64,000 nt of DNA from Vigna angularis. Taxonomy: Eukaryota > Streptophyta > Magnoliopsida > Fabales > Fabaceae. The stretch covers positions 28,760,289 through 28,824,288 of the forward strand of contig NC_068972.1 in the NCBI RefSeq assembly GCF_016808095.1. Direction: 5' to 3'. How positions within the stretch are numbered: the first letter of the stretch is position 1; each line of letters opens with the position of its first letter. The translations under genes and the position numbers were made by a program. Of the stretch, positions 1 through 64,000 are shown piece by piece. The notes below the pieces were generated by a model. That model ran no database searches. It saw only the letters and a program-made list of their open reading frames with translations, and had not been told where the DNA came from.

Positions 1-2409
1 CTTGGAATGATCTTCACGGTTCATGGCTGCCACAACTTGGAGAGGAGCAGTTCTTCTAGTAGACACGGTGGCAGCAGCTCCAACACGCAGCAGTAGTCAC
101 GGTGGGGGCTGGAAGCAACTCCAGCAACACGTTCAGCAATGAGAAGATGCGTTCCAGTCCAGCTCCGGCCAGCAGCTCAACCACACCAATCCATGGTCCA
201 GCAGCGTCCAGAGGAGGAAGCGTGATCGAGCAGCAGCAGATGGAGAGGAAGGCACACATTCATCACGGTCCAGCATGACATCCAACAAAACATAGAATGG
301 AGGTGCAGCAACCAGAAAAGCACACATGCTGGAAGTAGAAAAGGAAGCAAGGTACCATGATTTTAAAGAGAATGATGGTGTCACAGTATTCATCCAACAG
401 AGTTGGCAGCATCTGATTCAAGCGTGGCTTCAAGCAGAGAGCACGTATAGCAGCTTGGTTGCTTGCCAGCAGCCTCCACACTTATACAAACACATCCAGG
501 ATGAAGTGGCACTCACGGCTGCAGCATACAGCAACAAAGAAGAAGTTAGTGCATGGAGGAAGTGGTGATGAGAATGGATACAGCAGCAAGCAACGTCCAA
601 GCATGGCTGGTTTCATTTGGAAGAAATGGTGTTTCAATAATGGAGGGCCCTTGTTTGACGTCCATGAGGTGGTGAAAGTAAAAAAAAATGATAGAAGGAA
701 AAAAGACAAAAACAAGTGATGATTAATTGGTTGAAGGAAGTCAAAAAGATGGAAGGCCCCTTGTTGTTTTGGAACGTCCCAGAGAAGCACATCAGCATGT
801 ATCATTGGCTTTGGAATGAAGAAGTCAATTCACTTGCCTTGAAGAAATGGGTGCAGGGTTTGTTTGGGAAATGAAGTAAATTATTAAATGGGAGTAGGTG
901 AAGTCACGCACGCACTGCAGCTTATTGGGAAGGCTTCACTTGGATTCATTTTTCAGAAATATGAGAATGGATGCCTTTATTTATTTTGGTACGTAGGAAA
1001 ACAAAATATGGTGATAAGAAAGGAGGAAAAGGACAAAAAGTGGGCACCATGTTTTATTTCTTTTAGTTGGGTGTAAGGTGACATGGAGAGGCTGCTGTAA
1101 ATACACGGTCCAGAGGGGAGGAGAAAAACGTTGGACACAAATTATGGAGGACCCCATTTTAGCATTTTCATTCTAAGTGATATGCACAGGGATATTACCA
1201 GAATAAAAAACCAGAGAGAGGGAGGAGGCCAGAGGCACGTAGACAATTGATAAAAATCAGGGGGAGAAGGTTTTCAGAGTTTGGAGTGTGGAGGCCGTGA
1301 AGGGCTGCATGGGAGAAGAAGACCAGCAGAGGGCTGGACAGTTGGCTGGACAGTTGGCTGGACAGTACAAAAAGGGAAGATCACGGCAGTACCAGGTTTT
1401 ACGGTTTAGCACCATAGGTTCCAATTTTATTTGCTGTAATATATTTCAGTTTGATTTAATCTTCTGAATTTCCAATTCTGTAACTATTATATTTTGATTC
1501 TGTAATTTAATTTCTACTGTTGTATTTTAATGGTGCTGTAATTTAATTTCTGTTATAATTAAATGTGTGAATTATGTTTTCTACATTAATTTCTTTTTGT
1601 TAATTATTTCACTTTAAATTATTTACTGTAATTTGGTTTTCTATATTTTGGTGCAGTAATTCTGTTTCTGTTTTCATATTTTACAATTTACTGTTTTACG
1701 TATTTTACTGTTTTACTGTATTTCTGTATTCTATTTTTATTGTTTCTGTATTTTTGTTATTTGGATTCTATAATTCTGTATTTACTGTTTTTACTTCAAT
1801 TATGTGCTGCTGTAATTTCATTTTCCAAAATTTACTGTTTTCTGTTTTTACTGTTTTCTGTATTTATTATTTTCTGTATTTTGTGTTTTTCTGTATTTTC
1901 GTTTTTACTGTTCCAGATTTATTTTCAGTTTTTTATGTTACTGTATTTTCATTTTTACTGTATCAATTTCGTTTTTACTGTTTTAAATTTGTTTTACTGT
2001 TTTAAATTCGTTTTTACCATTTTAGTTTTATTTTTACGGTATGTTTTTACTGATGCTTTTATTTTTGCGTTTAATGTTTTACGTTTTCTATATGTTTAAT
2101 TTTCCCATGTTTTAATTTCAATTCTTGATGAATTTTATGTTTTCTATTTTTACCGTCTTTTACCATTTAGTTTTTACAGTCTTTAAAATTTATTTCAGTG
2201 TTTTTAATTCTGCTTTATTTAATTTCCAGTTTTAATTTAATTTTTCCTTACCAAAAACCAAATTTTCATAAACCCCCCACTTCGTATTTGATCCGAAACT
2301 GAACCACATAATTGGTCCTTGTGAGACGACCTAGGAGTCACATCCTAGTTAATATACTGCATAAATTTTCGTGCAATCAACTTTTGTGTGCGGTGCGACC
2401 CGCGCATCA
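1..2409 (+). mobile_element. Family B LTR (copy a), left end outside the window
   Basis: The right end matches the ends of the other B LTRs: a conserved block with 'gacgacctaggagtcac' and 'atactgcat' followed by a terminal CATCA at 2405-2409. The first 1.4 kb is rich in CACGG and CCAGC words, as in the B LTRs near 21400-22300 and 63700-64000. It abuts family A internal sequence at 2410, so it was inserted in element A2. Short ORFs in it show no recognisable domain. I cannot tell whether it is a solo LTR or part of a full element, because its left end lies outside the window. Confidence 0.7.
1438..2235 (+). repeat. T-rich degenerate minisatellite inside the B LTR
   Basis: An 800-bp low-complexity tract is built from degenerate copies of a TTTTACTG-like word (for example TTTTTACTGTTTTA). 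Its apparent Phe-rich, membrane-like ORFs come from the composition. The other B LTRs have a shorter T-rich stretch in the same relative place. Confidence 0.75.
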
Positions 2410-2430
2410 ATGATTCCTTCTTCTTTCCTC

Positions 2431-3060
2431 TCATCTTCTTTTTCTTACTTTTCCTCTCCCTAAATTTTCTCTTATTTTTTTCTTCCCTTCTCTTTTTCTT
2501 CTCAACTTCTTTATTTTCACACAAATTTTCTTTCTCTCTTCTCTCTCAACCACTTCTTTTTCTTTTTCTTCATCTTTATCTTTCTCACTCAACTCTTCTT
2601 TTTCTTTTCTCTCTATCTTATCCTCATCTCCCCCTATTTTTTTCTCATCAAAAATCCTGTCACTTTCAGTGACAATGGCTTGGCCTTCCTCCTTAGGGTT
2701 AACTTCAGTATTAACCTTAACGTTCAATCTTTGACTAATGTAACAAAGGTTCATCTCCATCCTTTTACATGATGCTTCAATGCTTTTCTGAGTAGAGGTG
2801 GAATTTTTCAAAAATCGTTGAAGGGTGTCATCCAAACTTTTTGTTCGAGAGGATTGATGCTGCCATTGTTGTGGTGGCGGCCTATCAAATTCTTCGGCAG
2901 CTTGAGTGCTTTTGTGATGACAATTAGATATCTGTAAGTACTGTTGAAGTGCATCCTCCAACGTTGTCCTTCTTCCCGATAGAGAGGGTTTTTGTTGCCA
3001 TTGTTGTGGTGGTTGATTCTTAAATTGTTCGACAACTTGCCAAAATTGACTTTGATCCAT
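2431..3060 (-). pseudogene. Athila-type gag remnant of A2, 3'-truncated
   Basis: This is an open frame of about 209 codons. The N-terminal part is Gln/Pro-rich (QQW repeats). Two copies of an LxDxLQ-L motif follow (TLEDALQQYLQ and SLDDTLQRFLK), then the TEVNPKEE block and a long Lys/Glu-rich tail. TEVNPxE is characteristic of the C-terminal half of Athila gag proteins, so this is inferred to be a gag derivative without the capsid core or zinc knuckle. Compared with the A6 copy it has one extra LxDxLQ unit, shared with A1, which suggests an internal duplication. The frame ends at the B LTR insertion, so the basic C-terminal block is lost. Confidence 0.7.
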
Positions 3061-3427
3061 GCTTGAGTGAGGTTCCCACCAGTGGTTGAAATTACCTTAG
3101 TAGAATTGAGTGCCCATATAGTTAAATTCTTGTCCGAATTGCATCCTGCAAACATTAGGCACAAAACTCTAGAAAATATTTATTAGCACAAAAAGATAGA
3201 GAAGATAGATAAAAAAATCAAAGGATATAATTGAAAAGATAGGAAGATAGGAAATAAAAACAGAAAATAAAATAAAAATAAAAACAGAAAAATAAAATAA
3301 AATAAAATAAAATAAAATAAAATAATAACTGAAAAATATAAACAGAAAATAAAAACAGAAATTCAAAATTCAAAATTCAAGTCAAAGATAATCAATAATC
3401 ACACAAATGAACTAGTGAAACCACGAG

Positions 3428-3445
3428 TCCCCGGCAACGGCGCCA
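3428..3445 (-). other. Primer-binding site (tRNA-Asp) of A2
   Basis: The plus strand reads TCCCCGGCAACGGCGCCA, the 3' end of plant tRNA-Asp including CCA. On the element strand it lies 6 nt after the LTR end, as expected for a primer-binding site. Confidence 0.9.
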
Positions 3446-3451
3446 AAAACT

Positions 3452-4411
3452 TGATGCCAAATTTATGAACACTGAAAAACGGCGCCACAAACTTGTTTAA
3501 CCTTCGGCAAGTGTGACCGAATCGTACCAAGTAATAAACTCGGTAAGACCAAGTATCGTTCTCCCAATGCACTCACGGCATAGTTAGTTATATGATTTGC
3601 TGATTATTTAACACTTGTGAACAATTGATTGTAGGTTTTAAATTGAAAAGACAATAATTAAACATGTATGCATGAATTTGATCAATGGAAAAGAGGAAAT
3701 CAAACACTTTAATGAATTAGATGGATGAGTATGTTGTTGGGGTAATCAATTTTATCTTATCCACTCTCATATACTTTAGGAATTCATCATTCTTTTCATC
3801 AATGTTAATGCCACTCTCTAAATCACCTTGCAAGAAGGCCTATCCTTAATTACGAGTTCATACAATTCCTAGCATCCCTAATAATTAATTCTTAAGTGTA
3901 GAAGCTTAACGGCAACCAACCCTCATATTCCTATGTCTAGGCAATATGCTATTGGGAGAAATTCCCCGAATCTAGATTTCCCCATACGTTCCCATATCGA
4001 CAAAATCAATAATCATGGCATTGAATAATTTAAAACATGCAAGCTTTAAGCAAGGAGGAAAAACCCTAACTAATGATGAAAGAAAGCATGTATCTTAAAA
4101 TAAGATGTTAAAACACAAATTCCATATATGAGAGTTTCACAAGAGTACATTGATTCCCCAACAACAATACAAGGTTTAGTTCACCATATTCATGGTGAAA
4201 CTAGATGAACAATAATGAAAGAATGAAAGATAGAACCCTAGAAAGATGAGAAGGTAGCCTTAACATCCAAGATATTCCTCCAAGGGGTGGAAATGTGTGT
4301 TTACTTCGTCCCCAGCCAAAGATACAAACCCTAGGAAGTCCTAAAGCTTATATACTATTCGTAATATTACAGAAAAGTGGGCCTAAGCCCAAAATACCAC
4401 CGCTCAGCGGT
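3452..4411 (-). repeat. A2 5' LTR, 3' portion
   Basis: A subtype I family A LTR in minus orientation starts with TGATGCC, the complement of its 3' end. It is interrupted at 4411 by A1; the rest is at 11901-12249. The two pieces total about 1309 bp, matching solo LTR A5. It includes GCTGAGCGG motifs and a PBS-like TGGCGCCGTTTTT sequence near the terminus. Confidence 0.85.
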
Positions 4412-5678
4412 TGATAACCGTTGAAAAACTGTTATTTTCATGCTTAAATTTGATACTAAAAGCAACCTTTAACACTTAGAAACTAGCTTGAAATCATGCT
4501 TTTGATCATATTTTTAGAAATAAAAGAGCTGCACAGGTTTATGCTTGATTGCAGTGTTTTATGCAGGTTTAAATGTGAATTTGGTGAAAGAAGTGAAGAA
4601 GGATAGAGATGGAATCAAAAAAGACATCAAAAAGTGCAAAAGGAGAAGCCGCAACTCTCGCTCAATGGCAGTTTACCGCTGAGCGGCACTCAGGAACCCA
4701 CGTTGGCTCCGCTGAGGGGTGAAAAGGCCGCTGAGGGGAGGAAAACAACTCACGCACTTACCGTTGAGCGGTAGTTTACTGTTGAGCGGCACTATTTTGG
4801 GCTTGGGCCTTATTTTCTGTATTATTACGAACAATATATAGGCTTTAGGTGTTCCTAGGGTTTGTATTTTTGGCTAGGACGAAGCAAACACTCTCTTTTC
4901 CACCCCTTAGAGGAAGATCTTGGATGCTTAGGCTACCATCTCATCTTTCTAGGGTTTTATCTTTCATTCTTTCATTATTGTTCATCTAGATTCACCATGA
5001 ATATGGTGAACTAAACCTTGTATTGTTGTTGGGAAATCAATGTAGTCTTGTGAAACTCTCATATATGGAATTTGTTTTAACATCTTACTTTAAGACTTAT
5101 TCTTTCTTTCATTATTAGTTAGGTTTTTTCCTCTTTGCTTAATGCTTGCTTTGTTTAACTCATTCATTGCCATGATTATTGATTTTGTCGATATGGGAAC
5201 GTACGGGGAAATCTAGATCCGGGGAATTTCTCCCAATAGCATATTGGTTGCCTTTAAGCTCTTGCACTTCAGAATTAATTACTAGGAATGCTAGGAATTG
5301 TATGAACTCGTAATTAAGGATAGGCCTTCTTGACAAGGTAATTTAGAGAGTGGCATTAACATTGATGAAAAGATTGATGAATTCCTAAAGTATATGAGAG
5401 TGGATAAGATGAAATTGATAACCCCAACAACATACTCATCCATATCATTCATTACGTGTTTGTTTTACTCTTTTTGCCATTGATAAAACTCATGCATACA
5501 TGTTTAATTACTGTCTTTTGCATTTAAAACTTACAATCAATCGTTCACAAGTCTTAAATAATCAACAAATTAGATAACTAACTAGGTCGTGAGTCCTTTA
5601 GGAAAACGATACTTGGTCTTACCTAGTTTTATTACTTGATACGATTCGGTCACACTTTCCGATTGTTAAACAAGTTTG
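4412..5678 (+). repeat. A1 5' LTR with deleted 3' terminus
   Basis: It starts TGATAACCG. It lacks the last roughly 40 bp present in the 3' LTR: sequence runs from the PBS-like GTTTGTGGCGC near the LTR end straight into GTTGCCGGGGA of the true primer site. The join is at the GGCGC(C/T)GTT word shared by the two sites. Confidence 0.85.
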
Positions 5679-5696
5679 TGGCGCTGTTGCCGGGGA
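5679..5696 (+). other. Fused PBS-like/PBS junction of A1
   Basis: TGGCGCTGTTGCCGGGGA complements the 3' end of tRNA-Asp with one C-to-T change. It lies on the join between the LTR-internal PBS-like word and the real primer site. Confidence 0.85.
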
Positions 5697-6082
5697 CTCG
5701 TGGTTTAACTAGTTTATTTGTTTGATTATTGATTATCTTTGACTTGTTTTTGAATTTTGAATATTAAATTTTGAATTTTTGTTTTCTGTTTTATTTTATT
5801 TTATTTTATTTTCTGTTTTTATTTTTCTGTTTTTATTTCCTATCTTCTTATCTTTTCAATTATATCCTTTGATTTTTTTTTTATCTATCTTCTCTATCTT
5901 TTTGTGCTAACAAATATTTTCTAGAGTTTTGTGCCTAATGTTTACAGGACGCAATTCGGAAAGAATTTAACTATATGGGCACTCAAATTCTACTAAGGTA
6001 ATTTTAACCACTGGTGGGAACCTCACTCAAGCATGGAATTTTGGCAAGTTGTCGATCAATTTAAGAATCGACGACTACAACA

Positions 6083-6952
6083 ATGACAGCAAAATCCCTC
6101 TCTATCAGGAAGAAGGTAACGTTGGAGGAGACAGTTCAACAGTACATACAGATACCTAATTGTCATCACAAAAGCACTCAAGCTGTCGAAGAGTTTAATA
6201 GGCCATCACCACAACAATGGCCGCCACCACAACAATGGCAACAACAACCCTCTCTATCAGAAAGTTTGGATGACGCCCTTCAACGATTTTTGAAAAATTC
6301 CGACTCTATTCAGAAAAGCATTGAAGCATCATGTAAAAAGATGGAGATGCACCTTCGTTACATTAGTCAGAAATTGAATGTTAAGGTTAATACTGAAGTT
6401 AACCCTAAGGAGGAAGGTCAAGCCAGTGTCACTGAAAGTGAAAAGATTTTTGCTGAGAAAAAAATAAGGGGAGATGAGGAAAAGATAGAGAGAAAAGAAA
6501 AAGAAGAGTTGAGTGAGAAAGATAAAGATGAAGAAAAAGAAAAAGAAGTGGTTGAGAGAGAAGAGAGAAAGAAAATTTGTGTGAAATAAAGAAGTTGAAA
6601 AGAAAAAGAGAAGGGAAGAAAAAAAATAAGAGAAAAGAGAAAGAGAAAATTTAGGGACAGGAAAAGGAAGAAAAAGAAGATGAGAGGAAAGAAGAAGAAA
6701 TCATATGAAAAACCCCATCCTCATCTAAAGAAAAGTCATAGGAAGAAAAAGAAATTTAAGTGCTTTATGGAAATCTTCAAGAAATTGGAGATTAAAGTTC
6801 CTCTGATTGAGTCACCGCAACAGGTTCCTGGTTTTATCAAATTCTTGAAGAAGTTCAGTAGAAAGAAGAAAAAGAAGAAAGAACTTGAGTTTTATTGGGT
6901 CAAGCTAGTGACGTTAAAAGAGCGCTTGCTGGGAGGCAACCCAATGATTTAA
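6083..6952 (+). pseudogene. Athila-type gag remnant of A1, frame-broken
   Basis: The first part (6083-6589, 168 codons from ATG) has Gln/Pro-rich QQW repeats, two LxDxLQ motifs, the TEVNPKEE block and a Lys/Glu-rich, probably helical stretch. It ends where one A seems to be missing relative to A6 (GTGTGAAATAAAG against GTGTGAAAATAAAG). The basic C-terminal part reopens at 6680-6952 and carries FMEIFKKLEIKVP and FIKFLKKFSRKKKK. Those resemble the conserved Athila gag stretch FLEVFKKLxINIPF...KFLKE. Family knowledge therefore supports a gag C-terminal derivative; the capsid domain is absent. The original start codon region just upstream is also altered. Confidence 0.7.
6905..6943 (+). other. 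First GACGTTA...GGGAGGCAACCC motif of A1
   Basis: ACGTTAAAAGAGCGCTT is followed by a TGGG/CCCA stem around AGGCAA. It lies directly after the gag remnant. The same motif occurs twice in A6 and once each in the remaining parts of A4 and A12. Confidence 0.75.
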
Positions 6953-7034
6953 GAACTCTTTAATTTTTGGTTTGGTGATGTAATTTTGAACTTTTGGGTA
7001 TTTTTGTTTTTGTTATAAATTTGTTACAGGGTTT

Positions 7035-7143
7035 ACATCTATTGATGGATGTTAGGCGGAACAGTATCTACTGAAGGATACTATGTTTGTATACACCTAC
7101 TGATGGGTGTTGGTAAGAAAGATTTGCATCTACTGAAGGGTGT
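7035..7143 (+). repeat. Array of four short hairpins with a shared loop
   Basis: Stem/loop/stem units: ACATC-TATTGATG-GATGT (7035-7052), AGTATC-TACTGAAG-GATACT (7063-7082), ACACC-TACTGATG-GGTGT (7093-7110) and GCATC-TACTGAAG-GGTGT with two G:U pairs (7126-7143). The loop is nearly constant while both stem sides change together. The array lies between the two GGGAGGCAACCC motifs. Confidence 0.85.
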
Positions 7144-7160
7144 TGGAGGATTTTGGGTTA

Positions 7161-7203
7161 GGCTCGTGACGTTAAACAAACGCTACCTGGGAGGCAACCC
7201 AGT
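7161..7203 (+). other. Second GACGTTA...CTGGGAGGCAACCCAG motif of A1
   Basis: GACGTTAAACAAACGCTAC is followed by a perfect CTGGG/CCCAG stem (7187-7202) with loop AGGCAA. It closes the hairpin-array region. Confidence 0.75.
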
Positions 7204-7688
7204 TGATTGCTTTTATCTGTATTGTTTGTTTTGATTTTGCTTTAGTTGTATGATAGGGTTGTGCATGAGTGATCTGAGAATTTTATTGTAGGGAGCCAGT
7301 GAGGGGTATGTTTAGGACGCATCTAGGTCAAGCTAGGAAGAAGAAGAACACTTCCCGTAAGTACCGCTGAGCGGCAAACTACCGCTGAGCGGCAAACTAC
7401 CGCTGAGCGGTAGTGTCGCAGAGTGGGCTTAGGTTTCCCCTTAGCGGAACCCGAGCCCATTGGGGTATTTTTATACCCTAAGTTGCGCCTTAGTTTCTCT
7501 TTTCATACTCTTCTCTGCACACACACTCCTACATACTTTTTCAAAGGATCTTTACAACTTTTCCCTCATCCCTCTTGAGAAAATCTCCTTTTCACTCACT
7601 TTCTCACTAGTTTTCCATCTAAGTTTGGGGTTGGAAGAGAGCATCATAACTTGAAAGCATTCTCCATTCATCTAGCATCTCCACCCAA

Positions 7689-8102
7689 GTAAGTCAAGCA
7701 TTTTTCATTCTAGGGTTCTTGAGTTTGAATTGGATTGTTAAAGCATGAATTTTTAGGGGTTTTGATCTTTATGCATGATTTGATGATTTAATTGATGTTT
7801 GAACTGATTAAACTGAATGATTGTGATCTGGAAAACTGAAAAGTGCATGTGGGTGGAGTTAGGATAAGCCAAAAGGAGTTTTTCAAAATTCTGCAGATTT
7901 ACCGGTCAAGGGTAAATTGCCGCCGAGCGGCACTCTGACAGACTTGTGGTTTTTGCTGAGTTGCGTTCTGGATAGCTGCACTGGTGGCGCTGAGGGGTGA
8001 TTTTGACCCTCAGCGGTGGTTTAGCTTCGAAATAAAGGTGTTGTATGTGTTTTACTAATGATTAACAACATGTTTGTGGTTTTGTATCTGTGTTTGATGT
8101 AG
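7689..8102 (+). other. Candidate intron upstream of the accessory ORF
   Basis: A strong donor GTAAGT (7689) follows a CT-rich leader, and an acceptor-like TGTAG ends at 8102, two bases before the ATG at 8105. In A6 the equivalent acceptor is TGATGCAG. Athila-type elements are thought to express the downstream ORF from spliced RNA, so this is plausible but inferred. Confidence 0.4.
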
Positions 8103-8104
8103 GA

Positions 8105-9346
8105 ATGACATCCTCTTCAGGCAAAAGAATGAAGACCATGGCATCCAAAAGAAAAGAAAAGGAACCAGAACAACCCCATTCTAGTATGTTCCTATCTCGC
8201 AAACATGAGAAGCACTTCAAGGTGGTCCAAGATAGGAGACTACTTATGGAGAGAAAGGTTGGAATGATACCTAACTTTGCTCCTCAATTTGGAGAGAAAT
8301 TGTTAGGGAATGATTGGGGGAAGCTAGCCACATACCCTACACCTGCCAATATAGCTGTGGTGAAAGAATTCTACACTAATGCAAGAAAGAATGGTGATTA
8401 TCCAACTTAGAATTACCTAGGCTATGTCAGAGGCCATGCTATTAGGTATGATCCTGATTCCATCAACAACTTCTTGGATACTGTGTGGGCTGGTGAGCAG
8501 TGCCAGTTTGCTCTCTGTATGGAAGAAGGCGCTGATTTTGATGATGTGGAGAGAGTTTTATGTGTACCTAGAGGACATTTTCAGAGGAATAGAACTGGCT
8601 CTGTGGTTAACATTAGGAGAACTGACTTGACTCCTCTTGCAAAGTATTGGATGGCATTTTCTCATGCAAACATTCAACCATGTTCTCATGTGTCAAACAT
8701 CACTCTTAGCAGGGCACTCCTCCTTTACTTTGCAATCAAGAACTTGAATGTCAATATTGGACAGGTAATAGCTGATGAGATAAGGATGTGTGCCAACACA
8801 ACAAACAGCAAAGCACCCTTAGGACATCCTTCTTTGATTACACACCTCTGCAAGATAGCTGGGGTGGATACTTCTGCTCCACCATTTGAAAGGCCAAGGA
8901 AAGCAATTGATGAGGCCTATTACAGACAATACTGTGGAGGTGAGGAGGAGGCTCAGCCAGTTCCACCACGCCGTACTCGCAGAGAAAGAGGGCAAGCACA
9001 AAGTCAGGCATTTGCTGAGACTCATGAAGCAGAACCTTTCCAGATGAGGGACATGTACATGTCTCTTATAGGTGCACAATTACAGTCTATCCACAAAGGG
9101 CAGGTGGCCACTACTGAAATGATTGTTGGAATGTATGATACACCTCCAGCACACAGGTGGACTATGGAGGAGTTTCATAATGTGGTAGCCTGGCCAGAAG
9201 AGCAGGTACAAGGAGGCAGAGCTGAAGTAGCTGAAGCTTCAGCTATGGAGGTGGAAGAAGATGATGTTGATGATGATGAGGATGATGCATTTGAGGATGT
9301 TGAAGATGAGGAAGAAGAGGAGGATACAGATGACAGCTCAGATTGA
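8105..9346 (+). pseudogene. Accessory protein, putative plant transposon protein (PF20167-like), one in-frame stop
   Basis: A frame of 413 codons starts at ATG 8105, preceded by an acceptor-like AG, and is interrupted only by TAG at 8408-8410; the same frame continues to TGA at 9344. Before the stop comes VVKEFYTNA. After it come YVRGHAIRY, LCVPRGHF, RRTDLTPLAKYW and LSRALLLYFAIKNLNVNIG, then SLITHLCKIAGV. This order matches, from memory, the Pfam 'putative plant transposon protein' domain (PF20167) found in plant retroelements. The last 45 residues are almost all Asp/Glu. The ORF occupies the position of the env-like ORF of Athila elements. Function is unknown; there is no signal peptide or membrane segment. 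It could be made by readthrough but is more likely a recent nonsense mutation. Confidence 0.75.
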
Positions 9347-10611
9347 TGAGGAGCTGAGATAACATTTACTGATGAATGCTATCATAACTAAAGCAGGACT
9401 TATGTTTTTGTTTTATGTTCTGAACTTATTTGCTTTTGTTTTTAAAATAGGGTTTGATGTACTCAATTGGAAACTTTGTCTGTTATGATGGTTTGCTTAT
9501 GATTGTTGTTTGATAAGTAATGCCTGATGATGCTTTGATATGGATTGATGTTGAGATGTGCACAGTACATGCTTATACAGGTGGTTCACAAGCTTTGTGA
9601 ACAAATGCAAGTTAATGTGATTGTGATTGTGATATTAAGCAGGTTGCGTATGTCAAATGGGAATGAGCTTATATATGAGGTTTTGAGCTCCAGAGTTTTT
9701 GTGATTGAGTGTTATTACTTTGAAAGCATGAATGACTTTGCCCAGGTTTGCTATGATTGAATTACTTGCTTCTTTGCATTATATGATCAAGGTCATTTGT
9801 TGGTAACCCTTATATTAGCCAAATTGCATGAAATAAGCCACAAACGAGAGAACACTATGTGTTCTATCATTTGAACCCTTAGCCTTGAACATAAATTTAA
9901 AACCCTTGTTGAAAGCTTTACCTTGAGTTAAGTAGAAAATATTTTGTGGTATTGACAAATGTTCAAGTTTGGGGTTGTTGGAAAATAGAAAGGGAATTTG
10001 AAAGCATTGAGCTAAGAGCTAAGACTTAAGTATGTGAAAAGCAAAAGAAAAAGAGAAAGAAAAGAAAAAGCAAAGCTCAATGCAAAGGAAAGTTGGGAAA
10101 AGTAAGAATGATTGTGTTTATATGATTCTCTTAACTCAAGGGTTTTGTGATCTAGAAAAACCAATTTTCTTGTTAGCCCAACCACATTATAAGCCATTGA
10201 AAAAGTCCTTGTGATGATGCATGCTTGTGAATTTATTTGATTGTGGTTAAATGAAAGGCAAAGTCAATTCATGTGACATTGTGATAGTAGAGTGAATGAG
10301 TGATTACCTCTTATACACTTGTGTTTGAGTCAAACACTTTACCTAGTGAGGAAAGATTCCATGAGCACATGAACATCTTTGCTTAGTTGATTGATCATTC
10401 ATGAAAAATAGCATTTGTTGGATATTAAGTGACTTTGTGAACACCAAAGCATGTGCACGTCTTGATTGAAATCTTTATCATGAGTTTAATTGAAGTTTTT
10501 ACTTATATTGAAAAGAGGATTTTTGAATGAGTGAACCATTGTACAAATTGGTAGAAGATTGAATTACATTTTGTTTGCTTGAGGACAAGCAAAGTTCTAA
10601 GTTTGGGGTTG
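9347..10611 (+). other. A1 3' noncoding region with PPT
   Basis: No coding sequence. It holds a PPT-like AAGTTTGGGGTTG at 9965-9977, a perfect hairpin TTTGCTTG/CAAGCAAA with loop AGGA at 10574-10593, and the true PPT AAGTTTGGGGTTG at 10599-10611 next to the 3' LTR. A further copy of the 13-mer lies upstream at 7621-7633. Confidence 0.8.
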
Positions 10612-11895
10612 TGATAACAGTTGAAAAACTGTTATTTTCATGCTTAAATTTGATACTAAAAGCAACCTTTAACACTTAGAAACTAGCTTGAAATCATGCT
10701 TTTGGTCATATTTTTAGAAATAAGAGAGCTGGACAGCTTTATGCTTGATTTTAGTGTTTTATGCAGGTTTAAAGGTGAATTTGGTGAAAGAAGTGAAGAA
10801 GGATAGAGATGGAATCAGAAAAGACATCAAAAAGTGCAAAAGGAGAAGTCGCAACTACCGCTCAGCGGCAGTTTACCGCTGAGCAGCACTCAGGAACCCA
10901 CGTTGGCTCCGCTGAGGGATGAAAAGGCCGCTGAGGGGAGGAAAACAACTCACGCTCTTACCACTGAGCGGCACTATTTTGGGCTTGGGCCTTATTTTCT
11001 GTATTATTACGAACAGTATATAAGCTTTAGGTGTTCCTAGCGTTTGTATCTTTGGCTGGGACGAAGCAAACACTCTCTTTTCCACCCCTTGGAGGAAGAT
11101 CTTGGATGCTTAGGCTACCATCTCATCTTTCTAGGGTTTTATCTTTCATTCTTTCATTATTGTTCATCTAGATTCACCATGAATATGGTGAACTAAACCT
11201 TGTATTGTTGTTGGGGAATCAATGTAGTCTTGTGAAACTCTCATACATGGAATTTGTTTTAACATCTTACTTTAAGACTTATGCTTTCTTTCATCATTAG
11301 TTAGGGTTTTTCCTCTTTGCTTAATGCTTGCTTTATTTAACTCATTCATTGCCATGATTATTGATTTTGTCGATATGGGAACGTACGGGGAAATCTAGAT
11401 CCGGGGAATTTCTCCCAATAGCATATTGGTTGCCTTTAAGCTCCTGCACTTCAGAATTAATTACTAGGAATGCTAGGAATTGTATGAACTCGTAATTATG
11501 GATAGGCCTTCTTGACAAGGTAATTTAGAGAGTGGCATTAACATTGATGAAAAGATTGATGAATTCCTAAAGTATATGAGAGTGGATAAGATGAAATTGA
11601 TAACCCCAACAACATACTCATCCATATCATTCATTACGTGTTTGTTTTACTCTTTTTGCCATTGATCAAACTAATGCATACATGTTTAATTACTGTCTTT
11701 TGCATTTAAAACTTACAATCAATCATTCACAAGTCTTAAATAATCAACAAATTAGATAACTAACTAGGCCGTGAGTCCTTTGGGAAAACGATACTTGGTC
11801 TTACCTAGTTTTATTAGTTGATACAATTCGGTCACACTTGCCGATTGTTAAACGAGTTTGTGGCACCGTTTTCGGCATTCATAAATTTGTCATCA
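10612..11895 (+). repeat. A1 3' LTR (subtype I, 1284 bp)
   Basis: It runs TGATAAC to CATCA. It opens with a hairpin (stem ATAACAGTT/AACTGTTAT, loop GAAA), has GCTGAGCGG/GCTGAGGGG motifs at about 10855-10975, a TATATAA box near 11017-11023, and a PBS-like TGGCACCGTTTTC near its end. It lacks the GGTTGAC minisatellite seen in A4, A6 and A9. Confidence 0.88.
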
Positions 11896-11900
11896 GCGGT

Positions 11901-12249
11901 ACTAGCGCAAAGTCAATTTTCCCCTCAGCTGCACTTTCATCCCTCAATGGAGCCAACGGGTGTTCATTAGTGTCGCTCAGCGGTAAACTGGCGCTGAGAG
12001 GTACTTGCGGCTTCTATTCTTTTGCACTTTCTGAGTTCTTTTCTGATTCCATCTCTATTCTTCTTCACTTCTTTCATCAAATTCACCTTAAAACCTGCAT
12101 AAAACACTGAAATCAAGCATAAACCTGTCCAACTCTCTTATTTCTAAAAATATGAACAAAAGCATGACTCCAAGCTAGTTTCTAAGTGTTAAAGGTTGCT
12201 TTTAGTATCAATTTTAAGCATGAAAATAACAGTTTTTCAACTGTTATCA
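11901..12249 (-). repeat. A2 5' LTR, 5' portion
   Basis: This continues the A2 LTR after A1 and its TSD. It ends with the terminal hairpin and TATCA at 12249. The outer end abuts accessory-ORF sequence of A3, showing that A2 was inserted in A3. Confidence 0.85.
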
Positions 12250-12370
12250 ACAGGCCAGTGGAGCTAGAGCAGCTGAAGCTTCAGCTATGGAACATGATGA
12301 TGAAGATGAGGACTATGGAGATGGCGATGAAGAGGACGAAGATGATGACGAGGAGGAGGACTCAGATTGA
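12250..12370 (+). pseudogene. A3 accessory ORF, C-terminal acidic tail only
   Basis: A short in-frame piece contains AEASAME followed by a run of Asp/Glu ending in DSD and TGA at 12368. It aligns with the end of the A1 accessory ORF (9220-9346). Everything N-terminal is absent, cut by the A2 insertion. Confidence 0.7.
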
Positions 12371-13431
12371 TGAAAATAGCATTTATTGATGAATGTTATT
12401 TGCATTAGAACATGGTGTTTCTTATCTTTGTTTTGTGAACTTTATTTTGCTTCTGTTTTTACAATAGGTGTGATGTACTCAGTTTAAGACCTATATTTGA
12501 TGTGATGGTGATATTAATTTGCATGTGATGAGTATTGCTTGATGATGCTTTGAGATTGATTGATGTTGAGATGTTGCACAGGATGTTTGATATACAGGTG
12601 ATGGTTCACAAACTTGTGAACAGATGCATGATGTTATGATTGTGGTTATCATGTTAAGCAGGTTGTGTTGGGTGTATGTGGAACATGAATTAACTTGTGT
12701 GAGGTTTTGAACTCCAGAGTATTTGTTTGAATGGATGCTATTCTTTTGAAAGCATGAATGATATTGCCCAGGTTTCCATGATTGAACTACTTGCTTACTT
12801 GTGTCATATGATCAAGGCCATTTTTTACTACCCTTTTTCTTAGCCAATGCATGATTTGTACCCAAATGAAAAGGAGCATGAAGTGTTCTACCCTTTTTCA
12901 ACCTCAAGCCTTAAACAGATCCTTTGTGAAAATCTTTATCTTGAGTTAAGTTGAGAATTATGATGTGGTATTGATAAAGGTTCAAGTTTGGGGTTGATTG
13001 GGAGAATTGAAAAGGAAAGTAATGAAAAGCATTGAGCTAAGTGTTGAGCAAGTATGAAAAGAGAAAAGAAAATAAAATGCAAAGAAAGAAAAGCTCAATG
13101 CAAAAGGGGGAAAGTTGGGAATGAGTGAGATTGGTTTATCCAAAGAGAGATTGAACTTGAATGATAAATTTATGAATGACTCTCTTAACTCAAGGATTTT
13201 GTGATCTTGAAAAACCAATTTTCCTTCTTAGCCCAACCACATTACAAACCATGAAAAGTCCTTGGGATAATATTTGTTTGTGAGTGTGATTGATAGTGTG
13301 AAATGAAAGGCAATTTTGTTCTATGTGACATTGGGATAGTAGAGTGAAGGAGTGACCTTTATATACACTTGTGTGATTGAGTGAAACACTTTGTCTGGTA
13401 AGGAAGAGTTCCATGAACACATGATTAAATA
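12371..13431 (+). other. A3 3' noncoding region, first part
   Basis: It parallels 9347-10360 of A1, including a PPT-like AAGTTTGGGGTTG at 12984-12996. No coding sequence. It breaks at 13431, where A4 was inserted, and continues at 28010. Confidence 0.75.
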
Positions 13432-14418
13432 TGATGACAAATTTATGAACACCGAAAAACGGCACCAAAAACTTGTTTAACCCTCGGCAAGTGTGACCGA
13501 ATCGTATCAAATAATAAACTCGGTAAGACCAAGTATCGTTCTCCCAAAGGACTCACGGCCTAGTTAGTTATATGATTTGTTGATTATTTAAGACTTGTGA
13601 ATAAATTCTTGAGGTTTAAAATGCAAAAAGACAATAAGTAAACATGTAAGCATGAGTTTTGATCAATGGAAAAGAGGAACACAAACACTTGAATGAATTA
13701 GATGGATGAGTATGTTGTTGGGGTAATCAATTTCATCTTATCCACTCTCATATACTTTTAGGAATTCATCATTCTTTTCATCAATGTTAATGCCACACTC
13801 TAAATCACCTTGCAAGAAAGCCTATCCTTAATTACGAGTTCATACAATTCCTCGCATCCCTAATAATTAATTCTGAAGCACAGAAGCTTAAAGGCAACCA
13901 ACCTCATATGCCTATGTCTAGGCGATATTACTTTTGGGAGAAATTCCCCAGATCTAGATTTTACCGTATGTATCCATATCACTAAAATCAATAATCATGA
14001 CATCAAATGAGTTAAACAATGCATGCTTTGAGCAAAGAGGAAAAATCCTAACTAATGATGAAAGAAAGCATGTATCTCAAATAAGATTTTTAAACACAAA
14101 TTCCATATATAAGAGTTTCACAAGATTACATTGATTCCCCAACAACAAGAAGAGTTTAGTTCACCATTTTCATGGTGAAACTAGATGAACAATAATGAAA
14201 GAATGAAAGATAGAACCCTAGAAAGATGAGAAGGTAGACTTAGCATCCAAGATCTTCCTCCAAGGGGTGGAAAGGTGTGTGTTTGCTTCGTCTCCAGCCA
14301 AAGATACAAACCCTAGGACGTCCTAAAGCTTATATACTATTCTAAAAATTACAGAAAATTAGGCCCAAGCCCATAAAAGTAACAGAAAACCGGTTCAAGC
14401 CCATTTAGAATGGTGCTC
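13432..14418 (-). repeat. A4 3' LTR, 3' portion
   Basis: Minus-oriented family A LTR beginning TGATGACAAATTT, interrupted by solo LTR A5 at 14419; the rest is at 15728-16177. Confidence 0.85.
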
Positions 14419-15722
14419 TGATAACAGTTGAAAAACTGTTATTTTCATGCTTAAATTTGATACTAAAAGCAACCTTGCACTTAGAAACTAGCCTGAAATC
14501 ATGCTTTTGGTTATATTTTTTGAAATAAGAGAGCTGGACAGGTTTATGCTTGATTTCAGTGTTTTATGTAGGTTTTAAGGTATATTTGGTGAAAGAAGTG
14601 AAGAAGGATAGAAATGGAATCAGAAAAGACATCAAAAAGTGCAAAAGGAGAAGTCGCAACCACCGCTCAGCGGCAGTTTACCGTAGAGCGGCACTCAAAA
14701 ACCCACGTTGGCTCCGCTAAGGGGTGCAAAGGCCGCTGAGGGGAGGAAACCAACTCACGCACTTACCGTTGAGCGGTAGTTTACCGCTGAGCGGCATTAT
14801 TTTGGGCTTGGGCCTAATTTTCTGTATTATTACGAACAGTATATATGCTTTAGGTGTTTCTAGGGTTTGTATCTTTGGTTGGGACAAAGCAAACACTCTC
14901 TTTTCCACCCCTTTGAAGGAAGATCTTGGATGCTCAAGCTCCCTTTTCACCTTTCTAGGGTTTTATCTTCCATTCTTTCATTATTATTCATTTAGTTTCA
15001 CCATGAATATGGTGAACTAAACTTTGTATTGTTGTTGGGGAATCAATGTAGTCTTGTGAAACTCTCATATATGGAATTTGTGTTTTAACATCTTATTTTA
15101 AGATACATATTTTCTTTCATCATTAGTTAGGGTTTTTCCTCTTTGCTTAATGCTTGCTTTGTTTAACTCATTCATTTCCATGATCATTGATTTTGTCGAT
15201 ATGGGAACGTACGGGGAAGTCTAGATCCGGGGAATTTCTCCCAATAATATATTGGTTGCCTTTAAGCTCCTGCACTTCAGAACTAATTACTAGGAATGCT
15301 AGGAATTGTATGAACTCGTAATTAAGGATAGGCCTTCTTGACAAGGTGATTTAGAGAGTGGCATTAACATTGATGAAAAGATTGATGAATTCCTAAAGTA
15401 TATGAGAGTGGATAAGATGAAATTGATAACCCCAACAACATACTTATCCATATAATTCATTCCGTGTTTGTTTTACTCTTTTTGCCATTGATCACATTCA
15501 TGCATACATATTTAATTACTGTCTTTTGCATTAAAAACCTACAATCAATCGTTCACAAGTCTTAAATAATCAACAAATCAGATAACTAACTAGGTCGTGA
15601 GTCCTTTGGGAAAACGATACTTGGTCTTACCTAGTTTTATTACTTGATACGATTCGGTCACACTTGCCGATTGTTAAACAAGTTTGTGGCGCCGTTTTTC
15701 GGTGTTCATAAATTTGTCATCA
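14419..15722 (+). repeat. Solo LTR A5 (subtype I, 1304 bp)
   Basis: A single LTR from TGATAAC to CATCA is flanked by TGCTC (14414-14418) and CGCTC (15723-15727). The left copy differs by a C-to-T change at a CpG, as expected for methylation decay. It includes the terminal hairpin, GCTGAGCGG motifs, a TATA-like ATATATG near the expected position, and the PBS-like TGGCGCCGTTTTTCGG end. No internal sequence follows, so it is a solo LTR. Confidence 0.88.
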
Positions 15723-15727
15723 CGCTC

Positions 15728-16177
15728 AGCGGTATTTTACCGCTGAGCGGTATTAGCGCATGATCCATTTTGCCCCCCAGCTGCTGTTTTGCCCCTCAGC
15801 GGTGATTTCGGCACCTGAAAACTGCCACTCAGCGCCAAATTACCGCTCAGCGCCACTCGCTCGCACTTTTTCTGCATTCTGGTTGACTTTTCAACTTTCT
15901 GGTTGACTGGTTGACTTTTCTTGGTAACTGGTTGACCTTTCTGGTTTCTGGTTGACTTTTCAGCACTCCAATCATTCGGTACTTCAATTCTTCTTTCGAA
16001 TCATTCAATTAGCCTACAAAATCAAGGGAATCTTGCACAAAACCATTAAATTCACCTTCAACTCTCTTATTCATAAAACTAAAGAAAAAATATGAGTTCA
16101 AGCTAGTTTTTAAGTCTTAAAGGTTGCTTTTGGTGTAAATTTTAAGCATAAAAATAACGGTTTTTCAACCGTTATCA
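15728..16177 (-). repeat. A4 3' LTR, 5' portion with GGTTGAC repeats
   Basis: It has GCTGAGCGG/GCTCAGCGC motifs, then tandem CTGGTTGACT units at about 15888-15962 and the terminal hairpin in its G:C form (CGGTT/AACCG) ending TATCA. Confidence 0.85.
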
Positions 16178-17959
16178 CAACCCCAAACTTAAAACTTTGC
16201 TTGTCCTCAAGCAAACAAGATGTAACTCAATCTTCCATCAATCCATATAATGGTTCACCATATTCAAAACTCCCTTTTCAAGATAAGTAAGTACTCAATT
16301 AAGCTCATTGCAAATATTTCAATCAAGACATGCACATGCTTTAGTGTTCACACAATCACATAATATCCAACAAATGCTACTTTTTATGAATGATCAATCA
16401 ACTAAGAAAGATGTTCTTATATGTTCATGGAATCTTTCCTCACTAGATAAAGTGTTTCACTCAAACACACAAGTGTATAAGAGGTATTCACTCATTCACT
16501 CTACTATCACAATGTCACATGAATTGACTTTGCCTTTCATTTAACCATAATCAAATACATTCACAAGCATGCATCATAACAAGGACTTTTCAATGGCTTA
16601 TAATGTGGTTCGGCTAACCAGAAAAATTGGTATTTCTAGATCACAAAACCCTTGAGTTAAGAGAATCATCTAACACAATCATTCTTACTTATTTCCAACT
16701 TTCCTTTGCATTGAGCTTTGCTTTTTCTTCTCTTTTCTTTTTCTTTTTCTTTATCTTTTCACATACTTAGGTCTTAGCTCTTAGCTCAATGCTTTCAATT
16801 TCCCTTTCATAACTCCCAACAACCCTAAACTTGAACATTTATCAATACCATCAGATATTTTCTACTTAACTCAAGGTAAAGCTTTTCACAAGGGGTTTTC
16901 AAGTCATGTTCAAGGCTAAGGGTTCAAAGGATAGAACACATAATGCTCTCTTTTGTGGGCTAAAATCATGCATTTGGCTAATAAAAGGGTTACCAACAAA
17001 TGGCCTTGATCATATGATGCAAACAAGCAATTAATTCAATCATAGAAAACCTGGGCAAAGTCATTCATGCTTTCAAAGTAATAGCATTCAATCACAAAAA
17101 TTCTGGAGCTCAAAACCTCACATATAAGCTCATTCACATTCCACATGTACACATCCTGCTTAGTATCATAATCACAATCATAACATCATTCATTTGTTCA
17201 CAAAGCTTGTGAATCACCTGTATAAGCATATAATGTGCACATCTCAACATCAATCAATATCAAAGCATCATCAAGCATTACTTATCAAACACCAATCATA
17301 AGCAAACCATCATAACAGACAAAGTTTCCAATTGAGTACATCAAACCTTATTCTAAAAACAAAAGTGAATGATAAAGCAAATCCTGCTCTAGTGTTTTGA
17401 AAAACTCAGCCCCAACAATGATGCTCTCTCCCAACCCCAAACTTAGATGGAAAACTAGTGAGAAAGTGAGTGGAAGGGAGATTTTCTTAAAGAAGAATGA
17501 AGGGAAAAATGTAGAGAACCTTTGGAAAATTGTTTAGGAGTGTGTGTGCAGAGAAGAATTTGAAAATAGAGGCCAAAGCGTGACTTAGGGTATAAAAAGA
17601 CCCTAATGGGCTCAGGTTCCGCTAAGGGGCAATCCTAAGCCCAGCCTGCGATACCACCGCTCAGCGGCACTTTCGTGATGTGCTCTTCTTCTTCCTAGCT
17701 TAACCTAGGTGCCTCCTACTCATACCCCTCACTTGCTCCCTGCAATTAAGGTCTCAGATCACTCAAACATTCAATCCCTATCATGCAACTAAAGCAGAAT
17801 CAAAACAAACAATACAGATAAAATCAATCAACTGGGTTGCCTCCCAGGTAGCGCTTGTTTAACGTCACGAGCCTGACCCAAAATCCTCCAGCACCCTTCA
17901 GTAGATGCAAATCTTTCTTACCAACACCAATCAGTAGGTGTATACAAACATAGTATCCC
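16178..17959 (-). mobile_element. A4 internal 3' region, accessory ORF deleted
   Basis: On the minus strand it ends with PPT (16178-16190) and the CTTGAGGACAAG hairpin; further PPT-like copies are at 16820-16832 (one mismatch) and 17432-17444. A CTGGG/CCCAG motif is at 17832-17847, and two loop-sharing hairpins are at 17891-17908 and 17924-17941. The whole accessory ORF is missing: sequence jumps near 17383 from the 3' untranslated region to the leader. At 17960 it abuts B sequence. No ORF of note. Confidence 0.75.
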
Positions 17960-20427
17960 AGAGAGAACCGAGAGAGACCCCCCGTGGGTGGTTGCTCACT
18001 CCAACCTAATCTCCCACCCCAAGCTGCTGTCAGTTTTCATTTTTTTTCTTTTCTTAGAGAATAGGTGCTGGAATGAAACACGGTGATAGAGAAAGAGCTT
18101 CAGCCGCTGATGGACAAATTTATGAGCACCAAAATATGATGTCACAAACTTGTTTTTCAATCGGAAAGTATGACCGAATCGTTCAAGTAATAAACTTGGT
18201 AAGACCAAGTATCGTTCTTCCCAAAGGACTCACGGCCTAGTTTAGTTATGTGATTTCTTGATTAGTTAAGACTTAAAGACGAAATAATTGAGATCTTATA
18301 TGCAAAAGACGAAAATTAAATATGTATGCATGAAGTTTTTGATCAATGACAAAAGCAAAAGACAAATACTTTCAATGAATTATATGAATGAATATGTTGT
18401 TGGGGGTCAATTTCATCTTATCCACTCTCATATATTTTAGGAATTCAACATTCAAATCATCATTGTTAATGCCACTCTCTAAAGTACCTTTCTAGAAGGC
18501 TTCTCCCTAATCACGAGTTCATACAATTCCTAGCATTCCTAATGATCAGTTCATAAGTGCAGGAGCTTAACGACAACCAACATAATATTGGGACAAATTC
18601 CCCGGATCTAGACTTCCCCGTACGTTCCCGTATCGACAAAACCAATAATCATGCATCGAATGAGTTAAACAATGCAAGCATTAAGCAAAGAGGAAAAACC
18701 CTAACTAATGATGAAAGAAAGCATAAATCTTAATTAAAAGATGTAACAAACAGATTCCATATATGAGAGCTTCATAAGATTACATTGATTCCCCAACAAA
18801 CATACAAGGTTTAGTTCACCATATTCATGGTGAACCTAGATGAATTACAATGAAAGTATGAAAGAATAAACCCAATAAAGGTGAAGAGGTAGCCTGAGCA
18901 TCCAAGATCCTCCTTCAAAGGGGTGGAAGAGAGAGTGTTTGCCTCGTTTCTGCCAAAGATGCCTAACCCTAGGAAACCCTAAGGCTTATATATCATTCGT
19001 AAATTACAAAATTTTAGGTCCAAGCCCATTAAAGTGCCGCTCAGCGGTAAGTGCGTCAGCTCGGTTCTTCCCCTCAACGGTCAGGTTGCCCCTCAGCGGT
19101 CCTCCCGTGTGCTTCTGAGTGCCGCTCAGCGGTAAACTGCCGCTGAGCGGTGCCTTCGGCTTCTCTTTTTGCACTCTTTGATTCCTTTTCTGATTCCCTC
19201 TCTCTCATTCTTCACTTCTTTCACTAAATTCACCTTAAAATCTGCACAAAAACACTGAAATCAAGCATAAACCTGTTCAGCTCTCTTATTTCTGAAAATA
19301 TGGATAAAAGTATGATTTCAAGTTAGTTTCTAAGTCTAAAGGTTGCTTTTAGTATCAATTTTAAGCATGAAAATAACAGTTTTTCAACTGTTATCAGCCG
19401 CCACACTTTCTTAGTTGTCTTTTTGGCTGGGAACATTTTCATTTTGGAAGAAAGAAAAAAAAAAGTGTGAATGTTGTTACGGTGGAATGAAAAAGCTTCA
19501 CTTTAATTTTATGTTGCTGAATTCACTCTTGCCTTTTCATTTTGCTTTTCACGCACTATTTGATTGAAGAATAGACTAGCACGCTGAGATCATTTTTGTT
19601 TCCTTAAATTACATCTTGCATTTCATTTGGCTGGAGGTGACACACGGACATAGTTAGCTGGAAGCATGCACACGTTGAGCTTGAAGAGAACAACACGTTT
19701 CTTTTCTCTTTTCTTTTAATGTGCAGGTCACGGCTAGGAAAAGTGGGAAATACACAAGAGAAGCAAGCAGCGGTGATTACATTCCTTTTCTTTGTATTCA
19801 TTCGATTTTGGAGAAAAACTGTTGATTCATGGTTGGAATGCATGCAGATGCCACGTTCACGGGAGAAGAAGTTCAGAGATGTGTTTTATGGTTTAGCAAC
19901 TTCATTTATAATTTATGCCTTTGCTTATTTGTTCGTTTCTCAAGTGTTTCTTCGAAATTGTATTTCAAACTGAAATGAGCATTAATCTTTTTAATTTAAG
20001 TGTTGCATTTTAATAGCTTTAATTGTGTTTGAATATTTATCTTTTGCATTGTTGAGTCTAGTTTTACCGTTCATCATGTTGTCCATTTCGTTCAGTTTCT
20101 TTATCTTCCTGTATTTCCAATTTCCTCATTTACTTTAGAGACCGTTCGATCTCAATGTAGAAGCGTTCGGTCATCTATAGGACCGTTCGGTCTTCATTCT
20201 GTTTTCATTTACTTTAATGTTTCTAATTGTATTCAGTTGTGTTTAATTCTCATTTTTAATTTCGTCATTTACATTCACAAAAACACTTTCAAAATCCTCC
20301 ACTAGGTGTTTGACCTAAGATTCGAACCACATTTGGTCCTTGAGAGACGACCTAGGAGTCACTTCCTAGCACTATACTGCATTCTTTAATGCACATCAAA
20401 TTTGATGGGCCGCGACAGCCCGCATCA
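17960..20427 (+). repeat. Family B LTR (copy b), interrupted by solo LTR A7
   Basis: Ends with the conserved B block and GCCCGCATCA. Copies of a CGTTCGGT word occur at about 20145-20195, as in copy d. The pieces 17960-18107 and 19402-20427 are held apart by A7. The left border is set by where A4 homology ends and is less certain. Confidence 0.65.
18108..19396 (-). repeat. Solo LTR A7 (1289 bp)
   Basis: Runs from TGATGGAC to TATCA in minus orientation, flanked by GCCGC (18103-18107 and 19397-19401). Its 3' end is the subtype III form (TTGTCCATCA, no PBS-like word), as in A10 and A6. Confidence 0.88.
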
Positions 20428-20432
20428 AATTT

Positions 20433-20450
20433 TGGCGCCGTTGCCGGGGA
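20433..20450 (+). other. Primer-binding site (tRNA-Asp) of B copy b
   Basis: TGGCGCCGTTGCCGGGGA is perfectly complementary to the 3' end of plant tRNA-Asp. It follows the LTR by 5 nt. Within 3 nt the sequence turns into the inverted LTR of copy c. Confidence 0.9.
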
Positions 20451-20451
20451 T

Positions 20452-22555
20452 ACGGGCTGTCGCGGCCCATCAAATTTGATGTGCATTAAAGAATGCAGTA
20501 TAGTGCTAGGAAGTGACTCCTAGGTTGTCTCTTAAGGACCAAATGTGGTTCGAGACTTAGGTCAAACACGTAGTGGGGGGTTGTGAAAGATTTTGTGAAT
20601 GCAAATGACGAAATTAAAAATGAGAATTAAACACAACTGAATATAATTAGAAACATTAAAGTGAATGAAAACATTAAAATGAAAACTACAACAAATAAGT
20701 GTCCAAACAGAGTTCAAGCTATAAAAATGCAACGCTTAAGCTAAAACATTAAAACACAGACTAGCGAGAATTTAAAAGAAAATATATAAAAATATTGCTT
20801 GAACCAAATTAAAGTAGCGAGAACTAACTTCAAGAAAACTCATTAGGTTTCAACTTTTGAGCTAGAAGTAAAATGTCATTTTGCAGCAATCCACAATGTC
20901 ATTCATTCGGCAACATGCAAAGACAAGAAACATAAGAAAGATGTGAACAGTAAAGGAACCAAAACGTGGCAGCAAATAAAAAAAATAACTAAGCACGTAA
21001 GCTACTCTAAGCTGGAATAAAAAAATTAAAGCATCCAAAGCAAAATGAAAGTGTGCTTCTCTTCCAAGCCATGACCAAGCTGCCTGCTCTATCAAAATCA
21101 TTGGTAACCTTCCATATCTCAATCTCCGTTACTTCCTTTATTTCCAAACCAAAATCCTACTTCTTAGGTGGCATTCATTCTCCTCATACGTGTGTTTTTA
21201 AAATGAAAGATCTTCCTCACACTTCTCGGTGGCAGCCCTCCTACCATGCTTCCAAAATGAAATATACTTCTATTACTCTCAATCACCACCTCTCAACACT
21301 TCTCCTAAAAACCAAAACCTCCAAATAGAAAACAAGTGGTTGCTTCTCCTTCCCGTGTGCACTCATTTCTTCATATTCCTAAAATAAAAGCCCTCCCTAA
21401 ATGCGGCTGCTCTCCTGGACGCGTGCCTTGGAGCTACTCCTCCACCAACGAGCTCCAATCACGTTTCATTCAAGTTCCTCGGTGGCAGCTGGACCACCTA
21501 GGCCGAGAAACTCCCAAAGACTTGGCTCTGGAATAGAAACCGAGCCCCCTTTTCTTAGGTGGCGGCTACTTACTTCCTGCTTCCCCTAACCGTGAAGCCC
21601 TCGGATGTGTGCTACTAGGCTGCTTCCGTGTGCACCTCCCAAGATACTATCCATCATCACCTTCTGCTTCTGGTGGAACACTTTTTTGCTGGATGCTGCT
21701 TTCCAAGTGTTGTTGGACTCTCTTCTTTTACCACCTCAACACTTCTCTTCCACGTGTTGCTCCTTCACTTCTACTTTGGGCCATGACCGTGAAGCACCTC
21801 CAAAGCTGCTGGATCACGCTTCAAGATTCATTCACGTTGCTACTGCTTCTGGACGCTCCCCCCTTTGCTGGATGCGTGATGAATGAAGCCAAGACCGTGC
21901 TATCCGCTGTTGTGCTGGACCGAGAATTGTGTGCTGCACCTCCTTCAAAAATGCTGGGCCGTGGAATGTTTCTAATTGAAGCCAACTTGATGCTGCCTTC
22001 CTCCACGCCAGGTGGACCTTCTTGCTGGACGCGTGACGACTCCTGGATGCTGCTGCCCGTGCACTCTTTCATCCAAGCTGGACAGCGTGGAGTCATTTCC
22101 GTGTGCACCCCTCCACTTTGCTGGATGCTGAAGCTGCTTGTTGGACCAACGCTGGACGTGAGCTGGAAGCGTGAATGAAGATAGTTGGGCCTGCTGCCCC
22201 TTCTTCGTGCACCTCCTTCTTCTCCCAAGCACCACGTCTTCATCCCAACGTTCCAGCTCATCCGTTTGCACCCCCTTAATTGAAATTCACACCTCCTCAA
22301 TCATTTTAACTTAAATTATAATTGATGTGGCATTTTCTTTTCACCTCCAAATGTCCCAAATATTATCCAACAATTTCCCTACAACTAATGATGCAAATAA
22401 TTAGTCTTAGATAATTCAAATTAATTAAAATAAGAATTTCTGATCAAATTAAGCACAATTAGGAAAAATGGGAAAATACTGGACATTCTAGCTCAATTCC
22501 CTGATTAAATCTAGCACAATAAGCTAAGTGAAATCAAGAAAATATTGACTCATCA
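20452..22555 (-). repeat. B copy c 3' LTR (about 2.1 kb)
   Basis: From the GGGCTGTCGCGG end to ACTCATCA (start TGATGAGTC on the element strand). The region 20452-21571 is nearly identical to 25858-26973 of the 5' LTR. Short ORFs around 21600-22300 lie in a CACGG/CTGGA-rich part of the LTR and show no domain. Confidence 0.75.
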
Positions 22556-24014
22556 AAATAGACCACACTTAGTCTTTTGCACTTCTGTGAAAAATAAAGA
22601 CGCAAATCAAGGAATAGTTCAAAGGACATCAGGGAAGTGACACAAACTCAGCACAAAGAAAACAAAGACTCACAAGGAAACAAACAAAATTACACATTCC
22701 TCAAGAAATCTGGACAAAGAAAAGAGGTAGACAATATCCAACTCAGAATCAAAGAAAGCAGATACTCATGAAATTATCCAAGCAATTCAAATCATGACAA
22801 AATAATCAATCAGCTCAAGAGGTGAATCAAAAGCAACAGAACCTCACAGATGCACTATCAGTGTTTCTCTCAAGTGTCTAGGGTAAACAATGTCAACTTG
22901 ATGCACTCAAGAAAGCAAGCAACAACAGACTTGGCAAGTCTCTAATATCAATACTCAAAACATATGCATGTTCAAATCAAAAGGTCTTTTCATGGTTGTA
23001 ATGGGGCCAAGGACAAGGAGGATTAATATGGATAAGTAGCTACAAACCAAAAGAAATAGAGGAGCAATGGGGAACAAGTGTAAACACAGTCAACTCACAC
23101 CCAAAACCTCTAATTCAATCCTCTTCTTGACTCCATTATTCACAAACTTTTTTTTTTCATTTTTCTGTATTTTTTCTTTTTCATCTTGTCTCTCTTTCTT
23201 TTCTCTCTATTTAGGGCACAATTGTAAGAGACAAAATATAAATCATATTTCCAAAAATAAAACAAGAAGAGGAACCAACTAGCCAATTCATCAGAATCCC
23301 CAGGGAGACCACACTTGTTCCCAAAACACTTCCAAAGCTCCAAAATTCCCTAACGTTAAGGTGATCATGGTTTTTCACTTAGGGCTAGTGTATGAGCTTC
23401 AAAACAAAGAAATGAGGAAAGTATAGGCTCAAAAGGGGTTATCAAAGGTTTAGAACGAGGTAAGCTTATTTGGCTAGAGAGGCTCAAGAACAAAAATGCC
23501 TTTATCACTTCCAAAAATGCATATCAATCAAGAATTATCAACAAGAGTCAAGCCAAGGCATATGCGCAAGCAATCAAGAGACATATCACACACAAGAAAG
23601 AACATCAAGTGGCTCAAATTCTCACACACGGTATTTGTGTCACAATCAATTCAACCTCTCAAACATCATAATCATCTTCCCAAGCAAAGAAAAGCAAAGA
23701 TTTCAACCAATCAGAGTATCAATGAAGTGAAAGACACATCTACAACCTAAACAAAGTCCAGAAATCAAGAAAAACATGTAAAACTTTACACAAGACAAAA
23801 CAAATACTACCTAAAAAAGAAAAAAAAAATTTAACAAAGAAAACAAAAATTAACAAAGAAAAATCAGAATCTCCCCCAATAGACCACACTTAAACTACAC
23901 AGTGTCCTCAATGTGTCATAAGCATAAGATCAGAAATCAAAACAGTCAACAGATCATGGACAAGGGCAATAAAAGTAGGGAAAGGGGGAGAAGGAAAAAG
24001 AAAACTCCCCTAGG
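22556..24014 (-). other. B copy c 3' noncoding region
   Basis: About 1.46 kb without a convincing ORF. It is homologous to 53233-54687 of copy d and 62216-62695 of copy e, including a block around 23440-23500 with 'cctctctagccaaataagc' on the element strand. An AAGTGTGGTCTAT word occurs both next to the LTR and again near 23880. Confidence 0.7.
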
Positions 24015-25646
24015 TTAGGGTGGAAGCTGCCAATTTTGGACTATTAGGGAGATGTCTTCCACCACAGGATCCAACAAGGAAGTTTTGAGGAAGAACTGCT
24101 TCATCCTCCAGATTTGATCAAGCAGGGAAATGTCTTCCATAGCTGGATCTAAGAAGAAAGGATTGTTGATTAGCAGGTTCAGCCGGTGCCTATTGATCTT
24201 CAAACTGTTGTGTATGTAAGCACCTTTATCTTCCACTGTGGGTGCATGTTGGTCAAATTCATATGTACCTCCTGCAGCATGGTTAGTACATTGTGGCTCC
24301 AAAGAATTGACACACAGGGGTATAACACCCAATCCCAGTGTAACAAGCTGAACAACAAATAAACTCTCAGAACATGAATCAATTTCAAATTCAAAAGCAA
24401 TATCAACAATAGACTCAGATTCATGTTCAGTGCATGGAGAATAAACATTTGGATGTGATAGCGAAAAGTGGTTCTCATCATGCATAGAGGGATAATTAAA
24501 AACAGACTCATCAACAATATAATCATCAACATACCTATCAACAACATAATCATGAATAACACAATCATCAACAGAATAATCAATTTGAGGTATGTTTACC
24601 TCCACTTCCCTAAAGATTGGAAAAGTGGTGGAAGATGAAAATGGTCTACCTGACTCAAAATTACTGCTTATACCTGCCTGGTCCTCAAAATCTTCATCAG
24701 TCTCCTCATGTGCAAGAGTGGGGCCATAGGAGGGTGGGAAAGTAGGTGGCGTAGTAGTAAGCTCATGACTCTGCTCCCCATCTCCTATGTGGATGACACT
24801 AACATCATCAGGAATTTGAACAGTCTAAAATGGTGATTCCTCTAAATCTTGAGACTATTCCTGATTGAGTTGAGTAGCCATCTTCCCCATCTGATCAGTC
24901 AAACTCTGAATGGCAGCTTGTGTTTCCTGCTAGAACTCCATGTTCTCTTGCTTGAACTGAAGATTTTGCATGGTCATCTGCTCCAATAACTCCTTCAATG
25001 TAAGCTCAGAAGTAGAAGGTTGAGGAGCAATTTGGGCAGGAGCATCATATTGCTGACTCTGGTATTGCTGGACTGGTGGAGGCATACAAGTACTCTGGAA
25101 TGGTGGTTCTTGATAATGATGTTGTTGTGGGGTATCCTGCCATCCCAAGTTAGTGTCATTCCATCCAGGATTATTGTTGTAACCATATTGAGCAGGGAAG
25201 AATTCATCCAAGAACAATCGCTTAAGATCTTCCCAAGAAGTGATGGATCCTGGAGGATGACAATACAGCCAATCCCTTGCTGCTTCTTGTAATGAATGTG
25301 GGAATGCCCTTAAGAACATATGATCAACCGGTACATGTGGAGGCTTCATTGAAGAGCAGATGATGTGGAATTCCTCCAAATGTCTATGTGGGCATTCACC
25401 TGTAAAACCATGAAACTTAGGCAGCAAATTTATCAGTCCAGAGGTGAGAACGCAATGAACATCATCCTCATTAAGTGAAACTGGCTCCCGAAGAGAACTC
25501 TCAAAAGTTAGAGGATGAGCCATATTGTTCTCAGCATAAAAATCAGCAGAATATGAATTACAATCAGAGTAACATGCAAAAGGAGAATCATAATCAGAGG
25601 CACTGGCAGAATAAGCAGTATTCACAAAATCAAAATAGGTAGACAT
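24015..25646 (-). pseudogene. Gag-like protein of family B, three in-frame stops (copy c)
   Basis: One reading frame of 544 codons from ATG at 25646, broken by stops near 24930, 24855 and 24828. Residues of about 60-165 form a plant retrotransposon gag core: LINLLPKFHGFTGE, PHRHLEEFHIIC, LRAFPHSLQEAARDWLY, then SITSWEDLKRLFLDEFFPA, a pattern typical of Athila gag. A Gln/Tyr-rich linker and an LKELLEQMTMQN coiled-coil-like segment follow. The C-terminal half (24605-24015) does not match a family I know; it has VDDYIVD-like repeats and two DPxxEDISL units. No zinc knuckle, protease or pol. The role is presumably particle assembly; the function of the tail is unknown. Confidence 0.75.
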
Positions 25647-25828
25647 GGAAAAAGAATGGAAGGTAGAAAGGAAATCCTAAAAATTACGAAACAAATAAAA
25701 CACAACACAATTAAACAAGCGACACCCACACACAATAACACACACGCAAAACAAAACATCACACCCACAATACAAGAAAAAACAAAACACACACTAACAC
25801 AACAAAAGACCTAAGACCGAACCGTTGG

Positions 25829-25845
25829 TCCCCGGCAACGGCGCA
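25829..25845 (-). other. Primer-binding site of B copy c, one base lost
   Basis: Matches the tRNA-Asp 3' end except for one missing C (GGCGCA instead of GGCGCCA). It is followed by the LTR at 25852. Confidence 0.8.
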
Positions 25846-25851
25846 AAAATT

Positions 25852-26973
25852 TGATGCGGGCTGTCGCGGCCCATCAAATTTGATGTGCATTAAAGAATGC
25901 AGTATAGTGCTAGGAAGTAACTACTAGGTCGTCTCTCAAGGACCAAATGTGATTCGAGACTTAGGTCAAACACGTAGTGGGGGGTTGTGAAAGATTTTGT
26001 GAATGCAAATGACGAAATTAAAAATGAGAATTAAACACAACTGAATACAATTGGAAACATTAAAGTGAATGAAAACATTAAACTGAAAACTACAACAAAT
26101 AAGTGTCCAAACAGAGTTCAAGCTATAAAAATGCAACGCTTAAGCTAAAACATTAAAACACAGACTAGCGAGAATTTAAAAGAAAATATATAAAAATATT
26201 GCTTGAACCATATTAAAGTAGCGAGAACTAACTTCAAGAAAACTCATTAGGTTTCAACTTTTGAGCTAGAAGTAAAATGTCATTTTGCAGCAATCCACAA
26301 TGTCATTCATTCGGCAACTATGCAAAGACAAGAAACATAAGAAAGATGTGAACAGTAAAGGAACCAAAACGTGGCAGCAAATAAAAAAAATAACTAAGCA
26401 CGTAAGCTACTCTAAGCTGGAATAAAAAAATTAAAGCATCCAAAGCAAAATGAAAGTGTGCTTCTCTTCCAAGCCATGACCAAGCTACCTGTTCTATCAA
26501 AATCATTGGTAACCTTCCATATCTCAATCTCCGTTACTTCCTTTATTTCCAAACCAAAATCCTACTTCTTAGGTGGCATTCATTCTCCTCATACACATGT
26601 TTTTAAAATGAAAGATCTTCCTCACACTTCTCGGTGGCAGCCCTCCTACCATGCTTCCAAAATGAAATATACTTCTATTACTCTCAATCACCACCCCTCA
26701 ACGCTTCTCCTAAAAACCAAACCCTCCAAATAGAAAACAAGTGGTTGCTTCTCCTTCCCGTGTGCACTCATTTCTTCATATTCCTAAAATAAAAGCCCTC
26801 CCTAAATGCGGCTACTCTCCTGGACGCGTGCCTTGGAGCTACTCCTCCACCAACGAGCTCCAATCACGTTTCATTCAAGTTCCTCGGTGGCAGATGGACC
26901 ACCCAAGCCGAGAAACTCCCAAAGACTTGGCTCTGGAATAGAAACCGAGCCCCCTTTTCTTAGGTGCGGCTAC
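25852..26973 (-). repeat. B copy c 5' LTR, truncated
   Basis: TGATGCGGG start (complement of the LTR 3' end), then near-identity with 20452-21571 until 26973, where the fold-back family A segment begins. Confidence 0.85.
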
Positions 26974-27575
26974 TGATAACAGTTGAAAAACTGTTATTTT
27001 CATGCTTAAATTTGATAATAAAAGCAACCTTTAACACTTAGAAACTAGCTTGAAATCATGCTTTTGGTTATATTTTTAGAAATAAGAGAGCTGGACAGGT
27101 TTATGCTTGATTTCAGTGGTTTATGCAGGTTTTAAGGTGAATTTGGTGAAAGAAGTGAAGAAGGGTAGGAATGGAATCAGAAAAGACATTCCTTCAGCGG
27201 TAAGTGCGCGAGCTCGATTCTTCCCCTCAGCGGCCATTTCACCCCTCAGCGGAGCTAACGTGGGTTTCTGAGTGCCGCTCAACGGTAAACTACCGCTGAG
27301 CGATGGTTGCAGCTTCTCCTTTTGCACTTTTTGATGTCTTTTCTGATTCCCTTTCTGTTCTTCTTCACTTCTTCCACCAAATTCACCTTAAAACCTGCAT
27401 AAAACACTGAAATCAAGCATAAACCTGTCCAGCTCTCTTATTTCTAAAAATATAACCAAAAGCATGATTTCAAGCTAGTCTCTAAGTGTTAAAGGTTGCT
27501 TTTAGTATCAAATTTAAGCATGAAAATAACAGTTTTTCAACTGTTATCAGTAGCCGCACCTAAGAAAAGGGGGCT
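26948..27575. repeat. Large imperfect palindrome of A-LTR ends including inverted flanks
   Basis: The left arm is 26 bp of B LTR (26948-26973) plus the first about 208 bp of an A LTR (26974-27182, +). The right arm is the same LTR start inverted (27183-27549) plus the same 26 bp inverted (27550-27575). The arms differ at several positions. There is no ordinary direct TSD. Confidence 0.85.
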
Positions 27576-27579
27576 ATGT

Positions 27580-28009
27580 TGATAACGGTTGAAAAACCGT
27601 TATTTCCATGCTTTAATTTGATACTAAAAGCAACCTTTAACACTTAGAAACTAGCTTGAAATCATGCTTTTGGTTATATTTTTAGAAATAAGAGAGCTTG
27701 AAATCATGCTTCTGGTTGACTTTTCAGCTTTCTGGTTGACTGGTTGACTTTTCTGGTTGACTGGTTGACTTTTCTGGTTTCTGGTTGATTTTTCAGCACT
27801 CCAATCATTCGGTACTTCAATTCTTCTTTCAAATCATTCAATTAGCCTGCAAAATCAAGGGAATCTTGCACAAAACCATTAAATTCACCTTCAACTCTCT
27901 TATTCACAAAACTAAAGAAAAAATATGAGTTTAAGCTAGTTTTTAAGTCTTAAAGGTTGCTTTTGGTATCAATTTTAAGCATAAAAATAACGGTTTTTCA
28001 ACCGTTATC
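27580..28009. repeat. Second fold-back of A-LTR ends
   Basis: A plus-strand LTR start (27580 to about 27710, TGATAACGG) is joined to a minus-strand LTR start (about 27712-28009, CCGTTATCA) with GGTTGAC repeats at 27715-27790. The minus part is taken as the surviving end of A4's 5' LTR. The flanks TATGT and ACATA are inverted rather than direct. Confidence 0.7.
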
Positions 28010-28029
28010 AACATATATGCTTAGTTAAT

Positions 28030-29560
28030 GGCTTAATTACCTACTTAGTCCCCATGTTAGGAGGTAATTTTCTATTTAGTACCCGGTTTTAAAAATGTAA
28101 ACATGGAGTATCAAAATTGTCAAAATTGTATGAATTGAGTCCCTTCCGTTTAAATGGGCACAAACGGAGTTAACTCCAGCTAACGTGGCGGAGGAATCTT
28201 CATTTTTTTCTTCTCTCTCCTCTGATTTTCCTGAAATGCCCCATCCTTTTCTCTCTTTTTTAATCTCTCTTTTTTAATCTCTCTTATTTTCTTCTTTTTT
28301 AATCTTCTCTCTCATTTTCCTGAAACGGCACATTCTTATAGAATTTTAAAATGCAAAACTGACTTGATTAGTTTTATATCACATACATGTTTGTATTATA
28401 ATATAATTAAGAAAATGTATTTTTGTCCGAATTTCAATTATTTATATTTTTTAATTTTAATAATTGCAAAAAATACACAAAAAAAAAGAATTTCTTTTAC
28501 AAAAGAACACTAACAAATAAGTTTCACGATTTTCACTTTTTTGCTGTTTCTTTTTATTTACAGAGGAACATTGTTTTCAAATAAAAAAACTAACATGTTG
28601 AAAATTTAATAACAATATAACAGTATATTTTCAACAGCTGTATGGCAAACCTCTTCAACTTTCTGCTCTCAATCAAATAAAACTGCACCTTCTCGGAGAA
28701 CTCTCTCCTCTTCCGATCACACCCTCTTCCTCTTCTGATGTCACCAAAAATAACTTCTCTTTTCTATTTGAGGAACCAAATCTCACCTCATCTGAATCAA
28801 ACTCCATCTGTTCCCAATCTTCAACTTCTCACTCATCTGCAACAATGGACCATTTTTTCTCTGACTTTTTCGACTTCCCAACTACTTCCACGGAACACCA
28901 ATTCTCTCGTTTCAAAATTGAGTCGAAACCCCAAATAAGATCACCACACTCCGAAACCAGACCCTCAAACATCAACCTCGGATTTCACGTTTCCGAACAC
29001 ACCTGCCCCACCGTCGTGGCCGGGGTCGAATTGGAGGAGGGAGACGGCGCCAGAGCGGGAAGAAGGGGTTTCAAGCCTTCAACGGCGAGCCACAGAGATC
29101 TACGTTTCTTGCTGGCGTTGTGTTCCAAGAAGAGGCCAGTGAGGTGGGTTAAGTTGTTGACGAAGAAAAGAATTTGACCGGTGAAGTTGTTGGAGGATAA
29201 TCCAAGTGAGTGAGACGAACAAGGGCAAGTGAGACAAGCGAAGGAACTCATGAGAGAAGTGGTTGTTTAGAGGTAGAGGTTGCGGAGGAAAGAGGGAGAG
29301 AGAAAAAATAAATATTTAATAAAAATATAGGAAAGAGAGAAAAAACTAGGGCATTTCAGGAAAATCAGATAAGAGAAGAAAAACAATGAAGATTCGTCCG
29401 CCACGTCAGCTAGGGAGTTAACTCCGTTTGTACCCATTTAACGGAAGGGACTCAATTCATACAATTTTGACAATTTTGAGACTCAATGCCTACATTTTTA
29501 AAACTGGGTACTAAACAGAAAATTACCTCCTAACATGGGGACTAAGTAGGTAATTAAGCC
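28030..29560. mobile_element. Pack-MULE-like element with 9-bp TSD
   Basis: A 1531-bp element with terminal inverted repeats of about 212 bp (28030-28241 and 29348-29560) begins GGCTTAATTACC and ends GGTAATTAAGCC. It is flanked by a perfect 9-bp duplication TTAGTTAAT (28021-28029 and 29561-29569), the Mutator hallmark. No transposase. The interior has a host-like segment (see the LRR-like entry) and A+T-rich sequence. It is inserted in A3's 3' noncoding region. Confidence 0.9.
28985..29251 (-). pseudogene. Captured LRR-like gene fragment inside the MULE
   Basis: An 88-codon frame contains [12 protein letters not shown] and [12 protein letters not shown], which fit the plant leucine-rich-repeat pattern LxLSxNxFTGxIP, followed by a Pro/Ser-rich stretch. 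The segment is G+C-richer than its surroundings, as expected for a host exon captured by a Pack-MULE. It resembles part of an LRR receptor-like kinase ectodomain, but only about two repeats are visible. The opposite-strand ORFs here are less convincing. Confidence 0.5.
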
Positions 29561-29569
29561 TTAGTTAAT

Positions 29570-29809
29570 TGATCATTCATGAGAATAGCATCTGTTGGAT
29601 ATTATGTGATTATGTGAACATCATGATGAGTGATTATTAATCAAAGCATGTACACATCTTGACTGAATTTTGTTTGATAAGCTAATTTGAGTAATTACTT
29701 GTTTTGGAAGAAAGAATTTTTGAAAGTGTTGAACCATTGCATTGATTAGAGGAAGACTGAGTTATATCTTGTTTGCTTGAGGACAAGAAAAGTTCTAAGT
29801 TTGAGGTTG
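29570..29809 (+). other. A3 3' noncoding region, last part, with PPT
   Basis: Continues A3 after the A4 and MULE insertions (with 28010-28029). It has the GCTTGAGGACAAG element (29775 on) and a PPT with one change, AAGTTTGAGGTTG, at 29797-29809. Confidence 0.75.
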
Positions 29810-30431
29810 TGATAACAGTTGAAAAAATGTTATTTTTATACTTAATTTTGACATTAAAAACACCCTTTATGACTTAGAAACTAGCTTGAACTCGTGCTTT
29901 TGATTAAGTTGTAAGAATAAGAGAGTTGAATGGGTTTTATGCTTGTTTTTCCTTGTTTTGACAGGAATTAAAATGAATTGGATGAAGAAGTTGAAGTAGC
30001 AAGGAGCTGGAGTCATGAGAGGCTGGAAAAGTGGCACATAGAAGAACCATTGTTTCACGCCTGGGTGCTACCGCTGAGCGCCAGTCTTGAAGTGCAACAC
30101 TGTTTCACGCCTGGACGCCACTGCTGAGCGCCACTTTGGTTTTGACAACATTGTTTCACGCTTGGGCGCCACCGCTGAGCGTCATTTGAGTGCCGCAACT
30201 ACCGTTGAGCGCCATAAGTGGGGCGCTGAGCGCAAGTCTTGTGGGCTTGGACTTTTTCTGCACTGTATTTAAGGTTTTGGACGACTTAGGGTTCATATAT
30301 TTAGACAGAAAGAGGCGAAACTTCACTCCTTTCACCCCTTGGAGGCGGATTTTGGATGCGGAAGCTCCGATCTTCAACTTTTAGGGTTCCATCTTTCATT
30401 ATTTTCATTATTTTCATCTAATTCACCATGT

Positions 30432-31860
30432 TGATAACGGTTCAAAAACCGTTATTTTTATACGTAATTTAGATACTTAATGCACCCTTTTTGGCTTAGA
30501 AGCTTGCTTGGACTCATGATTTTGTTTTAGTTTTGTGAATAAGAGAGTTGAGGATATGCTTTATGATTTTATCACTAAATTTCCTTGATTTTGTAGGTTT
30601 TGGAATGATTTGAAAGAAGATTTGAAGTACCGAATGGTTGAAATGCAGAAAAGTCAACCAGTCAACTAGAAAAGTCAACCAGTCAATCAAAAAAGTCAAC
30701 CAGTCAACCAGAATGCTGAAAAATCAACCAGAATACAGAAAAAGTTCCGCTGAGCGGTAAAATACTGCTGAACGCCACTTTTCAGGTGCCAATATCACCG
30801 TTGCGGGGCAAAAACAGCAGCTGGGGGCAAAATGGATCATACGCTATTACCGCTCAGCGGTAAAATACCGCTGAGCGCCATTGTAAGTGGGCTTGGATCG
30901 GTTTTCTTTTGTTTTTATGGGCTTGGACTTGATTTCTGTTATTTTTATTCCCTATTTAAGGACTTGCACGTCCTAGGGTTTGTATCTTTTGATGGCTTAA
31001 GCACAGAAACACACTTTTCACCCATTGGGGGTAGATTTGGGGATGGTGACAGCTCTCCGCTTCTCTTTCTCGGTTTTTTCTATCTCTTCCATTCTTTCAT
31101 TCCATTATTCATCTAGTTCTTCCATGACGATGGAGGGCTAAACCTTATTGTTGTTGGGAAAGATGTAACCTTCTTAAACTCTCATGTATTGAATTTGTTC
31201 TTCAAGATCTTTTATAAGATACATGCTTTCTTTCATTAATTGTTAGGGTTTTCCTCTTTGCTCAAAGCATGCATTGTTTAACTCATTCGATGTCATGATT
31301 ATTGATTTTAGTGATATGGACACATACGGTAAAATCTAGATCCGGGGAATTTCTCCCAAAGGTAATATCGCCTAGACATAGGGATATGAGATTGGTTGCC
31401 TTTAAGCTTTTGTGCTTCAGAATTAATTATTAGGGATGCTAGGAATTGTATGAACTCGTAATTAAGGATAGGCTTTCTTCGCAAGGTAAATTAGAAAGTG
31501 GCATTAACATTAATGTAAAAGAAAGATGAATTCATATATGCATGAGAGTGAATTAGGTTAAATCTAAACCCCAACAACAATATCATCAAGTTCATCCATT
31601 CTTTCTTGTGTTTAACCTCAATTGATCAAATTGCATTCATGCATTCATGTTTATTTTATTGCATTTGCATTCAAAATCCCAAAAATATGTTCTTTAGAGT
31701 CTTAATTAGTTGAGTAATCACATAATTGTTTAGTGCCGTGAGTCTCTTGGGAAAACGATACTTGGTCTTACCATGTTTATTACTTGATATGATTCGGTAC
31801 ACTTGCCGAGGGTTAAACAAGTTTTTGGCACCGTTTTCGGTGTTCATAAATTTGTCATCA
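30432..31860 (+). repeat. Solo LTR A9 (subtype II, 1429 bp)
   Basis: TGATAACGG to GTCATCA, flanked by CATGT (30427-30431 and 31861-31865). Terminal hairpin in the G:C form, tandem GTCAACCAGTCAACC (GGTTGAC) units at about 30651-30725, TATTTAA near 30953, and PBS-like TGGCACCGTTTTCGG near the end. Confidence 0.9.
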
Positions 31861-32100
31861 CATGTCTATGGTTAACTAAACCTCTATTGTTGTTGGGGAA
31901 ACGATGTAATCCTTTGAAACTCTCATGTATTGGATTGATTCTTATTATAAAATGCTTTACTTCATTAATTGTTAAGGTTTTCCTCTTTACTCTATGCATG
32001 CTTTGTTTAACTCATTCAATTGCATGATTATTGATTTTGTCACTATGGACACATATGAGAAAATCTAGAACTGGGAAAATTCTCCCAAAAGCAATATTAC

Positions 32101-33414
32101 TGATAACAGTTGAAAAACTGTTATTTTCATGCTTAAAATTGATACTAAAAGCAACCTTTAGACTTAGAAACTAGCTTGAAATCATGCCTTTTATCTTTAT
32201 TTTCAGAAATAAGAGAGCTGGACAGGTTTATGCTTGATTTGAGTGTTTTTGTGCAGGTTTTAAGGTGAATTTAGTGAAAAGAGTAAAGAAGGAGAGAAGT
32301 GACATTAGAAAAGACAAGAAAGAGTGCAAAAAGAGAAGTCGAAGGCACCGCTCAGCGGTAATTTACCGCTGAGCGGCACTCAAGGAGTCACGTTGGTACC
32401 GCTGAGGGGCAAAATGGCCGCTGAGGGGAAGAAAGAAGACGCGCAACCACCGCTGAGCGGTATTTACCGCTGAGCGGCACTTTTTGGGCTTGGGCTTTTG
32501 TAATCTTTTGTAACTCTAGATTAGTATATAAGGGCTTGCACGTCCTAGGGTTAAACATCTTTGGCAGAACGTAGGCAAACACTCTCTCTTCCACCCCTTT
32601 GAAGGAGGATCTTGGATGCTCAGGCTACCTCTTCACCTTTATTGGGTTTATTCTTTCATTCTTTCATTGTTCATCTAGGTTCACCATGAATATGGTGAAC
32701 TAAACTTTGTATGTTTGTTGGGGAATCAATGTAATCTCTTGAAGCTCTCATATATGGAATTTATGCTTGCATCTTAATCTAAGACTTATGCTTTCTTTCA
32801 TCATTAGTTAGGGTTTTTCCTCTTTGCTCAATGCGTGCATTGTTTAACTCATTCTATTGCATGATTATTGGTTTTGTCGATACGGACACGTACGGGGAAG
32901 TCTAGACCCGGGGAATTTCTCCCAATATTATACTGACAATATTATATTGGTTGTCGTTAAGCTCCTGCACTCATGAACTAATCATTAGGAATGCTAGGAA
33001 TTGTATGAACTATTTGATTAGGGAGAAGCCATCTAGAATGGTACTTTAGAGAGTGGCATTAACAATGATGATTTGAATGTTGAATTCCTAAAATGTATGA
33101 GAGTGGATGAGATGAAATTGACCCCCAACAACATATTCATTCATATAATCCATTGAAAGTGTTTATCTTTAGTCTTTGCCATTGATCAATTCATGCATAC
33201 ATGTTTAGTTTTCGTCTTGCATAATATAATCCAATTATTTCGTTTGTAAGTCTTAGCTAATCAACAAACCACACAACTAAACTAGGCCGTGAGTCCTTTG
33301 GGAAGAACGATACTTGGTCTTACCAAGTTTATTACTTGAACGATTCGGTCATACTTGCCGATTGTGAAACAAGTTTGTGACATCATATTTTGGTGCTTAC
33401 AAATTTGTCCATCA
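32101..33414 (+). repeat. Solo LTR A10 (subtype III, 1314 bp)
   Basis: TGATAACAG to GTCCATCA, flanked by ATTAC (32096-32100 and 33415-33419). It has GCTGAGCGG/GCTGAGGGG motifs at 32345-32480 and a TATATAA box near 32525. The end reads GTGACATCATATTTTGG in place of the PBS-like word. Confidence 0.9.
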
Positions 33415-33873
33415 ATTACCTAGACATAGGAATAGGAGGGTTGGTTGCCTTTAAGCTTCTGTGCGAATGTAATGCACGATTAATTTCTAGGGAGACAAGA
33501 CATTGTAAACTAGTAATTAGGAGTAGGCTTTCTTCACCGAGACATCGGGTTTAAGGTAAATTAGAAAGTGGCATTAACATTAATGAAGAAGATGAATTCA
33601 TAAATACATGAGAGTGGATAGGATAAGTCGGAAACCCCAACAACATAATCATTCCATATTTTATATCAATCACCTTTGCATCTTTCAATCCAATTGATCA
33701 ACACTTGCATTCATATTTATTTTCCGCAATATCAACACAATGATTTCATTTACAAGTCCTAATTAATCAAGAAATCATATGAATGTTTAGGTCGTGAGTC
33801 TCTAGGGAAACGATACTTGGTCTTACCATTTATTAGTACTTGATACAATTCGGTACACTTGCCGAAGTGTTAA

Positions 33874-34746
33874 CAGGGCCATAATTGTTTCTCTCCAAAA
33901 ATAAAGGAAGAGGATAGAGATAAGGAAGAAAAACTAGTGCACCAAGACTTTGTGCTAGAAACTAATGAACGTAAACCTTCCAAACCAGTGAAACTCAAGA
34001 ACAGGTTATGGGTTACCAAGGCTATCAAAGCAAATGGAGTTCTTGAGATTGAGGCTCCTTATTCTAGGAGAGTCAAGTTGGTGACTAGGAAGATGTTGAG
34101 ATTATGTTGGTGTTATGAAAGAAAGAAGAACGCCAACATTAAAAATCCAAATTGAGCAAAGTGGTGTCAAGCTAATTACGTTAGACAAGCGCTTACTGGG
34201 AGGCAACCTAGTTTTCTAAACCTTTCTTTTTAGCTCATTTAATTGTGCAGCTTTGATTTGATTATGCTTTGAGTGTTTTTGTGCTTTTAGGTTATATGCT
34301 GCTTCTCTCGGAATTCAATGCATTTCACTTGATGAGTTCATCACTCGCATGTCTTGGCCTGGGGACCAGGCCCAAGCTAGTGAAGGAGGTGCACGTCCGG
34401 AGGCGAGGCTATGGCAGAGGATGATGAGGATGATTTGGAGGAAGAGTCAGATGCCTCTGATGGGAGTGATGATAGCATCTCCTGATGCTGCTAGATCAGG
34501 ATTTTCTTATGTTTTTGTTAGTTTTATGCATGCTTGAATTCTTTTTATTTTGCTTTTAATTTTAGTTTGAGTTATGTACTTGGTTAAATGGATAGTTGCT
34601 ACAATTCTTTAGCGTGAAGTGATAAATTGTTTGATTGTGAGAAGTAAGATTATCTTGTGTTTGCCTTATTGACTTGTGATTCATGTTGAGATAAAGATTG
34701 GTTTAGCTTTTAAGCACAAATGGTGGTTGCTCATAGTTGTTTAAGA
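33874..34746 (+). mobile_element. Internal fragment of a divergent Athila-like element (A12)
   Basis: It holds a short Lys/Arg-rich frame of unknown identity (33937-34155), the ACGTTAGACAAGCGC plus CTGGG/CCTAG hairpin motif (34175-34211) and an accessory-ORF tail. It then resembles A 3' noncoding sequence up to 34746, where chromovirus pol sequence starts abruptly. It probably continues at 56476. Confidence 0.6.
34323..34485 (+). pseudogene. Accessory ORF tail of A12, frameshifted
   Basis: FITRMSWPGDQAQA resembles the FHNVVAWPEEQVQ part of the A1 accessory protein. A +1 shift near 34403 then opens an acidic Asp/Glu/Ser tail ending at TGA 34483. Similar order and spacing to A1 support homology. 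Confidence 0.5.
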
Positions 34747-34980
34747 CAAATGGACGTTGGACCAGTGCGTATACTAGATGTTCAAATGAAAAAGCTAAGA
34801 GGAAAGGATATTCGCACGGTAAAGGTACTTTGGAATGAAGACACAGAGGAAATGACTTGGGAATTGGAAGAATTTATGATAAAGGAATATCCATATCTCT
34901 TTTGTAAGTAGTCTTTTGTTAAAAAGTCTTTTATTAAATAGATAATTTTCGAGGGCGAAAATAATTGTTGTTGGGGAGAA
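34747..34980 (+). mobile_element. Truncated 3' end of a second chromovirus unit
   Basis: Identical or nearly so to 48372-48602: the last about 54 codons of the polyprotein ([27 protein letters not shown], stop) and the PPT. It sits directly before the 5' LTR of the full unit, so the array reads internal-LTR-internal-LTR. Confidence 0.85.
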
Positions 34981-34992
34981 TGTAAGACCCAT

Positions 34993-35045
<53 letters not shown>

Positions 35046-35282
35046 CTAATAGTAATTTTTAGCATTTTATTAGTAATAATAATTTTAATGGATAGAAAAA
35101 TGTAAATTTTTGGATATAAAATTATAGTAATTCTAGAGGGAGAGCTTCAAAATTTTGATAACTTATTTAGGATTTTTTTAGAAAAGTGAATAGTGAATAG
35201 TAAATAGTAAATAGTAAATAGTGAATAGTGAATAGTGAATGGTTAAAAAAAAATATTAAAATAAATTGTGGAAGAGAACACT
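34981..35282 (+). repeat. Chromovirus 5' LTR, first part
   Basis: Begins TGTAAGACCC followed by a (TA)n microsatellite (about 34997-35042) and AAATAGT-type repeats near 35185-35245. It ends in ACACT, the A6 target duplication. Confidence 0.9.
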
Positions 35283-36725
35283 TGATGGACAAATTTGTAA
35301 GCACCAAAATATGATGTCACAAACTTGTTTCACAATCGGCAAGTATGACCGAATCGTTCAAGTAATAAACTTGGTAAGACCAAGTATCGTTCTTCCCAAA
35401 GGACTCACGGCCTAGTTTAGTTGTGTGGTTTGTTGATTAGCTAAGACTTACAAATGAAATAATTGGATTATATTATGCAAGACGAAAACTAAACATGTAT
35501 GCATGAATTGATCAATGGCAAAGACTAAAGATAAACACTTTCAATGGATTATATGAATGAATATGTTGTTGGGGGTCAATTTCATCTCATCCACTCTCAT
35601 ACATTTTAGGAATTCAACATTCAAATCATCATTGTTAATGCCACTCTCTAAAGTACCATTCTAGATGGCTTCTCCCTAATCAAATAGTTCATACAATTCC
35701 TAGCATTCCTAATGATTAGTTCATGAGTGCAGGAGCTTAACGACAACCAATATAATATTGTCAGTATAATATTGGGAGAAATTCCCCGGATCTAGACTTC
35801 CCCGTACGTGTCCGTATCGACAAAACCAATAATCATGCAATAGAATGAGTTAAACAATGCAAGCATTAAGCAAAGAGGAAAAACCCTAACTAATGATGAA
35901 AGAAAGCATAAGTCTTAGATTAAGATGCAAGCATAAATTCCATATATGAGAGCTTCAAGAGATTACATTGATTCCCCAACAAACATACAAGGTTTAGTTC
36001 ACCATATTCATGGTGAACCTAGATGAACAATAATGAAAGAATGAAAGAATAAACCCAATAAAGGTGAAGAGGTAGCCTGAGCATCCAAGATCCTCCTTCA
36101 AAGGGGTGGAAGAGAGAGTGTTTGCTTCGTTTCTGCCAAAGATGTCTAACCCTAGGACGTGCAAGTCCTTAAATAGGGCATAAAAATAACATAAAACAAG
36201 TCCAAGCCCATAAAAACAAAAGAAAACCGGTCAGAGCCCACTTAGAATGGCGCTCAGCGGTATTTTACCGCTGAGCGGTACTAGCGGTTGATCCATTTTG
36301 CCCCCCAACTGCTGTTTTGCCCCTCAGCGGTGATTTCGGCACCCGAAAAGTGCCGCTCAGCGGTATTTTCCGCTCAGCGCCACTCGGTCACACGTTTTCT
36401 GCGTTCTGGGTGGTTTTTCAGCATTCTGGTTGACTGGTTGACTTTTCTGGTTGACTGGTTGACTTTTCTGGTTGACTGGTTGACTTTTCTGGTTTCTGGT
36501 TGACTTTTCAGCACTCCAATCATTCGGTATTTCAATTTTTCTTTCAAATCATTCAATTAGCCTACAAAATCAAGGGAATCTTGCACAAAACCATTAAATT
36601 CACTTTCAACTCTCTTATTCTCAAAACTAAAGAAAAAATATGAATTCAAGCTAGTTTCTAAGTCTTAAAGGTTGCTTTTGGTATCAAATTTAAGCATAAA
36701 AATAACAGTTTTTCAACTGTTATCA
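35283..36725 (-). repeat. A6 3' LTR (1443 bp)
   Basis: TGATGGAC to TATCA on the plus strand. GGTTGAC minisatellite at 36426-36507, GCTGAGCGG motifs at 36250-36385, TATTTAA complement near 36170. The 3' half is subtype III and the 5' half subtype II. Confidence 0.95.
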
Positions 36726-37993
36726 CAACCCCAAACTTAGAGCTTTGCTTGTCCTCAAGCAAACAAGATGTAACTCAATCTCTAACCAATTCGTATGATG
36801 GTTCACTCATTCAAAAATCCTCTTTTTCAAGATAAGTAACAACTTCACTCAAATTTATGACCAAGAGTTCAATCAAGATGTGCACATGCTTTAGTGTTCA
36901 CAAAGTCATTTAAATTCCAACAAATGCTATTTTTCATGAATGATCAATCAATTAAGCATGGATGTTCATGTGCTCATGGAATATTTCCTCACCAGGTAAA
37001 GTGTTTCACTCACACACAAGTGTATAAGAGGTAATCACTCATTCACTCTACTATCACAATGTCACATGAATCAACTTTGCCTTTCGTTTTACCACAATCA
37101 AAAACATTCACAAGCATGCATCATCACAAGGACTTTTCAATGGCTTATAATGTGGCTGGGCTAACAAGAAAATTGGTTTTTCTGGATCACAAAATCCTTG
37201 AGTTAAGAGAATCATAACAACACAATTATTCTTATTTTTCCCAACTTGCCTTTGCATTTGCATTGAGCTTCGCTTTTTCTTTTCTTTTCTTTTCTTTTCT
37301 CTTTGCATATTCTTACTTTTTAGCTCTTAGCTCAATGCTTTTCATGTTTTCCCAACAACCCCAAACTTGAACATTTACCAATACCACACAAGATCTTCTA
37401 CTTAACTCAAGGTAAAGATTTTTCAATCAAAGGTTTCAGTGTATGTTCAAGGCTAAGGGTTCAAAGGATAGAACACAACGTGTTCTCTTTTGGTAGGCTA
37501 ACTTTATGAATTTGGCCAATAAAAAAGGTTCCAACAAATGGCCTTGATCACATGATGCAAAACAAGCAATTGATTCAATCATAGAAAACCTGGGCAAAAT
37601 CATTCATGCTTTCAAAGTAGTAGCATTCAATTATACCAAAAACTCTGGAGCTCAAAACCTCACATATAAGCTCATTCACATTTGACATACACATCCTGCT
37701 TAATCTCACAACCACAATCATAATTTCATGCATTTGTTCACAAAGCTTGTGAATCACCTGTATAAGCATTTTAATGTGCACATCTATCTCAACATCAATC
37801 AATCACTAAGCATCATCAAGTAGTACTTATCACACAATCACAGTTAATAGCAAACCATCATAACAAACCAGGTGTTCAATAGAGTACATCAAACCCTAAT
37901 CTAAAAACAAAAACAAATGAGTTCAGAAAACTTAAACCACAAAAGCATAATCATTTGATAGCATTCATCAGTAAATGCTATCTCAGCTCCTCA
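36726..37993 (-). other. A6 3' noncoding region with PPT and hairpin
   Basis: PPT (complement of AAGTTTGGGGTTG) at 36726-36738, perfect TTTGCTTG/CAAGCAAA hairpin at 36744-36763, and a second PPT copy at 37356-37368. No coding sequence. Confidence 0.85.
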
Positions 37994-38071
37994 TCAGTCT
38001 GAGCTGTCCTCTGTATCTTCCTCTTCTTGGATCTTCTAGTCTTGATTCTTTTTGCCCGATGAGGAGGCCAT
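37994..38071 (-). pseudogene. Vestigial accessory ORF of A6 (26 codons)
   Basis: Only the first about 11 codons (MASSSGKK start) and the last about 14 (EEEDTEDSSD end) of the accessory ORF remain, with a TAG between them. About 1.2 kb present in A1 is missing, including all PF20167-like motifs. The deletion was present before A6 inserted, or arose soon after, since A6 is young. Confidence 0.75.
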
Positions 38072-38550
38072 CCCTGCATCAAACATAATTCACAAAACCA
38101 AAAGATACATTGTTAAGCATTAGTAAACCACAATGAAGAAATCAGCCCCTTCAATGATGCTCTCTCCCAACCCCAAACTTAGATGGAAAACTAGTGAGCA
38201 AGTGAGTGGAAGAGATTTTTTTCTTAAGAGGTAAGAGTGAAAAGATGTGGAAAACCTAGGAGAAGATGTGTGGAAGTGTTTGTGCAGAGAGAAGCCAGAA
38301 AATAAACCCTAAAACGCAGCTTGGGGTATAACAATACCCTAATGGGCTCGGGTCCCGCTAAGGGGAACTTAAGCCCATCTGCGATAGTACCGCTCAGCGG
38401 TAATTGCCGCTCAGCGGCACTTTCGTGAAGTGCTCCTCTCCTTCTTTTCTTGACCTACGTGCCTTCCCTACATGTCCCTCATAGGTTCCCTGCAATTCAA
38501 TGTTAAAAATGCTTATGCAAAAACTAAAAATAAACAAACAAACAATCAAC

Positions 38551-38566
38551 TGGGTTGCCTCCCAGG
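38551..38566 (-). other. Second GGGAGGCAACCC hairpin of A6
   Basis: A perfect CTGGG/CCCAG stem with loop AGGCAA on the element strand, preceded by GACGTTAAACAAGCGC. A further PPT-like 13-mer lies downstream at 38168-38180. Confidence 0.75.
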
Positions 38567-38607
38567 TAGCGCTTGTTTAACGTCACGAGCCTGACCCAAA
38601 ATCCACC

Positions 38608-38747
38608 AACACCCATCAGTAGGTGTTTCAAACTTACCAGCACCCATCAGTAGGTGCAAAATTTCTTACCAACACCCATCAGTAGGTGTTACAACATAGT
38701 ATCCCTCAGTAGATACTTAACCACCTAGCATCCTTCAGTAGATGCTA
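38608..38747 (-). repeat. Five-hairpin array of A6
   Basis: Units on the plus strand: 38608-38627 (AACACC/GGTGTT), 38640-38657 (GCACC/GGTGC), 38671-38690 (AACACC/GGTGTT), 38698-38717 (AGTATC/GATACT), 38726-38747 (TAGCATC/GATGCTA). On the element strand the loops are TACTGATG, TACTGAGG or TACTGAAG. Every stem is perfectly paired although four stem sequences are used. Confidence 0.9.
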
Positions 38748-38827
38748 TCTCCAACAAACTAGTTACAAAATAAAATCCACAACTTAAAAATTACAAAACC
38801 AAAATAAAATCAAAAGTTCTTAAATCA

Positions 38828-38843
38828 CTGGGTTGCCTCCCAG
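38828..38843 (-). other. First GGGAGGCAACCC hairpin of A6
   Basis: Perfect CTGGG/CCCAG stem directly downstream of the gag-like ORF, preceded by GACGTTAAAAGAGCGCTTG. Confidence 0.75.
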
Positions 38844-38863
38844 CAAGCGCTCTTTTAACGTCA

Positions 38864-39685
38864 TTAGCTTGACCCAAACTCGAGTTCCTTCTTTTTTTTC
38901 TTCTTTCTACTGAACTTCTTCAGAAATTTGATCAAACCAGGAACCTGTTGTAGTGTCTCAATCATAGGAACTTTAATCTCCAATTTCTTGAAGATTTCCA
39001 TAAAGCACTTGAACTTCTTTTCCTTCCTATGATGCTTCTTTAGATGAGGATGTGATTTTTCATATGATTTCTTCTTCTTTCCTCTCATCTTCTTTTTCTT
39101 CCTTTTTCTCTCCCTCAATTTTCTCTTTTTCTTTTCTTTTATTTTTTTCTTCCCTTTTCTTTTTCTTTTCAACTTCTTTATTTTCACACAAATCTTCTTT
39201 CTCTCTTCTCTCTCAACCACTTCGTTCTCTTTTTCTTCATCTTTATTTTTCTCACTCAACTCTTCTTTCTCTTTTCTCTCTATCTTTCCCGCATCTCCCT
39301 CTATTCTTTTCTCATCAAGAATCTTGTCACTTTCAGTGACATTGGTTTGCCCTTCCTCCTTAAGGTTAACTTCAGTATTAACCTCATCATCCAATCTCTG
39401 ATTAATGTAACGAAAGTGCATCTCCATCCTTTTACATGATTCTTCAATGCTTTTCTGAGTAGAGTCGGAATTTTTCAAAAATCGTTGAAGGGTGTCCTCC
39501 AACCTATCCAAACTTCCTGATAAAAAGGGTTGTTGCTGCCATTGTTGTTGTGGTTGGTTCTCAAATTGTCCGGCAGCTTGCCAAAATTGGCTTTGATCCA
39601 TGCTTGAGTGAGGTTCCCACCATTGGTTGAGATTACTTTGGTAGAATTGAGTGCCCATATAGTTAAATTCTTGACCAAATTGCAT
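38864..39685 (-). CDS. Intact gag-like protein of A6 (273 aa, Lys/Glu-rich)
   Basis: From ATG at 39685 (the first in-frame ATG) to the stop at 38864. Order: a short N-terminus with FNYMGTQFYQSN, a Gln/Trp-rich linker, one LEDTLQRFLKNSDS unit, YINQRLDDEVNTEVNLKEEG, a Glu/Lys-rich helical stretch, a strongly basic stretch of about 60 residues, then CFMEIFKKLEIKVP and GLIKFLKKFSRKKKKKK. The last parts match the Athila gag C-terminal pattern. No capsid core, zinc knuckle or protease. It may be an RNA-binding protein or just a remnant kept open by chance; the frame being free of stops in the youngest copy favours some use. It is the only intact element ORF above 250 codons in family A here. Confidence 0.7.
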   Translation of the reverse strand: MQFGQEFNYMGTQFYQSNLNQWWEPHSSMDQSQFWQAAGQFENQPQQQWQQQPFLSGSLDRLEDTLQRFLKNSDSTQKSIEESCKRMEMHFRYINQRLDDEVNTEVNLKEEGQTNVTESDKILDEKRIEGDAGKIERKEKEELSEKNKDEEKENEVVEREERKKICVKIKKLKRKRKGKKKIKEKKKRKLRERKRKKKKMRGKKKKSYEKSHPHLKKHHRKEKKFKCFMEIFKKLEIKVPMIETLQQVPGLIKFLKKFSRKKKKKKELEFGSS

Positions 39686-39719
39686 TCTGCAGACATTAGG
39701 CACAAAACTCTAGGAAATA

Positions 39720-40100
39720 TTTGTTAGCACAAAAGATATAGAAGAAGATATATATTCAGAAGATAAAAAGATTTAAAAGATAGAATCAAATAAAACCTAA
39801 TCTAAAAAAATAGAATAAAATAAAATCTAACCTAATCTAAAAGATAAAATAAAATAAAATAAAATAAAATCTAACCTAATCAAATAAAATAAAATAAGAT
39901 CTAACCTAATCTAAAAGATAAAATAAAATAAAATAAAATAAAATCTAACCTAATCTAAAAAATAAAATAAAATAAAATCTAACCTAATCAAATAAAATAA
40001 AATAATATAAAATAAAATAAAATAAAAACAAAAAAAAATAAAAACAGAAATTCAAAAAGTCAAAGATAATCAATAATCACACAAATTAACCAGTTAAACC
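39720..40100 (-). repeat. A6 leader with AAAAT pentanucleotide runs
   Basis: Many tandem (AAAAT)n blocks are separated by CTAACCTAATC words. No coding sequence. The equivalent A1 leader (5700-5900) has shorter TTTTA runs. Confidence 0.8.
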
Positions 40101-40105
40101 ACGAG

Positions 40106-40123
40106 TCCCCGGCAACGGCGCCA
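40106..40123 (-). other. Primer-binding site (tRNA-Asp) of A6
   Basis: TCCCCGGCAACGGCGCCA on the plus strand is identical to the tRNA-Asp 3' end with CCA. It lies 6 nt from the LTR at 40130. Confidence 0.95.
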
Positions 40124-41015
40124 AAAACTTGATGGACAAATTTGTAAGCACCAAAATATGATGTCACAAACTTGTTTCACAATCGGCAAGTATGACCGAA
40201 TCGTTCAAGTAATAAACTTGGTAAGACCAAGTATCGTTCTTCCCAAAGGACTCACGGCCTAGTTTAGTTGTGTGGTTTGTTGATTAGCTAAGACTTACAA
40301 ATGAAATAATTGGATTATATTATGCAAGACGAAAACTAAACATGTATGCATGAATTGATCAATGGCAAAGACTAAAGATAAACACTTTCAATGGATTATA
40401 TGAATGAATATGTTGTTGGGGGTCAATTTCATCTCATCCACTCTCGTACATTTTAGGAATTCAACATTCAAATCATCATTGTTAATGCCACTCTCTAAAG
40501 TATCATTCTAGATGGCTTCTCCCTAATCAAATAGTTCATACAATTCCTAGCATTCCTAATGATTAGTTCATGAGTGCAGGAGCTTAACGACAACCAATAT
40601 AATATTGTCAGTATAATATTGGGAGAAATTCCCCGGATCTAGACTTCCCCGTACGTGTCCGTATCGACAAAACCAATAATCATGCAATAGAATGAGTTAA
40701 ACAATGCAAGCATTAAGCAAAGAGGAAAAACCCTAACTAATGATGAAAGAAAGCATAAGTCTTAGATTAAGATGCAAGCATAAATTCCATATATGAGAGC
40801 TTCAAGAGATTACATTGATTCCCCAACAAACATACAAGGTTTAGTTCACCATATTCATGGTGAACCTAGATGAACAATAATGAAAGAATGAAAGAATAAA
40901 CCCAATAAAGGTGAAGAGGTAGCCTGAGCATCCAAGATCCTCCTTCAAAGGGGTGGAAGAGAGAGTGTTTGCTTCGTTTCTGCCAAAGATGTCTAACCCT
41001 AGGACGTGCAAGTCC

Positions 41016-41022
41016 TTAAATA
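41016..41022 (-). promoter_or_regulatory. Candidate TATA box of A6 5' LTR
   Basis: TATTTAA on the element strand, about 550 nt into the LTR and just upstream of the conserved GGACTTGCACGTCCTAGGG segment. The corresponding TATATAA in A1 (11017) and A10 (about 32525) lies at the same relative place. Inferred from position and sequence only. Confidence 0.5.
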
Positions 41023-41272
41023 GGGCATAAAAATAACATAAAACAAGTCCAAGCCCATAAAAACAAAAGAAAACCGGTCAGAGCCCACTTAGAATGGCGC
41101 TCAGCGGTATTTTACCGCTGAGCGGTACTAGCGGTTGATCCATTTTGCCCCCCAACTGCTGTTTTGCCCCTCAGCGGTGATTTCGGCACCCGAAAAGTGC
41201 CGCTCAGCGGTATTTTCCGCTCAGCGCCACTCGGTCACACGTTTTCTGCGTTCTGGTTGGTTTTTCAGCATT

Positions 41273-41352
41273 CTGGTTGACTGGTTGACTTTTCTGGTTG
41301 ACTGGTTGACTTTTCTGGTTGACTGGTTGACTTTTCTGGTTTCTGGTTGACT
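41273..41352 (-). promoter_or_regulatory. GGTTGAC (W-box-like) minisatellite in A6 5' LTR
   Basis: Seven TTGAC words occur in about 80 bp, in tandem CTGGTTGACTGGTTGACTTTT-type units. TTGAC(C/T) is the core site of WRKY transcription factors. The array lies upstream of the candidate TATA box on the element strand. Equivalent arrays are in A4, A9 and the A6 3' LTR; A1, A5, A7 and A10 have none. Confidence 0.55.
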
Positions 41353-41577
41353 TTTCAGCACTCCAATCATTCGGTATTTCAATTCTTCTTTCAAATCATT
41401 CAATTAGCCTACAAAATCAAGGGAATCTTGCACAAAACCATTAAATTCACTTTCAACTCTCTTATTCTCAAAACTAAAGAAAAAATATGAATTCAAGCTA
41501 GTTTCTAAGTCTTAAAGGTTGCTTTTGGTATCAAATTTAAGCATAAAAATAACAGTTTTTCAACTGTTATCAACACT

Positions 41578-44121
41578 CCACGTAGAATTAATCATTCAGA
41601 GATAAGAATGGTGAATAAAAAATAATTTTTGAATAGTAAAAATGAATAGTAAAAGTGAATAGTAGAAATGAATAGTAAAAATGAATAGTAAAATTTTTGG
41701 CTATAAATAGCCAAGGGGGGGAGGCTGAAGATTTACACCAAAATTCTAGAGAAATTGTGAGAGAAGAGAGTTGGAGGAAATTCTAGTTGAAGAGGGGAAA
41801 TTCTGGAAGTTTCCGGAGAACGGTTTGAGAAGAGGAAACTAAGTGTGGAATAGAGGTAAGGGGAGCTAACTTTGAGTAATTCCTTTTATATTATCTTGAG
41901 TCTTGAATATGCTATATTTTGCTTTTGTTTGATCTTAAATCTTGAATATGGAATATTTTGTTTATGTATGATCTTGAATTTAAATGAGAGTATGCTTTTG
42001 TGTTGATATCCGAGTGTGATAGTTGTAAATTGTGATGTTGAATATGTTATGCCATTTGTATGTTATTAGTTGTTTATTTTTGTAATTTGGAAGGATTAGA
42101 AATTGTCTAACCGGCTCTGCCAGATTCAATTTCTTGTTTCCCCAAACATTTTATTGTTTTCCTTATTTATTTTTATTGTAGTATGGAAGGATTAGAAATT
42201 GTCTAACCGGCTCTGCCAGATTCAATTTCTTGATTCCCCAAATTTTTTTATTTCTTTCCTTACTTATTTTATTACATTTTTGGAAGGATTAGAAGTTGTC
42301 TAACCGGCTCTGCCAGATTCAACTTCTTGTTTCCCCAAACTATTTATTGCTTTACTTATTTATTTTATTGCAATTTTTGGAAGGATTAGAAGTTGTCTAA
42401 CCGGCTCTGCCAGATTCAACTTCTTATTTCCCCAGACATGTATTGTTCTTGTTATTTAATTATATTGTATTGTTGGATGGATTAGAAGTTGTCTAACCGG
42501 CTCTGCCAGATTCAACTTCTTGTTTCCCCATAAAATTTTATATTAAGATTATTTTTATGATTGTCAAATATTGTATTCTTCTATGACCATTTATAGTAAT
42601 ATTTTATTATTGTTAATTATTTATAATTATCTTGTATGAATTCTATTATGGATGTTTATTGTGATGAATTTATTGAATGAGTTTGTTGGCTGAAATTGAT
42701 CTTGTTGGAAGGTTTGGAGAAAGGGTTCTGTAATAACTTGTATATGGGTATTAAATATACAGATACTGTTTGAGGTTGTTGTGAGAGGAAGTAAAATATT
42801 AAAATTAGGTATTTTAGATTTAGAGCATAAGAGAACAAGGTAGATAAATTAAATAAATAAATTGTAAATTATTAAGGGCCTCCCTTTGTTGGTAGGATAG
42901 AGGAACCTTAAAAACCTGAGTTGGCACATCCCTGATCATAGAGCAGCCCTGGCCTGGTCCAGTCAGTTGTGACTAGTCATATGTGCTGGCGTCGAAGGTG
43001 AGTTTGATGCGTTCAGACATCTGGGTCCTCTCCGGTGACCAATTGGGGTAAAGAAAGATCTCTAATAGGATGAAAATAAAATAAAATAAGTCAATTGTAG
43101 ATGCATAACGTTATCATGGTAAAAAACTTCATATATATTTTATTTGTTATTACATTGAGCCCAGACTTTATTATGTAGTTCCTAAGATATGTTGATATAT
43201 TTTTGTCGATCCATAATCTTGTTTGGTGAAAATATGTTGAGTTATACTCGTTATGGGCAAAATGAGTTTATAATATGAAGCATGATATTTGGCAATATGT
43301 TTAATTTATTGATACCAAAACGGGTTATTATGAATTCATGATTAAAGAATGAACATGATTGAGTTAAGTGGATAAGAGGGTATGAATTGTTGGTTTTATG
43401 AAATGTTGGGGCGGATATGAGAAATTCATTACTTATGAAATGATGGTACTACCGGGAGTAGTATGATCGAGTTATACCATGAGAGTTTGGTATGAACAAA
43501 GTAACATTGAGGTTTATAGAAGCAGGCAGAGAGGGGTCTGACCATAAGGCTTCAGAAAGTAAGACATAGTATATAAGTGAGGCTTAAGGAAGCAGGCAGA
43601 GAGCGGTCTGACCATAAGGCTTCATGAGTAAGCATGGTACACTTGTAAGATTTATGGGAATGAGGAATATGATTTTGAAAATGATGAATTAATGACATCG
43701 GAATAATGATATTTTATCAATTGCAAAAAAAAAAATACATGATTATAATATTTTTATTACAAGTTTAATGATTTTATGATATGGTTGGCTTACCCTTATT
43801 TGTTTGTACTATGATCATATAACTCATGTTATATGTGATTAGATAACGTTGCAGATGCGGTTGAAAAAGCTTAGAGATGAGAGAGATGCGGGGAAAAACT
43901 TTCAGGAATTTTTGTAAAAAGAATAAATTTGTATTGGGAAGATTATGTTGTGTAAAACTTATAAGTTGAAATTTCAATGGTGAAGACTATATTGTTTAAA
44001 GTTTGTATGTTTGGTATTGTACTTTGGAGTAATTGAAATAAAGTTTGATTGTTTATATGAGATATTAAATTAATTTAGTCTCTACTATCAGTAATACCCT
44101 TTAAAATATTTGGGTGTTACA
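41578..44121 (+). repeat. Chromovirus 5' LTR, second part
   Basis: Continues after the A6 TSD and ends in GTGTTACA. No ORF. Contains the five-unit tandem hairpin repeat and, at about 43519-43625, two copies of a GAAGC...GCTTC unit around GGTCTGACCATAA. Confidence 0.9.
42088..42530 (+). repeat. Five tandem about 97-bp units with covarying hairpins
   Basis: The hairpin cores at 42098, 42194, 42291, 42388 and 42484 each read AGAARTTG, a constant 21-nt middle including CTAACCGGCTCTGCCAGA, then CAAYTTCT. Units 1-2 use A with T, units 3-5 use G with C, always concordant. The 3' LTR has three units (49425, 49522, 49618). Confidence 0.9.
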
Positions 44122-44124
44122 TTA

Positions 44125-44136
44125 TGGTATCAGAGC
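44125..44136 (+). other. Primer-binding site (initiator tRNA-Met) of the chromovirus
   Basis: TGGTATCAGAGC, 3 nt after the LTR end, is the standard plant Ty3/gypsy and copia primer site. Confidence 0.95.
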
Positions 44137-44294
44137 AATGGTTTTCGAAAGTATTTTGGGACTATGGGGAGTGAAATTATTATTCTTAGTAAAACTATTA
44201 ATTGTGAGGATGAAAATGACTATTGGAGGAAATTGATATCATATGCTAAATTGTATTGTTATCTTTTTGAAGAAATCATTTAAACTCGACAAAG

Positions 44295-47200
44295 ATGCAG
44301 CAACAACAAGTTGATCAAGTACCTCAAAATCATTCTAGCTTGAATGACTTCTTAAGGCATGATCCAACTAAATTTAATGGGGAGGCTACTCCTGATGAGG
44401 CTGACTCTTGGCTAAGGCAGAACAAGAAGATTTTTCGGGTAATAACTTGCTCAGAAGAACAAAAATTAACTTATGCATCATTTCTTTTGGTGGGTGAGGC
44501 TGAATATTGGTGGGAAAGTATGCAACAGTTGATGACGGTTCGTGGTGAGGCTGTGAATTGGGAGAACTTTAAGATAAGGTTCTTGGAAAAATATTTTCCA
44601 AACAGTGCAAAATTTGCAAGGGAGGCGGAGTTTCTGACCTTACAACAAAGAAGGTTATCAGTACAAGAGTACGTAGTAAAATTTAATTATCTCTCGAGGT
44701 TTTATACTCAGAATATCACAGAAGAATGGAGATGTCGAAAATTCGAGGGAGGACTAAGGCATGAACTGAAGAAGGTACTTATGCCATTGGAAATACAAGA
44801 GTTTCCAGCATTGGTAGAGAAAGCCAGAATGATAGAATTGTTGGAGTTCGATCCAAGTAGAGTTTCCAGACTTGCAAAGGGAGAATCTTCAATGAAATTC
44901 AACAAAAAACCTTATGAAAAACCACAATTATCATATCGAGGAACAATGAAGTGTTTTGAGTGTGGAGGGGCACATTTCAGACGTGACTGCCCTAAACTTA
45001 TTGGGGAAAGAGTTGAAGGGAAGAGATGTTTCATCTGCAATGATCCGGGACACTTTGCTAATGTCTGTCCAAAGAAAAAGAAAGTGGGTGAACCACAACA
45101 ACAAGATTCTGCTGAAGTAAAGCCCCGGGCAACAGGAAGAGTATTTGCAATGTCTATAGAAGAGGCTACTAAGCCAGGTACATTAATCTTACATACCTGT
45201 ATGTTGTTAGGAGAATCCGTATATGTTTTGTTTGACTCTGGAGCCACACACTCCTTTATATCCCTAGCATGTTTAGAAAGACTCGGATTATCGATGCATG
45301 ATCTAGGGTGTGAATTAGTAGTTTCTACACCAGCATCGGGACCTATTGCGACCAGTTCAGTCTGTGTCGGATGCCCGATCCAAATTGCAGGACGCAAGTT
45401 CAAAGTGAACTTGATCTGCTTACCCCTTCAAAATCTAGACATTATTTTGGGAATGGATTGGTTGACTGCCAATCACGTTCTTATTGACTGCGGGAAACAA
45501 AAGATAGAGTTTCTAAATTTGAACGATTTAGAACTAAGCTCAACTCGAGTCGTTGCGAAAGATATCAAGGATGGAGCTACCTGCTATGTGGTGTTAGCTC
45601 AGGAGAAAAGAGGAAATACTGAAGAACAAATCATCGGAATACCTGTGGTAGAAGAATATGTTGATGTTTTTCCAGAAGAAGTACCAGGTTTACCACCTAG
45701 TCGAGAGATCGATTTCACAATAGATCTAGTGCCCGGAGCTGGCCCGGTTTCTATGGCTCCATACAGAATGGCTCCTGCTGAACTAGCAGAGTTGAAAAAG
45801 CAAATCGAAGATCTGTTGGAGAAGAAGTTTATCCGTCCAAGTGTGTCTCCATGGGGAGCTCCTGTATTGCTGGTGAAGAAGAAGGATGGAAGTTCAAGGT
45901 TGTGCGTGGATTATCGACAGTTGAACAAGGTTACAATAAAGAACAAATATCCTTTGCCAAGAATCGATGATCTATTAGATCAGTTGAGGGGAGCAGAGGT
46001 GTTTTCGAAAATTGATCTCAGATCTGGGTACCATCAGATTCTTGTCAAGACGGAAGATGTACAAAAGACGGCTTTCAGATCTCGCTACGGACACTTTGAG
46101 TACGTAGTAATGCCGTTTGGCGTGACGAATGCTCCAGCGATTTTTATGGACTACATGAACAGGATATTTCGGTCATGTTTAGATAAGTTCGTGGTAGTAT
46201 TTATAGACGATATTCTTATCTATTCAGAGAATAAGGAAAAGCATGCAGAACACTTGAGGATGGCGTTGGAAATTTTGAGAAAACATCAACTGTATGGGAA
46301 ATTGTCAAAGTGTGAGTTCTGGATAGAGAAAGTAAAATTTTTGGGTCATGTGATTTCTGCTCAAGGAATCTCAGTGGATCCAGCTAAAGTGGAAGCTGTG
46401 CTAAAGTGGGAGCGGCCGAAAACAGTAACTGAAGTACGAAGTTTTGTAGGATTAGCCGGTTATTACCGACGTTTCGTCAAAGGGTTTTCCAAGATTGTAG
46501 GCCCTCTAACTCAGTTAACTCGTAAAGATCAACCATTCCTGTGGACTGACAAGTGCGAAGCCAGTTTTGAAGATATGAAGCAACGGCTAACGTCAGCACC
46601 AGTATTAATCATTCCAGACTCCAACAAATCTTTTGAGGTGTACTGTGATGCGTCATATCAAGGTTTGGGGTGCGTCCTAATGCAAGGAAGGAGACCTGTA
46701 GCTTATGCATCTAGGCAGCTAAAGGCGCATGAGAAGAACTACCCAACGCATGACATAGAACTTGCAGCAGTAGTATTTGCATTAAAGACATGGAGACACT
46801 ACCTCTATGGGGCAAGTTTCCAAGTTTTTAGTGACCATAAGAGTCTAAAGTATTTGTTCGATCAAAAGGAGCTGAACATGCGACAAAGAAGATGGATGGA
46901 ATATATGAAGGACTATGACTTCGAGCTTTTATATCACCCAGGAAAAGCCAATGTGGTGGCAGATGCATTGAGTAGGAGACAAGCTCAGATAACAACACTG
47001 ATGGTGAAGGAATTAGAACTGTTAGAAAAGTTACGTGATATGAACTTGGGGTTGCAGTTAACCCGAGATCATATATGGTTTGGTCATTTAGTAATCACTA
47101 GTGACTTCTTAGAACAAGTGAAGGTTGAGCAGTCAATGGATCAAGAGTTGCAGCAAAGGATCAGGTTGTTGGACACCGATCAAGCCAGGGAGTTCGTTCT

Positions 47201-48533
47201 AAGTAAAGATGGCATTCTTCGATTTAAGAACAGAGTGTGTATACCTGCAAAGAGTGAATTGAAACATTTAATTTTGGATGAAGGCCATAAAAGTCGTCTT
47301 AGCATACATCCAGGTATGACTAAGATGTATAAGGACCTGAAAGAGTCATTTTGGTGGAATGGAATGAAGAGGGATGTGGCCGAGTTTGTAGCAGCCTGCT
47401 TGGTGTGTCAAAAGGCAAAAGTGGAGCATCAAAAACCGGGAGGGATGTTACGACAGTTAGACATTCCTCAATAGAAGTGGGATAGTATCTCGATGGACTT
47501 TGTAACACATTTACCAAAATCATCAAAAGGTCACGATTCTATCTGGGTTATCGTTGATAGACTAACCAAGAGCGCTCACTTTTTGCCCATTAATCAATGT
47601 ATGTCACTAGAAAAGCTGACGGAGTTATACATCGGGGAAGTAGTGAGGTTGCATGGCATACCTACAAGCATTGTGTCAGACAGAGATCCAAGGTTTACTT
47701 CAAGGTTTTGGCAGACGCTACAGAAGGCTCTGGGAACACAGTTGAGGATGAGTTCGGCTTATCACCCTCAGACTGATGGTCAAACAGAAAGAACTATTCA
47801 GTCTTTGGAGGATTTGCTAAGAACTTGTGTATTAGACCATCTTGGAAGTTGGAATGAGATACTACCATTAGTAGAATTTACTTACAACAACAGTTATCAT
47901 TCCAGTATTGGTATGCCACCCTATGAAGCTTTATATGGAAGAAGATGTAGGACCCCGTTGTGTTGGTTTCAAGATGGGGAAGCACTGACAGTGGGACCCG
48001 AGCTATTACAGCGAACCACAGAAAAAATAAAATTAATCCAAGATCGGATGAAAGCAACTCAAAGTAGACAAAAGTCATATGCCGACAAAAGAAGAAGACC
48101 GTTAGAATTTGAAGAAGGAGATCACGTATTCTTACGAGTAACACCAACTACAGGAGTCGGGAGAGCTATCAAGATGAGGAAGCTGACACCAAAATTTCTC
48201 GGACCGTATCAAATTCTCAAAAAGATTGGGCCAGTGGCTTATGAGATAGCATTACCACCTCGATTGGCAAAATTGCATAACGTTTTTCATGTATCCCAAC
48301 TGAGGAAGTATATTCCAGATCCAAAGCATGTGTTAGAAGTTGATGAAATCCAGGTCAAGGAAAATTTAACAATGGACGTTGGACCAGTGCGTATACTAGA
48401 TGTTCAAATGAAAAAGCTAAGAGGAAAGGATATTCGCACGGTAAAGGTACTTTGGAATGAAGACACAGAGGAAATGACTTGGGAATTGGAAGAATTTATG
48501 ATAAAGGAATATCCATATCTCTTTTGTAAGTAG
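44295..48533 (+). pseudogene. Chromovirus gag-pol polyprotein, one in-frame stop
   Basis: A single frame of about 1412 codons from ATG 44295, closed only by TAG at 47472-47474. Gag is about residues 1-290 with two CCHC knuckles ([13 protein letters not shown] near 220, [14 protein letters not shown] near 245). Protease has DSGATHSF near 314. RT runs about 490-665 with the catalytic FIDDILIYS near 636. RNase H has YCDASYQG near 783 and ADALSRR near 890. The integrase zinc domain (HPGM...CLVCQ) lies near 1005-1040. The stop falls at codon 1060, just before the integrase core, whose D (47552), D (47680) and E (about 47790) are all present. The tail [15 protein letters not shown]...WELEEFM is chromodomain-like, which guides integration to heterochromatin. 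The stop is probably a TGG-to-TAG change, since Trp is usual there. Confidence 0.92.
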
Positions 48534-48602
48534 TCTTTTGTTAAAAAGTCTTTTATTAAATAGATAATTTTCGAGGGCGAAAATAATTGTTGTTGGGGAG
48601 AA

Positions 48603-48617
48603 TGTAAGACCCATAAA

Positions 48618-48671
<54 letters not shown>

Positions 48672-51256
48672 AATAGTAATTTTTAGCATTTTATTAGTAA
48701 TAATAATTTTAATGGATAGAAAAATGTAAATTTTTGGATATAAAATTATAGTAATTCTAGAGGGAGAGCTTCAAAATTTTGATAACTTATTTAGGATTTT
48801 TTTAGAAAAGTGAATAGTGAATAGTAAATAGTAAATAGTAAATAGTGAATAGTGAATAGTGAATGGTTAAAAAAAATATTAAAATAAATTGTGGAAGAGA
48901 ACACTCCACGTAGAATTAATCATTCAGAGATAAGAATGGTGAATAAAAAATAATTTTTGAATAGTAAAAATGAATAGTAAAAGTGAATAGTAGAAATGAA
49001 TAGTAAAAATGAATAGTAAAATTTTTGGCTATAAATAGCCAAGGGGGGAGGCTGAAGATTTACACCAAAATTCTAGAGAAATTGTGAGAGAAGAGAGTTG
49101 GAGGAAATTCTAGTTGAAGAGGGGAAATTTTGGAAGTTTCCGGAGAACGGTTTGAGAAGAGGAAACTAAGTGTGGAATAGAGGTAAGGGGAGCTAACTTT
49201 GAGTAATTCCTTTTATATTATCTTGAGTCTTGAATATGCTATATTTTGCTTTTGTTTGATCTTAAATCTTGAATATGGAATATTTTGTTTATGTATGATC
49301 TTGAATTTAAATGAGAGTATGCTTTTGTGTTGATATCCGAGTGTGATAGTTGTAAATTGTGATGTTGAATATGTTATGCCATTTGTATGTTATTAGTTGT
49401 TTATTTTTGTAATTTGGAAGGATTAGAAATTGTCTAACCGGCTCTGCCAGATTCAATTTCTTGTTTCCCCAAACATTTTATTGCTTTACTTATTTATTTT
49501 ATTGCAATTTTTGGAAGGATTAGAAGTTGTCTAACCGGCTCTGCCAGATTCAACTTCTTATTTCCCCAGACATGTATTGTTCTTGTTATTTAATTATATT
49601 GTATTGTTGGATGGATTAGAAGTTGTCTAACCGGCTCTGCCAGATTCAACTTCTTGTTTCCCCATAAAATTTTATATTAAGATTATTTTTATGATTGTCA
49701 AATATTGTATTCTTCTATGACCATTTATAGTAATATTTTATTATTGTTAATTATTTATAATTATCTTGTATGAATTCTATTATGGATGTTTATTGTGATG
49801 AATTTATTGAATGAGTTTGTTGGCTGAAATTGATCTTGTTGGAAGGTTTGGAGAAAGGGTTCTGTAATAACTTGTATATGGGTATTAAATATACAGATAC
49901 TGTTTGAGGTTGTTGTGAGAGGAAGTAAAATATTAAAATTAGGTATTTTAGATTTAGAGCATAAGAGAACAAGGTAGATAAATTAAATAAATAAATTGTA
50001 AATTATTAAGGGCCTCCCTTTGTTGGTAGGATAGAGGAACCTTAAAAACCTGAGTTGGCACATCCCTGATCATAGAGCAGCCCTGGCCTGGTCCAGTCAG
50101 TTGTGACTAGTCATATGTGCTGGCGTCGAAGGTGAGTTTGATGCGTTCAGACATCTGGGTCCTCTCCGGTGACCAATTGGGGTAAAGAAAGATCTCTAAT
50201 AGGATGAAAATAAAATAAAATAAGTCAATTGTAGATGCATAACGTTATCATGGTAAAAAACTTCATATATATTTTATTTGTTATTACATTGAGCCCAGAC
50301 TTTATTATGTAGTTCCTAAGATATGTTGATATATTTTTGTTGATCCATAATCTTGTTTGGTGAAAATATGTTGAGTTATACTCGTTATGGGCAAAATGAG
50401 TTTATAATATGAAGCATGATATTTGGCAATATGTTTAATTTATTGATACCAAAACGGGTTATTATGAATTCATGATTAAAGAATGAACATGATTGAGTTA
50501 AGTGGATAAGAGGGTATGAATTGTTGGTTTTATGAAATGTTGGGGCGGATATGAGAAATTCATTACTTATGAAATGATGTTACTACCGGGAGTAGTATGA
50601 TCGAGTTATACCATGAGAGTTTGGTATGAACAAAGTAACATTGAGGTTTATAGAAGCAGGCAGAGAGGGGTCTGACCATAAGGCTTCAGAAAGTAAGACA
50701 TAGTATATAAGTGAGGCTTAAGGAAGCAGGCAGAGAGCGGTCTGACCATAAGGCTTCATGAGTAAGCATGGTACACTTGTAAGATTTATGGGAATGAGGA
50801 AGATGATTTTGAAAATGATGAATTAATGACATCGGAATAATGATATTTTATCAATTGCAAAAAAAAAAAATACATGATTATAATATTTTTATTACAAGTT
50901 TAATGATTTTATGATATGGTTGGCTTACCCTTATTTGTTTGTACTATGATCATATAACTCATGTTATATGTGATTAGATAATGTTGCAGATGCGGTTGAA
51001 AAAGCTTAGAGATGAGAGAGATGCGGGGAAAAACTTTCAGGAATTTTTGTAAAAAGAATAAATTTGTATTGGGAAGATTATGTTGTGTAAAACTTATAAG
51101 TTGAAATTTCAATGGTGAAGACTATATTGTTTAAAGTTTGTATGTTTGGTATTGTACTTTGGAGTAATTGAAATAAAGTTTGATTGTTTATATGAGATAT
51201 TAAATTAATTTAGTCTCTACTATCAGTAATACCCTTTAAAATATTTGGGTGTTACA
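48603..51256 (+). repeat. Chromovirus 3' LTR (2654 bp)
   Basis: TGTAAGACCC to GTGTTACA, preceded by the PPT GTTGTTGGGGAGAA. It has a longer (TA)n tract (about 48620-48670), three hairpin units instead of five, and about six substitutions seen by eye against the 5' LTR. It abuts the B LTR remnant at 51257. Confidence 0.92.
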
Positions 51257-51485
51257 CTTTGTTCATTTATTTCAGCGTTTTCAATTATGTTTGGTTGTAT
51301 TTAATTTCCAGTTTTCATTTAGTTCATTTCGAATCACAAAAACACTTTCAAAACTCCCACTACGTGTTTGACCTAAGCCTCGAACCACATTTGGTCCTTG
51401 AGAGACGACCTAGGAGTCACTTCCTAGCACTATACTGCATTCTTTATTTGCACAACAAATTTGATGGGCTGCGACAGTCGCATCA
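51257..51485 (+). repeat. B copy d 5' LTR remnant
   Basis: The last about 229 bp of a B LTR, nearly identical to 56246-56475, ends in CGCATCA. Its upstream part was lost at the chromovirus junction. A degraded tRNA-Asp primer site (GCGTTGCTGCCGGGGA) follows at about 51493-51508. Confidence 0.8.
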
Positions 51486-51693
51486 AATTTTTGCGTTGCT
51501 GCCGGGGACCAACTGTTCGGTTTTAGGTCTTTTGTTGTGTTAGTGTGTGGTTTGTTTTGTTTTGTGTTGTTAGTGTGATGTTCTGTTTTGTGTGTTCATT
51601 ATTGTGGTTGCGTGTCGCATGTGTAATTGTGTTGTGTTTTGTTTGTTTTGTAATTTTTAGGATTTCCTTTCTACCTTCCCTTTTTCTTTTTCC

Positions 51694-53232
51694 ATGTCTA
51701 CCTATTTTGATTTTGTGAATACTGCTTATTCTGCCAGTGCCTCTGATTATTATTCTCCTTCTGCATGTTACTCTGATTGTAATTCATGTTCTGCTGATTT
51801 TTATGCTGAGAACAATATGGCTCATCCTCCAACTTCTGAGAGTTCTCTTCGGGAGCCAGTTTCACTTAATGAGGATGATGTTCATTGCGTTCTCACCTCT
51901 GGACTGATAAATTTGCTGCCTAAGTTTCATGGTTTTACAGGTGAATGCCCACATAGACATTTGGAGGAATTCCACATCATCTGCTCTTCAATGAAGCCTC
52001 CACATGTACCGGTTGATCACATGTTCTTAAGGGCATTCCCACATTCATTACAAGAAGCAGCAAGGGATTGGCTATATTGTCGTCCTCTAGGATCCATCAC
52101 TTCTTGGGAAGATCTTAAGCATATGTTCTTGGATGAATTCTTCCCTGCTCAGTATGGTTACAACAACGATTCTGGATGGAATGACCCTAGTTGGAGATGG
52201 TATGATGCCCCACAGCAATACCAGAGTCAGCAATATGATGCTTCTGCCTAAATAGCTCCTCAGCCTTCTACTTCTGCGCCTACATTGAAGGAGTTACTGA
52301 GGCAGATGGCCATGCAGAACATTGAGTTCATGCAAGAGACTAGAGCATCCATTCAGAGTTTGACTGATCAGATAGGGCAGATGGCCACTCAACTCACTGA
52401 GGAACAGTCTCAAGATTCAGAGTTACCATTTCAGATTGTTCAGATTCCAGATGATGTTAGTGTCATTGACTTAGGATATGGGAACCAGAGTCTTGCGCTC
52501 ATTGTGCCACCTACTCTCCCACCTTCAGATGTCCCTACTATTGCGCTTTAGGAGATAAATCCTGATAAAAATTTTGAGGACCAGGCAGATATGAGCAACA
52601 CTTTTGAGCCAGGTAGACCATCTTCATCTTCCACCACTCAACCAATCTTCAGGGAAGTGGAGGTAAACATACCTCAATTTGATTATGTTGTTGATGATTA
52701 TATTGTTGAGGGCTATGTTGATGATTATATTGTTGATGAGCATGCTTTTCATTTCCACTCTTTGCATGATGAGAAACAATTTTTGCTATCATATCTGAAT
52801 GTTTATTCTCCATGCACTGAACATGAATCTGAGTCGGTTGTTGATATTGCTTCTAAATTTGAAATTGATTCATGTTTTGAGAGTATATTTGAGGTTCAGC
52901 CGGTTACACTAGGATTGGGTGTTATACCCCTGCATGTCATTTCTTTGGAACCACATTGCACTAACCCTATTGCAGGAGGTACACATGCATTTGACCAACA
53001 TGCACCCACAGTGGAAGACAAAGGTGCTTACATACACAATAGTTCGAAGATCAATAGGCATCGGCTGAACCCGGTCATTAACAATCACTTCTTCTTCGAT
53101 CCAGCTGTGGAAGACATTTCCCTACTCGATCAAATATGGAGGATGAAGCAGTTCTTCCTTAAAACTTCCTTGCTGGATCCAATGGTGAAAGACATCTCCC
53201 TGATAGTCCAAAATTGGCAACTGCCACCATGA
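51694..53232 (+). pseudogene. Gag-like protein of family B, two in-frame stops (copy d)
   Basis: One 512-codon frame from ATG 51694, with TAA at 52249 and TAG at 52549. The gag core (about residues 60-165: LINLLPKFHGFTGE, PHRHLEEFHIIC, LRAFPHSLQEAARDW, SITSWEDLKHMFLDEFF) matches copy c almost residue for residue. Next comes the LKELLRQMAMQN segment, then the novel tail with VDDYIVEGYVDDYIVDE, SPCTEHESESVVDIA, GLGVIPLHV, HAPTVEDKGAYIHNS and two DPxVxDISL units ending NWQLPP. The stops lie at different places from those in copy c, so the two copies decayed separately from a once open frame. Confidence 0.78.
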
Positions 53233-54687
53233 CCAGGGGAGTTTTCTTTTTCCCTTCTCCCCCTTTTCCCTACTTTTATTGCACTTGTCCATGATCTGTT
53301 CACTGTTCTGATTTCTGATCTTATGTTTATGACACATTAAGGACACTATGTTGTTTAAGTATGGTCTAGTGGGGCAGATTTTTATTTTTCTTTGTTAGTT
53401 TTTGTTTTCTTGGTTAATTTTTTTTTTCTTTTCTAGGTTAGTTTTTGTTTTGTTTTGTGTACAGTTTAACATGTTTCTCTTGATTTCTGGACTTTGTTTG
53501 GGTTGTAAATATGTCTTTCACTTCATTGATACTCTAATTGGTTGGAAATCCTTTGCTTTTCTTTGTTTGGAAGGATGATTATGATGTTTGAGAGGTTGAT
53601 TTGATTGTGAAAAATACCCTATGTGAGATTTGAGCAACTTTATGTTCTTCTTTTTTGTGTGATATGTCTCTTGATTGCTTGCACATATGCCTTGGCTTGA
53701 CTCTGTTGATAATTCTTGATTGATATGCATGTTTGGAAGTGATAAAGGCAAGTTTGTTCTTGAGCCTCTCTAGCCAAATAAGCCTACCTTGTTCTAATCC
53801 TTGGATAACCCCTATTGAGCCTATATTTTCCCCATTTCTTTGTTTTGAAGCTCATACACTAGCCCTAAGTGAAAAACCATGATTACCTTAACCTTAGGGA
53901 ATTTTGGAGCTTTGGAAGTGTTTTGGGAACAAGTGTGGTCTCCTGGGGGTTTCTGATGAATTGGCTGGTTGGTTCCTCTTCTTGCTTTGTGTTCAGAAAT
54001 ATGATTTATATCTTGTCTCTTACAGTTGTGTTCTAAAGAGAGAAAAGAAAAGAGACAGGATGAGAAAAAAAAGTGAGAAAAATGAGAAAAATAAAAAATT
54101 TGTGAATAATGGAGTCAAGAAGAGGATTGAATTAGAGGTTTGGGTGTGATTTTATTATGTTTACACTTGTTCCCCATTGCTCCTCTATTTCTTTTGGTTT
54201 TAGCTTCTCATCCATATTTATCCTCCCTTGTCCTTGGCCCCATTACATCCATAAAAGATCTTTTGATTTGAACATGCATATGTTTTGAGTGTTGATATTA
54301 GAGGCTTGCCAAGTCTGTTGTTCCTTGCTTTCTTGAGTGCATTGAGTTGAAATTCTTTACCTTAGACACTTGAGAGAAACATTGATAGTGCATCTGTGAG
54401 GTTCTGTTGCTTTTGATTCACCTCTTGAACTGATTGATTATTTTGCCATGCTTGGAAGTGCTTGGATAATTTCATGAGTATCTGCTTTCTTTGATTTTGT
54501 GTTGGATATTGTCTACTTCCTTTCTCGGTCCAGATCCCTGGAGAACTGTGTAATTATGTTTCTGTCCTTGTCAGTCTTTGTTTCCTGTGTGCTGAGTTTG
54601 TGTCATTTCCCTGATGTCCTTTGAACTATTCCTTGATTTGCGTCTTGATTTTGCCCAGGAGTGCAAAAGACTAAGTGTAGTCTATTT
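53233..54687 (+). other. B copy d 3' noncoding region
   Basis: No ORF with a recognisable domain. T-rich near 53380-53460. An AAGTATGGTCTAGTGGGGCAG word at 53356 resembles the AAGTGTAGTCTATTT next to the LTR and may be a second PPT-like site. Confidence 0.65.
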
Positions 54688-56475
54688 TGATGAGTCAATA
54701 TTTTCTTGATTTCACTTAGCTTATTATGCTAGATTTAATCAAGGAATTGTGCTTGAATGTCCAGTATTTTGCTATTTTTGCTAATTGTGCTTAATTTGAC
54801 CAGAAATTCTTATTTTAATTAATTTGGATTATTTGAGCTTACTATTTTCATTATGGATTGCAGGAAAATTTTGGAAATACAATTTGGGACATTTGGAGGA
54901 AGCAAAAACGTCTGCAATAAAAAGCAAGTACTGATTCGTCTTGCACTTTGAAGAACACGTTGTCACGGTACTTTAATTTGCTAGCACAAGTTGATGCGGT
55001 GATGGATTTTTTGGAAAAGCTGAGTGAAATGCACTTGGGCTGAAAAGAAATGAGAACATCACGGCCCATAAGAAAAAAGGTGCTGCAATTGGAAGAAGTG
55101 GGCTACCACATTTTGGGGGCTGAACTGTCACGGCCCACAATGGAGAGGGGTGTAGTCATTTGGGCTTGGAGAGGATGTGCGGATGGTAATGCTCCATGTG
55201 GGCTTCACACTTCCAGCAGCTTGGGAGGCACTCACGGTCTAGCGTCAACGTGCACAACAGCAAGGGCACTGGGGAAAGGAAGGCACACACGTCCAGCAAG
55301 GTTTTGGACCTCTTCGGTTCTTATCCAGTAGGCACATGTGTGCTTAAAAGAAAAGAGTAGCCGCCACGGAAGGGAGGCCGATGTCCCGAATGTAGGGTCG
55401 AGGTTGGTGTGCACACTTAGAGGGAGACCGCCACCACGAATGGAGCATTTTATTTTTGGCTTGAGGGAATGTAGCAAGCAGCAGCTGCCACGTCGAGCTC
55501 CAAGTGTCACGGCTCGAAGGAGAGGTGGCACAACACTGAATCACTTAGGCTGGAAACTGCAGCACATGGAGGGGGATTCATCTTTCATTTAAAGAGAAGC
55601 ACACTTTCATTTTTTTTGGGGGATTGGGGGCTGGACGTGAAAGAGGGGACACACGTCGGCAATAGCCACAACGGAGAAAAGCACACGCTGATTGATTGAA
55701 GTAGCACGCCTGGCACGTCCAGCGGAGGATGTATTTTTATTTGAATGGTTTTGGCTTTGAGAATGGGAAGTGCATACGGTGTGCTGGAATGGGATCTCCA
55801 AAAAGGTTTTTTTTTATTGTAGTAGCGTGGGCCGAGAAGGATTTCAGAATAGATTTCAGTTTTAAGTTAATGCATTGAGTCGTGTTTGTTTTAAGTTAAT
55901 AGCCATCATTATGCAAGTTTGGTTAATACCATTAATATTCACTCATTTTCTTTGTGCCATTTCTGTGATGAATTACTTTGGATGTCTAGCTTACTCGTTG
56001 TATTGAATTGGATTCACGCACTTTTGTATTTCGTTTTATTCTAGCTACACGACATTTTAAGTGTTTTATTTTTTGTTCACTATGTTGTATGTTAAGTTCG
56101 GTTTATTATTTCCGTTTACTTTAATGTTGTTTATTATGTTCGGTTTTTTTATCTTTCTGCATTTTCAATTTCCCCAATTTCTTTAGAGACCGTTCGGTCT
56201 CAATGTAGAACCGTTCGGTCATCTGTAGGACCGTTCGGTGTTCACGCTTTGTTCATTTATTTCAGTGTTTTCAATTATGTTTGGTTGTATGTAATTTCCA
56301 GTTTTCATTTAGTTTATTTTGAATCACAAAAACACTTTCAAAACTCCCACTACGTGTTTGACCTAAGCCTCGAACCATATTTGGTCCTTGAGAGACAACC
56401 TAGGAGTCACTTCCTAGCACTATACTGCATTCTTTATTTACACAACAAATTTGATGGGCCGTGACAGCCGCATCA
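54688..56475 (+). repeat. B copy d 3' LTR (1788 bp)
   Basis: TGATGAGTCAATATTTTC to GCCGCATCA. Contains CACGG-rich sequence at 54960-55760 and three ACCGTTCGGT words at about 56187-56240. Short ORFs inside are not supported by any domain. Confidence 0.78.
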
Positions 56476-56609
56476 ATGGGCAAACATGAGTGATTAACTA
56501 TGTTAGAAGAAAATGCTTTTTGGTGTGCTAGACCATTATAGTGTGGCTATGTTGTTTAAGCCATGTTACATTTTGCTTGAGGACAAGAAAAGTTTCAAGT
56601 TTGGGGTTG
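56476..56609 (+). other. A11 internal 3' end with PPT
   Basis: Contains GCTTGAGGACAAGAAAAG and a perfect AAGTTTGGGGTTG at 56597-56609. Together with 33874-34746 it is probably the host that B copy d and the chromovirus split. Confidence 0.65.
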
Positions 56610-57637
56610 TAATAACGATTGATTTTACCATTTTTTGTGATGCAATTTTGATATTAAATCAACTCTCTTTGACTGTGAAGGTTGCTTAAACTCTTGTTTT
56701 TAGTTGAATTTTGTGAATAAGTTAGTCAAGGTTATACTTAATGATTTTTATCACTAATTCCCTCAATTTTGTAGGTTATAAGTATGTTTTGGAAGAGGAG
56801 TAAAGTATCAAGGAATTGGAACCCTGGAAGGACAACAAAAGTACCAAAAAAGAAGGTTATAGAAGACTCAAGGATGCCTGGTTGCCATTTTTTAGGGCGC
56901 TGGTTGCCACGCAACCACGCCTTGTTGCCCCATTCAGGCCCTCAACGCTGATGGTCATGCAAGAACGTCTGATTGCCTTCTTCTGGAGCGCTGAGCACTA
57001 GTGGTCGTGCAACCATACCTGGTTGCCCTCTTCTAGGGCGATGAGCGTCAGTTATCCCGTAGCATGCCTGGTTGCCCACTCAAGGGGCACTAAGCGCTAC
57101 TCTTCGTGTAGTCTCACCTGGTTAACCCTAGTTGGGGCATGAGCGCCATCGACGTTGGCTTATGTGGCACTTCTGATCTATTTAAAGGCTTTCACGCATT
57201 AGAGTGGATATTTTTTGACGGCTGAAGCACATAAACGTTATTTTCGACCCTTTGGAGGAAGATTGGGCATGCGGGTGCTTTTCTTTTCTCTTTCTAAGGT
57301 TTCCATCTCATTTACATTCTTCCATTGTAAGCCAAGGTTCTCCATGATAATGGAGAGCTAAATTCATTTGTTGTTGGGGAAAGATGTAACCTCTTAACTT
57401 CATGTAGTTGAACATGTTTTGAATATTTTATGCTTCTTTCATTAAAATTTAGTGATTTTCTCCTATTCTTAATTTTTGTTATGTTTTTGGCCATTCATAG
57501 CTTGATGATTGGATTTCTTTGTTATTGGGAAATATTTAAGAACCATGATGTGGAGGATTTCACCTAAAGGAAATACTATCTAGGGATAGAAATAGGACGT
57601 TTAGTTGTCTTAAGCTTATTTTCTTAATGCAGAATTG
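56610..57637 (+). repeat. Divergent family A LTR (A11), interrupted by copia LTR
   Basis: Starts TAATAACGATTG (T-A-A in place of T-G-A) and keeps the order of A LTR landmarks: TTTTGTAGGTTATAAG, GAGCGC motifs (56980-57150), TTTAAAGGC box near 57180, 'cctttggaggaag', 'ttgttgttggggaaagatgtaacc'. It stops at TTATTAGG, where the copia LTR begins. The terminal hairpin is not preserved. Confidence 0.6.
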
Positions 57638-59078
57638 GTTATTAGGTGTTGAGATTGTTCATAGGGAGAGCACTAGTTTAGCTGAACCCACAATCTCAGT
57701 GATATCTGTGTTTTTGATGATGACAACACATAATTAATAACACATGAGTATTCTGTGTTATTACATTTTCTGTGCTTACATGTTATATGCTTTTGCTTAC
57801 TGTGATAAATTTGTATAAGCATATTTGTGAACATGATTGTGTTTTTCATTGCATATCATTGTGTTTAATATGTGATTTTACATGTGTATGCATGACATAA
57901 GTTTTTGGAAATGGAAAACCACAAGCACTTTGGTTGAACTTTAATGTGTAGCAAAACAACAGTATTAAGTCGATTACACTATAGGACGAATTGATTAAAA
58001 CTCATGTTTTTGCACAAACTTTTATCAACTGTGCTGTGAGTTATTTTAAAGAGAAAAGTTTTCAAAAATGTGCTAAGTGATATTTCTTAATCGACTGCGT
58101 GCAATTTGTATTTGTCTTAGTTGGTTGTTATTTTGAAAACTAGTTGAATGCTTGACATAATTTTTTTAACGGTCATATTTTTAAATATATTGACCAAGAT
58201 TTTATTGTCAGTCGACTATATTAAATGTGCATTCAATTAATGAGCTTGACTGATGTTAGTCTGTTATAACTGCAAGATGATTTCTGCTACATTAGTAGCT
58301 AAATAGATTAAAGTGTGTCTCATGTTTTTATTACTATAAATTGACACTGATTTGAATTCTGTAAGAAGTTTTTTGCATTTGATGCTTTCATATCTTTTAC
58401 AGAACGTTGTGTGATCTTACAGAGAAAGGAAAAGCTCCAAGAACCAAGATTGACCGTGGTGATCAAAGACTTGAGGTTTCTTGAGAAGCAAGGCTTGTTG
58501 ATTTGAACGTCTGATCAATCTGCAGAACTGGGTGTAGTCACCGTGATTAGGATTAGGAATCTTTGAAGATTGGCTTGGATTCCCTACGGTGTTTGCAGGA
58601 AGAAGAACGGTGTTCTTGACTTTGAGGGTGCCCTCAAAGGGATAGATAGCAGAAGAGGGTGTTCTTGCTACTAGTCTTGTTTGTTTGTTGCCTATATTTA
58701 GATTAGAGGGTTAGAGAGGTGTTTTACACTTTTGACGTCAAGTCTCTATAAAAGCCTTGTTGTAAAAACCTTGATCTTTATAATGCATTTGCTTCCCGTG
58801 GTTGGAAGCACACTTGATGTAGGCAGGTTGGCCGAACCAGTATAAAAATCAACGTTTGAATTCTCTAATCCTTACACTATTTTATTAAGTCGATTAAGTT
58901 GTCAGTATATTCGATTAAGTTTACTACTGCATTGCATATCTTTTAACTTGCGATTCAAGAAAAGTCTAAAAGCATCTTATTTTGTGAAATAGATTTTTAA
59001 ATCTTATATTTTTACACTTCACCAATTCACCCCCCCCCCCCCTCTTGGTGTGAGAAACTAAGCCATTCTATTTTAACA
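57638..59078 (+). repeat. Copia 5' LTR (about 1.44 kb)
   Basis: Begins TGTTGAGATTG and ends TTTTAACA, giving TGTT/AACA ends. It contains GATGATGACAACACA near the start, several TCGATTAAGT-like words and a 13-C homopolymer at about 59030. ATTGGCACAAGAGC after it is a degraded tRNA-Met primer site (three changes from TGGTATCAGAGC). Confidence 0.65.
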
Positions 59079-59160
59079 ATTGGCACAAGAGCTGGTTTTC
59101 ATAAAATATTTGAAAAACAAATAGATTATTATTTCCATTTAATCAATTCGATCCTGAGAA

Positions 59161-60881
59161 ATGGCTTTCACTTCTCAAACCTTTGGTGAAGGTGCATCAA
59201 CAAATAGACCACCTCTTTTTGCTGGTGAGAATTATGCTTTTTGGAAACTCAGGATGCAGATTTTTCTTGAATCCATGGATAAAGGAGTATGGGATGCTAC
59301 TCTTAACGGTCCATATGAGCCCAGTCAAATTATCAATGGAAAAATTGTTTTGAAAAAATTTTCAGAGTGAACTTAGGATGAGAACTGCAAAGCTCAATAT
59401 GATGTTAAAGCCATAAATGTTATTGCCTCTACACTGACCATGGATGAATTTTTCAGGATTTCCTAATGCAAGACTGCCAAAGAAATGTGGGAAGTTCTTG
59501 AGGTGACACATGAAGGCACACACGAGGTAAAGCGTGCCAGGAAATACTCCCTTATACAAGAATATGGACTATTCAGGATGAAGGCTAATGAGACAATCTA
59601 CGAAGTGTAGAAAGGATTCACTCATATAGTAAATCACTTGATGCCTCTCGGCAAAGTGTTTGATAAAGAGGAGATCAACATCAAAATCATGAAGAGTCCT
59701 AATAGGAGCTGGCAGCCAAAGGTAACAACCATATAAGAATCTAGAGATTTAACTAACATGAATATGGCAACTCTCTTTTGCAAGCTCAGGGAGCATGAAC
59801 TAGAACTTGGAAGGCTAAGAGAGGAAAAAGAAATTGAGGAGAAGAAATCAATTTCCCTCAAAGCCACAAGCAAGAAGTCCTCCAAGAAGGCTGAATCTGA
59901 AGCTGAATCACATGCAAAAGTATCAGAAAAGGATATCATGAATATGATGGTGAGAAAATTTAATTGATTCATAAAAAATAGAAATTCTACTACTAACAAT
60001 GCAGGTCCTTCAAGAGCAAGAAAGAGTTCAAGAAGCAACATTGTACAATGCTATGAATGTGGAAAAGAAGGTCACATCAAGCCTGATTGTCTAGACTTGA
60101 AGAACAAGTAGAAAGTAATCACAAAGTACCCTCAGGACAAAAACAAAAAGCAAAGGAAATCATATATAGCCTGGAAAACAGTGATAATGATTCTTCAAGT
60201 GATGAAGATTGTAGTGTTGAAGAGGAGTCAAACTTATGTTTCATGGCAGGCTCTGTACACGCTGATTATGACAGTGATGATAATTTTGAAAATGAGCCGA
60301 TAAAAGTGAAGTATGATCTACTACTAGATGCATTTCAGGAAATTCATGCAGAAGCCATGCGACTCCAATATAAGGTAAATAGATTATCCTCTGAAGGAAA
60401 ATACTTTGAGTACAAATTTGATAATCTTGTAGAGGAAAACGATAAATTAAAAAATGAGTTAGAAATTGCTTTCAAATCTGCAAAGACAATTAAAACAAAA
60501 ATACAAATGGTTGAAAAGAAGTGTGATAACTATCCTGTGCACATTGAGAAAATTGATTGCTTAACTAGCACTTTAGCTAAATTTACTCAAGGCAAAGAAA
60601 ATTTAGAGGCTGTGTTAAGATCATCTGGAAGAGCAATCAATAGGCAAGGTATTGGATATAAGGCTAAAAGTAATAGGATAAATTCAAAAAAAATTATTGA
60701 TCTGAGTAAACCTGTTATTAATGCCTGCTTTTATTGCAATACAATTGGCCACAATGTAAGAAACTGCTATTATAGAAAGGTTGGAGTTCCCAAAGGAAAA
60801 TACAAATGGATTCCTAAGGAACAACCTCCTACAATTGACAAGAAAGGACCCAAGTTTATGTGGGTACCAGTGTCAAAATAA
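59161..60881 (+). pseudogene. Copia gag pseudogene with two zinc knuckles
   Basis: Starts ATG 59161 with NRPPLFAGENYAFWKLRMQ, the usual N-terminus of TNT/SIRE-type gag (DUF4219/UBN2-like). The same frame runs to about 60108 through at least six stops (59368, 59374, about 59464, 59608, 59734, 59965). A first knuckle CYECGKEGHIKPDC lies near 60048. A frameshift near 60100 leads into a 264-codon open part (60087-60881) with an acidic stretch, a coiled-coil-like segment and a second knuckle CFYCNTIGHNVRNC near 60729, ending in PKFMWVPVSK. Most stops could be G-to-A changes at Trp or Arg codons, consistent with methylation decay. Pol does not follow. Confidence 0.78.
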
Positions 60882-61398
60882 TTCAATTGTTTTGCAGGGA
60901 AGTAGCTGCAACTCAAGTAGTACAGAACTCAAGGACGAACTACATTAAAGAAATCTTATGTTCTTGAGTATCTAAAATGTGGTAACTGTAGGAATTATTT
61001 TCATACATTCATGCATCATAAATGTTGATATGAATGATTGTTGTATGCATGTTTGTTAAATGCCTATATGATTGACTGAAGTGTATGAAAATATGATTAC
61101 ACGACTGTTAATCGATTGTGTTATGAATAGAGTCGAGTATGTTCTGTGTGTGTTTCTCTGTTTTAAGTAACACTCTGTTAAACACTAAGTCGACTATGAA
61201 TTGAATGAAATCGGTTAATTCTCTATAATGGACTTTCTATTTTTGAAAATTCAAATGGGCCTAAGTATGTGTGATTTTTTGCTTGCGCCCTTACAAATGT
61301 CTGATTAAAAATAGTTTATATGCTATTGTGTGTCATTGTTTGTTATTAGCAAAACCCTAAAAAGTTGTATAAGATATTTTCTATGGAATCCTGTGAAC
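60882..61398 (+). other. Spacer between copia gag and accessory ORF
   Basis: No coding sequence. Contains CGACTGTTAATCGATTG and GTCGACTATG words like those of the copia LTR, so it may belong to the same element. Confidence 0.5.
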
Positions 61399-62155
61399 AT
61401 GGCATCACTCTCTTCATCAAAGCATGCCAGAAGGGTTCCTTCATTTGAAAGAAATGGAAGTCCTTCAGGATGGATCAGTTACAGCACAGCAAGAGAAAGA
61501 TTTATGGGTTGGAAAAGAGTCAAAGAATTCATTCGACACAAATCAATTGAGTTATCTTTTTTCAAAAGAGAAGGATTTATATTTCTAGAAAAACTTGCTC
61601 ATCAAGGTCTATCCACTTTTGTTCAGATGAAAGGTTATCCAGATTTAGTTAGAGTATTCTATAACAATCTCAAGGTTGTCAATGGTGACATTCATTCATT
61701 TGTAAAAGGTATGGACATCGTTATCAATAATGATAGATGGCTACAAATTGTTGGACTAAAAGATGAAGGATGCATGTCACACTATTACCCGATTCTCTAC
61801 ATAATAGATGGACTACAAAAAGACAAATGTACAAGAATTGCATGAGATATCTTGAAAGATACAAGAAAGGAAAAGCATTTCTACATAAAGGATGGGATAA
61901 AGAAGAAAAGATAATTGTATACTCCTTGATTGGGTAATGTTACCTGGAAGATTTCACTATGACAAGTTAACATCAGAAGATCTGTATTTTTTGAACGCAA
62001 TACAGTTCAAAATACCAACAAACTGGGTAGTTGTATTCAAGAAACATATTATTGACACGGGTGTAAATGATTGGTGTAATCTGCCCTATGGTGTAATCTG
62101 CCCATTTGGCGAAATGTTGTCTCACCAATTTCAGTGCCAATTTCTTGAATGGCAG
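61399..62155 (+). pseudogene. Second accessory protein, PF20167-like, frame-broken
   Basis: ATG 61399 (MASLSSSKHARR). A frame to 61845 holds FIFLEKLAHQGLSTFVQMKGYP, then DLVRVFYNNLKV, IHSFVKGMDIVIN and WLQIVGLKDEG. This YPxLVRxFYxNL...VxGxxIxI pattern is typical of the putative plant transposon protein family. After a stop and a shift, another frame (61937-62158) continues with MLPGRFHYDKL, DLYFLNAIQFKIPTNW and WCNLPYGV, the usual C-terminal motifs. Distantly related to the A1 accessory ORF. Sequence beyond about 62096 no longer fits the family. Confidence 0.6.
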
Positions 62156-62215
62156 TAGTGAGTTCGCCGTCCACACTTACAACATCATAACCATAAAAAG
62201 ACAGTAGTGCCAACA

Positions 62216-62695
62216 AAACACATTTGACCCCATCATAACCATAAAAAGACCTTTTGATTTGAACATGCGTATCTGCTTGAGTGTTGATATTAGAGGCTTG
62301 CCAAGCCTGCTTGTGTTTGCTTTCTTTAGTGCATTGAGTGACATTGATTTACCTTAAACACTTGAGAGAAACACTCTTAGTGCATCTGTGAGGTTATGTT
62401 ATTTTTAAATCACCTCTTGAGTTGATTGATCATTTTGCTATGTTTTGAATTGCTTTGATGATTTCTGTAAGTATCTGCTTTATTTGATTTGTGTTGGATA
62501 TTGTCTACTTCTTTTCTCTGTCCAGACTTCTTGAGAACTCTGTTAATTGTTTTTATTTTTCTTGCGAGTTCTTTGTTTTCTGTATGCTGAGTTTTGTGTC
62601 ACCGTTCCTAAAAGTCCTTTGAACTATTCCCTGATTTGCGTCTTAATTTTGCCCAGGAGTGCAAAAGACTAAGTGTGGTCTATTTTCATGAATCA
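62216..62695 (+). other. B copy e internal 3' end
   Basis: Homologous to 54231-54687 of copy d ('gatattagaggcttgccaag', 'gcgtctt', AGTGCAAAAGACTAAGTGTGG). No coding sequence. Confidence 0.75.
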
Positions 62696-64000
62696 TTATT
62701 TTCTTCACTTCACTTAGTTTATTGTACTAGAATTAATCGGGGAATTGTGCTTAAATGTCCAGTATTTTCCCATTTTTCTGAATTGTGCTTAATTTGATCA
62801 GAGATTCTTATTGTAGTTAATTTGAATTATCTGAGGTTAATTATTTGCAGGAAAAATTTTGGATAATATTTTAGGACCGAAACAGAAATTTCTCATCAAT
62901 TATATTTTAAACTAAAAATGAGAAACTGAAAATTTATTTTCATTCAGCAGCTTTAGATGCACACAACCGGCAAGCCAATTTTACTTGGAGAAAAAGAGAG
63001 GTGCTGATTTCATTTGGAGACCGTGATGTATTAGGAGTAGCAACACGTGAAAGAGAAAATGGTGTGCACTTGATCACATCCAAATTGTAGCATCCAACCG
63101 CACCCACATGGACATATGGCCACCTTTTCTTTCTTTTATAAAAAATTGATGAAAGAAATGTTCAAAAGATAACAACACACGGCTATACAAATTTGTGTGA
63201 TAGTTGGCAAAAAAAAAATTACGTAGAAGAGTCCTTGAAGTGGAATCAGGGGACCACGATGTTGAAAGCATATTCGCATTCCTTGGCATAATGGCATAAA
63301 GGTCCCTTTGTCTTTTGTCTTTTGCATTAAAGAAAACTTGCCAATGGAAATCATGGAGAGGAATACGTTTTTGGCAAGCATTTGGCATGAAAAGAGAGGG
63401 GCCACCACATTGCAAGAAGCTCACGGTTTTCCTCCTTCCTTTTGCAATAGCTCACATAGCTTTTACAAATTGTCATCCAAAAATTAAATAGGTTAAACTT
63501 GATGGGAAATCATGGGCCACCTCTCACGACTTTGTAGAAAAAGTTCAAATGAAATGCTAAATTTTATTTATTAAGTGAAGATGTTTCATGGCCCACTTTG
63601 CACTCATTTCACAGATGCTTCAGAAACGACACATACCACACGGTTATTGCAAGCCAAACAACCTTCTTAAATCACATGGAAAAGGGGGCCACGTCTACAT
63701 GAGAGGAGCTAAAAAAATGTGCTGATTTTAATCTCCATACTACACACATATGTTGTTGTGGTATTGGAGTATTATTGAAAGGAAGAAAGCACCACAACCC
63801 ACATGAGAAGCAGCTCACGTTGCAGCACCTTGAAGAAGAACTACGTCCAGCCTTAACGTGTCCAGCAGATGCAGCTGCCATCTCGGTGCAGCAGTGGAAA
63901 AGGAACCCCTGGAACGGTGGCTGCAGCATGAAGAGGAGAGCACACGGCCTGCTGGAGTTGGAAGCAAAGAGGTGTGCTTGGCTTTGGAAAGGAAAACAGC
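62696..64000 (+). repeat. B copy e LTR, runs off the window
   Basis: Starts TCATGAATCATTATTTTC (TGATGAGTC in copy d, mutated). CACGG/CCAGC-rich from about 63700. Short minus-strand ORFs at 63074-63424 and 63672-63929 have no recognisable domain. Confidence 0.7.

Follow-up and report, generated by a model that had tools for sequence, protein, structure and literature searches.

Introduction

The packaging signals of retroviruses are usually found in the 5' leader, and some, such as that of murine leukaemia virus, are made up of several stem-loops; small RNA phages carry dispersed coat-protein hairpins. The BARE elements of barley are Ty1/copia retrotransposons. To our knowledge, little has been established about the cis signals that let plant Ty3/gypsy elements select their own RNA and pol-less elements exploit a helper. 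In the BARE2/BARE1 pair, Gag-less elements share packaging and dimerization signals with their helper, according to the passages of PMC3735527 that treat these signals. Ogre/Tat elements have hypervariable tandem repeats in their 3'UTRs (Macas et al. 2009, as cited in PMC7004042).

Here we analyse a tandem array of hairpins with a near-constant loop in an LTR element, A6, and in its relatives A1 and A4, all within one window (the whole 64,000-nucleotide stretch under study, contig C3, 28.760-28.824 Mb, of the 448-Mb genome in which we counted copies). As in BARE, pol-less elements (A1 and A6) share LTR, leader and array sequence with pol-bearing ones; unlike in BARE, for which the passages of PMC3735527 mention no tandem constant-loop array, packaging is here a proposed role. 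Like the Ogre/Tat repeats as summarised in PMC7004042, the array is short, lies 3' of the coding part and changes in copy number. The monomers described there vary in sequence and length, whereas here loop and stem are conserved and the spacers vary, so that the monomer does not vary freely. The array resembles retroviral multi-stem-loop packaging signals in its succession of hairpins with similar loops, read at the RNA level, and differs from them in lying 3' of pol rather than in the 5' leader and in having a putative function where theirs rests on tested binding. As with the phage coat-protein hairpins, one RNA bears many copies of a constant loop whose stems vary, although the elements are unrelated and the binding protein is here only putative.

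The initial annotation, made from the letters of the window, knew of no description of such an array, and we found none in the open-access literature searched (mostly listings), nor any open-access paper containing the core of the module that flanks it. The text of the Diaspora paper (PMC1142308) has none of the terms hairpin, stem-loop, palindrom- and tandem repeat. A 13-mer, CTACTGATGGGTG, occurs in a cucumber ammonium paper (by title) and was judged unrelated.

Five hairpins in A6 and their counterparts in A1 and A4

The units in the window are as follows.

38726..38747, minus strand: A6 unit 1, TAGCATC-TACTGAAG-GATGCTA, 7 bp
38698..38717, minus strand: A6 unit 2, AGTATC-TACTGAGG-GATACT, 6 bp
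38671..38690, minus strand: A6 unit 3, AACACC-TACTGATG-GGTGTT, 6 bp
38640..38657, minus strand: A6 unit 4, GCACC-TACTGATG-GGTGC, 5 bp
38608..38627, minus strand: A6 unit 5, AACACC-TACTGATG-GGTGTT, 6 bp
7035..7052, plus strand: A1 unit 1, ACATC-TATTGATG-GATGT
7063..7082, plus strand: A1 unit 2, AGTATC-TACTGAAG-GATACT
7093..7110, plus strand: A1 unit 3, ACACC-TACTGATG-GGTGT
7126..7143, plus strand: A1 unit 4, GCATC-TACTGAAG-GGTGT, two G.U pairs
17891..17908, minus strand: A4 unit 4, GCATC-TACTGAAG-GGTGC, one G.U pair
17924..17941, minus strand: A4 unit 3, ACACC-TACTGATT-GGTGT

The five A6 hairpins at 38608-38747 (minus strand) agree in letters and coordinates with the initial annotation. Their stems are all perfect (7, 6, 6 with one further G.U, 5 and 6 bp), around 8-nt loops at 38733-38740, 38704-38711, 38677-38684, 38645-38652 and 38614-38621 on the minus strand. 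The loop, headed as a constant TACTGAWG in that annotation and described there as nearly the same throughout, is near-constant, one A6 loop being TACTGAGG. A1 adds ACATC/GATGT and the G.U-tolerant GCATC/GGTGT, and the two further units of A4 lie at 17891-17941, in both cases with the letters and positions previously reported. A4 is a broken copy whose array breaks off at about 17958. The A1 and A4 units are orthologous to those of A6, and A6 and A1 differ at pair 5 of unit 1 by G-C against A-T. A GGTAAG resembling a 5' splice site follows unit 3 at 38665-38670 (minus) and 7112-7117 (plus).

TACTGAWG occurs 15 times in the window against 4.67 +- 2.05 expected, a count reached in 0 of 100 shuffles. 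We scanned for clusters of at least three hairpins with 8-nt loops within 200 bp, the loops alike to within one mismatch and the stems having at least five Watson-Crick pairs. The window yielded only A6, A1 (7098, counted on the opposite strand) and two TA runs, and 20 shuffles within 2-kb blocks, scanned on one strand, yielded none. The 156-nt array folds with a z-score of -3.7 in the sense and -4.9 in the antisense direction. In the folding model, a T at loop position 7 allows an A2-U7 pair that closes a CUGA tetraloop; an A or G there gives a hexaloop. The choice of A or T at this position mostly tracks the stem.

Array copies across the genome

The unit core CACCTACTGATGGGTG has 2,144 exact copies in the 448-Mb genome and its reversed control has 0; TATCTACTGAAGGATA has 1,012 and the doubly changed unit CACTTACTGATGAGTG has 41. 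We collected 134 array entries representing 133 places, one place (C1:964 kb) having been entered twice, as L003 and L011. Arrays up to L120 all lie on contig C1, the first among the matches listed, and 37 later arrays, on ten contigs, were found through CACTTACTGATGAGTG, which was then excluded from stem counts. Left out before counting were L001, L002, L004-L010, overlapping loci among L012-L040, L076 and L080, and the three-unit alignment also omits A4, L014, L021, L054, L075, L084 and L103. Places bearing the flanking module were sampled, with some single-module places and one module pair (C1:31.05 Mb) left out. For stem counts, 563 units from the 134 entries were kept and 96 pattern-found units dropped. 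No module match was found on viral contigs, two of which carried a solitary unit each, with no array.

The number of units recognised per locus ranged from 2 to 12, some loci being clipped by the fetched stretch. Neighbouring units lie mostly 26-36 nt apart, not in multiples of three, and an open frame crosses only 3 of 115 arrays; a coding repeat was rejected on these grounds. One subfamily (L093, L095, L109, L121, L126-L128, L132, L139, L157) looks older: its arrays are larger, reaching 12 units, they contain a repeat of three units about 90 bp long, and the closing pair is T-A. Hairpins extend past module 2 in L109 and L139.

Loops and stems vary less than spacers

Across 90 aligned arrays, diversity was 0.045 in the loop, 0.049 in the stem and 0.270 in the spacer, the loop and 5-bp stem being about five times less diverse than the spacers. 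The 36 arrays that were chosen via modules or given in the window gave 0.042, 0.039 and 0.198, respectively. We also counted changes on an element tree of 81 arrays, built without loop and stem columns. Internal branches carried 0.12 changes per column in the loop, 0.30 in the stem and 2.54 in the spacer, and terminal branches 1.04, 0.63 and 2.85; units 2 and 3 of this alignment were partly pattern-chosen, which lowers their counts, and unit 1 was not. The contrast is thus strongest in lineages that replicated.

Stems remain paired as their letters change

Pairs 1 to 5 are formed in 97.5, 97.7, 98.4, 97.0 and 92.5% of the 563 units, and pair 6 in 54%. The letters themselves swap: pair 2 is T-A in 307 units and C-G in 219, pair 4 is C-G in 414 and T-A in 118, and pair 5 is G-C in 246 and A-T in 201. 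Over 270 distinct units, pairing was 0.937, against 0.721 +- 0.081 under a null of independent changes that preserves the tree and the number of changes per column (0 of 500 simulations reached the observed value), on a unit tree that is weak, having been built from 28 letters. With the arms slid by 1, 2 or 3 positions, pairing fell within its own nulls (109, 152 and 21 of 200 simulations reached the observed value), the slide by 3 lying near the top of its null.

The initial annotation had proposed R-scape covariation as the check and its absence beyond phylogeny as a refutation, which applies in part. A pairwise, R-scape-like analogue with a phylogenetic null, run on 162 distinct units from the first 97 entries with pattern-found units included, gave no pair with E < 0.05, its two best pairs being stem pairs (E 0.72 and 3.0); at the level of the whole helix the pairing test was significant. 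The claim that the array looks like a selected structure is supported by the roughly fivefold lower diversity, by pairing above the tree null and by a bias towards G.U, and not by pairwise covariation.

Eighteen stems are common to at least three entries, and 85 of their 90 pairs are standard. Four of the five exceptions fall at pair 5, where A.C occurs in ACATC/GATGC (18 entries) and ACACC/GGTGC (4); one shared stem, GTATC/AATAC (3 entries), has a broken pair 1. Most private single-step changes in the stem disrupt pairing, 22 giving a mismatch and 8 a G.U; a further 35 fall in the loop. The ratio of G.U to mismatch is 8:5 among shared and 8:22 among private changes (p = 0.043).

The kinds of stem change and the strand

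Internal branches of the unit tree carried 13 changes from Watson-Crick to G.U, 8 from G.U to Watson-Crick, 6 from Watson-Crick to A.C, 5 to other states, 1 double and a few of lesser kinds. From Watson-Crick, terminal branches showed 18 changes to G.U, 17 to A.C and 28 to other states. Internal and terminal branches differ when G.U is set against other outcomes (p = 0.044) and not significantly when it is set against A.C alone (p = 0.26). Stems with G.U persist as lineages of 15, 21 and 23 entries. Both partners changed on 2 branches of this tree, against a null mean of 3.06. On the element tree (units 1-3), three internal doubles ran from Watson-Crick to Watson-Crick (two at pair 5 of unit 1 and one at pair 1 of unit 3), the other internal stem changes were two to mismatch, one from mismatch to Watson-Crick and one from mismatch to G.U, and no internal step led from Watson-Crick to G.U.

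The sharpest evidence on stem change is a census of closing pairs, which counts exact matches anywhere in the genome, whether or not they lie in an array. The closing pair of the CAC-GTG array unit is C-G in 2,144 copies, T-A in 41, T.G in 68 and C.A in 10, and that of a further, 3' hairpin with the same loop (described below) is C-G in 57, T.G in 32, C.A in 5 and T-A in at least 100. The 32 T.G against 5 C.A of the 3' hairpin would have p = 7e-6 if copies were independent, which overstates the case since copies share ancestry. Because T.G is a wobble pair only in the sense RNA, its excess over C.A points to sense-strand RNA. Methylation preference differs by cytosine context, and deamination that follows such context (CTA against CCA) may account for some of the T.G excess and so also inflate that p-value. 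At pair 3 of the 563 units, G.U outnumbers A.C by 19 to 2, counts that are free of this context bias, though here too copies share ancestry. Overall, the pattern of stem changes, as read from these sequences, fits selection on the sense-strand RNA.

Elements that carry the array

A6 is a minus-strand LTR element with the order 5' LTR, primer-binding-like site, ORF, module 1, five hairpins, module 2.

40124..41580, minus strand: A6 5' LTR, followed by a TGGCGCCGTTGCCGGGGA primer-binding-like site
38864..39709, minus strand: A6 ORF, 281 aa, Lys/Glu-rich, no Pfam domain found
35277..36733, minus strand: A6 3' LTR, 99.5% identical to the 5' LTR by self-BLAST

The ORF is probably what remains of a gag C-terminal region, a kinship seen partly by eye and partly in a 73% DNA match to the 3' part of the gag frame of a pol-bearing relative. 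The A6 leader at 39730-40073 is a tandem repeat of TTAGATTAGGTTAGATTTTATTTTA-like units. A1, a plus-strand relative, has its four-unit array at 7035-7143 and an extra ORF at 8411-9346 with a PF20167 domain, which carries only the name 'putative plant transposon protein'. The LTR pairs of A1 are 96.2% identical and those of one pol-bearing relative 98.5%.

The initial annotation took these elements to lack pol, correctly for the window copies; elsewhere in the genome, two pol-bearing elements with related LTRs, L158 and L160, carry the array directly 3' of integrase. In stop-to-stop readings of their frames, L158 matched PF03732, PF13650, PF00078, PF17919/PF17917, PF17921 and PF00665 in this order (gag-PR-RT-RNase H-IN), and L160 matched the same profiles in the same order with the protease profile not reported. 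The LTR pairs and this domain order place the carriers among the Ty3/gypsy LTR retrotransposons, perhaps Athila-like ones; the TGGCGCCGTTGCCGGGGA primer-binding-like sequence is one that we take to be of the Athila/Tat type. Since the array occurs in both pol-bearing and pol-less elements, a cis signal shared by helper and parasite becomes more plausible. No zinc knuckle was found in the gag frames of the two pol-bearing elements, so the reader of the loop, if it is Gag, would be other than the usual domain; the gag frame of the first has a basic tail.

Sorted by what lies 5' of the array, 56 entries (55 distinct places) follow a Lys-rich gag remnant (class K), 34 a gag-PR-like tail (class T) and 2 an integrase (class P); 42 of the 134 are unclassified, their upstream sequence being too short or different. 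Class T was read over about 250-300 bases upstream in most entries. Two module-bearing loci, L005 and L006, appear to resemble the non-autonomous TR-GAG elements in having a gag-PR frame, and class T ends in a similar tail (by eye); classes K and P differ in the coding content that accompanies the array.

An identical array is found in one class K entry and six class T entries, and 21 cross-class pairs of arrays differ by at most three letters (17 K/T, 3 K/P, 1 P/T). Such near-identity across coding classes indicates that array and coding block have recombined. The LTR and leader of the class P elements match those of A1 at 83-88%. In a comparison of A1 with one of them, identity was 95.3% for the module-array-module block, 85.7% for the LTR and leader and 87.5-88.4% for the 3' parts; the higher identity of the block can reflect selection or recent exchange.

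A1 and the pol-bearing elements have three regions in common: the LTR with the leader, the block of modules and array, and the 3' part. In A6 the same regions are shared, together with the 73% gag 3' stretch, and class T was compared over the array neighbourhood only. By sequence comparison, the set common to A1, A6 and the pol-bearing elements is close to the set of cis signals expected. The A1 block at about 7648-9424 has no match in either pol-bearing element.

Hairpins beyond the array

The same elements contain further hairpins with the same loop, which the initial annotation had not listed, and two copies of a module flank the A6 array.

38823..38881, minus strand: module 1, GACGTTAAA..GCGCT..CTGGGAGGCAACCCAG, a small hairpin, at the ORF end
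38544..38603, minus strand: module 2, the second copy, 3' of the array
37957..37982, minus strand: A6 3' hairpin with the same loop, GATAGCATT-TACTGATG-AATGCTATC, 9 bp
9358..9383, plus strand: A1 3' hairpin, orthologue of 37957-37982, one A.C mismatch, just past the PF20167 ORF
12374..12401, plus strand: 3' hairpin of a third copy, ninth pair A-T (G-C in A6), fifth pair G.U

Inside the ORF, a GGTTAA/TTAACC hairpin carries the same loop at 39370 (minus), 6391 (plus) and 2703 (minus). We scanned both strands of the 17 array entries (16 places) of about 3 kb or more. One or more extra sense-strand hairpins with this loop were present in 12 of them, and the only antisense matches were the arrays of the convergent neighbours L029 and L030. 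These two array-bearing copies converge about 1.2 kb apart at C1:31.152-31.154 Mb, and their listed units differ by one letter. In L019, L024 and L037, another same-loop hairpin lies about 530-1,240 bases upstream of unit 1; it is GGGGCTAA/TTAACCCC-like with one mismatch (GGGCTAA in L037).

The module core has 2,516 exact copies in the genome and its control 0. The module hairpin CTGGG-AGGCAA-CCCAG occurs in the window at 6930-6943, 7188-7201, 17833-17846, 34197-34210 (one mismatch), 38551-38564 and 38829-38842. No array-type hairpins were found within 3 kb of six module-bearing loci (L005-L010), and these relatives thus seemingly manage without the array; in L005 and L006, the module directly follows the end of the gag-PR frame.

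A TTCAGTA at the ORF end, at 38908-38914 (minus) in A6 and 6854-6860 (plus) in A1, could pair with seven letters of the TACTGAA loop. We rejected loop-loop kissing: the loop is not self-complementary (by eye), and a single TTCAGTA per ORF is about what chance would give by our estimate.

A possible packaging signal

With its constant loop, its interchangeable stems and its several copies, the array has the form of a protein-binding RNA site. We tentatively read the array as a cis-acting RNA signal on the sense transcript of this Ty3/gypsy group, most likely for packaging, a reading to which we give somewhat less than an even chance. Each unit of about 30 nt would form a short hairpin presenting a fixed U-ACUGAW-G loop; the loop would be the part that is read, and the stem would only hold it, its letters free to drift as long as they pair, G.U included. 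Pol-bearing elements and at least one, probably two, kinds of pol-less derivative would have kept the signal because all need replication by the same machinery, and it would mark their RNA for capture into particles through weak binding sites in a row, together with the outlying single hairpins. We infer that a protein binds the loop, that this protein belongs to the particle (Gag or another), and that binding leads to packaging. Packaging by Gag would be the most economical function, with control of splicing or translation and aid to strand transfer as further possibilities. Several conserved stem-loops on the genomic RNA strand are what a packaging signal would have; against this type stands the position of the array, which follows integrase or the first ORF instead of lying in the 5' leader, and against a sense-RNA reading the antisense strand, which by z-score folds at least as well.

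A more specific version is conceivable and on balance doubtful: array and outlying loops would together make up a multi-site assembly code, which the particle protein of a pol-bearing helper would read cooperatively. The signal would then be common to parasites that keep little beyond LTRs, leader, array and 3' end, and would amount to a repeated-site packaging signal in a plant LTR retrotransposon, like the dispersed hairpins of small RNA viruses. In either form, the array offers a compact candidate cis signal with thousands of natural variants in one genome and a clear sequence rule: the loop stays constant and the stem stays paired, with G.U permitted. The array is shared by pol-bearing and pol-less classes, array-less module loci are available as controls, and the question of who packages whom becomes directly testable with synthetic hairpins and particle RNA.

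The hairpins might instead regulate splicing, export or translation 3' of pol, for example of the PF20167 ORF of A1, where the array does lie between the first ORF and this one. We consider this unlikely: A6 keeps the array without the PF20167 block, the pol-bearing elements have no match there, and the 5' splice site-like GGTRAG (GGTAAG or GGTGAG), present in 78 of the 134 arrays, is missing from the other 56. Sites acting at the DNA level, with the inverted repeats bound by a dimeric DNA-binding protein or extruded as cruciforms, would suit palindromic tandem repeats. Stem letters that change with pairing kept argue against such sites, as does the bias of T.G over C.A, which is meaningless in duplex DNA, where the two are strand-equivalent; we hold this explanation to be very improbable.

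The initial annotation had also allowed that the stems of a neutral tandem repeat might be kept paired by palindrome correction through template switching. Tandem repeats are known in the 3'UTRs of plant retrotransposons, as the relevant part of PMC7004042 has it, unit gain and loss occurs here, and doubly changed stems exist, among them the three internal doubles that fall on single branches of the element tree, a count that has no null. The lack of an internal step from Watson-Crick to G.U on that tree is likewise expected under correction. On the unit tree, by contrast, double-change branches, which correction predicts, are not in excess of their null and steps from Watson-Crick to G.U and back are common; stems with G.U persist as lineages, and correction predicts no constant loop between free spacers. 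Correction is thus disfavoured, and we regard a neutral repeat maintained in this way as improbable. As a strand-transfer aid, the hairpins would make reverse transcriptase stall and favour its switching from one co-packaged RNA template to another, and the varying number of units and the exchange of blocks between coding classes, seen in near-identical arrays, would be the trace of that switching. The passage of PMC7004042 on plant 3'UTR repeats ascribes them to abnormal strand transfers between co-packaged copies. A loop whose letters are as constant as those of the stems is left unexplained by such an aid, which seems to us quite improbable.

Other features of the window

The CUGAUG within the loop raised a hammerhead or retrozyme as a candidate, which was rejected, since Rfam gave no hammerhead match in A6 (up to E = 5) or in A1 (up to E = 1). 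In the coding part of A1, 6101-6172 (minus) gave a sub-threshold match to Rfam snoU83D (33.5 bits, gathering threshold 55, E 0.0023) that is probably due to chance. At 41716-51159, near-identical long repeats surround two adjoining frames (44271-47474 and 47475-48533), which by eye look like the gag-pol of another Ty3/gypsy element.
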